Source of the DNA: Ricordea florida
Taxonomy: Eukaryota > Cnidaria > Anthozoa > Corallimorpharia > Ricordeidae
Reading direction: 5' to 3'
NCBI GenBank assembly: GCA_949710005.1
Contig: OX453276.1
Location: 34,632,947 to 34,696,946, forward strand
Length of the DNA: 64,000 nucleotides
Part shown: positions 1 through 64,000 of the stretch, piece after piece
Position numbering within the stretch: the first letter of the stretch is position 1
How the letters are laid out: the number at the start of each line of letters is the position of its first letter
The notes under the pieces: model-generated
Database searches by the model: none
Told to the model about the DNA's origin: nothing
What the model saw: only the letters and a program-made list of their open reading frames with translations
Made by a program: the position numbers and the translations under genes

Positions 1-138
1 GAGTACTTTTTTGGACCGATGAATGCACGTGAGTTGAGAAATGCACCACTTAATAAATTAAGCAACGTGTTTCGAAATATCTTTGCAGCTACGCAGGGAA
101 AGAAAAAGCTTTCGACCTGCTGTACTTGACGAACAAAC

Positions 139-935
139 CTTCAGTTTTCATGTCGCAGTGTGCGTGAACAACCCTTCCAGGGACAATGGAGTCGAACCAG
201 TATTTACCGCTGACCGCCTGGCCTCCTTCACTGGACTTGATTTCCTTACAGGACTCTGCAGGCAGCGCAGGAATGGAACCTAATGGCACTGAAATTGGAA
301 AAAGTAGTTCAAAAGTAAATTTTAAACTTCTGATTGGCGTTTACAATGTGACGTAATTGAAATTAGGTTCAAACGGATAAGAAAGAAAACTTAGACTTCA
401 CAAAATCAAGAATATTCAGTTCAATCTTGTTTTGTACAATTGCTCGACAAAAGAGAAGTTGAAACGATTATAAATGAAACAGTACTGACCATTTTAAAAC
501 TCAATAGGCAATTTCAAGATAACTTAACGACCTACTTTAACAAACAGATCAGAATATGTAGCGTAGAATTCGTTCCTATTTACACGAATTCAGGAAACTA
601 CCTCTCTTTCTGTACCGCTTCATGTAATATCTTTCTGCGTTGGGGACTAAATCCACAGGTCTGGCTTCTTTAGTGCGGTTGTTCAACTCGCACATGTTGC
701 TGGTTATGACGTAGTTAAAGCTTTGACATCTGACGTCAGCATTACAGGTCTGCAGACACTCAATTCCATTTTGAGTCTCTATGTTGCGAAACGTGTGACG
801 TTTAAGCATCATGCCGAAGATCGAGACCTCGCTTCCACACTGCTGAGCTTTGACAAATCCACAGACAACCAGCGTGTTTAAAATGGCAAAAGTAGCGTAA
901 TTCATCGTGGAAACTCTCAAAGATCTGTAATACAC
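139..935 (-). CDS. Gene A: secreted PAN/apple-domain protein, 5' exons only
   Basis: Two exons are visible on the minus strand. Exon 1 is 935-602: a hydrophobic signal peptide (the second Met, in [17 protein letters not shown], is the likely start) followed by a PAN/apple module with Cys residues in [29 protein letters not shown] and MCELNNRT. It ends at a GTAGTT donor in phase 1. Exon 2 is 288-139 (150 bp): a fibrinogen-like N-terminal segment with [12 protein letters not shown] and HCDMKTEG, ending in phase 1. The remaining exons lie left of base 1. By comparison with gene B, EGF and TLDc exons may follow. The product is probably extracellular. PAN domains bind protein or carbohydrate; the ligand cannot be told. 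Similar PAN/EGF proteins are, from memory, known from coral skeletal matrices. No disruption is seen in the visible part. Confidence 0.75.
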
Positions 936-1308
936 AGAGTTAAAGTCACTTTAACATGGGAAAGCGACAACAGGTTTCGCAGCATTCTCTTAATTAACAA
1001 GCATTGCCCCGACTGTGCTGCGCCTTCACGTGCCCTTCGCTCTGACGAATGAGTAACGGTCGAAGAGCCAGCTTTACCTCTTTTTTCTTTTTTTTTTTTT
1101 TCCTAAAGGATTATTATAAACCTGTAGCAGTCAAGGACTGAATTGAAGGTTGTTCTCTGGGGTGAGAGCGGAAGTCAGTCTGTAAAGGCACCTCTGGCAG
1201 CCGCTGTGAGTCCATAAATGATCTCACTCAACCCACGCGCGCATAAATGTAAAAATTAATTACATTCGCAAGAGACAGACCACAACACCAGAATCTACAT
1301 CCCCACTT

Positions 1309-1617
1309 TTAATAATAATAACAATAATAATAACCTTTATTTGAGTGTCAACTGTATCTAGCACTGTCGTACTAATTGGGGACACTGTAAAGCACAAATG
1401 AAATGAAATCAAATCATATTAAATCAAATTAAATCAATCAAATCAAATGTTGTTTTTTGTGAAGAGGGGAAAACCGGAGTACCCGGAGAAAAACCTCTCG
1501 CAGCAGAGTAGAGAACCAACAAACTGAGCCCACATATGACGCCGGGGCCGGGAATCGAACCCGGGCCGCATTGGTGGAAGGCGAGCGCTCTCACCACTGC
1601 GCCAACCCTGCTCCCCC
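1309..1617 (-). mobile_element. tRNA-derived SINE, full length
   Basis: On the minus strand the head (1617 downward) reads like a tRNA, with an A-box region TTGGCGCAGTGGTGAGAG and a B box GGGTTCGATTCCC. A body follows (TTTTTCTCCGGGTACTCC) and then an ATT-rich 3' tail at 1309-1332. The duplicated copy of this locus (around 15914-15930) lacks the element and shows the empty site TCCCCATGTTTGGC, so the insertion came after the duplication. The flanks CCCCACTTT and CCCCCGTTT look like an imperfect target duplication. A 5'-truncated relative lies at 18688-18882. It is not a functional tRNA gene, because the head is embedded in the SINE body. Confidence 0.85.
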
Positions 1618-2393
1618 GTTTGGTAAACATTATATTTATAATCATAAAAATTATAATTTCCTCGATTGTGATTGGTATAAAAAACACCTATTTTTCACTG
1701 ATTTACTTATTAAGTTGTTATCGGACAGTGTAATAACCCAATCAAAAAGTTGTAGTTTAAATCAGCCAAGAACAACCTTGGTTTCAATCACCATAGAAAC
1801 AGTGAACAGACTCCTAAATTGGGGCTTTCTTCAAAAATTATTGGAGAACTGTTTTTCTTGAACAATGACAATATTTTTTCATATCTTACATTTGGCTCTT
1901 CTTCTCAGTTTCTCGTAAATTGTAATTTTTATGATTAATTGGTAATAAGACTTCGTGTCGCCCAGTTCGGACTGTAATTCTACTCGTGATTGACAAATCG
2001 GACTCCCGCTTCACGGTCGTCCGAGTTTCTTATCAGTCCGGCGTCTGCCGATTACAGACCGAACTGGACGCACTTCAGTCATATTAAAATGACTTAAATC
2101 GTTTGATAAACCAACTTTTGTGCTCGAATTTCACACTAACAAAGCACCATTTTCCTTGGAAACTAACGTCTTTGGTTTGCACAGTGTTTTAAAACATTTC
2201 GAGAGCAAACCAGATGTGTATAAAAAATTTGAAAAATGCTTTTCGAAAGAAATTATTCAGTAGGAGAAAAAATTAAATAGCAGAATTCAGCATGTTCTAC
2301 CTATGTTTTCCCTGATGCTTTATTGATGAGTTTAAGACTACAATTTGAAACTCCTCAAAAATTTCTAAAAAACTCTCTCTCAAATACCTCATA

Positions 2394-2487
2394 CAAAAAT
2401 AATAAAAATAATAATAATGATAATGATAATAATAATAATAATAGTAATAATGATAATAATAACAATAATAATAATAATAATAATTTA
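2394..2487. repeat. AAT/GAT microsatellite
   Basis: An imperfect (AAT)n tract with GAT and AGT variants. The poly-Asn reading frame across it is an artefact of the repeat. Confidence 0.95.
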
Positions 2488-3499
2488 ATCTTAAGCCAGG
2501 GCGAATCCATCAGCTGAAGGTCTTCATGGGTGCCCTGGTAGAATAATAAGGCCTAATAAAAATACAAAATAAGTTAATTGATTTAACTTTAGGTTGTAAT
2601 TCCTTGTCTCAAGCATAATAACAACTCTTAGTTGTCACTTCAGTTCTTACTTTTGGGATAACAATATCAGCACCATTTCTACGTGTGCATAACAATGATT
2701 GGAAAAAAACTACTCAACTTGTCTGTTATTCGCTGACTCCTTGTAATAAACAGGTATCACAACGTATTCCAGCTTGTTTATCGAAGGTTTGGTTACTATG
2801 CCATAAAACAGAACAATTTTCAGTACAGCACTTTACAGATATCCAAATAACATTTCCATTTTTTAAATAGAAACAAGTCAAAGGACTTTTATTAGAAAAT
2901 TTAAGTCAATTTAGTCTTTGTTAATTCAAAGTAAACAGAATTAGTATAAAATATAGTAATACGCTCTTACTTCAAATAAACGTAATTTCAGCAAGTTTCT
3001 TTTAAATTCATTTTGGCTGACTTGTTAAAAATCATTTCCTTTAAATTATAGTCAGTTCTTATACTATTCATAACGTATATCTTTCTAATCATATTTATAT
3101 TTCTTTGTAACTTTTTGTGCAATTTGGGTTTAAGAAGGCCTGCAACAAACCATAAAGACACGCATTTCTCGTACTTGTAATGACTCAAGGGAAACTTATC
3201 AGCCACAGCCTTTCAAGTTCTCAAGGTTCTACATGACACAACATTACTCTGTTTAAAAAGCTGTACAAGTCTCTTTTTGTGAGCCTTCTTTTAAATTTTA
3301 AACGTTCTTAAACATACGGAAAAATTACGAATCTAAACTTTTTATGGCTGGAACGGAGCGCTGTAGAAATGAGATTTTCTCACAGTCTCCAACCATGCAA
3401 AACTGTCAGCAAAGCTTAATATTACAAGGAACTATTGTAACACACTCGTATTTCTTCTGTTAGTGAATTTGTTAGATTTTTAATTAGCTATATGCTTGC

Positions 3500-6400
3500 C
3501 TTTCGTTTTTTTCAGAAACTCACGTCAACACGAGCTACACTGAAATCAAGAGATCTAGAATGCGGCCAGGTTAAAGATTTTCGGTAAATAAAGGTGTTCT
3601 CAATAAGCGCCATTTGACGCTATCATGCCTTGCTTGTTTTGTTCAAGATAAATTATCAACGTCTCACCCATGATCCAAGATGTGGTTATTTTCCTCCGGT
3701 TGCAACAGGAATTTGGATTCATCGGTTTTTCTGAGTTTCCCGGAAATTTCGCCTAATCGATTTTTCTTGTCCCAGAGGCAAAAGTCAATTCATCAAAAAT
3801 GGATTCATCAAAAATGGATACTATCCAACGAAATTTTGAGCTTTTTTTATGGGAAATGTTGCCGACAACAATTCGAAGATAACTGACAAAAAGCGAATTC
3901 AAATTTAAATTACTTTTGCATAGTACTATAAGCTGTAAGGTTGCAAGTAAAAAGGAACTGGTACGGTACCGGTGTTCAATAGTAAACTACACGGTAGTAG
4001 TAGTATTTCGCCTGAAAATATATGTAGTTTGCAGTTGCTGTATGCTCACCTTTTCTCTTCTTTGAGGAATTCACATTCTTTTACACAAACCTCCTGTCAA
4101 ATCGAATGGCTCGCCCTATATGTATAGCTAGCTACCTGCCGTTAAATACTGTTCGAGGCTTTTGTTTGTGTTTGAGACTATTGAACTATTTTGCAGTCAA
4201 ACACCTGTTTAGGAAGACCTATATACAATAATAGCGTATAAGAATAATTAACCATTGCGTTTTATAAATGTTTCCGTTATGACTTTTGAAAAGAATAGCT
4301 TTGAACTACAAAGAAATATGTATATACATAATCATATCTCATGGTGAAAATGTCAAACTAGCCTTGGGCATGCAAAGCAGCTACTTTATCTTCAAAGTCC
4401 TAGGTTATAAAAGTCTAGGCTTTTCCAGAAACTGACTTCCTGTCAAGTCGAATAACTCGCTCTCAATTGTAGTTACCTATCTGGCGTCAAACACAACATG
4501 AGGTCTAATGAAAACATTTGACTGGTAAGTTGCCTTGGTTGAATAATTAAAAATAAAATTCTCTAATATAGGGCTTACTTCCTGTCATACCTGTTTCTCA
4601 TTATATTTTAATTACGTTGCAACTTTCCCCGCAAGTTACACCCAAGAATATCGATAGTAATGTTTAACAAAACGCATCTTAAATGTTTTAAGGAGGAAAG
4701 TATCTTTAAAAACTTATGAACTCTTTCATTCTAAACCTTCTCTTACATGTACTATTTTCATGTAATTTACCATAGAAAAGAATTTACTCTTTCGTAACTG
4801 ATACAAAGAAGGGCTGTAGAAATAGAATTTCCTCCGAATCAACGAAAACGACGCGATGTCCTACGTAGATGTAAGATTGCAATTAGACAAGGAGCTGGTG
4901 TAGTAAAATTTGTGTCTCGCTTGTAAGCGAATGTATTTTGTCTTAGCTATATGCTCCCCTTAACTGTTCTTTGGGAAATTCACCTTGACTTCCTGTTAAG
5001 TTAATTAATTAACCCTACAGTTACAGCTACCTGCAGACTGACGTTTAAATATCATGCTTACTTGGTTTAATTTATTGAACGCAGCATGAAAAAGGGTTAC
5101 TATTTTCCAATGGAAGGTATACGAAAGGAGTATCTTTTCTGCAAAAAAGGGTTTATAAAAGGGTAAGGGGTCAGACCTCGGGGCGGAGCCTTCCCGTTTT
5201 TTTAGTACTCCCCCACCCCACTCCCCCGGGCTGGCTAGCAGCTTAATGTTACTCAATACGTGAGGTTTCTTTTCGTGTTTGAGAATATTGAGCCGTTTTC
5301 CAGTCAAACACCTGTTTCGGAAGACCTATAGACATTAATAACGTCTGAGAAATAAACAATCCGTTCTATCAAATGTTTAGCTGTTTAGTACTGTATGAAT
5401 CTCCTTTTGACTTTGAAAAGAATTACCTTGAACTACAAAGAGATATGTACAACTTTTAAAAGACACAGTAAAACTAACTTAGCCTTGAGCCTCAACAGGT
5501 CTAGGTGTAGGAAATATGGTTGTTTGCACGAACTTCCTGTCAAGTCGAATAGCTCGCTCTATAATTGTCGCTACCTTTCTGTCATCAAACACCTCATGGG
5601 GTTTAATGAAGAAAATTCAAATTAAGTCCATTTGGTTGAATAAGTATAAATAAGTTCTCTTTTCTCGGGTTCGTTTCCTGTCGTACCTGTTTCTCATTAT
5701 ATTTTAGGGCCTTTCATTAAAATATTTCGAACACACATACCTTATGACTGTACTGTTTTAATTCATTGAACGCAGCATGAAAAACGGATACTATTTTCCA
5801 GTGAAAGGTATACGAAAGGGGTAATATTTGTAATAATTAGTTGCATCAGTTATTAAATTTAGACTAAGCTTTTGCAATACTGTAACTCATTTATGGTCAT
5901 GCAAATAAAGCATTCGTTTTTGTTGTTGTCAATGGAAGGTATACGAAAGGGGTGTCTTTTCTGCCAAAAGTGGTATACAAAAGGGGTAAGGGGTCGGACT
6001 TAAATGAATCAAATTTTTTTAGTATTCTTAATTAAATTTTTTTAGTACCCTTTCCCTGGCTAGCAGCCTGGTTTACTCAATGCGCCAGGTTTGTTTTCGT
6101 GTTTGAGAATATTGAGCCGTTTTCCAGTCAAACACCTGTTTCGGAAGACCTGTAGACATTAATAACGCCTGAGAAATAAACAATACGTTCTATTAAACGT
6201 TTAGCTGTCGGTAGTAGCTGCATGAATCTCCTTTTAACTTTGAAAAGAATGACCTTGAACTGCAAAGAGATAATGTAGAAGTTAATACATAGTGAAAGTA
6301 TCAACTTAGCTTGGGCCTCAGCAGGTCTAGGTGTAAGAAACATGGTTGTTTGCACGAACTTCCTGTCAAGTCGAATAGCTCGCTCTATAATTGTCGCTAC

Positions 6401-7330
6401 CTTTCTGTCATGAAACACTTCATGGGATTTAATGAAGAAAATTCAAATTAAGTCCATTTGGTTGAACAAGTGTAAATAAAATCTCTTTTATCGGGTTCAT
6501 TTCCTGTCGTACCTGTTTCTCATTATATTTTAGATACGTTGCAACTTTCTATGCAAATTAGACCCAAGAATAGCAATCTTTAACAATACCCATCTCTAGA
6601 TAGTGCTCTTAATGACTCGAACGAAAGTGCATTTTAAAACTTATGAATTCTCTCATTTTCAAACCTTCTCTTAATTCATGTACTCTTTTCACGTACTTTA
6701 CCACAATTATAAGAATTACGAATTTAACCTATAGACATTAATGACATCTGGCAAATAAACAATACGTTCTATTAAATGTTTAGCTGTCGGTAGTAGCTGT
6801 ATGAATCTCTTTTTGACTTTGAAAAGAATGACCTTGAACTGCAAAGAGATATGTAGAACTTAATACATAGTGAAAGTATCAACTTAGCCTTGGACCTCAA
6901 CAGGTCTAGGTGTAAGAAACATGGTTGTTTGCACGAACTTCCTGTCAAGTCGAATAGCTCGCTCTATAATTGTCGCTACCTTTCTGTCATGAAACACTTC
7001 ATGGGGTTTAATGAAGAAAATTCAAATTAAGTCCATTTGGTTGAACAAGTATAAATAAAATCTCTTTTATCGGGTTCATTTCCTGTCGTACCTGTTTCTC
7101 ATTATATTTTAGATACGTTGCAACTTTCTATGCAAATTAGACCCAAGAATAGCAATCTTTAACAATACCCATCTCTAGATAGTGCTCTTAATGACTCGAA
7201 CGAAAGTGCATTTCAAAACTTATTTTCAAATCTTCTCTTAATTCATGTACTCTTTTCACCTACCTTACCACAATAAGAATTACGAACTTAACCTATAGAG
7301 CCTAGACATTAATGACATCTGACCTTTTAA
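3500..7330. repeat. Degenerate tandem array of long (about 0.4-0.8 kb) units
   Basis: The same string of landmarks recurs: ACACCTGTTTCGGAAGACCT, GACATTAATAACG, TTAGCTGTCGGTAGTAGCTG, ACTTCCTGTCAAGTCGAAT, then CCTGTCGTACCTGTTTCTC. The CTTCCTGTCAAG-type landmark is found near 4085, 4438, 4990, 5530, 6360 and 6940. The last two units, with TTAGCTG at 6201 and 6780, are 579 bp apart and nearly identical. Older units are diverged and interrupted by another repeat containing GTATACGAAAGG (5114, 5811, 5939). No coding potential was found. Short relatives of the array also occur around 16900-17000 in the right-hand duplicate. Confidence 0.8.
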
Positions 7331-7499
7331 ACAAACTCTCAAACCAAAATAGAAACAATCTTTTTTTCGCATTTTATTGTTTTTTCGTGTCTTAAAGTTA
7401 CAAAATTTCAAAGTATATATACTACCGCCCTCCCCACGAGCACACACACATCACAAACACACTCACACGGGTGACAAAAGCGATAAAACCGGAATTACA

Positions 7500-9650
7500 A
7501 ATATGTGTTAAGACAAAAAGGAGAAAAATGAAACAATGATTTTGCACGTTTCAACAAATTATTCATTTTCAAAGCCACACTTGTTCCATTTTAAAGAGTG
7601 AGCTTGCCACTTGTTTTTCCACTTAGTGATCTTGCATTCTATCGGTAGAAAGACTCGATTTTTTAGAATTTCTGGCCCTACAATAATATGTGTACTACTT
7701 TCCGATAAGAATGATGTGATTGACCAGCAAAAAGCTAGCAATCTTTTCTTTGCCAGGCACCAAATATTATCTGTACTGCAGATAGGGATTCAATGTTGAC
7801 ATCTCTGCTATTGCACCAAATTGAAAGTTCTTTCCACAGCTTGGCAGTGAAATGGCAAGTCACAAGAAGGTGTTCGAGAGATCAGTTCGTTCATCACACC
7901 ACAGATGGAACAAGCTGATAAACCTGTCTTTCCTGTTTTCTTTAATAATGTATTCGTCACTTAATACCTATTCAGAATCCTATATACAAATTCTCATGTT
8001 TTTGTGTCCATTACGGATCTGAAAGTCAAGTGATAAATTTCCTTCCATTCCAAACAGACATCATCAAAATTTTCATTATACTTCAACTGAGCTGCAGGTT
8101 GAGTCACAAGTTCAGAAATTAATTCCCAGTAGACCCTTTTAGAGATCACCACAGTTATCAAGACTTTTTGGTTATCTAAGAGAAGTTGAATTTGGTCCTG
8201 AAAGACTAAACGACTTTTATTCACGTACCCATTTCAGTAATTTCAAGGATTGTCACCGCGGTGCAGGGATAGAGTCGATTAAAGATATAAGATCTATTGG
8301 AAAAACATCCAACTGACGTAAATTGCACTGAAAAAAATTGATTATTTTCTGTGACTAAATCACGTATTCGGAATGATCCCTTACAAACTAATCTTTGATT
8401 GATATATAAACCTTATTCGATGTTTTGTGTTATAATACGCGCTAACATTTCACGATATTATGTGCGCAATGAGGAAATTGTCCGCGCGTATTATCTAGCA
8501 AAACATGGAATAAGAGGTTTATTATTCCACTTGAATTTTTTATGTCATCAAGCATCTTTATTTTTTAGTCGGCTGCTGCAATAAGTTTGTCATCCAGAAA
8601 GTCAATGAGTTTGCGAGCTGTTACATAAACGAGTCGAAATGTCGTTCGACCTGTCCGGCCATTTTTTCTTTCTCGCCCTCCTCAAGGAACAGTGTAATAC
8701 GTTATTCTACAGTGTAATACGCTGAGATATTTTGCGTAATCTCTTGACCTTATATGGCAAAATGACGTAAAGGTGGAATAATAAACACAGATTTACCGCT
8801 GATGCAGATGAATTTGTTGTTCCAAATAACAGTGTTCGATATCTCTTCATGTGAGCGATCATAAACATTATTACTTGTGGCTGTGGAGCATTGGGCCAAA
8901 CACTCAAAACATTCTTTTTAAAACTTTGGAACGTTAATCGGAAGCTTTTTAACATCAAAATTATTTTTCCCCAACCGGTTTCAGGTAGTGTTTGTTGAGG
9001 TTATTCCTCAGCAAGTTTATAATTCCAGTAGTCCGTATCGATTACGACATCCATTCGGGCAAATACCAACGTGCCACGGGGCTATCAGTTTCTATTCAGT
9101 TTTATCGGTTTCTATTCTTGCCATGTGCTCGTGCATGAGAAACTGATCTAACAAACTAATACTGCAGAGACGCTCATCGTTCTTGCGGGTTGCCGTAATT
9201 CAGCAAAGAAAGGTGAGACGCAAAGTATGCCAAAATCTGTGTAGTATTAGTGCTAAAACAGTAAAGTATCGTAAAACCAAAATCCCAATGTGATTTGTCT
9301 TCCCGGACGGTGTTTTGAGTCTCCACCCATTTGTCCCCGGACAGTGTTATTAAAATAGTTTTCCAATGACCAGGTTCATTTTCCGCGAGTCTCTTGCAAA
9401 CATTATTCTTTGAGACTTGATTAAAGATTCTAAGTGCGGGACGTACTCTAAGTCCCCCATCTTTTGTATCGCTGATCAGGGAGATACGATTTACTTTGTC
9501 TTTACCTTTCCATATAAAATTAAAGATAATCCTGTTGGCCTCAGTTACAATTTCCTTATCCATACAAATTGAACCCGCACGATACATCAACATTGGGATG
9601 ACGAAGGTTTTTACCATCTGAATTCTTCCAATAATTGTCAGGTTTCTCCA
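7500..9650 (-). mobile_element. Decayed L1/Tx1-like LINE, C-terminal ORF2 remnants
   Basis: Minus-strand pieces match the tail of an L1-type reverse transcriptase ORF. At 9648-9174 are NLTIIGRIQMVKTF, NFIWKGKDKVNRISLISD and GGLRVRP, typical of the region after the RT palm. At 8224-7994 is CLEWKEIYHLTFRSVMDTKT. Further left, in broken frames (about 7980-7560), are CSICG and a CHFTAKLW-like stretch. Stops and frameshifts separate the pieces, and about 950 bp of other DNA, including a foldback element, splits them. It lies 3' of gene B in the same orientation. It is dead, and no RT active-site motif is left in the window. Confidence 0.75.
8406..8521. mobile_element. Short foldback element
   Basis: The left end TAAACCTTATTCGATGTTTTG and the right end CAAAACATGGAATAAGAGGTTTA-like sequence are inverted copies. 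The inner parts TATAATACGCGC and GCGCGTATTATC are also inverted. The whole can fold into one imperfect hairpin. It sits inside the gap of the decayed LINE, so it is probably a younger insertion. It has no coding capacity. Confidence 0.5.
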
Positions 9651-9845
9651 AAAATAAAAAAAAGGAAACCATCAGAGGCACTAAACCATTTTTTAAACAA
9701 GGCTTGCATTAATTAACGGTAATTGAAGTCACATTCAATTTGTTAATAAAACGATAAACAGTGTCTCTTGATTTAATAACCAAGGTACAACAAAAACCGT
9801 TTGAACATTTAAAAAAACCGTCAAACCAAAAGGGAAACAATCTTT

Positions 9846-10027
9846 GGGTGCGTTTTTATGGTATGATCCATTTTTGGAATTGTGATCCGAGATCACAAGG
9901 ATCATGGCGTATCAAAGAAACCGATGAATCCACACTGAACAAGGATTCATCGGTTCCTTTGCTGTGACATGATCCTTGTGATCTCGGATCACAAATCCAA
10001 AAACGGATCATACCATAAAAACGCACC
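9846..10027. mobile_element. Palindromic MITE (182 bp) next to the gene B stop codon
   Basis: The ends GGTGCGTTTTTATGGTATGA and TCATACCATAAAAACGCACC are exact inverted repeats. Pairing continues with a few mismatches for about 60 bp per arm (TGTGATCCGAGATCACAAGG inside). The element begins 11 bp after the stop codon of gene B on the minus strand, so it replaces or interrupts the 3' UTR. Its GGTGCGTT ends resemble those of the 488-bp palindrome 260 bp away. The family is not certain; PIF/Harbinger-like MITEs have GGG-type ends and 3-bp duplications. Confidence 0.85.
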
Positions 10028-10038
10028 TTATGTTCCAT

Positions 10039-13000
10039 CTAGGAAGTAACTTCATGAAACACTTCATAATCAGTAACAAGAAAGTTGTAGCTTCCAGCAA
10101 GAAATTCTTTACTGCAGGTGTTACTTGCGGAACATCCCGGCGCGGGCTGGTAAGTATAGCCAAGATTCGAATAAGAGCCGCTGGCTGTGTTGGGGGTGTC
10201 CCGAATGTAGATGTCATAACCACCGCCAAACGTTGGTCCCCTGTTATAACAACTGTATCTGCCATAATGCGGATATCCATGCAGATTCAGGGTGTGTTCG
10301 ATTGGGAAATCCGGATTTAGATTTTCAAAATCTAAACCCGAATTTCCCAATCGAACGCGAAATCCGAAAACGGATTTTGCCTCCGAGAAATCCGTCCTCA
10401 GGGTGGATTTCAATTAAGAAATCCAAATCCGGATTTTTTGGGTTTCCCTTTTTGTCGTTCGATTGGGAAATCCGAAAAAGGATTTGCTAAACTGTTCTCG
10501 TGAACAGCGGACTATCTGAGTGCGCCAACGCATACGCATAATTAGCACAAGATAGTCCGCTGTTCACGAGAACAGTTTAGCAAATCCTTTTTCGGATTTC
10601 CCAATCGAACGACAAAAAGGGAAATCCAAAAAATCCGGATTTCGATTTCTTAATTGAAATCCACCCTGAGGACGGATTTCTCGGAGGTGAAATCTGTCTT
10701 CAGATTTCGCGTTCGATTGGGAAATCCGGGTTTAGATTTTTAAAATCTAAATCCAGATTTCCCAATCGAACGCACCCCCAGTTTAACAGGATTGTATCCT
10801 TGGCTGTTGAACAGTGAGAAGATGAAAGCTTTGTTGTCAGCGGCGTACCCACAAGGACCTGAACAAAGAAGTGAAAAAATTAACGTTTTCCAAACAGAAG
10901 AGAATTAGAACGGGGATCATACAACAGCAACAAAATTAAATATTAGTATTTATTTTTTTCTCAAGCATCTGAACGGGCCTAAATCCTCGAATTTGATTGG
11001 CTGATTACATGCGAGTGACCGGTCCAGCTATTTACGATACGGCCCACGGGCAGGATTTTTTCATCGCTTTAGAAATTTCCTATGTCTTTTCCTACTTGAA
11101 AAAGAAGACACCCAAAAAATAAATAAGTTATTTACCGGGTAAGGTCGGTCAGTATAGGAAAGACTTCGGACATAGTATTTTCCCACACGCACCTCCCACC
11201 CGATAAATAACGTATATGACTTTCTAAATAGTGTAAGATCTGATGCGTTAAAATAGGTGGCTTATCATTCTTTTTTCAATTATTTTTCCAATGGTTCACT
11301 CAAGCGTGGGATCCTCAACCCTGTTCCATTCATCCGGATGATTGTGACCATCCTAAACTCTCACTTTTGAATTACTTACTTTGCCAAGCCACGCTAGTGT
11401 ACCCTCCAAAAATGTAGTTACCAACTTGTATGATTGTTACTGTGGGTCCCCTCCCATCGCAATTTATGTGGAAAGTCGATACAGTCCAGCCGTCAGTGTT
11501 GGCATGGTAACATCTCACGAACCTACTCCGTGCGGAATCCATAAGGACTGGGTTCAAAAATGACCCCAGCTTATCCCGGTAAGCGTTATTATTTTTTAAG
11601 CTGCTGAGAATAAAGGATTCATCAAAACCACCTGGGTAAAAAACAAATTAAGGTAGTAAATAATAGAGTAAGGTGTAAATAACAAATCAATATCATGGGT
11701 TCGAATCCTGCTCAAGGCTGAATTTTTTTTCAGATCTTATCTTGGCAACTGACTATGTTGCTTACATAGCTGCGAGAATCTTCCATTTATCTTTCCATTT
11801 ATCATTTTTATTTATCTTTCTACCGCAGTGCACATGTATCAAATATTCATATATATAAATACATTCAAATCAAGGGTTTCACACGTACAGATTCAACATT
11901 GCTAAGGTTTAATTCAATCAGAACGTTTCCAACAATAGTGAAAACTTACGATCCCAGGTGCAGTTCTTTCCATTTCCGGTGTATCCCGGGTTACAGGAGC
12001 AGATATACGATCCCACGCTATTGGTGCAGTTACCATGCACGTCACAGGGTTTTGGGTCAGCAGTGCATTCATCTATGTCTAAAACACACATGCGCAGTAA
12101 GTTTACCCATTTGTATTGCAATACCAATACGAGTATTTGGACATCGTCCAACAAGTCTGATCTATTGAGTGTAATATTTCTCACATGGCATCTTTTAAAT
12201 CTGACATAGCTCAAAATATAAGCAAAAACATTTCAATCGAATCAAAAAAGATTCTTTTCTTGATAAGTCTAGTACTTTTTCGGACCGATGAATGCACTGG
12301 AGTTGACGAATGCAACACTTTTATTAAGCAACGTGTTTCGAAATATCACATAGCCAGAAATTCCGAACCAAAGTGGGTGGTGCTTATTTCTGTTACGCAC
12401 CAGCACACATGATAACCTGTCAATAACGCTAGGGTGTGATTGGTCCATCTGTTAAAGCCTCGGTCAACCAAAATGGCTTCGCGTAATAAAACTCAGAGAG
12501 GGTATTTATCCGAGCTAAATGCTAATTCATCCGCTCATGCCGACTTTGTTTTGCCAAAGAAAATAATTAAGTACACAAGATCTACTTATTGGGAAGTCGA
12601 AAGGCAAGTGTTTGGCTGTAGCGCATGATTTCTTTTTGCCCGAAAACCAACCAAAAAAAAAATAATTCCAAAATTCCCTCCAAAAAAGCATTATCCACCG
12701 AGCCTCCAGCCTCGTAATCACACCATGTAGCTATCAGTCTTTTATCTGTCCTTGAGCTGATAGTAGCAAAATGGCGATCGTTTTGGCACAGAATTTAGTA
12801 CAATTACTGTTCGTGGATGCGTTTATACTTGCTGAAAGTAAGCTAAAAACAACCTCGTTCGCAGGGTCTCCTCCTCTTCCCGCCCCACGAACGAGGTTGA
12901 GCTAAGAAAGCCGCAAGATTTTCGGGGTGTACAAAGTCTTTTTTGCCGTAAATGTGGAATACCATCTTTGAACTTAAATTATTTGATTGGGATGGATCGA

Positions 13001-14236
13001 TTCCAGCAGACGATTTCAGCTGAGTCAAGATGTTGAAAGTGTCATTGACGAAGGTAGGCGCCATTTTAGTGTGTTGTAAAGGGCATTTATTCGGAATAAA
13101 ATAACCAAGAAAAGCGCAACGAGTGTTTGATTTACCAAAACAAATTAATTATGCAATGAAAGTACTGATGCGTATTATTCGATCCAGTATTGGGATGGGG
13201 CTGTTGCATCCATTGTACGAATTTTATAAGCTGGTTTTATATGAATCCCATACTGGTCCTTCTCTTCTTCAGCAAGTTAAATATTCTAAGTGTTACGGTC
13301 TATTACACACGCCCGGTTCGGAATTTCTGGCTATGATTGCAGCTACGCAGGGAAACAAAAAGCTTTCGACCTGCTGTACTTGACGAACAAACCTTCAGTT
13401 TTCATGTCACAGTGTGCGTGAACAACCCTGCCAGGGAGAATGGAGTCGAACCAGTATTTACCGCTGACCGCCTGGCCTCCTTCACTGGACTTGATTTCCT
13501 TACAGGATTCGGCAGGCAGCGCAAGAATGGAACCTAATGGCACTGCAAATAGAAAAAGGAGCTCAAATAAAACTTCTAAAACTTCTGATTGGCGTTTACC
13601 ATGTGACGTAATTGAAATTAGTTTCAAACGGATAAGAAAGAAAACTTAGACTTCACAAAATCAAGAATATTCAGTTCAATCCCTTTTTGTACAATTGCTT
13701 GACAGAAGAGAAGTTGAAACGATGCTAAATGAAACAGTGCTGACCAATTTAAAACTGAATATGCAAATTTTTTTTGGACATATTTCAGCACTTTCGCCTT
13801 AACTTAACCTGTTAACGACCTGCTTGAACAGACAGATCAGAATATGTAGCGAAGCATTCGAATCCTATTCACACGAATTCAGGAAACTACCTCTCTCTCT
13901 GTCTCGTTTCATGTAATATCTTTCTGCATTGGGGACAAAATCCACAGGTCTGGCTTCTTTAGTGCGGTTGTTCAACTCGCACATGTTGCTGGTTATGACG
14001 TAGTTAAAGCTTTGACATCTGACGTCAGCATTACAGACCTGCAGACACTCAAATCCATTTTGTGTTTTTACGCTGTAAAAACTGTGACGTTTAAGCATCA
14101 TGCCGAAGATCGAGACCTCGCTTCCACACTTCTGAGCTGTGACAAATCCGCAGACAACAAGCGTGTTTAAAATGTACCACCACATGGCAAAAGTAGCGTG
14201 ATTCATCGTGGAAACTCTCAAAGATCTGTAATGCAT
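10039..14236 (-). CDS. Gene B: secreted PAN-EGF-TLDc protein, last exon split by a palindrome
   Basis: Exons read on the minus strand with GT/AG borders and matching phase-1 joins: 14236-13891 (signal peptide and PAN), 13542-13393 (fibrinogen-like start, SGKYWFDS and HCDMKTEG), 12078-11950 (calcium-binding EGF, DIDEC to GNGKNC), 11631-11380 (TLDc part, [14 protein letters not shown] to FGGYTSVAW), and a last exon in two pieces, 10858-10779 ([20 protein letters not shown]) and 10290-10039 ([12 protein letters not shown] to a TAG stop). The start Met at 14206, giving MNHATFAM, is the likely initiator. The product should be secreted. TLDc modules in extracellular cnidarian proteins have no settled function. 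A 488-bp palindrome lies between the two pieces of the last exon. Reading into it meets TAA at 10742-10740 after 12 foreign codons, so this allele probably makes a truncated protein. Intron 2 holds a 987-bp transposon-like insert. Confidence 0.75.
10291..10778. mobile_element. 488-bp near-perfect palindrome inserted in a coding exon
   Basis: The left arm (10291-10517) and right arm (10550-10778) are inverted copies with few mismatches, around a 32-bp loop. The termini read GGTGTGTTCGATTGGGAAAT and, inverted, GGGGTGCGTTCGATTGGGAA. CAG lies on both outer sides (10288-10290 and 10779-10781). It reads as the same in-frame Leu codon in gene B, a probable 3-bp target duplication. Terminal blocks such as TTCGATTGGGAAATCC recur inside the arms. 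There is no coding capacity, so movement would depend on an outside transposase (PIF/Harbinger-like is a guess). Confidence 0.9.
12349..13335. mobile_element. 987-bp element with 21-bp perfect terminal inverted repeats
   Basis: The left end 12349-12369 begins CATAGCCAGAAATTCC and the right end 13315-13335 is its exact reverse complement, ending GGAATTTCTGGCTATG. The left duplicate (bases 74-87) shows the unoccupied site, so insertion followed duplication. Inside are short frames (12473-12628 plus, starting [11 protein letters not shown]; 13123-13383 plus; 13064-12843 minus) with no recognised transposase motif. It is probably a non-autonomous DNA transposon. A target duplication could not be fixed. 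It lies in intron 2 of gene B. Confidence 0.85.
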
Positions 14237-14295
14237 AGAGTTAAAGTTAACTTAACATGACAAAGCGACAACAGGTTTTCCAGCATTCTCTTAAC

Positions 14296-15603
14296 TTCTG
14301 CAGCTTTCTCAAGTTCTCTCATGGTGGCTCGATATTCTAAACTTAAGCACACAATTCATAGCGATTTGGTCAGGAAACTTTAATTGCATGTGATTACGCT
14401 GAAATCAAAAAAGTAGTCGGAAAGATTTTATTCGATATGGTTGCTATGGCAATCATCCCCAACTTGCTGAAGTCAGCTTTTAAAGCCTTTAGGCCAACAC
14501 TTGTAACTTAATTAGGAAACAACACTTGAATTCCAAACAAACATACAGTGTGAATTTTAGCTCCTGTCTGTGCAATAAACCAAAATTTTCACCATAAAAT
14601 TTTCATGTAATTGGTTTTTACAGACTTTATTTTCGCTTTGCACCAAGCCCTGTGGAAAAATTATCTCCTGTCACGTGACCCAAGTAAAAATGGTATGACT
14701 TTTTTAGTTTTTATGCATCACGACCCTATTGGTCTTCAAATTCCTTAAGTTTCAGGAGATCTGCTTAAAAACCAATAAAAGTAAAAATGTTGACTTCTGG
14801 TTAGTCAGTCCAAAAGTGGACATTTGAGAAAAATGCACTTAAACAGTTTCAGTTGCGCATGAGTTAACTTGATAAGCCAGCAGTGGCGGGAGGGGGGAGA
14901 TGTAGGGTTGCACCTGGGGTGGGGTGGGGAATAAAGATTTGCTCTAGTATGTGAAAAGTTACCCAATTTGGAGGAAATGTTCAGTTTCATAAGGGAAGTG
15001 AGAAAGCCTGTGATGGCAATTCAAGAAACGCTTTTCACAAGTTATTAGATCTGTCAATGTATACAGCTATTTACAACTTTCCCACAATGTATATGTAGTG
15101 TATTGTATTGTTACACATCCCCAAGTACACCTTACGGACCTACTGTATGTTTTTCCTAGGATTCCGTGTGAGCGATGAAAAGGAGAGATCATGGCGTGAT
15201 GGTGCAACCGGTAGTTATTTGGCGTGTTCCGAATATAATCTAGTTTATAGCGTGCAATCCCGCGGTTGAGCCACTACAGTATTATTTATATAGTTTGAAA
15301 TAAATCTACATTTTCAGTCATTTACTGACAGTAAAAAACCGATGCTATGGCTGTTACTATGTAAAAAATATTCTACTATTGTGTACATTCCTTGAATTTT
15401 ACACTTTTTTGGGAAAAATTCGGCAAAATCGTTCCAAAATGTTTTTTTATCAGTGTTTAGTGGTTTTAAATCTTATACTTTCAAAAAAGCGACTTTTTCA
15501 TCAATATCTTCATACTTTAGGGTATCGAACCAACTTAAGCAAGAATTATAACATTAATAACATTTATATATTTATACCGCGCAAATTCAACTATGCAGTT
15601 TTC
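14296..15603. other. Extra DNA in the right duplicate, no gene seen
   Basis: The left duplicate jumps from GCATTCTCTTAA (about 992) directly to GACTGTGCTGCGCC (about 1009), while the right copy has about 1.3 kb between the matching points. The stretch is AT-rich, with weak reading frames only (such as 14990-14805 minus). Either the right copy gained it or the left copy lost it. It lies just upstream of the gene B start and could carry promoter sequence. Confidence 0.6.
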
Positions 15604-15728
15604 AAATGCGACTGTGCTGTGCCTTCGTGTGCCCTTCGCTCTGACGAAAGAGTAACAGTCGAAAAGGCAGCTTGTCTTTTTTTTCCTAAAGGATTATTAT
15701 TAACCAGTAGCACTCACGGATTGAATTG

Positions 15729-15765
15729 AATCAGGAACCCATGACCGGGTCATGGGTTCCTGATT
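15729..15765. repeat. 37-nt perfect palindrome
   Basis: AATCAGGAACCCATGACC, one central G, then GGTCATGGGTTCCTGATT. The left duplicate lacks it: its GAATTGAAGG runs on directly, while here ATTGAA occurs on both sides of the inserted bases. Confidence 0.95.
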
Positions 15766-17534
15766 GAATGTTGTTCCCTGGGGTCAGTCTGTAAAGGAGC
15801 CTCTGGCAGTTGCTATCAGTCTGCGATATTTGATCTTACCCATCCACCCAATCCACGCTCGAATGTGAAAGAATTGCCATTCACAGGTGACAAACCACAA
15901 CACCAGGATCTACGTCCCCATGTTTGGCAAAAATTACATTTATAATAACCATAAAAAAATTATAATTTCCTTGATTTCCACTAATTTACTTGCCAAATCG
16001 TTATCGCACAGTTCAGTATCACATTCAAGTTATAGTTTAAATTAACCAATCACAAACTTGGTTTCAATCACCATGGAAGCAGTGTAAGGACTCCTAAATT
16101 CGGGCTTTCTTCAAAATGGAGAATTCTTTTTCTCTTGAACAATGACAATATTTTTTCATATCTTATATTTGGCTATTCTTCTTTTCTCGTAAATTGTAAT
16201 TTTTATGACTAATTAGTAATAAGACTTCGTGTCGTCCAATTCGGACTGTAATTCTACTCGTGATGGACAAATCGAACTCCCGCTTCGCGGTCGTCCGATT
16301 TTGTTATCATTCGTATGATTACAGACCAAACTGGACGCACCTCAGTCCTTTTAACATGACTTAAATCGTTTGATATACGAATTTGTATGTGTTCGACTTT
16401 CCCACTAACAAAACACCAGTTTCCTTGGTAACTAATTTCTTTGGTTTGCTGGCATTGTTTTAAAACATTTCAATAGCAAACCAAACTATTCATAGCGTAC
16501 ATCTTTCTAATTATATTTCAATTTCTTTGTAATGTTTTGTGCAATTTGGGCCTAAGAACACCTGCAACAGACCTTAAAGACACGCATTTCACATATTTTT
16601 AATGAATCAAGGGAAAGTTATCGCGACTGACGGCCTTTCAGGTTCTCATGGTTCTGCATGACAAATGATTACATCAACTCCCTTACTGAAAACCTTGCTT
16701 CTTTTACATTTTAAACGTTCTTAAACATACCAAAAACTACAAATTTAAACTTTCCATGGCTGGTACGGAGCGCTGTAGAAATACGATTTTCTCACAGTCG
16801 CCAACCACGCAACACTGTCAGTGTAACAAACTCGTATTTCGCCTGTTAGTGAATTTGTTAGATTTGTAATTAGCTGTAATACTATGCTTACCTTTCATTT
16901 TTTTCAGGAACTCAAATCAACACGAACTTCAAGTCAAGAGAATAACACGCTCTCTATACTGATCGAGCTCACTGACGTCAAACACTGTGTGAGGTTTGTG
17001 TTGGTATTGTAGACTATCGTATTGTTTTGACCAGATCAAGCTGATCACACACATGGTACGGTCAAACATTTGTTCATGAATCTAAGACTCTTATCTAAAA
17101 TTAATAGTCATCTGACTGTTGAGTTAAGGCGCACAATGGAGACAGGGGTGAGGGGCTCATTGGAAATCTGCTGGATTGATTGCAAGGAAAAGGAAAACAA
17201 TGGAAAAACTTAAATTAGTTTAAGAACTAGATGTTACATTTGAGATACCTGCAATACACGCAAATTAATCAGTATGTAAATCAATACTCTAATGTTGCTG
17301 TCTCCGTCCTCTTAATGCTTAACTAGTACAGAATAATACGAGTTCTGATAATTATTATTTATGCGGCGAGCTCAGAAACAGAGAGATGTAAGATTCATGC
17401 AAACTATCATATATAGTAACAGAATTCTATACGTCGCTGACTGACGGCATTATTGTCTTTGATCTTTAAGGGTTAATCATGTTTGTGACAGAAGAATTTT
17501 TAAACTGAATTGACAGAATAAATCAAGTCTCGAA

Positions 17535-17690
17535 GAGTTTATTACAAAGTGCATCAAATATCGTTACAAATTCAGATAGCTTAGTTTATTACAAAGTACG
17601 CAGAACAGTTCAGTGTTCCAAATTGCGACATTTGTTACAAAGTGCGACACATTTATTACAAATTGCGCGGGTTGTTACAAACTCCGTCTA
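17535..17690. repeat. Short interspersed TTATTACAAAGTGC repeats
   Basis: Variants of TTTATTACAAAGTGC or GTTACAAATTGCG recur about six times at uneven spacing. No gene is seen between 16950 and 17940 apart from this. Confidence 0.6.
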
Positions 17691-17947
17691 GCATTAAGAA
17701 CTGTGAAAAAAAAGGCGAATTATTTTCAGCGGAGAAAAAATTGTAGTGTGAACAGGTGTCGTCGATCGAAAGGGGCTTACCACTTTCCTGTCTTACCGGC
17801 TGAACCGGTTTGTTCTATGAACTGGATCTGGTTAAACGAGCCCTGTCAGGCTCCTCCCCCCCCCCGGTTCTTTTAGACTAACTACCAAAGCCAAAGAAAG
17901 CGATTAAGCTTAAGTTGTGTGATTCTGTTGCTAAAATGTCCAACCCG

Positions 17948-18165
17948 GTTAACCCTTTAACCCCTGAGATCAAAATCTTAATTCTTCTAACTGATCTCAA
18001 TACATCTTTCATTACATCAGTGTGGAGATTTTGATGTCATATCAACAAAAACCTATGTGAGTTTTCAGATTACATATTCTCATTAGCTCTACGGTTGCCT
18101 TTGTAGTAATATGTTTAAGAGAAGATGCATGTTGGTCACTCTCAGGGAGTAAAGGGTTAAACCAG
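17948..18165. mobile_element. MITE-like element with AACCCTTTAAC ends
   Basis: The left end GGTTAACCCTTTAACCCCTG and the right end CAGGGAGTAAAGGGTTAAACC are imperfect inverted repeats about 215 bp apart. Related ends with CTTTCACTCCCAA occur at 37744, 38004, 51909 and 54159. Confidence 0.6.
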
Positions 18166-18322
18166 TCAGAGTGGATGGAAAGCGCCCTCAGGCAGTGCCG
18201 CAGTAACGAAGAGTGCAACCATTTGTTCTTCTGAGATAGTTGGTAGAGTAGTATTCGCAGTTTTATACATTGATATAGTTGGAATAATAGCACCAGTCTG
18301 AGTTCCAGTGGAAGCAGACCTG

Positions 18323-18474
18323 CATGTCGACCACGCCCTCGGCCTGTGTAGGGTGTGCTGCATGTCGACCACGCCCTCGGCCTGTGTAGGGTGTGCCGCA
18401 TGTCGACCACGCCCTCGGCCTGTGTAGGGTGTGCCGCATGTCGACCACGCCCTCGGCCTGTGTAGGGTGTGCCC
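18323..18474. repeat. 38-bp minisatellite, four copies
   Basis: CATGTCGACCACGCCCTCGG plus 18 more bases is repeated at 18323, 18361, 18399 and 18437 with almost no change. It is much richer in GC than its surroundings. The repetitive reading frames on both strands (such as 18485-18042 minus) are produced by the repeat. Confidence 0.95.
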
Positions 18475-18687
18475 CATACAGCCATCCTGGAGCATGCGTC
18501 TTACATCTGTTGGTAGGTGGACATGAGGTAGGCACTTTTGTAGTGATACCACAGAGGAAAATGGATTATCACAAAGTGCCGAGCTTTGATCCGTGTATGT
18601 GATTTTCCTGTCTGCATCGGTTAAAGTTTGGTACTATGGAAATTGTCCGCCATAATCAACTGCATCAAATAAGGAAAACATTTTAAT

Positions 18688-18882
18688 AATAAAAATAATA
18701 ATAATGAACTTTATTTGAGTGTCAACTATATGTAACTTACTGCTTGGGGACACTGCAAAACACAAATGAAATAAAATCATATTAAATTAAATCAATAAAA
18801 TGTTGGTTTTTGTGGAGAGGGGAAAACCGGAGTACCCGGAGAAAAGCCTTTCGGAGCAGAGTGGAGAACCAACAAACTCAGC
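18688..18882 (-). mobile_element. SINE copy lacking its tRNA-like head
   Basis: The same body as the SINE at 1309-1617 (CCGGAGTACCCGGAGAAAAG, GAGAACCAACAAACTCAGCC, tail TTTATTTGAGTGTCAACT with ATT repeats). The homology stops before the tRNA-related promoter part. It is a 5'-truncated, transcriptionally dead copy. Confidence 0.85.
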
Positions 18883-19409
18883 CAACCCCGTTCCATTCAA
18901 AATTTAGACGCCATTTTGAGATGCAGTTCTCGAATGTTGCAAAGGAAAATAGCAAAAAATGTAGCATTGTTAAAGGATGTATTCTCAGCTGCAACTTGTA
19001 ACTTTTTTAATAGCCATTGTAATGCACACCTTGACATGTTTATTTAATAAATAGCCACTGGATGAAAATGTAATTGAAAATTTTTCCCTCGCAGGGTAAC
19101 TGAACGCAGTTTTTAAACAATTGAGATAGAGCCTGATAACAAATAGGGTGGAACGCGATTCAGACTCTTGGCCTCGCGAATACAGGTGGGACGCTCCATT
19201 AACTGAAGCCTTATTGACTTTCTGGACAACTGAAAGTCAAATAAGACACTATCCAGTGGATACGTGATAGTGACCTGACAAATCAGTACTCAGAAAATAA
19301 GTACCACATTGATCTTATTTACTTTTGGCGCCACTTTGAGGTCGTGCTTTCGTAGTAAGTTATTTTAATACTTTCCGTTTCAAACGGTATTGTTAGGAAA
19401 ATGACTGAC

Positions 19410-21097
19410 CGGTACACGAGCGTGCATCACCAATGAATCCTGGGTGGCAGCTGCACGTATATGAGCCCACGCTATTCAAGCAGTCAGCATTCACATCGCA
19501 GTCGTAGAACTCACTAGAGCACTCGTCTATATCTGAGCAAAGAATCTTGGGTTTTGTATTGAATTACCATGGTAACTTTATAACCGATATAACTGATAAG
19601 ATGTCCTTTGAATGGGGACGTTATGTGAATGAATTTAAGATACAAAAGAAAATTGAAATTTGCATACAATGGTTTCACAGAATAAGTCTTGACAAATAGA
19701 ATACACACATCGACAGATTGGTTAATAGAAAGGTAGATAAATATAGATAAACTGGCACATCGATAGGTAATGTAAAGACACACAGACAGACAGATAGATA
19801 AACAGATAGATAGATAGATAGATAGACAGAGAGATAGATAGATAGATAGATATATAGATATCTTTATTTAAACACGGCATTTTATCAAATTATAATACAA
19901 CAAATATTAAAATTTGGTTTACATAAAATCCGTATAGAGGTCAGTTAAATTTTTACACTGGTTAAAAAATTGCGAACTATTCAGAAGATTTGTTGATGCC
20001 GATAGTGAAAATACCTTTAGTTTACTCTTAAATGTATCCAGGGATTTTTTCTCCTTAAGAGCATTAGGACGATTGTTCCAAACTTTTGCACCCGTAAATG
20101 CAAAGCCATTTTTGAAATAGTTAGTTCTATTTTTAGGTAGCTCAAAGTTCATCCTAGAAGAACGTAATCCGTAATCGCTTAATGAACTAGTACGAGTAAA
20201 CATGTCAGGCAAATATGACGGCATCAGGCCATTGATTATTTTAAACATCATTATGGCCTTTTGATATTGTCTCTGTTCGGCTAAATTCAACCAGCCTAAT
20301 TGATCAAGAACATCGTTTGATCGTATTAAATATGAGGCACCAGTAATAATCCGTGCCGCACGGTTTTGAAGTTTTTGAAGACTTTTAGTTTGGTTCTCAC
20401 TTATAGAGTCCCAAACAATACAACAATAGGTAAAGTAAGGTTCAATTAATGACCTATAAATATCAATTAAGCCTGTTTAAGACAGGTTTAACCTTTTTTA
20501 GGAGACCTACGTTACGAGTTACTTTTTTTCTAATACTAGTAATATGGGAATCCCAAGTTAAATTTTGGTCAACATTTACACCAAGGCATTTAAGGGAATG
20601 CACCTGTTGCAACACTGCATCATTCAAACGCAGTGTTACATTTCCTTCGAGCGCCGCTGCAGTAACTCTCTGTCTTCATCCTATTAAAAGTCCGTTTTCA
20701 AAACATTTAATGTAAGCTTATTAGCAGAAAGCCACGATGTAATTCCCTTCAAATCTTTGGTCATTTCATCCTGCAGCCGCCAAACTGCAGCCTGAGAAAG
20801 TCAAATTAGTGTCGTCAGCAAACAGTCTCGCCATTCCGTAATCTAGAGACTTTGGAGAGTCTTAACGTATACAAGAAAGAGTTGTGGTCCCAGAATGGAA
20901 CCTTGTGGAACACCGCATGTTATACTTGCCATCGACGAGGTGACCCCATTTACATAACACACTTGCTGTCTATCTTCTAAATACGATCTGAACCACGCAA
21001 GTGCCCTATCGTCTACTCCATGGATAGATAGATAGATAGATAGATAGATAGACAGATAGATAGATAGATAGACAGATAGACAGATACACAGACAGAC

Positions 21098-21132
<35 letters not shown>

Positions 21133-21133
21133 C

Positions 21134-21164
<31 letters not shown>

Positions 21165-24100
21165 CAGATACACAGACCGACAGATAGACAGAGAGATGGA
21201 CTGGTAGATATATAGGCAGATAGAAAGACAGATATGTCCATAGCGTCTTTGAGTTTCGTGATTTCAAGCTCTTTTGTTTTGGAATGAATTTTCGGCAGAA
21301 ACTGCTGTCCACTTTCATTAGAGTTTAAATCTTAAAGCAGAAGTAGATATAGCAGATACCTGAACACGTGACTCCATCTCCAGTGTAGCCATGTCTACAG
21401 TAACACGTGTATGAGCCACTCGTGTTGTAACAGTCAGCGATTGCGTTGCACAAGTGGGAATTAGAAGAACACTCATTTATGTCTGAAAAATACCATCAAA
21501 GATTCTCAAATTAACCTACTTCTTATGAGACGGAACTATTTAAGCTATAACGTGAATACCTCTGTAAATCGGCGAGGATTAATGTGAGGAGTCATTTGGC
21601 TACAATCTTTGCCAAAATGCTTTAGACTGATGAACAGAAATCGTTGTTTTTTTATAACCTTTTAGAATCTCTACAAATCTTACACCCCACCCCCACCCCC
21701 AAAAACAATGTTGGCACTATCTACATAGGTAATACCATGGAGATACGATATCACGTGATATGAAATATTGGTAACCTCAACATTGAGAGGGAGAAGGGAG
21801 ACTTCGTTCCCAGCTACACTGGGTGGAGAAAACCCCTGGGAATGGCCTGGGAACGAGGCTGGGAGAAGGGAAGACTTGGATGGGCTGATGTCTAATGATT
21901 CTAAAGAGTCTAAAATTTTTGGCAAAGGTGGTAACTATTAAATTGACTAACCAGAGCAGGCGTGCCCATCCCCAGTGAAACCTTGTGTACATTCACATGT
22001 GTAAGATCCAATAAGATTTTGACAAATGGCGTTGTCATCACATTCATGGGCATCTTCTTTACACTCATCCAAGTCTAAAGAGATCACACATGCGCATCTG
22101 AGTCTTAACAAACTAACACTGTATGGAATAAATATTTCTTCAAATTAATTGCTTAACTGCAGGGTTACAAGTTTTATAAATGCGTTTCAGCTGAGCAATG
22201 AAGGCATTTGAGCCTCGATTATCTAAAGCTATTTGCGAGCAGAGAATGCCTGTGTGCTTCATTGTCTTTGATGACATTTAATTTCTACCCTTAGATTTTG
22301 TAATTGTAATTAACTAATGAAGAAATGAATATAATGATGAGGTTTCGCACTTTTTATCGATGACAACGAAATTCACCTATTGACCAGTACTAGTTGCACG
22401 ATTAACACAATTAAACCTGTTGAAAAGAAAGGTTTTGAATGAATTTGAGCCAATCACGAGTACAGATGAGATGCTCTACTGGCTGAGAAATGAAGGCATT
22501 TACGTTGGGGACCGGCCAATAGAAAATTCATAGATATGCCAGTCCGTGTGAAGCAGTAGATCAAGCACGATGTACAGTGATTCATCACATATCAAACACC
22601 AAGAACAAAGTTGAAAAAAAGAGACGTCACGGCGGAGTATTTCTATCAAAATTCGAGGAGTTTGATATGTGATGAAACACGTGTAGCGAATGTTTGATAT
22701 AGCTTCTCGAACGAAATTACTGAGGAGGAGAAATCAACGATGGCAAACCGTCCTAGAGCCGCGTTTGATCAGATATCCAAGCACCGGTCACAGCGCTTGA
22801 TATCCTTTGTCTTTCTCTTGTGCATTATTGATGAGTTCGAGAAGAATGGTATCGATCTAGAAATTTCATTATATATCGATATGTGAGGTTTTTACTATGA
22901 ATTACACCACTCGTAAAATTCATACGAAACTACATCAGCTATCGTAGTCGCGTATATTCCGTATCCTCACCAGTGAGGATATCAATGACGTCATTTCCCG
23001 CCTTGCACGATTCAGTTTGTGTACAAAGCTGCCAAACGAACATCGAAATGTGTTTTTCTCTATCTTATGGTTCAATTTTATCCTTGGTTTAAAATTTGAT
23101 AGAAACTCATTATCATACATTGCCAAACCAAAAAAAAAAGGAAAATAGAATTTAAACCAGGAAAAAATTGAACAACAACATCTATATAATAAATACAAAA
23201 TTATACGTTAGCTCGAAAATATGAATTTTATGTTCTCGTGCCACTCAAACATATAAAATTCATATCTTCTCGCCACCGTGTAATGCTGATGGAAATAAAA
23301 TTGAGGATTTGACCGTTTGTATTTAGACATTATAGCTACAAATATGAGAGTTTAATGGTAAAACAGTTACCTGTGCAATTTTTTTCATCTCCTGTAAATC
23401 CAGTTGGACAGGAACACATAAATGAACCCAAGCTGTTTTGACATGTTCTATTTACGTTACACAAGGGGATGGATGCATTGCATTCATCTATGTCTGAAAA
23501 CAGAACGAAAGAAAGGCAATTCAATTCTATAGAAAAAATATAGTTGCCGGACGAGTTAATTCTGCGTTGAATTTCATGCCAAAACCGATATCCCCGGGAT
23601 TGCTCGCGATTTGGTCATGCGATATTACTTCACTTCGCATATCACTTCTTAGGCACCAGTGGAATTCCACGCTAAATACTCCCGTTTCGTTAGCCAATAA
23701 GAATGCATGACGCATGTGATTCTAACTCATATTGGAAAAGATCGCCCGCAGGACATGAGCTCCTGTCATCCCGGTCAATACACACATGCATATCTGCGTC
23801 ATATTATTCCCGAAAGTTAGTTTTTACGCGTTAATCAGTTGATTTAAGGCTTTAGTGCAATCTAATTTCTTCGTTCTGTTTAGTGAGAATAGACAACCAT
23901 TACCAGGATAGCTTACCTTCTGTGTCCATATCGCACGGAGCAAGAACAACCTTGCCAGGAAGAATGGAATCGAACCAGTATTTACCGCTGGCCACCTGGC
24001 CTCCTTCACTGGACTTGATTTCCACACAGGTCTCTGCAGGCAGCACAGGAATGGAACCGAGTGGCACTGAAAAATATTTCTTTGACTTAAGCTTGTTTAT

Positions 24101-25674
24101 TCCGATAAAGAAAGATTTTGTGAAACATTTAAGGATAAAAAAACAGTGCTATTAAGACGGAATATACAGAAACATAACAGTAGATTGTGAAGAGCAAAAG
24201 AGTAAAATAACTAAGGGAATAGTTTCGCTGGTATAGAGGACTTTCATAAATGGCAGCCGATTTATTATTCTTTTGTAGTATGTTAATTAGACCCACTGGT
24301 CTCAGTTGGAACAAAAATTTTATTGAATTTTGCACATCCTAGCAAGGCCAGTAAGGCTCTTTACCATGAAAATAAAAGAACTTTTTGTTTGGCCGTCGTT
24401 ATGAAAGAGGTCTATGGAGTCTGTTTGAGTGCTCAAGGTTGGTCTATTTTACTTAATTAGCAGCATCCCATCTTCTTTTAGTATCTGGAAGCTCGATGAA
24501 CTTCGAGGGGCTGTTGAAAATGGCTTGCTGCTCGATTCTTGTGCGGTAAAAACGCTGATAAGAACAAAGAGTCTTTAATTTTGCGTCACTTAAAAACTGT
24601 CTTTCATTTTCATGTTGTTCATTTTTTTACGAGGGAGGGGGGACTGGTGGGATTTGGGGGTCATGCGAACAAACATAAGGTAAAAGGGGGGTCACGTGAA
24701 ATATTTGAGCAATACTTTTATGTCATGTTTTAATCCGAAATTGACTTCTCTTTCTTTTGATTGGGGCGGGGGGGGGGGGGGTTATGTAAAAAAATTGGCA
24801 AGATTAAGAGGGTCATGCAATATTTAATTGGTTCTTCCCGAATCACATCAGCCCCCCCCCCTCCCTCGTAAAAAATGAACGTCCCTTAATTCAAACTATG
24901 TCCGCCTTGCAAGTAAGACCCATTTAATACCAAATTCCATATGAAACAAGGTTGCATAATCTAATTGGACAATCCTTGTAAATTTAACAAATTGACGTCA
25001 GTTTTTTATGCGTCTGTCCTCTTATTGATGATAAATTGCGTCATAACATTGTCAAAGTGTTGTAGATCCCTGAGCCGATAGGCCAGTGGATCTACAACAA
25101 ACTTTGACAATGTTATGACGCAATTTATCATCAATAAGAGGACAGACGCATAAAAAACTTACGTCAATTTGTTTTTTACAATAACAAAACGCGAAAAAGG
25201 TCAATTGTATGTGTCTGTACTCTTATTGATGATAGAAATTAGCCAATCAGCGCGCGAGAATTCGCTCAGTTATTGTAAAAAAAAATCTCTCAAAGTAAGG
25301 CTAAACTCGATGAAATCATGTAAAGCAGTTAAAGTCATTTAGCCGGGATTACCTCTCTCTCTGTCCCGTTTCATGTAATATCTTTCTCTGTTGGATACAA
25401 AATCCACAGGTCTGGCTTCTTTTGTGCGGTTGTTCAACTCACACATGTTGCTGTTAATGACGTAATTGAAGCTTTGACATCTTACTTCAGCATTACAAGT
25501 CTGCAGACACTCAAATCCATTTTGTGTTTTTACGTTGTGAAACGTGTGACGTTTAAGCATCATGCCGAAGATGGAGACCTCGCTTCTACACTGCCGAGCT
25601 GTGACAAATCCACAGACAACAAGCATAACTGATGCAATGTGCAAACCGTGACCACTCATCTCTTGATTCATCAC
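19410..25674 (-). CDS. Gene C: secreted PAN protein with four EGF modules, 3' end not found
   Basis: Minus-strand exons with GT/AG borders: 25674-25353 (signal peptide with [17 protein letters not shown], then PAN), 24066-23917 (150 bp, [16 protein letters not shown]), then four calcium-binding EGF exons of exactly 123 bp: 23493-23371 (DIDECNAS), 22074-21952 (DLDECKED), 21482-21360 (DINECSSN) and 19532-19410 (DIDECSSE). All joins are phase 1, so each EGF exon can be added or skipped without a frame change. No stop or TLDc exon was found between 19410 and the next PAN exon at 14236. Either the end is degraded, or transcripts continue into the gene B exons at 12078 onward, which are phase-compatible. 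The protein is predicted secreted or extracellular-matrix. Two foldback elements sit in intron 1 and a LINE in the last intron. Confidence 0.75.
19781..19861. repeat. GATA/GACA microsatellite
   Basis: ACAGACAGACAGATAGATAA followed by (GATA)n. It directly abuts the 3' end of the LINE fragment to its right and matches the longer tract on the LINE's other side. Confidence 0.95.
19862..21020 (-). mobile_element. 5'-truncated CR1/L2/Jockey-type LINE (RT 3' half)
   Basis: On the minus strand, from 21017 down, are reverse transcriptase motifs [24 protein letters not shown] and, after a frameshift near 20843, [10 protein letters not shown] (the RT Asp-Asp site). Next is a stretch with WDSHI and QNRAARI, then at 20290-19919 the C-terminal region with [26 protein letters not shown] and GAKVWNNRP. 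Several frameshifts make it inactive. It lies in the intron between EGF exons 3 and 4 of gene C. GATA microsatellite flanks both sides, so it appears to have inserted into such a tract. Confidence 0.8.
21021..21240. repeat. GATA/GACA microsatellite
   Basis: A long mix of GATA and GACA units, with variants from 21160 on. The poly-Ser/Leu/Tyr frames across it are artefacts. Confidence 0.95.
22570..22700. repeat. Imperfect inverted repeat around TTTGATATGTGATG
   Basis: TTCATCACATATCAAAC (about 22580) and GTTTGATATGTGATGAAAC (about 22660) are inverted copies about 60 bp apart. It lies in an intron of gene C. Confidence 0.6.
23070..23172. mobile_element. Foldback element, GTTCAATTTTATCCTTGG family
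   Basis: The ends GTTCAATTTTATCCTTGGTT and, inverted, GTTCAATTTTTTCCTGGTTT bracket about 60 bp. A second member is at 63195-63337. Intron of gene C. Confidence 0.75.
24617..24880. mobile_element. MITE with G-run ends
   Basis: The ends GTTCATTTTTTTACGAGGGA and TCCCTCGTAAAAAATGAAC are inverted repeats, each followed inward by long G or C runs. About 264 bp, non-coding, in intron 1 of gene C. Confidence 0.75.
24989..25170. mobile_element. 182-bp palindrome
   Basis: The arms read AAATTGACGTCAGTTTTTTA to GTGTTGTAGATCC and back, with nearly complete pairing over about 80 bp per arm (TGATGATAAATTGCGTCATA inside) and a loop near 25075-25090. It lies 180 bp from the gene C PAN exon. AAATTGACG at the outside also pairs. 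Confidence 0.9.
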
Positions 25675-26718
25675 TCAACAGAAAATCTTACAAAAGGAAA
25701 ACGAAATTATTAATAAGTGATAACTGCACTGGTAATTTTTACCTCGTTCACACCAAAAAGTTAAACAAACTCCAAGGTGGTTTAGTTAATGCATGATTTA
25801 TTCTTGCACCGTTCACAAAGTTGTTTCGACTTCTATCATGTGGCCGATGCAAATCATTCAGTCCTCCCTTAGTGTTTCAGGGGTATTCTGCAGCGTCCAA
25901 TATAAGGAGTAAAGGCCCTTTGCAGAGCAGAAACATAACAAATCCACGTTTATCTTTTGGTAAACAGGGTTGCATGTCCATTTAAGGATATAAAAAGTTG
26001 TTAATTGTTTGATGATATTCAAAGTCACTCGTTGACCTATTGCAACATGTTCGAAAAAAGATACTGTAGTGTGCAGAATTTCACAATAATTCGATCTTCA
26101 AAAAACACTGATATCCTTTTCTGTGCAGCAATTCAAAGAAAACTGTTGAGTTGATGATTACACAAGACAAAAAACCAAACCTTCACGCCGAACATTTGCA
26201 CCAAATAATGTAACTACTGATATTTCATGTTAAAAGCAAGGGAATAATCTGACGTAAAGTAAAGATGGGAAAGAAGTGACTGGAATTGCTAAGTTAACAA
26301 CGCAACACAGAGTAGTCTAACTATCACGTAACAGCAAAAATTGGCGTCTTAAAAATACAGACCACCACAACTGAAAGATAAATTAATCAATTCTTCCCTG
26401 TCTTAATTTGAGGAGAATCCTTTATGGTTTTTTCCATATGTACCAGTGTTGCTAAACATGTTCACATTCACGCTGTAAATTAAACGTCTTCTTAACAGGA
26501 AAAGTTCCTTCACAGCTTATGTTACTTTTGGTCCCACAAAAAAATATTCTAAAGAAATTTAAATCCTTGCTACTTTAATTTAATTTCCATCACTTTAATT
26601 TGATATTTGTTACATCACCTTCGTCTTTAACCATTGAGTTTACATCTCAGGAACATGAACTTATATTTGCAGGGTCCTCATCATACTTACCTTGGTTTTT
26701 CTAAAATAAAGTATATAC
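25675..26718. other. Gene C upstream region, nothing else recognised
   Basis: AT-rich DNA between the gene C start and the left LTR. No frame longer than about 60 codons has recognisable content and no clear TATA box could be assigned. The gene C promoter and 5' UTR are expected here. Confidence 0.4.
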
Positions 26719-27051
26719 TGCAGAGTTTGTCGAACCAACACACCGCTGGCCAACATGAGACATTACACAACTGAACACACCACGGACTCACCCCTTAAGG
26801 GAACGTCCGCAGACCATGTCGATATACTCGGACGTTTTGTTGACTAATACCTTGGTATCGTTTTATTAAGAAGCTCTTCAGGACTAAAGGACGTTTTATT
26901 ACAGTTGTAAGTACATTGTCAGCTGGTACAATGTCGGCCGTGCTTTATTTTGTTTTAAGTGTATTTATATTACTGTACGTTTTCCCGTAGATTCGCTTCT
27001 ACATCGTTGTTGTGATAAATAAAACCGTCCAACACCGAGGAGAATTCTTCA
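26719..27051 (+). repeat. 5' LTR
   Basis: 333 bp, TGCAGAGTTTGTCG to GAATTCTTCA. A TATA-like GTATTTATATTA lies at 26960-26971 and a poly(A) signal AATAAA at 27018-27023, so U3, R and U5 can be placed roughly. Confidence 0.95.
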
Positions 27052-27064
27052 TGTAGAAGCGAAT
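26960..27064 (+). promoter_or_regulatory. Retrotransposon promoter, R region and putative self-priming site
   Basis: The TATA-like sequence at 26960-26971 predicts transcription starting near 26988-26992. Bases 26991-27004 (ATTCGCTTCTACAT) are exactly complementary to 27051-27064 (ATGTAGAAGCGAAT), which lies where the primer-binding site should be, directly after the LTR. I recognise no tRNA 3' end match there. This arrangement is that of Tf1/sushi-type elements, whose RNA 5' end folds back to prime reverse transcription. The function is inferred, not shown. Confidence 0.7.
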
Positions 27065-27080
27065 ACAAGGAACTTCAACA

Positions 27081-30000
27081 ATGGTTATTGTAGGCTGTTC
27101 GGTTCCAACATGCGAGTTTACGACACCTGACGTCTCCGAAGCACTGGCCATCGCCCTGCTACAGAACCACGGGCTTGCTCATCAAACAACCCCGACTCCT
27201 AGCGCCGAACCAGCAGCCACGACGCAAACCCCACGTGCACCAGCGCTCGAACGACCAAAAATCGACGTCGGCGTATCCACAGAAGACTGGAATGTATTCG
27301 TAAGACGTTGGCACGTGTTTCGCACTGGATCAGGCATCACTGATGCTACCGCACCGGCCCAGCTATTTCAGTGCGCGGGCCCTCAGCTCGGAGACAATAT
27401 ACTCAAGACTAATCCAGATGCCATCTCAGACAACCTGCCACAGCTTTTGGAGACCATGCGCTCCTTGGCAGTCATCCCCATAGCAACTGGCGTCCTGAGA
27501 ACCGAGCTCCTTCAGCTTCAACAGGAACGCGATGAACCATTCCGTTCCTTCGCCGCGAGGGTCCGAGGCAAAGCTGAGACATGCGAATTTACCACGAAGT
27601 GCGAATGTGGAAAACATGTAGACTACACACCTCACATGTCTAGAGACGTCCTGTTAAACGGCATCGCCGACCCTGACATCCGCCGTGAGGTACTCGGGAC
27701 ACGAGACATCACACAGACGGCGGTGAACGATGTAATCTCCCTCGTGGAGGCCAAAGAGAAGGCTCGAAACGCACTTCCAACATCAAGCCTATCTGCTATG
27801 TCTTCATTCCGACGCCAACAGAATCCTCGGCTTAACTCCAACACCGCAGCACCAAACCCTACACCGTCCCTAGTAGACCAGGCAAAAGAAGCCACGTGCC
27901 CGGATTGCCAGCAGCGATTCAAGACCTTTACGGAAGGAGCACGGGGCTGGAACACAAAGCCCCACCAGGTGTGCATTTTGTGCTACCGAACTCGCCGCCG
28001 GAACAAACGAACACGAGGGACGCCCCAGGCCTCCGCATCTGCATTTCACGCTGATGGAGAGTCAGAGCAGGTCTCCCAGATTGCGGCGCTCCTACCAATT
28101 CCAGTCAAATCTCCTCGACGAAACAGACGGCACCGAAGACGGAAATTTCCAACACACAGCTTCAATGGACGTAAGCCAATCAAACTCGATCACCACGTCT
28201 TCACGAAGGGCGAGTGGCGGCGGGCGCGTCTAAAAGCCCAACCCACAGTGCATATCACTATCACCGCCGAGTCCGAGGCGGTTGACCACACCACCGTCCC
28301 AGGCGTGACAGCAAAGGCCCGCGCCGATGTATCAGCCGTTGCAGACACTGGTGCGCAGTCGGATCTGTGGTCATTTGCCGACTTTCTAGCCTGCGGATTT
28401 TCACCAGACATACTGACACCCGTCACTCTCAGCATGTCTGCGGCCAATCGCTCTCCCATCGCCATCGAGGGAGCGTTCTTTGCCAAGATCACATACAGAA
28501 CCCACGACGGAGAGGTAATCACATGCCGCTCCATGGTATATGTCAGCCGTGCCGTGAATACTATGTATTTATCATACGACACGCTCGTCAGCCTGGGCAT
28601 CCTGCCACATACCTTCCCCACACGCGACTATAACACGCAACGCAACCCCACCGCCCAAGACACAGGGGAATCCTGTAACGTATCGGGCCAACATTGCTCA
28701 TGTCCCCAACGGAGACAAGCACCCAGCCGCCCGTCGGAGCTCCCTTTTGAATGCCGGGCTGAGAACAATGGTCAGATGAAACAATGGCTGCTTAACAGAT
28801 ACGCATCTTCAACATTCAACACCTGCCCTCACCAGACACTGCCGTGCATGGATGGACCAGCCATAGAAATACATGTCGACCCCAACGCGACACCAAAGGC
28901 TTGCCACACCCCAGCCGCTGTGCCACTCCATTGGCAGCAGCAGGTCTACGATGACCTTCTGCGCGACGAAGCACTCGGAGTCATCGAAAGGGTGCCCTAC
29001 GGCGAGCCTGTCACCTGGTGCCACCGGATGGTCGTCACCAGAAAGCATGACGGCTCACCACGCCGCACCGTTGATCTATCACCACTGAACAAGTTCTGCC
29101 AACGGGAGACATTCGCCGCCGAGTCGCCCTTCCATTCAGCGCGCAGAATACCTAGAGACAGTTGGAAAACGGTGACTGACGCGTGGAACGGGTACCATAG
29201 TGTCCCCTTACGCGAGTCTGACCGGCACTTGACAACGTTCATCACCCCGTTTGGACGGTGGCGCTACACCAGAGCACCCCAGGGATTCCTGTCGTCGGGT
29301 GACGGCTACAACCGCCGCTTCGATGCCATCCTCTCCAGCTTTGACCGCAAGGAACGTTGCGTGGACGACACGATTCATTATGATTCTGATCTAGAGCAGC
29401 ACTGGTGGCGCACGATCGACTTACTCACCCACCTTGGTCAAGCCGGAATCGTACTAAACCCTGACAAATTCCAATTTGCCAGCAAACGTGCGGACTTCGC
29501 GGGTTTCAGGATATCTGAATCTGCCATCGAACCGCTACCGAAATACTTAGACGCCATAAGAGACTTCCCGTCTCCAACCTCAACCACTGACATCAGAAGC
29601 TGGTTCGGCCTCGTTAATCAGGTGGCCAACTACGCCCAACTACGAGATACCATGACGCCATTCAAGCCGTTTCTGAGCCCCCGCTACAAATTCTCGTGGT
29701 CTGCAGAACTTGAGGACGCGTTCCAAGCGTCAAAGCAAGCCATCGTTGATGCCATTCGCCAGGGCGTGGAGATATTCGACATAACAAGACGCACATGCCT
29801 CCGCCCTGACTGGTCCCGACGTGGGATAGGATATTTTTTGCTTCAGCAACACTGCAACTGCCCATCGGGACTCCCTGATTGCTGTACAGAAGGATGGCGG
29901 ATTACCCTAGCAGGATCAAGGTTCCTCTCGTCAGCTGAGCAACGTTACGCTCCCATCGAGGGTGAGGCTCTGGCCGTCGCCTGGGGACTAGAACAGACAC

Positions 30001-31778
30001 GCTATTTCACGCAAGGCTGTGACAACCTTGTTGTCGTCACCGATCACAAGCCGCTCACAAAGATCTTCGGTGACCGCACACTTGATGAGATATCGAACTC
30101 ACGCCTTTTCAGACTCAAGCAGCGCACGCTTCCATGGCGCTTCGACATTGCGCACCTCCCTGGAAAGCTAAACCATGCAGCCGATGCAACATCACGTCAT
30201 CCATCGCCATCAGTCTCAGAGGACTCAGTGGACACGCCAGAGACCATCATGATGTCCGCCATCCGCAGTGAAGCCCAGCAGCTCGGCATCATCTCATGGG
30301 CTGACATCGCCCAGGAGACAGAGGCGGACCCATCGCTGAGTCGCTTGCGCAGTATGATTGAGCAGGGGCAGCAGGATATCGATCGATCGGACCCCAAGCT
30401 CGCAGCCTTCTGGCCGATCCGTGAGGCACTCTACGTCGAGCAAGGTGTCCTCATGTACCAGGATCGGATAGTGGTCCCCCCTTCACTCCGCCCACAGGTC
30501 CTGCGGCACCTACACGCAGCTCACCAAGGAACCTCGACAATGGAACACCGTGCACGCATGATAGTCTACTGGCCAGGAATGACAAAGGACATCCGCATAA
30601 CAAGGGACAGATGTACTGATTGCAATCGAAACGCACCCTCACAGACCTCAACCCCACCAATACCATCCCCACCGCCTTCCACGCCATTTGAAGCCGTGTT
30701 TGCTGATTTCTTCAATTATGGAGGCCACCACTACCTCGCGGTAGGGGACCGCCTCTCAGGATGGGTGGAAGTCTTCAGCTCTCCATCAAGCACCAACCTC
30801 GCGGGCGCCAATGGTCTGCTTCGCCACCTCCGAGCACTCTTTGCCACGTTCGGGGTACCCGCAGAGATATCCACCGACGGAGGCCCGGAGTTCACAGCGG
30901 GATGCACAGAAACCTTCCTCCGCCAATGGGGAATCCGACACCGTCTCTCCTCCGCACATTTTCCCCAGTCCAATGGGAGGGCAGAGGTAGCTGTCAAAAC
31001 CGCAAAACGCCTCTTGATGTCCAACACCGGGCCATCAGGCAGCCTTAACCACGATGGCTTCCTGCGGGCCATGCTCCAGCTGCGCAACACCCCTGATCCC
31101 GACTGTAGCCTCTCGCCAGCCGAAATCGTCTTTGGACGGCCGCTACGCGATACATTCTCCTTCGCTAATCGACTGGAGAAGTTCTCGAACCCCAACATTC
31201 GCCCACTGTGGCGCAATGCTTGGGCAGCTAAAGAGGAAGCCCTCAGAACAAGACTGTCCAGAACAGTGGAAACACTAAAGGAGCACTCGCGACCCCTCCG
31301 TCCATTGTCAACGGGCGAGCAGGTTTTCCTGCAGAACCAGCAAGGGACACACCCCAACAAATGGGATAGATCCGGCACGGTCGTAGAGAAAAAGGAACAT
31401 GATCAGTATGTAGTCAAAGTGGATGGGTCGGGACGTCTCACATCACGCAACCGCCGCTTCCTTCGGGCATACACGCCTGCCACACCATGTATAGCACCGG
31501 CTAACCCCCCTTCCAGTTGTCACCAGCGTGCAACTCCCCCCGCCACTCCAGCAGAACCAGACATACCACCAACTCTGGAGGACCTCTCGCTCCGCCCCAC
31601 CCATGCACTACCCCCCGAAGATGACAGCCCTTCTGACGCGCACCCTGACGCGCGAAACGACCTAACCACATCGGGACCACCAACCCCGCAACATGGCCTA
31701 CAGGCAAGCAGCCCCCGTCCTAGGCGCGTTCGCCAGCCGCCGAAACGCTTCGAACCCGAAACAGGCAAATGGATATAA
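27081..31778 (+). CDS. Gag-Pol polyprotein of the gypsy-type element
   Basis: 1565 codons in one frame with no Gag/Pol frameshift. Order by approximate residue: capsid-like Gag region 50-245; Cys pairs CPDC and CILC at about 273-302; aspartic protease with ADTGAQ at about 421; reverse transcriptase with VVTRKHDGSPR near 648, APQGFLSSGDGYNRRF near 732 and the catalytic box as CVDD at about 760; RNase H with DWSRRGIGYFL near 910 and TDHKPL near 988; integrase with a His-His-Cys-Cys zinc finger near 1143-1180 and Asp-Asp-Glu core residues near 1208, 1265 and 1303; a Pro-rich C-terminus. The active-site box has Cys where Tyr or Phe is usual. All domains are present and unbroken, so the element may still be active. 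Encoded only for its own mobility. Confidence 0.95.
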   Translation: MVIVGCSVPTCEFTTPDVSEALAIALLQNHGLAHQTTPTPSAEPAATTQTPRAPALERPKIDVGVSTEDWNVFVRRWHVFRTGSGITDATAPAQLFQCAGPQLGDNILKTNPDAISDNLPQLLETMRSLAVIPIATGVLRTELLQLQQERDEPFRSFAARVRGKAETCEFTTKCECGKHVDYTPHMSRDVLLNGIADPDIRREVLGTRDITQTAVNDVISLVEAKEKARNALPTSSLSAMSSFRRQQNPRLNSNTAAPNPTPSLVDQAKEATCPDCQQRFKTFTEGARGWNTKPHQVCILCYRTRRRNKRTRGTPQASASAFHADGESEQVSQIAALLPIPVKSPRRNRRHRRRKFPTHSFNGRKPIKLDHHVFTKGEWRRARLKAQPTVHITITAESEAVDHTTVPGVTAKARADVSAVADTGAQSDLWSFADFLACGFSPDILTPVTLSMSAANRSPIAIEGAFFAKITYRTHDGEVITCRSMVYVSRAVNTMYLSYDTLVSLGILPHTFPTRDYNTQRNPTAQDTGESCNVSGQHCSCPQRRQAPSRPSELPFECRAENNGQMKQWLLNRYASSTFNTCPHQTLPCMDGPAIEIHVDPNATPKACHTPAAVPLHWQQQVYDDLLRDEALGVIERVPYGEPVTWCHRMVVTRKHDGSPRRTVDLSPLNKFCQRETFAAESPFHSARRIPRDSWKTVTDAWNGYHSVPLRESDRHLTTFITPFGRWRYTRAPQGFLSSGDGYNRRFDAILSSFDRKERCVDDTIHYDSDLEQHWWRTIDLLTHLGQAGIVLNPDKFQFASKRADFAGFRISESAIEPLPKYLDAIRDFPSPTSTTDIRSWFGLVNQVANYAQLRDTMTPFKPFLSPRYKFSWSAELEDAFQASKQAIVDAIRQGVEIFDITRRTCLRPDWSRRGIGYFLLQQHCNCPSGLPDCCTEGWRITLAGSRFLSSAEQRYAPIEGEALAVAWGLEQTRYFTQGCDNLVVVTDHKPLTKIFGDRTLDEISNSRLFRLKQRTLPWRFDIAHLPGKLNHAADATSRHPSPSVSEDSVDTPETIMMSAIRSEAQQLGIISWADIAQETEADPSLSRLRSMIEQGQQDIDRSDPKLAAFWPIREALYVEQGVLMYQDRIVVPPSLRPQVLRHLHAAHQGTSTMEHRARMIVYWPGMTKDIRITRDRCTDCNRNAPSQTSTPPIPSPPPSTPFEAVFADFFNYGGHHYLAVGDRLSGWVEVFSSPSSTNLAGANGLLRHLRALFATFGVPAEISTDGGPEFTAGCTETFLRQWGIRHRLSSAHFPQSNGRAEVAVKTAKRLLMSNTGPSGSLNHDGFLRAMLQLRNTPDPDCSLSPAEIVFGRPLRDTFSFANRLEKFSNPNIRPLWRNAWAAKEEALRTRLSRTVETLKEHSRPLRPLSTGEQVFLQNQQGTHPNKWDRSGTVVEKKEHDQYVVKVDGSGRLTSRNRRFLRAYTPATPCIAPANPPSSCHQRATPPATPAEPDIPPTLEDLSLRPTHALPPEDDSPSDAHPDARNDLTTSGPPTPQHGLQASSPRPRRVRQPPKRFEPETGKWI

Positions 31779-31816
31779 TGTTTAGTCCGCTCGTTAACTT
31801 GCAGACTGGGGGGGGA

Positions 31817-32149
31817 TGCAGAGTTTGTCGAACCAACACACCGCTGGCCAACATGAGACATTACACAACTGAACACACCACGGACTCACCCCTTAAGGGA
31901 ACGTCCGCAGACCATGTCGATATACTCGGACATTTTGTTGACTAATACCTTGGTATCGTTTTATTAAGAAGCTCTTCAGGACTAAAGGACGTTTTATTAC
32001 AGTTGTAAGTACATTGTCAGCTGGTACAATGTCGGCCGTGCTTTATTTTGTTTTAAGTGTATTTATATTACTGTACGTTTTCCCGTAGATTCGCTTCTAC
32101 ATCGTTGTTGTGATAAATAAAACCGTCCAACACCGAGGAGAATTCTTCA
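31817..32149 (+). repeat. 3' LTR
   Basis: Matches the 5' LTR over its full 333 bp except for one seen substitution. It is preceded by the G-rich polypurine tract and followed by the TATAC target duplication. Confidence 0.95.
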
Positions 32150-32714
32150 TATACTAACCTCAGAGAAAACTGATGTTAATTGATTAGTTTACTTTGCAGA
32201 TCGGCCAAAATGTGTTCTTCTAGTTAAAACTGCTAACGAAGTTTGTGGTTTTCTCTTCAGTTTTACAATTTTAAAAAAAGAATTAACTTGGATATTCGCC
32301 AAGAGGTGTTAAATAAAGCAACCTCCTAAATTATTAAACATTTAGCAATAAATGATGCTTGAATTTGCTACGCTGGGAGGATTTGAATAACTGAGACCAG
32401 GAAAATATAAAAAAACAATCGGAACACTCACGGCTTACTCTTGCAGTAAAGTAGATTAAACACACATAGTATTTTAATACAAGTTTTGGCCATTTTAATC
32501 AGTTTCTTACTATCTTCAGCATCATGTAATTACCACTTATATATATTATTGGTGAAGATCATTAAGGGACCTCTTCACAACAGGACATTGGTTAACTGAG
32601 AAATAAGCCATCTAATTATAGCTTAGTGTATTTAATGACTTATTAAGAGAAGCAATCTGTCTAGCTTCCCGTGATGTTAACTGTGGGATCCGCAACCAAA
32701 CTGATAGTTTTAAG

Positions 32715-32885
32715 AATTGTGGGGATAGTTTCTAAAGAAACTGGTGCTGCGTTCGGTGGGAAATTGAAACACAAGAAATTGGGTAAATCAAACGAGTTGA
32801 TTAAGTAAGTTATACCACCGTAAGGTAAAAGGGAGGTGCTGACGTTTCGAGCGTTAGCCCTTCGTCGGAGCGAAAGTAAAAAAAT
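32715..32885 (-). mobile_element. Repeat with hammerhead-ribozyme-like core (Penelope-like tail?)
   Basis: On the minus strand 32870-32838 reads CCGACGAAGGGC, TAAC, GCTCGAAACGTCAGC. It resembles the CUGANGA, short stem II, GAAA core that Penelope-like retroelements carry in their terminal repeats, with one core base changed (CCGA for CUGA). The flanking part (CCTCCCTTTTACCTTACGG, GATTAAGTAAGTTATACC) recurs at 43050-43260 and 53898-53990. No reverse transcriptase is nearby. The assignment is tentative. Confidence 0.5.
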
Positions 32886-33820
32886 AGTTTTAAGTATTTC
32901 GTCTCTAGAAACCTGTGGAGTCAAAGTGTTTCATCTGAAACTGAAAAACAAAAATCTTCAAGAGCGCCTTCAGTGCACCTGGTTTTCCAATTTTGTTGAC
33001 GCACAAGTTGCGTGAAATTATTTCTCACCAATTTTTGCTGTCGCACTGAATCTTTGAGAGAAGTGAAGTTAATTCTTCTTTTCACAGCGCTTCTGCAGGT
33101 GCTGTTACGAATTCCATGAGTGCGTGGTTTAACGCGCTTGTTGCAAGTGTATCGCAGTTAACGCTGTGCGGAGAAATAAACCAATTATCAGTCTCACCGT
33201 TCTAGATGCCTGTTAACAGCTCCTGGAGTATGAAATATCGTAATATGGAGATATCGCTCATTTATGGGAGAAACTTGGCCAATATAATGATTGTACTTTG
33301 TACAGAACGAAAATTGAATCATAAAAATGATACGCCCACGAAGAATAGTTTATTTGAAGTCGAAATGAGTTTGGACTCATGCATTCTGAGTCCGTGTAGG
33401 CGGGATTTGCAGCTGCCTGTCGAAATTTCATCATTGATTTGACTTGGTATCGCTGCAATAAGTGATTGGCGAAGAAAATCTCGCGCCCTCATGCTAGCCA
33501 ATCAGAGGTCAAGCCAAAATATCGTGACTACTCTCACTGCACCCTTGTTCTCGCGCTTGATGGTGACGACATTATTTTCAAGTTGTCGACTTTTATTTTG
33601 AGTTGATTGATTCATTGCACTGTTAACGATTGTTCTTTTTTGAAAGCACAAGAGGAGAGGAATGTTGAATTGTACAATAAAATATGCCGATCATTTCACG
33701 ACCCTCCTTTTCTAACTGTAAATTTGTTTGCTTGTCATTTGCAACCCTGATGCAATGACAAGTGAAATCTCATTTGCCGAAGGCCTCCTCTTTTTAGTTT
33801 ACCCATGAGCACTTGCGTAA
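32886..33820. other. Upstream flank of the carrier gene, no gene recognised
   Basis: AT-rich sequence with only short unrecognisable frames (33206-33442 plus is the longest). CCAAT-like motifs occur on the minus strand (GATTGG at 33465). It probably includes the upstream promoter of the SLC25A32-like gene. Confidence 0.35.
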
Positions 33821-33827
33821 AATAATC

Positions 33828-33909
33828 CAACATGGCGGACAGCTGGGGTTACGAAACAATTATACTGAAACATAGACGAGAAATTTCCATAACACGTTAT
33901 GATTTTTAG
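33828..33909 (+). promoter_or_regulatory. YY1-like AACATGGCGG motif and 25-codon upstream ORF
   Basis: CCAACATGGCGGAC at 33828-33841 resembles the animal YY1 initiator element. Its ATG at 33832 opens a 25-codon frame that ends at TAG 33907-33909, 44 bp before the carrier start codon. If transcription starts at or before this motif the frame would act as a upstream ORF. If it starts downstream, the motif is only a promoter element. Confidence 0.45.
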
Positions 33910-33953
33910 CGAGATGAGAGATTAGAGAGCTGAAACATAAATCAAGCTTCACT

Positions 33954-36900
33954 ATGAGAGAAAGTCAGGCGGTTTCAGAGAGACCAAGTACTTTTCAAAG
34001 TCTTGCAATCACACGGTTTATTCGCTACGAGCATCTTGTGGCAGGCATCTCTGGAGGTGTTTCTTCTACTCTAATATTACATCCTTTGGACCTTGTGAAA
34101 ATTAGATTTCAAGGTGAGATAGGAAAACGTAAAACATTAGGGAAAACAGCTCCTGCATACACTTGAGCAAGCCAGTAAAACGAAACCAGCCTTCTTTCAC
34201 CTCTGCGTGTCTTTTTTATTCGCAACTTTTTATATCGTTGGTATTTTTACTTGGAAATTATTTACAATTTTTTTCTGAACATAAGTGAATGACGGAAGTG
34301 GAAGAGTACTAGCTTACAGAGGACTGACTGATGCATTTAGGTCAATTGTCAGAACCAATGGCTTCAAAGGTTTATACCAGGTAAGTATTAGTGCTATGGT
34401 GAACAGTAACAAAACCCATATAAGACTTTTCAATCTAATGGTTTTCTGGAAAAAGCATTTGATAAGATTATACTATATCAGGCAGTTGTCGTGCTTTATA
34501 AGTTTAGTTGATTTGGCACTTACTTTGTACCTTCGGCACTTTTGCAACTCTTGCCAGCCTGAAATACAGCTGTATGCAAGAAGCAATGAGGCACAAAAAA
34601 TGTACTGTTATAAAATATTCATTGCTCTTTTTCAACATTTGCAGGGTGTACTCCCGAATGTCTGGGGAAATGGAACTGCATGGGGCTTATACTTTTTCAG
34701 GTAAATTCTTCACAAGTTAATTGTTAACTCAAAAGGCTATATTTCTTTAGAAAATATGGAAAATATGTGCACTGATTGGTTAAAAATTGTGTTTCTATAA
34801 CTCAATAGAAACACAAAAAAGTTATCATAGTTGTGGGCATTGGACTATTTTCTAAAAGAAATAGAAAACATTTTCTCCGTGTTTCCAGCGAGTTACAGAA
34901 ACACTTGTGAAAGTTTGCAAGAACTGGAAAAAGCTGTGGAAACACTCACCTATTGGCTTGTGTTCCCACAGCATTTCTCATTATCCCAAACTTTCTTTTG
35001 TGTTTCTGTAACTCGATAGAAACATGTAAAATGAATATCATCCAATACTTCATTACACATACTGTAGCTGTATTGTTAACAGTTATGCCTTTGTAAACAT
35101 CTCTTGTTCGTGAAGAACAAAACAGTAGGGCTATAAAAACATGCATAATGATGTGTGGGGTGATATGAGAATCTAGCCAATCAGAATGGCAGGGTTTTAC
35201 TGAGACTTTGTTTGCACAAATGATACACTGTACTCTCCTTGAGTAATTTTCAGGGTTTACAGAAGTTCAGTTTGATGTTTCAAACAATGTTAGCATTTAC
35301 CCAGTGGTGATTGAAACTGTAGATGCCATAGTTGTAACCTTCAACTTTGATTTTCTGTAAATATCCCAACAGTTATAACATTTTAAAAGCCTGGATGCAA
35401 AAAGATAGTGATAGACCCCTCAGAGCAGAAAAACACCTTATAGCAGGAACAATAGCAGGTAGGTTGTATTGTATGATATCTAAATCTGCCTCCTTTGAAT
35501 TATGGTGTTGTTAACTTTCTGTCCAATACAGTCTACATTGCAATACAATATATTGGGAACAGTAATAATGACTGTGTTTCCTTCCACAGGAATAGGAACT
35601 TTATCAGTGACAAATCCAATCTGGGTTGTCAAAACACGTATGTGTTTGCAGTACACAAATTCTCATGGCACACCACAATACCGAGGAATGCTAGGTAAGA
35701 AATCTTTTCTGTGGTAAAAATCAGTGAGGGTGAGAAATGGAATTTTATGTACAATTTGGCCTATGCATAAAATTATATTTTAGGGTTAAAAAGTTATATT
35801 TTCTTTTACAGATGCCCTTATAAAGCTGTGGAGACATGAAGGACTCAGGGGGCTGTACAAAGTACTTTTTTAGAAACTTTGTTAGTTATGCATTCATGTA
35901 ATTGTGGAAGAGAGTTTGAGGAAAGAATGATGACAAGCAATGGCTTCCATGATGGCTGCCATGCATTTTTGCAATCCGATGTTAATTATACAATAATCAA
36001 TTCTGTAAATCCATTGTAGTGTAGTGAAAAAAATAGATCAGGCTTTACTTCTTGTTGTGTGGGGTTCAAGCCTTGGGGACTTCACTGTTGTTTCGTTTGA
36101 CAAAAAATTTAACTCAACATTGTCTTTCTCCACTGAGGTATATGAATTACTTGTTGCAACTAGTGGTACTGAGAACATTTTGCTTGAAGACTGTTTTTCC
36201 CCTCAATCACTTATTACCTGTCAGTTGTTAGTATTGCCAATTATTCTGAAGGTCTCACCAGTTTTGCACCCTGTATTATTTGCATTGTTTGTGTCTGCAT
36301 TATTGTACAGTCAAAACTCTAAGGGACAACACCTAAGGGACAACATCCATCTACCGGTATTAACTGAAATCCAGGGCCCACACATGGCTCGACGTTGTGA
36401 CCTGTGGGTCGCCAATGCGACTACATTTTATTCACTGGCGACTAAGTTTTCACACCTGGTCGCCAGGCTGGCCCCAAGATTTTTTGATTTAGTTTTAAAA
36501 TTTCTTATTGAGTTCAACACTCTGATACTTTCGTGTTCGCGTATGAAGCCAATGAAATCGGTTGTTGAGGTTTATTAGGAGACCTTTAGTGTATTATATT
36601 CTGTTTTTTCTTGAAGATAATTTTGGCGACTAGAATACTTGTCCTGGCAACCAAAAATGAAAACTTGGAGGCCAGGTGGCCCCAAGATTTTTTTCTGAAA
36701 GTCGAGCCCTGCCACATCCAGGGTGGGGGGGGGGGAGGTGGTGATCCAGTGCTGAGATTATGTTAACGGTACACAGGTTTTTGATAAGCATTACCAGAAA
36801 CTGTGTACAAGAGTAAGGTCAGTACATCTAGAAATAGTTCAAAACATCACCACCATTTGTTTTCTTTCATTTAACAGGGCTATGCCCCAGGATTAATTGG

Positions 36901-38403
36901 AGTCTCTCATGGTGCTCTTCAATTTATGGCTTATGAGGAACTCAAGAAGATGTATAGTCGCCACTTTGGTACACCAATAAACAAAAAACTGGTAAAAGAA
37001 ACAGATTCCATGCTAACAGGCAGCTTGCTTAAGCACTCTTATGATATGTGTGCTGCTGTGAATTTAATCTCACAGCTGAACTTTGCTTTATCCATAGAGT
37101 TCAGCAGAGTATCTCATTATGGCATCATTATCTAAAATATTTGCTGCCTCAGTGTCATATCCTTATCAAGTTGTCAGATCAAGACTCCAGGTGAGAGTCA
37201 AAAAATGTTTGTTATTATTAGATGCTTTTCTGCAAACTTCCTATCTGCAAATCACCAGTTTCTTACATTTCAAAGTTCAGATGGACAATATATTACATTA
37301 GATTCTATTTGCTCAAGCAAAGTTAGTGTTCTTTTTGTGTTCCTGTAAAGAAAGTACTCCATCTTTTAGAATTAAAGGCAAAGAAAGAAAACAGAAAATA
37401 TCACCCTTCTGAAGTAACATAAATTATCAGTAAAATCTTCTATTGAGTCCATCTGAGCAGTCCATATGGGAAAATGAAGACCTCTCTTCAAACCAATCAC
37501 TTCAAACTGTCTTTTTACATTCTTGACCAGGTCAACCATGTGAAAAAAATGTAGCATAATTTCCAGAAAGTTTCTATTCTCGACTTATGGTTTACAGAAT
37601 CAGTACACAGTTGCAGAGTATAAAGGGGCAATTGATGTTGTAAAAAAAGTTTTAAGGTAAGGAAACTGTGCAATGTTAGTAGGTGAACAAAACAACAAGA
37701 AGATACTGTTAGAACCTGAGGGAGGGGACAAGGCCTTGGTGGGTAACCCTTTCACTCCCAACAATTACCAGTTGGTAACTTCTCTTGATAATTCCAATTC
37801 ATAATCAAGCAAACATATGAGAATTCAAAAACATAATCAACTTAAAGATACTAAATTGATCAAACACTGAATTCTCCAAAGTAGCTTGTAAAGGAAGGGT
37901 AAAGAGAATCAGTTTTAGATCTTAAAGATACTAAATTGATCAAACACTGAATTCTCCAAAGTAGCTTGTAAAGGAAGGGTAAAGAGAATCAGTTTTAGAT
38001 CTTGGGAGTGAAAGGGTTAATTAGAGCTCCACCCTTGGCATGCATTGTGTATGATCTTCTGTTGCGCTTTTCCTGTACCTCTGTCACACATTGTTCATGT
38101 ACTTCTGTTACTTGGTTTGTCAGTGTTTCTTGTAAGTCAATTTTATTTCCATGATTTACAGATATGAAGGTGTGAAAGGATTTTATAAGGGACTTGTTCC
38201 TGGTGTACTAAGGTAAGAAAACTGAAGTGCAACCTTCATTCACTGATTGATACCATACCAAGCAGGGTGTGTCATGTCTTCTTGTCAATAATGCCTGTTT
38301 TTTTTCCTTTTTTTGTTTGTTCCCTAGGGTAACTCCAGCCTGTGCACTTACCTTCGTTGTCTATGAGAATGTAGTGCATTTTCTAATGCCAAAGAAAGTG
38401 TGA
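33954..38403 (+). CDS. SLC25A32: Mitochondrial folate/FAD carrier, SLC25A32-like
   Basis: Eleven exons join in frame with GT/AG borders: 33954-34113, 34286-34380, 34645-34700, 35373-35458, 35590-35694, 35812-35861, 36878-36991, 37098-37190, 37598-37656, 38162-38212 and 38328-38403. They give 314 residues (the human protein has about 315). It is a three-repeat inner-membrane carrier: repeat 1 has PLDLVKIRF, repeat 2 [10 protein letters not shown] and repeat 3 [11 protein letters not shown]. The Trp and Gln replacing the usual acidic residues in repeats 2 and 3 are typical of SLC25A32. Further matches are [22 protein letters not shown] and [16 protein letters not shown]. Known family role: moving folate and/or FAD into mitochondria. 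Introns carry a foldback element, a SINE relic and a MITE with a perfect 80-bp duplication. AATAAA at 38773 is a possible poly(A) signal. A yeast-type FAD carrier is the alternative name for the same family. Confidence 0.93.
34780..35030. mobile_element. Foldback MITE, AGTTATAGAAACAC family (intron 3)
   Basis: Copies of TTCTATAACTCAATAGAAACAC and its inverse occur at both sides, with an inner pair AGTTACAGAAACACTTGTGA and CTTTTGTGTTTCTGTAACTC. A less decayed member is at 53423-53612 and a partial one at 53723-53750. Confidence 0.7.
36030..36155 (+). mobile_element. Decayed tRNA-type SINE copy (intron 6)
   Basis: GGGGTTCAAGCCTTGG (B-box-like), then TTCACTGTTGTTTCGTTTGA, AAATTTAACTCAACATTGTC and TTTCTCCACTGAGGTAT align with the SINE at 39896-40065. 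It is diverged and has lost its A box. Confidence 0.6.
37738..38025. mobile_element. MITE with AACCCTTTCACTCCCAA ends (intron 9)
   Basis: The ends GGTAACCCTTTCACTCCCAA (37741) and TTGGGAGTGAAAGGGTTAAT (38002) are inverted repeats. It is related to 17948-18165 and to solo ends at 51909 and 54159. Confidence 0.75.
37841..38000. repeat. Perfect 80-bp tandem duplication
   Basis: Bases 37841-37920 and 37921-38000 are identical, CTTAAAGATACTAAATTGAT to GTTTTAGAT. It lies inside the MITE in intron 9 of the carrier gene. The absence of any difference suggests a very recent event or an assembly effect. Confidence 0.95.
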
Positions 38404-39040
38404 AGGGAAAAAGCTCCATGAAGGAGAGTGGAAATAGTATACATCACAAATGGAAATCACATGGCAATCACATGGCAATCACATGCCCAGGAATGGAGCC
38501 TACACTAGCTGCCAGAAATGAGGAGAGTTTGCTTAACCAGTTCCCTGCTGACAATTCCAGTGCACCATCAAGGAAACAAATTATGAGAATTGAGAAAATG
38601 ATCAACTGAAGGATTTTGAATTTATCAAACACGATTTTCTCCAAACTAGCATTAAAAGCGAATGTACTGTGGTTGGTGAGGGGAATCTCTATTCAGATCC
38701 TGGGAATAAAAAGATTATTGCGCATCACTGGTGACAAGAGTGGCCAGGTAGTTTAGTGGCTTGTTGAATTGCAATAAAACAATGATTTGTTAATGAATTA
38801 ATAATATATTATGAAGAAAAAAAAGTGCACTCATGCAGCTAAGGTATCAAACAAACCACAGAATGCACACTGCTTGCATTGTCTTTGCCTTGTTTATATG
38901 CTTTTTACCTAGTCATGTTTCATGGTCTAGCAGGCATTTGTGAGGTTGCAGTTTTACCATAGAAAAATTATATTTTTGTTTATTTACCCAGAGAGGAAAG
39001 TTCATTTGTTTCCTGTTAATTAACAGTGGTACTAGTATGT

Positions 39041-39168
39041 GTAATCAAATGGTGACCAGTGAAATTAGGGAATAATTTCACGAGCGTTTTGTCCAAATCC
39101 TAATTATAATTTTGGACAAAACACAAGTGACATGATTCCCTAATTTCACGTGTATACCATTTGATTAC
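39041..39168. mobile_element. 128-bp foldback element
   Basis: The ends GTAATCAAATGGTGACC and, inverted, GTAATCAAATGGTATAC frame an inner inverted pair, TTTTGTCCAAA and TTTGGACAAAA. Non-coding, 3' of the carrier gene. Confidence 0.8.
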
Positions 39169-39895
39169 CTATTAATATAATGGGTGACAAATTACTCCTG
39201 AACATATTCAAACCTAGACACCATTTTGGCTTCGTAGAAGTTGCCATGACGACATTGTTATTTCACCTGTGAAATTATAAATTAACGCTAAAATTACGCG
39301 CCAAAATTAAGGAGTAATTTGTAAACCCATGATATTAAATTTGAAATTGAACGGTAGTATTAGAATCAGGATAAAACCCATACAGGTATGAGTATTTTCC
39401 AAACTGTGTGTATAGTACTTAGATTCCTTGTCTACGCCTTGCTTGTCGTTAGAAAGGACATTTATCTCTTTGCGAGTTGTTAAGAAAAACGTGGTTGTAA
39501 ATGATTGATCAATAAAGGAAATGAAACTTGTATATTATTTCTCAACGATATACTTTTTCTTTTGTCGTCTAAAGTGCAGAAAAAAAAAATGAGTTCCAAG
39601 GAGGCACCCCATTGAAAGTGCAATAATTGTTTTACACAGGTTATAGAACAGTTGTTCAAAGCCTGGATAACTTTATTGGGTCAAATAACTATCAAGCTTT
39701 TAAAATATACTCATACTTAAACAATTGTCGAGGTTTCTGTTCATTCCCATACTTATGTATTTCTATTGATTATTTGATGCAAACATGGGCGAACCTTTCC
39801 ACGTATTGAAACAGCTGTACTATGACCTATCCACTGGGTAAAGTTATCCAGGCTTTGAACAACTGGGACCTGGTATGGTACAGCATCAACTGAGA

Positions 39896-40065
39896 CACGG
39901 CAGGGTAGGGTAGTGGTTAGCGTGTCGCACTTCCCAGCAGGAGGTCCTGAGTTCGAGCTCTGATGATGTCACTGTGTTGTTTCCTTTGACAAGAAATTTA
40001 ACCCCGCACTGTCTCTCTCCACCCAGGTGTAAATATGAGTACCGGCGATACAATTCAGCTGGGCC
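39896..40065 (+). mobile_element. tRNA-derived SINE, second family
   Basis: The tRNA-like head has GGTAGTGGTTAGCGTG (A box) and GAGTTCGAGCTC (B box) about 45 bp apart. The body follows, with TTGACAAGAAATTTAACCCC and GAGTACCGGCGATAC. It is plus strand and has no long tail. This is not a tRNA gene, since the acceptor stem does not close. Confidence 0.75.
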
Positions 40066-40290
40066 GGGTTGTTCGAAGCAGGGTTAAGGTAACCCAGCGT
40101 TAGTGCGAAAGTTAAATGCAGACATATGAGCTGAAAAAAAGCACATTCAGTATAATTCTTTTTGAATACAATTTGATGATTGTATGCTCTGAAAACAATA
40201 AAGAAAGTTATCGGAGAAAATACTTGTCAACAAGGGGAAAAAGAAACCCGGGTTAAAATTTAACCCTTGCTTGCTTTAGGACTGAGACTG
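40066..40290. repeat. Interspersed repeat also at 51225-51620
   Basis: GTTAGTGCGAAAGTTAAATG, TTCGATGATTGTATGCTCTG-type and AGAAACCCGGGTTAAAATTT blocks are shared in order with 51446-51600, where a MITE interrupts the copy. Confidence 0.75.
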
Positions 40291-42578
40291 CAAGCAAGCT
40301 AGTTATTCTCGCAGAGTAGTGCTTTCATTAAAGCCTTTCGGGGATTGAAGAGGAATAATCTGGTGTTCGTTATTCCATTTTTCCAGTAGGAAAGAATTCA
40401 TCATTATAAATAAGATGGCATTTTTTCATTTTTCCAACAACAAAAAAATTCCGTTTTTCAGAAATGTTCGCTCGTAAATTGATCTCTCGTAAAGGTGACA
40501 ATTTCAAAAAACGCTCAAAAACGTTTAGTGTGGGTCTACCCCAAACGGTGTATGCATTTGGATGTTGTTTGAGCGCTGAAGAAATCATAGTATTCGTGCT
40601 TCCTTCCAACGACGACGCTTGAGATAAATCCACCATCTTTTTACCATGTGCTGATGTGCGTACGTGCGCATGCGCAGAGACAACAAACAGGGACGCAAAG
40701 GGACGCATGCGTTTTAAGGCCCAGACGGCAGTTTGTGACTGAACGCACACAAAAATGAAGGGCAATTTTAAACTTGGACTCCCTTTGGGATACGCCCAAG
40801 TTATCAGTATGAATCCTTTGTACTTCAGATGATTGTTTGCCACTCGAAAATAAAATTCATATCTTCGTGCCACCGTGTAATATCCTCTATGTATTTGCGT
40901 AGGGGGATGTGCGGTTAATGTTTTCTGTACTGGGATATTTTAGGTAATTATGCTGAAATTTTTCCTCGCAAACTTCTGTTTATTCGTTATTGTTAGTTTT
41001 CCATAAAACAAGTTGTATTATTATTTAAAAATCTTTTTATTTGAAAATCATCCTGTCAAAGGGCTGTTCTTGCGTCGTTCCTTGTCATTATCCGGCTATT
41101 ATTGTCACCTTAATAACAAAAGAACAGCAGGACTTAGAGCTCAAATGAAATTAAAGGTTTTTGAGATCGGCGTCGTGTCCCCACGGCAAAAGGCTAAGTA
41201 CCAAACAATGACCTCATTCCTAGCTGTTTAATTTCGTTGATCTCTTTTCTATCCAATTTATCAATTATTTTCAGCGCAATCTTTCCATAGTCTGATTAAT
41301 AACTTACCTACTAAGGCAGAACTCACTTATCCTTTTAGATATATGCATGCAGAAACTACGAGAACCATGCCGAGATAATGTTACCAAGTTACAAAGCCGT
41401 CTCACTTATGGAGTCAAGTTGAATATCACCATATGGTCCTCACGAACTTTTACATGCATAACAAAATCACGCGGTGTCAAACCTGTTTTTTGAGGAAAAA
41501 ACTACCCACTGGCCAGTATAGTCCTATGGCGCTGTTGGGTTTTATCATTTACCAAAGAAACGTTATTTGCAATACTTTTGAATTAGTATTTCTATTTGTT
41601 AACGCAACTTATAAAGTATAAAACTAAGTGACCTACTAAAAATCAACTGAAAGAAAAAAAATTAACAGACAGGTATGCAGATATACTCACTGAGGTCTCA
41701 CATCAACACTTACACTATGTCAGTCATGATGGTTCTTAAGTTTTCTCAGCACAATGACCACCACAGTCATTAACAAAAGGGTTTCTATTTTTATACTAAG
41801 TGCACTGTTGCGTTTTCTTTTAGCTCCGAGATGATAAAGGATATGACTTTCTTAATTAAGAGAGTTCTCAATAGCTCCTTGCTGTTTTAGTATGAAGCGA
41901 ACTAAAACACTTGAATGAATGACGTGAGAACAGCGCAGATGAATGCTCACTTATTCAAGAACATTGCATGTGATCCCACTGAATATTACTAACAATCATG
42001 AAATTGTTCACACCCATGAACCCCCACTAACCAAGAATCATGATTTCTGAAATTGAGTGCGAGAAGGTTTGCTCACAACTATAAGATGTTAATGAACATT
42101 TACGGAAGAATAATTTTCTATGCAAAGCTAGTTCTACACCTCCAGTTGAAAGAGTTGAAAGACTTTCGTGTGAGAAAAAAAAAATATTTAAACCACTCAG
42201 AGCAGTCTACGATCTGAAAGACAAGAACAACAAAATTCATTCTAGTTTATCAGCTTGTTAATTTTCTCAGAATGAGAAAGTCAAGTTTGCTAAGGTGATT
42301 CAATGTTGTGAAATAATCTTCCAGGGAATATGGGATCCATGACATCTGGTAAAAAGACGAATTAATGCCAGCGAGATCCGATACGACGCTTTTTCACCTA
42401 TTAAATCTTTCCTCCGCAGTTCACATATATAACATTTCTTATATTCACATTGAGATCCGGCAAATATATAAATCAGTTTTTATATTTTGGAACTGTAGCT
42501 AGTCAAGGGAACATGGAATCGTTTCCTTTGTCTAATAAATAAAGTGTATTCATGTCTGAGTGTTCACAGGGGTGCCCA
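40291..42578. other. Long intergenic stretch, no supported gene
   Basis: The longest frame (40873-40370 minus, 167 codons) has no recognisable domain. Its first part (AAAATTCATATCTTCGTGCCACCGTGT) is a repeat also seen near 23255-23280. The rest is AT-rich with nothing identified. Confidence 0.5.
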
Positions 42579-42880
42579 AGGGACGGACCATTAAAAAAGT
42601 GATGGGGGGGGGGGGGGTGGGGAATTTTCAGCTTGCACGAATTTTTTTTTTCGCTCACTGCTTGCGCAGGAATTTGTTTTTCAGGTGAACCCCTTTGCAC
42701 GAATTTTTTTTACTACGTGTGAAAAAGTCACAATTGGACCTTCCTTCTGCATGAATTTTTTTTTTTACCTTCTTCTTTGCATGAATGTTTTTTTGGCATA
42801 TTCCCTTGCATGAATGTTTTTTTGTTTTTTTCCCCACCCCCGCCCCCCCCCCCCCATCACTTTTCTAATAGTCCGTCCCT
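42579..42880. mobile_element. MITE, AGGGACGGACCATTA family, copy 1
   Basis: 302 bp with inverted ends, AGGGACGGACCATTAAAAAA and CTTTTCTAATAGTCCGTCCC, each followed inward by GTGATGG and a run of 12-14 G. The inside is repetitive (GCACGAATTTTTTTT units). Copy 2 at 47663-47967 has the inside in the opposite orientation. Confidence 0.85.
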
Positions 42881-43047
42881 AAAAGCCTAAGATCACCTCA
42901 GCCCTCCGGATATCTCCCTAAAAACTTTTTTTTCCCAACGCGTTTTTCTCACCCTCATCAGCGAAGGCAAACTAACGAATCACGTGAGTTTGCTGTATTC
43001 ACGTGATCTTGCTGTAACGAAGCCATTCTAGCGATAGCAAGTATTGT

Positions 43048-43262
43048 GGGGATAGTTTCTAAAGAAACTGGTGCTGCGTCGGTAGGAAATTGAAACACAA
43101 GAAATTGGGTAAATCAAACGAGCTGATTAAGTTATACCACCATAAGGTAAAAGGGAGATGAAGGGCTAATGCTCGAAACGTCAGCACCTCCCTTTTACCT
43201 TATGGTGGTATAACTTACTTAATCAACTAGTTTGATTTACCCAATTTCTTGCATTCTAGCGA
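43048..43262. mobile_element. Head-to-head Penelope-like/hammerhead repeat, inverted
   Basis: The stretch GAAATTGGGTAAATCAAACG to CCACCATAAGGTAAAAGGGA is followed by its inverted copy, TCCCTTTTACCTTATGGTGG to TTTACCCAATTTCTTG. Between them 43158-43186 has GATGAAGGGC, TAAT, GCTCGAAACGTCAGC, a hammerhead-like core. The outer left part (ATTGTGGGGATAGTTTCTAA) matches 32718 onward. Confidence 0.65.
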
Positions 43263-44905
43263 TAGAACTGACTAGATTAATACTTAACCCGATTTCGAGG
43301 CATTTTCAATTTGAGTTTCTGAATTTAATTTTCTTGTAGAATCACCATCGGGATTCTTTTTAATGAAAAAGGAAGAAAAATAAATGAAAAACGGAAATTA
43401 TCGCTATGGCAAACAAAACTGGACAGTTACTCAACGCTGACCAGGAAATGACTTAAACAAGTGATCATTACTATAGCAACAGAGGACTTTTCCGCCACCA
43501 TACAATGCAAGATAACGTTTTTAAAACGAGATAATATTGAAGATAACTGTTTCCATAAATAACAATATTCCACTGAAGTTTCGTTATTCCGTAGAAATAA
43601 AAAGTACTTCACGCGACATCGTGACCAATTATTTAATCATACAAAATACTCGTTACAAAAAGACGTACAGGCAAAAACTTTCTGAAAGGGAAAATATGGT
43701 TTAAACGATTACTTAATTTTATTTTCCAAACATATCGTTGTAGTCCTCAATTTATTGTACAAAGGGGTAATCTGGTTTGCCATGCGATTATGTATTTTTT
43801 TGCGTAGGATTAATCACTTGGGCTAAATAATTTTACTTCGGTTATTTTGTAATGAGAAAAGAAATTGCTTTGTAGATTAAGGAATTACATGCTGGATGAA
43901 ATAGGTATTAGTCATTATGAATCATTTAGTTTATATTTAAATATAGATTTCAGTTTGCTTGATGGTAACGTTTTCGACATAATGATAATGGGCAAATTGT
44001 AAGATTAAGATCACACGAGATTTTCGCGCTGTATTCCATTCGAAGGTTCGTCTTTGTAATTGTATATTCAACAATCAGCTGTCTCTAAAGAATAGCTAGG
44101 TCCCATGAAGTCTGGTTTACATAAATAATGCAAAATTGGTCTTCTTGGAAACGATCAACAAAGATGAACTCCAATTTGTTTTCTATCCCTGTTTGAGCTT
44201 TGTATTTGTCATGTACTTAAAGTGAAAGACATTTAAAATATCAAATCGCTTTAAAAATGTTTATACTTGCTTGGTTTTCAACAGCGATTATCTATACTGT
44301 GTGGTGTTGAACGCCGGTTGAATAGTAATTGGTATAACTATTTCAGTTACAGCTGCTAGCGAGTGGAGGAAGAAATAGAATATGGTCGTGACTGAAAAAC
44401 GGCTTTCACGCCCGATGTTCTCGCTGCCTTATTAGCAATTACTCTGTTGGCATATTAATTCTTTTAGCTTTAATATTGTACGTATGTCTGAACATTCATA
44501 TCCAGCAGAAGAGCAAAGAGGAAGCTTTTGTCATTAGATGCAAATACGCACCAAGACTCATTAAATTTTTGTTTTGTACTTTTTGTTGCATTTCAGTGAA
44601 CACAGTAGAAATGATCCAGTGTATATAGAACACGTGCGTAAGTAAGAACGCGGAAATGTTGTCTTCAGAGTCAGCCTTCTAATTTTGAAAATTCCACTTC
44701 CATCGACACTGCTCACCTCTCTTCAGCGCAGACAATTTTGTACTTATTGTTTGTAGCTGCATGATTGGTCCCGCATCACCCCCCGATAGAGGACACTCAT
44801 GAATATTTTACATGATGAATTGTTATAAACATAATACGGCAAGGCAGCTGTATTGTCATTCAAATGCTCGATCTCGAATTTCCATCGCTAGAAGGGTTTT
44901 GGGAT
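43263..44905. other. Upstream region of the acidic-protein gene
   Basis: AT-rich, without supported frames. It should contain distal regulatory DNA for the gene at 45051, but no motif can be assigned by eye. Confidence 0.35.
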
Positions 44906-44908
44906 TTC

Positions 44909-44918
44909 AATATATACT
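44909..44918 (+). promoter_or_regulatory. TATA box of the acidic-protein gene
   Basis: AATATATACT lies about 140 bp before the start codon. With a usual 30-bp spacing, transcription would begin near 44940, giving a 5' UTR of about 110 bp. Confidence 0.55.
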
Positions 44919-45050
44919 GAGATCAACTACCGGTCTTCATTCGGAGTTATTTCTCGCGGAGTAACAACACGCCAGAGCAACAGGGACGTTTTGCGGGAAA
45001 CCTTTGTGGTCGAAAGGGCGCTTTTTTTCTCAACATCTAAAAGATACGAA

Positions 45051-48000
45051 ATGGTAAAAATTGTTCTGGGCCTGTTTTTAACGGTTTTTGCCCTGACAAA
45101 TGGCATGCCGAGGTACAGATTCAGCAACCTAGAAGATGAAGATTATGCGTACAAACGTGAATACGCGCCTAAGAAATCATACGATGAGTCAGCCTATGAC
45201 GATTATCTTCGCCGGCTTGAATTGAATCAGCGACAAAATGGTTTGTACAAAGTTTAGCCAGTTTTTTCCTATCCGCAAGCTCGCGTTTGACAAACCGATG
45301 TTTACTATTCGCTTACAGAGCCTTTAGAGAATTATCAATTTCCTCAAGCCAAGCGTATTGAAGAAGAATACTTCAGCGAACCGGGTACGTAGATATTAAA
45401 TCTTCTTTTCAATTGCAATAGTTTTGACTTAAAATACTGTTTAGATCATTCTCGATGGCACTAAACCAGTGGTTTTCTCATGTTTCGCCGAATTTATTAA
45501 GTTAGTTTACAGCTAAACGGCTGTAAAATATTCCTTGAGCAACCAAGCGGGCCCTAACATTGGCCAAATTCCGGTTATCAAACCCTTACCACAAATGTGA
45601 TATAGGTCGCACATTCTAGATGTTGGAAAACAACTGAGAATAATGTAAAGTTTTAAAACGAACTAACAATACTTTGCTCGGAATACTAAGGGTTGATAAC
45701 TGGCGAAACTTTCTGACGATGCGCGATCGAATTGATGGGGTGTACAACAAGTTCCTTTTGCTCTTATCGCGCAAAGCTCGCCCGAAATTACTTTGATTTA
45801 AAGATCCAGCATAGCGAGCAGTTTTCTTGATGTTCAGCTGAACGCGCTTTTTCCCACTATTCACATTTTGAGGCATGCTTATTTGTGGCATTGAAAAAAA
45901 TATTTTCGGTAACACTTCAAATTTTTCTAGCAGGCAAACCGTGAATTCTGTCCTTGTTACGTTTTTTCAGTAAATGGAGGCATCAATATCTGCCCAATTC
46001 GACAAACCATACGGCGGCTGAATTTTTCAGAAACATTTCATTCGTTTCCGCCATAGAATTCTAAGTATTATAGTGGTTTACATATTCAGTGAGTCGTATG
46101 TTTATTTCGGTAAACTTTTGTGTACTGTTTTCGTGTTATTCACTCTGTATATTGTAATACTTATCTACGAGTATTGGGCGATATTTTGAATTCAATCTTA
46201 CTACACGCTGCTTCAAATTTTTTGCCTTCATCAGTTCCCATTAGAATCTTAAATTTCACTTCTTCACGGGACCGCACTGAGTACTCAGTGACGCCAAAAA
46301 CTTCAATTGCTGTTACTTTGCAGTAAAGACTGATATATTTAAACGATTCAAAAGAAAACTTTCTTCGGTGTTACAAGGAATGTTTTTTACTTGGAATAAA
46401 TAATTTAAGGCTGAAGGCTCGCTGTGATCTACTGAAGTTAAGTGATCTAAACAGTGGAGCCATCTGTCGCAAAGTACCGGAACGACTAGGAAAGATAATT
46501 TGGTTCACTGGGAAAAAAGCGGAAAATATAGTTTTTACTTCGGAGCTTTCCGATATGCCTGACTTTTTGATTCCATGAATAACGAAACACTTAAAAGAAA
46601 AATTGACTGAACTAGAAAAGCGGAGTTCATTTCTGTTTGTGGCGATTTCAATTTCAGTGCAGCTGTTCATGGCTGCTTGGCCACTGATCGACGTAGGTCG
46701 ATATGTATTGAGATGTACAATAGATATTGACCAACCATGAGATATCAACCATATCAGTATAGGACGCATGACGGCAGGAAGTGTATTTAAACGCTTTCCT
46801 AAACTGTCATAGTTCCACGAAAATTCTTCCAACGAGAGAAACTATTAACACGCATGATGCACTGGGAAAACTTGCGGGCAACGTCACAAGGAAATAGTTT
46901 GAGTGACACAAGCCTTCGCGACATGAGGTTTTTTCTAGCATCTCATTGAGCTGAAACGATAAAACAAACAAACCCGATCTCTTCCTTGACAAATAAATAA
47001 CTTCACCTACTGATTCTTGGAATAGTAACTGACTGATAACGATAAATAAAAAATTAAAATTTCAGTTATCATTTGCTACTCATAGGATATACAACTCTAA
47101 CGACAAAGTAAGAACCATGTACATAATTATCGACAAATTGCAGTTCGTTGATAAAATAAACACAAAGCGGTATTATGAAGGATTTTGTGGAGTTTGGCTC
47201 CCTTTTGCGGTTCTTGGGAAATCAGGTTTTGGCGGTCTAGTCGTTAATATGTTGACAGGATTATACAGGGGAAAACTAATTTATCGTAGGTATAATCGTC
47301 GTTCACTCACTGAAGGGGTTTATTCATTCAAAACTCTTCAAAACTCCATCAACTCGGTACCGACAGAATTACTCATAAGGAACTGATTTTCACTCCGACA
47401 AGAGTTCTATGACCCAAACTCCTCAGTTTTCTCGTGCTAAGTTTAGCGGCCACTCTTTCGAAAGATCTATAAAACCAATCTCAAAACTATAAACTGAGCA
47501 ATCGTTCTCTAAATGGTTCCTCTAACTTGGGCTAAGAGAAGAAAGCCTTGTCTCAGTCTAGCAAGCGTTTTTGGGTAGACGGAAACTATTTCAGTTATTG
47601 GCCATTTACCAAGATACGGGCCTTCTGTGAACACGTCAGATTTCATTGGTCTATAACGTCCAAGGGACGGACCATTAGAAAAGTGATGGGTGGGGGGGGG
47701 GGGGGGTGGGGAAAAAAACAAAAAAAATTCATGCAAGGGAAAATGCCAAACAAAAAAATTCATGCAAAGGAGAAGGTAAAAAAGAAATTAATGCAGAAGG
47801 AAGGTCCAATTGTGACTTTTTCGCACGTAGTAAAAAAAATTCGTGTAGAGGGGTTCACCTGAAAAAAATTCATGCACAAGCAGTGAGCGAAAAAAAAATT
47901 CGTGCAAGCTGAAAATTCCCCCCCCCCCCCCCCCCACCCCCCATCACTTTTCTAATGGTCCGTCCCTAACTATCATCATTGATTTATAATGACAGCAAGG

Positions 48001-50626
48001 AATACTGCAGTTAGTATTCTATATCGCCTGTAGCTGAAATCAACTCTATTGTAATTGAGTACTTTTACGAGGACTTGCAAAGATTTCATTCGAGATACTC
48101 AGTTGGCTATTACATTTGTACATTTGCTGATGCATAAATGCAGCAGTGATGGGACAATTGGTCAATAAAGGAAAGGGCTAACCATTCATTATACTAAATA
48201 CGCTGAAAACGTACAAGAGGATTTAAATCAACTGAAAAGAATCACAGTACAAAGCATGGTCAGGCTGCATGGCTTGATCCCGTGATTTCAAGTAAATCTT
48301 GAAATTATGACTACGTGCACACTGTATAATAGAACAAATAGCATCACGATACAGTTCTGCTCAGTAGCTTTACAAAGAATGGTCACACTGCATGGTTTGA
48401 TCCACAGATGAAAAAGTTAGGACAACACTGTATAGTAAAACAAACAGTACCACAGTACAGTACTGTTCAGTAGCTTTCCAAAGAATGGTCACACTGCATG
48501 ATTTGATCCACAGATGAAAAAGTTAGAACAACACTGTATAGTTAAACATACAGTGCCCCAGTACACTACTGTCTAGCAACTTTCTAAAGAATGTTCAATC
48601 TGCAGAATTTCTCTAGCAAAACTGTAAAGTTTGTCAAGAACCTCACAAAATTTGAACCCTCAGTACTGGTTATATGCATATCTTTTTCTCTTGGTTTCTG
48701 TTAACAGCCTTTCAGGATGACGCAGAAAGTTATCCAAGCAAGGAGCAAGAAAGAGCGTTTGACGAGGAGGAGGAGGACCTTCAGTATGATGTGAATGACC
48801 AGCCACAGGAATATGCGAGGGACGAAGATGATAGACCTCTGGACTCTGACATCGTAAGCAACGAGAAGCTATCGACTGATCTCGAGGAAGAGGCGGACGA
48901 AGCCGAAAAGGAAGAAACAAATGAAGAGTTTGAAAAAACGGCTGATGAATCGGAAGAAGATGAAAATGAGCCTTGGAAAGAAGAGGCTGACGAGCAGTTA
49001 GAAGAGGTCAATGATGAGCCAAAGGTAATGGCCGATGAAAAGGAAAATGAAGGACAAAATGATCTAACCGAAGAGAGAGTTGAAGAGTGGATCGAAGAGG
49101 ACAATGATGAGCCTGAAATAAAAGCTGATAAAGGAAATGAGGAGTGGAAAATACCGGCTGATGAAAACTACGATTATTACGAAGAGAACGATGTTCCAGC
49201 AGATCAGCCCGAAAGGGGAAAAGAAGAGTCCGAAGTGAAAGCGGATGAGTCCGAACAAGCAAACGACGAACTTGTGTCAGAAACTGAGGAGGAGGATAAG
49301 CCTGTGGAAGAAAACGAAGACGACTCCAAACTCACTGAAGCAGACGAGGGAAAGGATGAGCCTGCTGATGAGGAATACGCCAACGATGCCGACGAGGAAT
49401 TCGCTGAAGTTGCGGACGAAGAATACGCGGATCCTGCCGACCATAAATTCGCTGAAGCTGCTAAGGAAGAATACGCGGAGCCCGCCGATGAGGAATTCGC
49501 TGAAGTTTCGGACGAAGAATACGCGGATCCTGCCGACGATAAATTCGCTGAAGCTGCGGCTAACGAAGAATACGCGGAGCCCGCCGATGAGGAATTCGCT
49601 GAAGCTGCGGACGAAGAATACGCGGATCCTGCCGACGATAAATTCGCTGAAGCTGCTAAGGAAGAATACGCGGAGCCCGCCGATGAGGAATTCGCTGAAG
49701 TTGCGGACGAAGAATACGCGGATCCTGCCGACGATAAATTCGCTGAAGCTGCTAACGAAGAATACGCGGAGCCCGCCGATGAGGAATTCGCTGAAGCTGC
49801 GGACGAGGCCTACGCTGATCCTGCAAACGAGGAAGACGCCAAAGATGCCGGCGAGAAATACTTTGAAGCTTCTGACGAAGAATACGCGGAACCATCGAAC
49901 GAGAAATTCACTGAAGCTGCTGACGAAGAATACGCTGATCCTGCAGAGGAGGAATTCGTGGAGACTGGCGACGAAGAGTTCGATGATGCTGCTGGCGAGG
50001 AATACGGCGAGGCTGCCGCTGATCGACCCGAAGACATTCAATCCCAGGTGAATTCTGATGATGCCGAAGATGACGACGACGACGACTTGACAGCAAGTGA
50101 CCCCAAAGAGGCGGAAGTAGCCGAACGGGAGGACGACAGAAGTTTTGACGAAGCATTAAGAGACTACATCGCCGCAGAAAAGTTATGGGAGCGCAGAAAA
50201 CTTGGTAAGGACCTTAATGGTCACATACTTTCAATATGAAATAGGTCATATATTTACACACTGCGAATTGAAACTAGCGATTAGTGATTTGCTAAAAATA
50301 GTGGCGCAAATTTTTCAGGCAATCAGTGGCTAAAAAAACTTGGCTCCAATTTATCAAACAATTTGAAGTGAAATTCAAACCAATTGTGATTTGCTTGTGC
50401 ATGTTTTCCCGCGCTTGGTGTTAAGGGTGTGTATCTGGTTTGAGATCTGATTGGTTCATTAATGTGAGAGTCTACGTGATAGGCGGGCTAGAATAATTAC
50501 AAGGTCACAGTCTCCCAACAACTGGAAACTGCTAATAATGTTAAATTTGTCGTTTTTTCTTTTACAGAGCGTGAGCTGAATAATTTCAAGGGCAAAAACA
50601 ATTTCAAAAAGAACGAGGACTTCTGA
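45051..50626 (+). CDS. Secreted Glu/Asp/Ala-rich acidic repeat protein
   Basis: Four exons join in frame: 45051-45240, 45319-45384, 48708-50204 and 50568-50626, giving 603 residues. I chose the ATG at 45051 because it opens a signal peptide (MVKIVLGLFLTVFALTNG); the upstream in-frame ATG at 44991 would bury it. After a Tyr/Arg-rich N-terminus the protein is extremely acidic. Residues about 310-495 are a tandem repeat with a 32-residue period, alternating EEYADPADDKFAEAA and EEYAEPADEEFAEVA types. An Asp run follows near 540, then a basic end (FKGKNNFKKNEDF). It has few Cys and no known enzyme domain. It is likely secreted. In corals, acidic secreted proteins of this style (CARPs and other skeletal matrix proteins) bind calcium and carbonate mineral. 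That role is inferred from composition only. Intron 2 (3.3 kb) holds a MITE and a satellite. AATAAA near 50957 is a possible poly(A) signal. Confidence 0.85.
47663..47967. mobile_element. MITE, AGGGACGGACCATTA family, copy 2
   Basis: 305 bp in intron 2 of the acidic-protein gene. The ends AGGGACGGACCATTAGAAAA and CTTTTCTAATGGTCCGTCCC are inverted repeats. Internal AAAAAAATTCATGCAAGG-type units are the inverse of copy 1. Long G and C tracts lie just inside each end. Confidence 0.9.
48245..48610. repeat. 105-bp satellite, about four units (intron 2)
   Basis: GAATGGTCACACTGCATGGT recurs at 48378 and 48483, with weaker copies at about 48253 and 48588. The unit also has GATCCACAGATGAAAAAGTT and CCACAGTACAGTACTGTTCA. 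The same satellite is at 63581-63965 in the DYRK gene. Confidence 0.9.
49380..49820 (+). repeat. 96-bp coding tandem repeat in the acidic-protein exon
   Basis: GAAGAATACGCGGATCCTGC recurs about every 96-99 bp (about 49418, 49515, 49613, 49712). The very low synonymous divergence between units suggests recent unit turnover. Long antisense frames here come from the purine-biased repeat. Confidence 0.9.
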
Positions 50627-52257
50627 TCCCACAAGTGCAATTTGCATACGTCATGGCACAGCTTGCTTCGGTTCCTTGCATGCATCCGATGAAATATCAC
50701 TGCTGTTTTATTCATACTTTAGTTTTAATCAATTTTGTGTGAAATAAGTCTTCAAGTGAAACCTTTCCATTAAACATTTCAGTGATGAGAGCCATTGTCT
50801 TAACCATCACGTTTGACTCGAAGAGTCTTAGTTTTGTTACTGAAGGATTTTGGTTCCAGTATCAAAATCCCGTATAATTTTTAAAAACCAGGTTTTCTGT
50901 ATTTGATCGATAACATTTAATCTGCTTATAAGAATTAGTAACGCTCTGAGATCCAATAAAACGTAGCGTTTTATAAGTATGGCCGTCCTCTTTTCGTTCG
51001 GAACTCAGCCATCCCCTCTGGGGCTTACCTTTTCGTTTGTATATTGAACCCTAAATGGCAGAATTGATAAACCCCTTGGGTTAAAATTCTTCAAAATAGG
51101 ACGAAATTGCTTCTGTATTTTAAATTTGTCGAGCTTATGTGCTTTAAATTTAAACAGTTTATTTTTTTTTTCCATTTTTGAAATTCTGAACCAGGAGCCT
51201 GTGTGACGTCATTCACCCTCAGAAAAAACTCAGGGTTAGTAGCCTGCGTAGCAGTCTTTTCCCTTTCCTATCAGGCAAGCGGGAGTCGCACGAGGGCACG
51301 GGGCACAGAGGTAACAATTAACGGCAGGGGGAGGGGCAGTCCCCACCCCTCTCCCCGTTCCTAGCTTTTTGCTCTCGCCCAATACCTTCGCGCGACTTCC
51401 CCTTAGCTCCAGAGGAAACAGAAAAGACTGCTACGCAGGCAAAGGGTTAGTAGTGCGAAATTTAAATGCAGATATGAGAAATTAAAAAGCGCATTAAGTA
51501 TAGTTCTTTTTACAATATAATTCGATGATTGTATGCTCTGAAAATAATAGGAAAAGTTATCGGAGGAAAAAGAAACCCGGTTTAAAATTTAACATTGGAT
51601 TAGCGCTAATCGGCCTTAGAATAACCGGCCCCTGGGTTTCAGACCAGGCTCGAAAAGGGCCCAACCATTAGCCTTCCAACGGGATATCGGGTGGGAGTAA
51701 TTCGAATGCGAAGCGCGTGAGCTGGCGACTCGAACACCCCGCACCTAAATGTGCCACCCTCCCTATCCTTCGAAAGCCAGCACGCGGGCTACCAAACCAT
51801 CAAATTAACCATATAAACAAGCCATACAATTCTCTCCTCAAAACAAATTTTTCAAAACTTTGATTATCAAGGGTGGTCCTCATGCTCAGTTCTCGGATCG
51901 GACAATTTTAACCTTTTCACTCCTAAGATCTGAGTGGCAATTCTGCTAAGTGTGTACCATGCATTTTGATACAGACGAATTTTGAGAATTTGGTTTTAGG
52001 TCAGTCCATTATTTTCGAGTTGATCATTTTGTTCAATCCTCACAATCAGTTTTTCTTACATTGTCATGTTATGGGAAAGAGAAGTTCCATTTTGATCACT
52101 CGAATTCTGGGACTGAAATTCGAAAAGGAGCTGAAATCGCATTTAGGGCCCAGGCGCAAGTAAGGCGCTCTCTCCTAAGAAGACTGATAACTAGTAGACT
52201 TTGTGCCGCTGACAAGCTATCAGCATCACTCAAGTACTGGGAACAAAACAGAATAAG
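50627..52257. other. Intergenic region between the acidic-protein gene and MFF
   Basis: It contains the 3' UTR of the acidic-protein gene, the MITE at 51238-51441 and an interspersed repeat. An AACCTTTTCACTCCTAAGAT MITE end is at 51909. No further gene is supported. The MFF promoter should lie close to 52257 (CTCCTAAGAAGACTG and downstream). Confidence 0.45.
51238..51441. mobile_element. MITE inserted into an older repeat
   Basis: The ends GCCTGCGTAGCAGTCTTTT and AAAAGACTGCTACGCAGGC are exact 19-bp inverted repeats, about 200 bp overall. GGGTTAGTA is found on both sides (about 51229 and 51446), consistent with an 8-9 bp target duplication of hAT type. The interrupted repeat is intact at 40066-40290. 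Confidence 0.8.
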
Positions 52258-53478
52258 ATGGCGGGAGAATTTGTGGGTAATACGCCCTTGTCTTTCGATT
52301 TTAACGACGGTGAAGTTTCCCAACGAATGCGTATTCCTCAGAAAATAATCATACCGGATATAGGTGGCGATAGCTCTGATTTTCAATCTGCTGCCGCTAG
52401 CCGTGTTCCGAAGGAAGACGTTGCATCTATAATGTTGATTCCAGATCGAATTGTTGTGAACGATAACATGGGCACATTTTCCCCTGCAGACAGCGATATT
52501 GCCAAACATTTAAGAGATCAGATAGTTTCTGGGAATTCCATGGGAGGTATGATAACTCCTCCTAGAACTCTGACGGTGGATGACACGAAATCTGCGCATT
52601 ATCCTCAGACAAGAGTCTCGGCGACTGGACAGTCCCGCGTGTTGAATGACAAAATCAAAGGCGAGAAAGATATTGCAGCGAGGTTCATTGATGAAGAGAG
52701 GTAAATACTTTACACTTCTTACTTCTCATCACCTTAATATCAAGTTGGTGTCGGGTTTTGTTTGCTGGTGATACCTTTAAACGGTTGGGCTCAAGATTTT
52801 GTAATTTCCAATTCTGCGAAATTGGACTCGCAGAACAGCCCTACGTGCAGGTCCAATGATTTGTTCAATTGCCGAGCCAAACAATTTCACAAAACGTTTT
52901 ACTGGAAAAGAATTTGTAGTTTGAGGGTTGGTATTCATAGAAGGATCAGAAACAGGGAAAAGGAAATAATTTTATTCGTATATTCCATTTTATTATATCT
53001 CTCAGTTAGTACGCGCGCTGTGATTGGTCAATTTAGCGGGCCGTACTTCACTGTACGGCCCGGTAAAGTTTGTTTTGGTCGCCAAAATGACTCCAGAGAT
53101 ATAATAAATATCTTATTAACCTCGTTTTCTCGGTCCGTACTGTAAAATACGGATCCTCGTTTTTTCCCGTCGATTTATGGCCCGCGCGCTTCGCGCTTGG
53201 GCCATAAATCGACAGGAAAAAACTCGGTCCGTATTTTACAGTACGGACCTCGAACTCGAATAATAAGAGGTATATATCCCTGGTCAGGTAAGCAGGCAAG
53301 TTGAGCCAAATCAAGTACAGTGATTGGCTAACCAAAAGCCTTCTTGCCAACTCCAGCTTTTGTACATGGTCCTGCATAGTAAAATGTTTGGCTCACATTC
53401 TTTATGGCAAAATATCACATTTAAGAAATAGAAAACATGTACCGTGTTTCTGTCGAGTTATAGAAACACGAGTGAAAG

Positions 53479-53509
<31 letters not shown>

Positions 53510-53510
53510 G

Positions 53511-53541
<31 letters not shown>

Positions 53542-54440
53542 GAGTTCTCCCAAACTTTCACGAGTGTTTCTATAACTCAATAGAAACACGAAGAACATGT
53601 TTTCTATTTCTTTTAGAAAACACCGCGACGAAAAAAAGAAAAGCAACTTGTTAGCTTTGATTATCAAAATGTAAATTCTCTTTGCACGCGTCATCATTAC
53701 GTCAACAGCTCGTGCTAGTTCTGTGTTTCTATCGAGTTATAGAAACACGATTTCTAACCAATCAGCGCGCGTACTTTCTTAGGACTGTTTTCTAATAAAT
53801 GATGTAAGGAGCTGTAGAGTAAATAAGTCAAGCTACAAAAACCAGGGTACCAGTCAAGCTCAGGTCAGGTAGGCCTCCTGTGACTCACAAGAAAATGGGT
53901 AAATCAAACGAGTTGATTAAGTAAGTTATACCACCGTAAGGTAAAAGGGAGGTGCTGACGTTTCGAGCGTTAGCCCTTCATCGGAGTGGTTCAAGATCTT
54001 TATGTCAATTCTCCCTAGCAAGAGCTATACACTTTGTTAAATGTTAGGTTTGAGAATTTGGTGTTGAATAATTCCATTATCCTAAGGTAGATAAGTTTTT
54101 AAATTCTCATTACCTGGTTACCTGATTCTGAACTGATATAGTAATGCATCTTTACCTTTGGGAGTGAAAGGGTTAATGCTTTTCTATTCACAGCATTGCT
54201 GTTGGAATGGAAGTGATTGAAGAGGTATCACCACTGGATAGTGACAATGAGTATGGACATAATGACATAACTGACATGAAGAAGTGCATTTCTCATGTAC
54301 AGCAACTCAATCAAAGGGTCAGAGACCTTGAGAGAGAAATGGAAAGAAGATCTGTCGGATTTTGGTCAAAAGTTGCTTTTTTTGCTTTCACAATTATCAA
54401 TCCAGTTATTTTACACTGGCTTTTCTGGCGAAGACGATAA
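52258..54440 (+). CDS. MFF: Mitochondrial fission factor
   Basis: Exons 52258-52700 and 54194-54440 join in phase (AG plus C) to give 229 residues. The N-terminal half has the conserved MFF blocks: VSQRMRIPQKI, then IMLIPDRIVVND, then PPRTLTVDD. The C-terminal exon has a coiled coil (about residues 175-203, MKKCISHVQQLNQRVRDLER) and a C-terminal membrane anchor ending in Trp-Arg-Arg-Arg (WSKVAFFAFTIINPVILHWL). This is the MFF layout: a tail-anchored outer mitochondrial and peroxisomal membrane protein that recruits the fission GTPase DRP1. It is shorter than human MFF isoforms, lacking the long middle part; extra alternative exons cannot be excluded. The start ATG lies in AAGATGGCGG, a YY1-like context. 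The intron carries at least three foldback elements. Confidence 0.93.
53038..53250. mobile_element. Nested palindromes in the MFF intron
   Basis: 53131-53250 folds on itself: CGGTCCGTACTGTAAAATAC against GTATTTTACAGTACGGACC, with an inner pair GTCGATTTATGGCCCG and GGGCCATAAATCGAC. A short related hairpin, CGGGCCGTACTTCACTGTACGGCCCG, is just upstream (53038-53063). Confidence 0.85.
53423..53612. mobile_element. 190-bp palindromic MITE, AGTTATAGAAACAC family (MFF intron)
   Basis: The arms pair from AAGAAATAGAAAACATGT to ACATGTTTTCTATTTCTT. The inner arms are GAGTTATAGAAACACGAGTG and CACGAGTGTTTCTATAACTC. The family is also in the carrier gene intron at 34780-35030. Confidence 0.9.
53898..53990 (-). 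mobile_element. Hammerhead-like repeat fragment (MFF intron)
   Basis: On the minus strand 53987-53953 reads CCGATGAAGGGC, TAAC, GCTCGAAACGTCAGC, followed by the same CCTCCCTTTTACC tail as at 32715-32885. It is a short relic. Confidence 0.5.
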
Positions 54441-56595
54441 ACAATGGAATGCTACTGCAAGAAAGTTGTACGGTAGTAACTGTTAGCTCAAGAGTTTTCA
54501 ATATTGAACTTGTGAAAAATTTGAAAACTCAAAATAGCCTCAGACGGGATCAGTTAGTCTAACTTGTGGTTTATTGTGGTAATTTTTGTCTACCTTTACT
54601 CAAGTGAAGTTATCTATTTCCTGTTAGTACTGTACTGAACTTTATAATGTGAAATACTATTGATACAACCTGCATGTTGATTGGCCTGATTTGCAGCAGG
54701 CTACGTAAACACAGTTGTATCTTGCTTCAGTTGTATCTTGCTTCAGTTGTATAAAGGAAGTCTTTGCAGTAGGCCTTTCTGCTGTACATGAATCAGTTAT
54801 GTACAATACTATTCATTGGATTGTAGATATAAAAAATACCAAGATTTTGAACTATACAGAAAATATGTTAAAACATTGATAGATATTGGCTGCATTCCTA
54901 AGGTACAGCAAGAAAACAAGGGGGTTTCTATTAAAAATGTACACCAGTCCTTCTTTAATCGGAATACATGAGTTGTTGGTGGTTGATGTGGAAAATGTGA
55001 GTTTGAAGTCTGATAATATCAGTTTCTACTGTAATATATAGATTTAGCCTAAAAGCGGAGCTCCTTACACATTGAAAATGCTGTCACTAAAGTTATTAAA
55101 TAAGCCTGGTGTACGTAACTACTTAAAGAAGATTTGATAGCTGAAATAAATCGTCAAAAAAAAAAAACATCTAGCTCGCGACTCAAGGGAAGAGCCATTG
55201 CGCGAAAAACAAAGCCTCGTTTCAGTTTAAGACCTTCCAAATATCCCGGATGACTATGGCTGCCATGTCGGGGCAACGTCGTCGTCATCGTCGTCGCTAG
55301 GCGCACGTGCCCGCGAGCCATGCCGCTAGCCACGATGACCATGAAAACTCAAACGCATGGTTTTCTCAATTTCTATCCTCGCACAGTAGTTATGGGGCTC
55401 CGCTCTGCGGGTTCTTTGAGCCGCTGTGTAGCTCCGCTATGAAAACAAATTAATATTGAGCTTTCTCTATTTCTAACATTTCTGTGTTCAACGTTAGATT
55501 GGGAGGTTGGTTTTGATCTTAAAATATTAAGAACTGCCATAGGATATTCACATTAGTATACAATAGTTATAGCATGTAAATAAAGTCTACATTATATGTA
55601 CAAGACTTTGATGTATTTTAGTCTCAACAGTCATCAGCATCCAATTTCTTCCTCTGAGATTAATGTAAAGTAATAAATACAGGTAATGAGAATATCAGGG
55701 AATGATCACCATTCGCAAGCTGTGTTGATACAGTAACACACTCTCCTTACTGATACTATATGAATGTGTGGGGACTACTTAGGAGAATCTGTATCTTGAT
55801 AGTGGAAATTAAAAAGCTCAAAAATACAATTATTGCAATTAGAAATAAAGTTCTTACTCAAGTTAACTCCAGCTTTTTTGAAAGCTTTACTACATTTATT
55901 ATCCCTTACTAGAATAACGTGCCCCCCAGTGATTAAAATGTGCCTTGTCTTATAACAAGCCACTGTAAAATGAAAGAAACTGGACATGTATATAAGAACC
56001 ATTATATATTATATATGTATGATAAATGTATGATGAGCTTGTATCTGGTGAATAAGCTTTTAAAACATTTATTATGATATCCCTTCCTACAATTACGTGC
56101 CCCCAGTGATTAAAATTTGCCTTGTCTTATAACAAGCCACTGTAAAATAAACGAGACTGGACGTGTATATAAGAACCATTATATATGATAAATGTATGTT
56201 GAACTTGTATCTGGTGAGTAAGTTGTATTGTTCAGAATGAGAAAAGAAAACTTTGAAAATACCACCCAAGTTCTCCAAATAGGAGACTGGGGTACAACTC
56301 TTTCACTTCACTTGATTCCTTAATTATAATGGATGGAGGTGCATGCCTTTTTGGTGAGCACATAAGTTTTAGTTGAAGACTAATTACATTCAATTTACGT
56401 TTTCTTTAATTACATTTTTCGAATTCAAAGTATAGAGTCGCGTGTAGGATCTGTCAATCAATGTCACTTAAAAGTAAATAAGCGCACATTCCAGAGAACA
56501 TACAACAATTCGGAACAAACGAATGGTGTAATCGTTGTCGATATGCACGCACGAGGATTGGTCTCGAAGATTATCATTTACCAAGCTACAACAAA
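54441..56595. other. MFF 3' flank and intergenic DNA
   Basis: An AATAAA at 55144 could end the MFF transcript. The stretch 55926-56192 holds a two-copy duplication, ATTAAAATGTGCCTTGTCTT and ATTAAAATTTGCCTTGTCTT, 179 bp apart with TATATAAGAACCATTATATA in each. No other gene is supported. The 3' UTR of MBLAC2 lies at the right side. Confidence 0.5.
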
Positions 56596-57441
56596 TTATG
56601 TGAAGCAGCAGCAACCGCAGCAAGAATAATAACAGCACTTGGCAGGGATGTTATCCGTGTTCCGGGCTTTCAAAAGCATAGAAGCAAACCTCTTCTTAAT
56701 AGCAGCTGAAACCTTATGGCAAAACCCAGCCCTGGAGATGTAATCGGAGGACATACGATGAAGCTGTTTACCGTCAAGAATGGCGTAGTGCCCGGGCAAT
56801 ACAGTGTCCACCTGGCTTGAGAGCTCTTGGAGTCTTCTGCAAGTCTGAACGTAGGCTGTCACGTCACTGAATGGCAGCCAGTCGAAGAGGTAGCCATCAT
56901 ACATTGTATCACCTGTAAACAGAATTCGCGCACGCTCATCTATCAGCCCAATGCTGCCATGTGTGTGGCCTGGAAAATGAAGCACGCGCAAAGACCGGTC
57001 CCCGAGGTTGAAGACGTGGCCTTCCTCTAAAACCTCAGAGGGCTCAGCAGCCTTCACTCTGTAATCTTTGATGTTCCAACCCTCGAAAGGTGGTTGACTG
57101 AATTCACTTTTGCTCAAAAAAATGGTGCATGTTTCGTAGTTGTCTGCTGTGAGTATGGCGTTTGCCTCTAGACTGTGGATGGAGAAACGTTCAAACTGGT
57201 GCAATCCCCCGGAATGATCAAAATGGACATGTGTAGCAACAGCTTGCACAGGTTTACTGCCAATCAACCCATGTTTCTTCAGGAAGCCGGGCAGGTCCCA
57301 CAGTCCTAACCCAGGGTCAGTCACCAGATCTTTGCTTGATCCTTGGACCAACCAAATGTTGGCCTGGTTTGGTGAGGTAAAATAGCGCTCCCGACATAAA
57401 TAAACACCATCCTTAACTTTCTGCACGGTAAAGGGTTCCAT
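56596..57441 (-). CDS. MBLAC2: MBLAC2, metallo-beta-lactamase-fold acyl-CoA hydrolase
   Basis: Single-exon frame of 281 residues, close to the human length. The metal site is complete: H71, H73, D75 and H76 in THVHFDHSGG, H159 in PGHTHG, D178 in FTGDTMYDG and H218 in PGHYA. Other family blocks are NQANIWLVQGS, DPGLGLWDLP, DWLPFSD and YISRAGFCHKVS. The family member in vertebrates hydrolyses palmitoyl-CoA and is itself S-acylated and membrane-associated. The last 13 residues contain seven Cys (KCCYYSCCGCCC), which suits multiple acylation or metal binding. I infer this and did not see it as a family norm. The start at 57441 (MEPFTVQ) has no longer alternative. The gene is transcribed away from the hairpin at 57613. 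Confidence 0.95.
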   Translation of the reverse strand: MEPFTVQKVKDGVYLCRERYFTSPNQANIWLVQGSSKDLVTDPGLGLWDLPGFLKKHGLIGSKPVQAVATHVHFDHSGGLHQFERFSIHSLEANAILTADNYETCTIFLSKSEFSQPPFEGWNIKDYRVKAAEPSEVLEEGHVFNLGDRSLRVLHFPGHTHGSIGLIDERARILFTGDTMYDGYLFDWLPFSDVTAYVQTCRRLQELSSQVDTVLPGHYAILDGKQLHRMSSDYISRAGFCHKVSAAIKKRFASMLLKARNTDNIPAKCCYYSCCGCCCFT

Positions 57442-57528
57442 GTTTTGGTGAGTGTTGTCTTGAGGTCAACCCCACGGTCACGCTATAAAGATATCCCGTG
57501 GTAGACTGGCACTAGTGGTTGTGGCTAA

Positions 57529-57543
57529 ACAAGATGGCGGCTG
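57529..57543 (+). promoter_or_regulatory. YY1-like CAAGATGGCGGC element
   Basis: Matches the YY1 initiator consensus, about 90 bp upstream of the MBLAC2 start codon and in opposite orientation. Its ATG would open only a 9-codon frame on the plus strand. It may mark a shared or divergent promoter. Confidence 0.5.
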
Positions 57544-57612
57544 ACGGGAGGTCAGTCGTTTGACGGAATAGTTTATTCTAGATAACTCGTATCTTCAGTT
57601 ATCAGGAGTCGA

Positions 57613-57660
57613 TACACACAATCGATGTGGCAGAATACCCTGCCACATCGATTGTGTGTA
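57613..57660. repeat. Perfect 21-bp hairpin with 6-nt loop
   Basis: 57613-57633 (TACACACAATCGATGTGGCA plus G) and 57640-57660 are exact reverse complements separated by AATACC. It lies about 170 bp upstream of MBLAC2. It could be a MITE remnant, a cruciform or a small-RNA hairpin. Confidence 0.95.
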
Positions 57661-58590
57661 GCCGGCTACGCGGTACTCAGTGAATACGGCATTAAAATGC
57701 ACTTATCAATTGAAACCCCGACTCCCCCCCCCCCCCAACACCTCGAGCCAAGATGGGGATTTGACTTGACTTCCTTACAAAATCTTAAACTTTCACCCTA
57801 CTGGAGCGTATTGACTGGTAAAATCCCACCCAGGTGGGGAAACCTTTGTTATTCCCTGACTAACTTTGTCAACGTTACATTTCGTTCGAGTTTTCGACTT
57901 CTTTATCGACAAATCGCAAAGGATTATTAATATCTAAGTGTTAAAATGAAAGGAAAGCAATTAGGAAACTTACCTTTGAAAATCAGGCGACAACAAAGCA
58001 CGGCCGAGCAATACATAAAAATACCAGTGATCACGTGAAGAAATTACCGTGAGGAAACTAGGCACGAGTCAAATCCCTACCTCGCTCCCCGACTTCGGTG
58101 GATATGGTAAGCAAATCCCGAGAAAGCCCCGCCCCAGGGCCTTACCACGCTTTCAAATACCATAAAAATCCCCCACAATGACAACAACTGACAAAGAGAA
58201 TGTGTAATATACAGAATATATATACCTCGTTCTTGAAATCGAAAATCACACGTTTACAAAAGGAGATATTTCTATCAAAGTCTACGATTCAATACCGCGC
58301 ACCGCGCGTAGTCAGCTTCTAGGAGACCTCAAATTCTTGAATTTATTCTTTACCGCGTAGCCACAGTTTTCAGTAACGGGGTGAATGCATTGGTAGGGTA
58401 TTCTGCAGTTATTCCCTCTCGCTTTCGTCTTGACGCGCAATTCGCTTGTTATTCTCGTTCTCAGCTAAAACTTCATGACTCCAGAAAAGAAAAATACATT
58501 ATACAACTATATCCCAAGCGAAACATCTGCGATTCCACGAAAACAACCCGGAAGATACAGTGTATGGGCAACACAAGTAATAAATATTAC
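57661..58590. other. Intergenic repeats, no supported gene
   Basis: It includes a C-run followed by CACCTCGAGCCAAGATGGG and, inverted and diverged, CCGACTTCGGTGGATATGG with GCAAATCCCGAG. This suggests an old inverted repeat. Frames here are short and unrecognised. Confidence 0.4.
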
Positions 58591-58591
58591 G

Positions 58592-58642
<51 letters not shown>
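58590..58642. repeat. (TTA)n microsatellite
   Basis: About 17 uninterrupted TTA units. The poly-Tyr, poly-Ile and poly-Asn frames are artefacts. Confidence 0.97.
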
Positions 58643-58644
<2 letters not shown>

Positions 58645-58860
58645 GGGTCGGTCTCCCAGGGGGGTCCTTGTTCTCTTCCAAAATTGCCCTATGTCCATGT
58701 TCCCGCAGCTTTTCCTTGTTTGTTCCCCATAACATATCTGCTTGCCATGTACCCCCTACCCTCAATTCTAACCCCCCCGTTTTTGTTCCCGTGTTCCCTA
58801 AAACCCATAGGATACCCTCATTACTATTATTGTTATTATTATAGCACTGGATACAAAATA
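58643..58860 (+). mobile_element. Repeat with GGTCTCCCAGGGGGGTCC motif, copy 1
   Basis: TCTCCCAGGGGGGTCCTTGT, TGCCCTATGTCCATGTTCCC, TTCCCCATAACATATCTGCT and TACCCTCAATTCTAACCCC match the inverse of 62930-63075. It abuts ATT-type microsatellites on both sides (58590 and 58830). Confidence 0.8.
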
Positions 58861-60341
58861 AAATTGTGCATGGAGCAGTTAGTGATAAGTTTATTACAAC
58901 TTAAACACAAATTTAAAAATACTTTTCTTCTTATAACACAATCCAGATAACCGTCAAATTCCTTGTTCATAAAACAGAATGGATAACGCGTACTTAAAAT
59001 CATATAAAAATGTAAACAATGGTTTCGAAGTTTTATAGTAAAAATTGTTTCATTGTATTCTTCAAAGGGCGAAAACAACGGGAGTTTTATGATACCGACA
59101 ATAGAAGTGTGTTTTATCAATCCGGTGATATTTTCTTGGAATGATTTTCTTTTATAAATAACAGTGTTTGATGCAACAAAGTTATGAAAATGTTTGAGTC
59201 AAAACATTTCTAACATGGGAGTTTGTTTAACTCTCTTGAGATCTGTTCTGCTATATAAAAACGGATGAATATGAGACAAGTAAAGAAAATTCAGAATTAA
59301 CCTGTTATATATTAATCGAATTCTAGAGTTTAAGCAGAGATCCGTAGAGCTGGAAAATCAGTAGAATTATTACAACTTCTATATTTTGTATTCTTGGATT
59401 CACACATTATGTTCACTCGTGTTTCGCACGATAAATATATAAAAATATGTCAACCAATTCAATAAATATATTAAAACACTCTGTAAAATAAATAACAAGT
59501 TACTCATGTATTAAAATTCGTATCCACTCATTCACTCTCCAATAACAAGCCATTCTTTTAAAGCACTCGGTTTGAAGGAACGAAGATTTTCAAAGCCAAA
59601 AAAATTTGGCCATTCCGAAAGAAAAAAATTAACATTAAAAAAATACCTTGACGAGGTGACGTTGTTTCTCCTTCGCTCTCTACTATAAACATTTGTTTCC
59701 TGTTTTATAAACTGGATAAATCTATTCACAATTTAGCTTTGAAAACCTTTTGGCATCGGCAATCCATCAATTTCACGCAGATTTATAAATTAGTTGCCTC
59801 ACACGGCCACTATTGGACAGAAAACACACCCATTTTCGTCAGTGCCAAAATAAATATTTTGTAAGAAAAATTTTCTTTCTAAAATTCCTGTTACTTTTCC
59901 CTGAATTACCATTCTTTCAAAGGTAATTCTGAATTCACAAGTTGTAGGCCTCATTTTACTCTCTTTGTGTCTTATACTTTAAGGCCTTTTTCTTCGTCAC
60001 ACAGTAATGTTTGAACACAAAAAATGACGTACGTTTTGAACGGATGGAAGGTATCCTTATTTACGTTTTTTCGTTTAGGAAAGTCAAATATTCCAAAGCC
60101 ACAAAAGCATCTTTGTGAGAATTTCTGTGGTTTTAAAATTCACTACACGAACAAAGAATAACACCTAAATCGAAAACAATGAACAGCTATAAATTAATTT
60201 TAAAGTTGGGTAAAACGAGATAAGTTGTCCAATTAAAACGGATATAAATGACACATTTTTATAGATCCATACGTAAGAGCGCGACTGGGATATAAATCTC
60301 TGCGAACTGATAAAGAATTTGGGATTTAAAATAGTTTGAAC
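58861..60341. other. 3' flank of the DYRK gene
   Basis: Very AT-rich, with no supported frames. It likely holds the DYRK 3' UTR (minus strand) directly left of 60342. Confidence 0.45.
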
Positions 60342-63564
<3,223 letters not shown>

Positions 63565-63580
63565 TCAAAAACCACAGTAA

Positions 63581-63965
63581 AACATGGTCACACTGTATGG
63601 TTTGATCCACAGATGGAAAAGTTAGAGCCACACTGTATAGTAATACAAACAGTATCACAGTACAGTACTGTTCAGTAGCTTTACAAAGAATGGTCACACT
63701 GCATGGTTTGATCCACAGATAAAAAAGTTAGACCCACACTGCATATTGAAAAAAACAGTACCACAGCACAGTACTGTTCAGTAGCTTTCCAAAGAATGGT
63801 CACACTGCATGGTTTGATCTACAGATGAAAAAGTTAGAACCACACTGTATAGTAAAACAAACAGTACCACAGTACAGTACTGTTCAATAGCTTTCCAAAG
63901 AATGGTCACACTGCATGGTTCGATCGAAAGATGAAAAAGTTAGAACCACATTGCATAGTAAAACA
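63581..63965. repeat. 106-bp satellite, four units (DYRK intron)
   Basis: GAATGGTCACACTGCATGGT starts at 63688, 63794 and 63900, with a variant at about 63582. The unit period is 106. It is the same satellite as at 48245-48610, about 15 kb away in another gene. Confidence 0.92.
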
Positions 63966-64000
63966 AAAATATTTTGACTCGAGTAGCTCAATTGTGAACG

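Follow-up and report, generated by a model that had tools for sequence, protein, structure and literature searches.

In foldback elements such as Galileo, a short spacer separates very long inverted arms. Galileo itself is assigned to the P superfamily in the accessible part of PMC4168063. The NuwaII group of the PHIS superfamily has a 3-bp target duplication, a preferred target of C|TNA|G, ends beginning with GG and inverted repeats of 13-46 bp, and its reported hosts include one anthozoan, according to the available text of PMC4482050. The same portion of that source gives a TWA duplication for PIF/Harbinger. In the available part of PMC2872659 the CMITE elements of Acropora corals are related to piggyBac, with which they share inverted repeats of 13-14 bp, and 'piggyBac/TTAA' is named there.

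Here we describe a family of long palindromes in the Ricordea florida genome and one member that interrupts a coding exon. The window analysed is a 64-kb stretch of this genome, and all positions refer to it. Positions 10290-10777 very probably represent a short non-autonomous DNA transposon, or MITE, with long foldback-like arms that inserted into the last TLDc exon of a minus-strand gene, in which a Pfam scan recognises PAN, EGF_CA and TLDc exons. The features of the locus are as follows.

10039..10289, minus strand: 3' portion of the last TLDc exon, including its duplication copy, to the native stop TAG at 10041-10039 (frames, paralogues)
10287..10289, plus strand: left duplication copy, TCA, identical in letters to the empty site of the paralogues (family ends, paralogues, duplication count)
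10290..10777, no strand: palindromic non-autonomous DNA transposon (MITE), very probably, 488 bp, ends GGGTGTGTTCGATTGGG / CCCAATCGAACGCACCC (repeat search, own-genome family, consensus comparison)
10290..10517, plus strand: left arm, 228 nt (inverted-repeat search, mismatch count)
10296..10356, no strand: nested hairpin at the element's left end, 30-nt arms, 1-nt spacer (inverted-repeat search)
10518..10549, no strand: spacer (loop), 32 nt (inverted-repeat search)
10550..10777, minus strand: 228-nt right arm, repeating the left arm in inverse orientation (inverted-repeat search, mismatch count)
10709..10773, no strand: nested hairpin at the element's right end, 32-nt arms, 1-nt spacer (inverted-repeat search)
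10740..10742, minus strand: premature TAA stop within the element, 12 codons past CTG 10781-10779 (translation)
10778..10780, plus strand: right copy of the target duplication, CCA, with one substitution (family ends, paralogues, duplication count)
10778..10858, minus strand: 5' portion of the last TLDc exon, including its duplication copy, after splice acceptor TTGTTCAG (frames, paralogues)
11380..11631, minus strand: preceding (first) TLDc exon, open, AG/GT borders (PF07534, E 9.7e-11)
11950..12078, minus strand: EGF_CA exon, open, AG/GT borders (PF07645, E 4e-10)
13892..14131, minus strand: PAN_1 coding stretch, exon borders not fixed (PF00024, E 1.5e-8)

The two arms are 95% complementary, with mismatches at 11 of 228 positions. 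As single-stranded DNA, 10288-10781 folds at -264.9 kcal/mol, against a mean of -63.65 for shuffled sequences (sd 4.13, n=100), and the resulting z of -48.7 excludes a chance origin of the palindrome. The first-pass annotation had placed a 488-bp near-perfect palindrome inside this coding exon, and both the arm search and the fold bear it out. Its 32-bp loop stands, while its arms of 227 and 229 bp become 228 nt each and its borders at 10291 and 10778 shift by one base to 10290 and 10777, where the family boundary GGG...CCC falls. The coding capacity of the element is limited to short minus-strand frames. An Rfam scan of 9800-10900 gave no match, and no second copy was found within the 64-kb window.

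Elsewhere in the 537.8-Mb genome the element is represented by a dispersed, non-coding family of at least 40 loci, the window copy included. The search scored 94 rows over these 40 loci out of 244 first-look candidates, most loci matching on both strands, and the closest other copy among the loci scored matches at 99% over 489 bp. The family ends are GGGTGCGTTCGATTGGGAAA, from which the left end of the window copy departs by one change. At six loci the copy has these termini and is exactly 488 bp long; two of the six (L003 and L004) are a duplicated locus, 99.3% alike. With one mismatch or fewer, the 22-base family end occurs 128 times genome-wide, against none for the backward control; a 17-base version occurs 92 times, again with none for its control. 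The majority consensus of 13 long copies has just 2 mismatches between its 228-nt arms, as against 2 to 13 in six single copies, so most mismatches arose after the family had formed. Palindromes are a known form of fold-back or chimeric artefact in sequencing and assembly. Such an origin has almost no probability here in view of the 40 loci that share a conserved end, the target duplication in most two-ended copies, and the two flanks of the window copy, which are contiguous in paralogues. The MITE reading agrees with the short length, the lack of coding capacity, the target duplications and terminal inverted repeats whose ends stay the same across numerous scattered copies. A description of this palindrome family was not found in the titles and partial texts of the literature consulted, and a search with the end letters GGGTGCGTT and "transposon" returned, judged by title, nothing on cnidarian or Harbinger elements.

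Shorter members include four of 73 bp, one of 80 bp and others of 51 to 394 bp. Hairpins of about 73 bp that resemble the nested hairpin at the left end occur alone elsewhere in the genome, with an exact 3-bp duplication at two of four such loci. L009 and L082 share a host repeat and, at the identical site in it, contain a 487-bp copy and a 181-bp member, respectively; the flanks of the two are 97% alike over 132 bp and 88% alike over 113 bp, and L011 has parts of the same host repeat. The shared site hints that long palindromes are either shortened where they stand or replaced. A 143-bp member in L083 has close flanks partly alike those of L003 and L004. With its near-perfect long arms and nested smaller hairpins, the family should be useful for learning how palindromic MITEs form and shrink.

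The target duplication was counted over 70 loci (L001-L041 without L008, plus L072-L101), of which 38 two-ended, non-redundant copies were retained. Redundant loci were dropped (L008, at the place of L005; L004, the duplicate of L003; L016 and L018, at the places of L072 and L073; L082, with the flanks of L009), as were 28 further loci without two recognisable ends. An exact 3-bp duplication is present in 22 of the 38, compared with a mean of 4.6 and a maximum of 15 when right flanks were permuted over 5000 rounds. Duplications of 2 bp were seen in six copies and of 4 or 5 bp in none. The triplet is preceded by C in 27 of 38 copies and followed by G in 26 of 38. TNA accounts for 9 of the 22 exact duplications and for 34 of all 76 duplication copies; TWA (TAA or TTA) makes up only 7 of the 22. 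TCA is duplicated exactly at L079 and L098, and other duplicated triplets in the family are TAT, CTA, AAA, TTG, TTT and CAA.

At the window insertion the left copy reads TCA and the right copy CCA. The first-pass annotation had recognised a 3-bp duplication, correctly, and had read it as CTG/CAG; the duplicated triplet lies one base over (TCAG/CCAG), which leaves the empty site the same. That the window copy's own duplication is imperfect, and that 16 of the 38 copies lack an exact one, weighs against the proposed explanation. Imperfect duplications also occur in young copies (L001, L006), and our impression is that they are more numerous than divergence explains.

The paralogues of the gene preserve the empty site, which on the plus strand is GAT-TCA-GTT. 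Four of the five paralogous exons fetched as DNA read AAACTGAATC straight across the insertion site, and the fifth (L103) does so with 3 extra bases. Protein matches in the same genome number 34: 28 cross the site unbroken, two come from the window copy, one for each half, and four stop short of the site. Several of the 34 carry stops, and the DNA-fetched paralogues are likewise not all intact, since L104 has a stop a few codons past the site and L106 a later frame shift. An element could also have reached the exon inside a larger copied repeat rather than by its own transposition, as the shared place of L009 and L082 in one repeat and the duplicated L003/L004 locus illustrate. At this site only the 488 bp and a 3-bp duplication part flanks that are contiguous in paralogues, which makes such passive arrival highly improbable. 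Under the proposed mechanism a MITE with very long, near-perfectly matched inverted arms, presumably moved in trans by a transposase, would have entered at T|TCA|G in the last exon, duplicating the 3 bp TCA and adding 491 bp.

An intron at this position in relatives, named beforehand as evidence against an insertion, was sought in the paralogues, and none was found in the five fetched as DNA, where the exon is continuous in all five. This bears on an introner-like reading, in which the element is spliced out as an intron and the protein is unharmed. The exon parts on both flanks do stay in frame, and the end GGGTGCGTT holds a GT somewhat like a 5' splice site. Intact frames, however, are expected after any young insertion, and no minus-strand GT in 10231-10840 reaches seven of nine consensus positions. 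The 3' edge is ...CACCC|TGAATC, with no AG at the border, so the border sequence of the window copy lacks the splice sites by which an introner is removed exactly. Cryptic splicing is conceivable from six AGs inside the element behind pyrimidine-rich stretches (at least 9 of 16), and taken together we consider it very unlikely that the element acts as an intron.

Read as a MITE insertion, the element breaks the protein of the last exon after ...GYNPVKL. Translation gives a leucine, 12 residues and a stop, as the first-pass annotation had stated, and the flanks joined at the empty site form one frame without a stop, in keeping with its claim of same-frame continuation. The exon borders elsewhere in the gene, also described there as intact, appear so by eye for PAN, a second exon, EGF and the first TLDc exon. 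Read across the site, the product of the last exon matches TLDc at 22.9 bits (E 9.3e-5), slightly below the Pfam cut-off of 24.5, and the half behind the insertion alone gives a weak match (E 0.033). The premature stop would remove the C-terminal 82 residues, which correspond roughly to positions 110-168 of the 170-position TLDc profile. The new stop lies inside the last exon, which makes a truncated protein likelier than mRNA decay, and judged from the reading frame this gene copy would have lost its function through a protein without those residues. The dN/dS of the exon is 0.43, 0.50, 0.53 and 1.06 against L102, L103, L104 and L105 (L106 being excluded for its frame shift), values that cannot show events after a young insertion. 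For the PAN-EGF-TLDc gene family this would mean one of many paralogues lost, and the loss of one member is probably tolerated. As an event, the landing of a hairpin-shaped mobile element in a single gene from a large animal family is ordinary; the evidence for it is unusually clear here, and the locus offers a clean case, in a cnidarian genome, of a coding exon broken by a MITE whose empty site is preserved in paralogues.

Against the family consensus the window copy shows nine changes in 488 positions, eight of them transitions. Scored by exact 21-base words on either strand, a method by which a changed base in one arm may find its match in the opposite arm, six of the nine departures are common to L002, L003, L004 or L006, one is common to L032, L033 and L037, and two (10295 and 10341) are in none of the loci compared. 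So few private changes, two or three over 488 bp, indicate a young insertion. The recent insertion of a mobile palindrome proposed in the first-pass annotation is accordingly upheld by the dispersed family with the same ends, its 3-bp duplications, the unbroken paralogous exons and these few private changes. The comparison draws on one assembly; the insertion may be polymorphic, and it provides a ready presence/absence marker.

The piggyBac-type CMITEs target TTAA. The varied 3-bp duplications, with no 4-bp ones in 38 copies, do not fit that type for the present family, which shares with the Acropora elements of PMC2872659, in its accessible part, the character of short non-coding MITEs. Arm structure is as in Galileo, with very long inverted arms and a short spacer. 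Galileo belongs to the P superfamily (PMC4168063, available text), and the present family makes a 3-bp duplication. Like the PIF/Harbinger (Tourist-like) MITEs, a class named in the available part of PMC2872659, the family is short and non-coding, with a 3-bp duplication, terminal inverted repeats and many copies. Unlike them, nearly the whole element is inverted repeat, and the scarcity of TWA departs from PIF/Harbinger proper. The 3-bp duplication, the GG ends (GGGTGCG) and the C...G context fit the PHIS/Harbinger superfamily, NuwaII best, as far as the accessible text of PMC4482050 goes. Arms of 228 bp exceed the repeats of 13-46 bp given for NuwaII, the triplets range wider than TNA, and the 488-bp element has no transposase or Myb/SANT ORF, whereas an autonomous NuwaII partner would encode both a DDE transposase and a Myb/SANT protein. 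The target preference is NuwaII-like only loosely. Assignment to a PHIS-type group is therefore tentative, at slightly better than an even chance, and we infer that a PHIS/Harbinger-type transposase, closest to that of NuwaII, moved the element in trans.

A source of transposase was sought in two sets of loci, and no transposase bearing the family's ends turned up in either. A profile search of the genome for DDE_Tnp_4 scored 150 of 2054 candidates, and the 30 best-scoring loci (L042-L071) were fetched; the family end GGGTGCGTT is absent from 3.5 kb of each. As many as 26 of the 30 are one family with ends TCTCGGTGAGCG beside AT, which are not those of the palindromes, and were rejected as partner. 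These 26 are mostly more than 99.6% alike (lowest pair shown 97.3%), fetching by best score having favoured alike copies; by their similarity they look like a very recent burst and are perhaps ISL2EU-like. Among the 30 loci inspected around 17-base ends (L072-L101), six of them available only in part, frames of at least 120 aa inspected by eye include a single one, in L091, which we take to be Harbinger-like. It lies 2.4 kb from the family end, where the element is a truncated copy, and was taken as a neighbour. L072 and L073 are bounded by family ends (2.8 and 2.5 kb) and were set aside as long copies with a later insert, with no transposase frame seen by eye.

If transcribed within the exon, 464 of the 488 bases of the element would be paired in a near-perfect RNA hairpin. 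It is conceivable, though very improbable, that this RNA, from an element with the hairpin of about 73 bp at both ends as palindromes within palindromes, could supply small RNAs directed at the family as a whole. If true, the broken gene would be a silencing source.

Other repeats and features occur in the window. Just downstream of the gene, 9847-10027 holds a second palindromic element with 85-nt arms, an 11-nt spacer and ends GGTGCGTTTTTATGG. Its best other copies are 94-95% alike (40 scored of 1709 first-look candidates), and compared with the 488-bp family it seems to be of greater age and present in far higher numbers. Upstream of the gene, a minus-strand frame of 185 aa at 19922-20476 resembles, on visual inspection, a fragment of a non-LTR reverse transcriptase. 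The inverted repeats at 42579-42880 and 47663-47967 (AGGGACGGACCATTA...) are alike, contain G/C runs and are perhaps another short element, and two hairpins at 34873-35031 and 53443-53590 have related arms around GTGTTTCTGTAACTCG / GTGTTTCTATAACTCA. GC content is 54-57% over 27001-32000 and 51% over 49001-50000, against mostly 31-46% elsewhere in the window.
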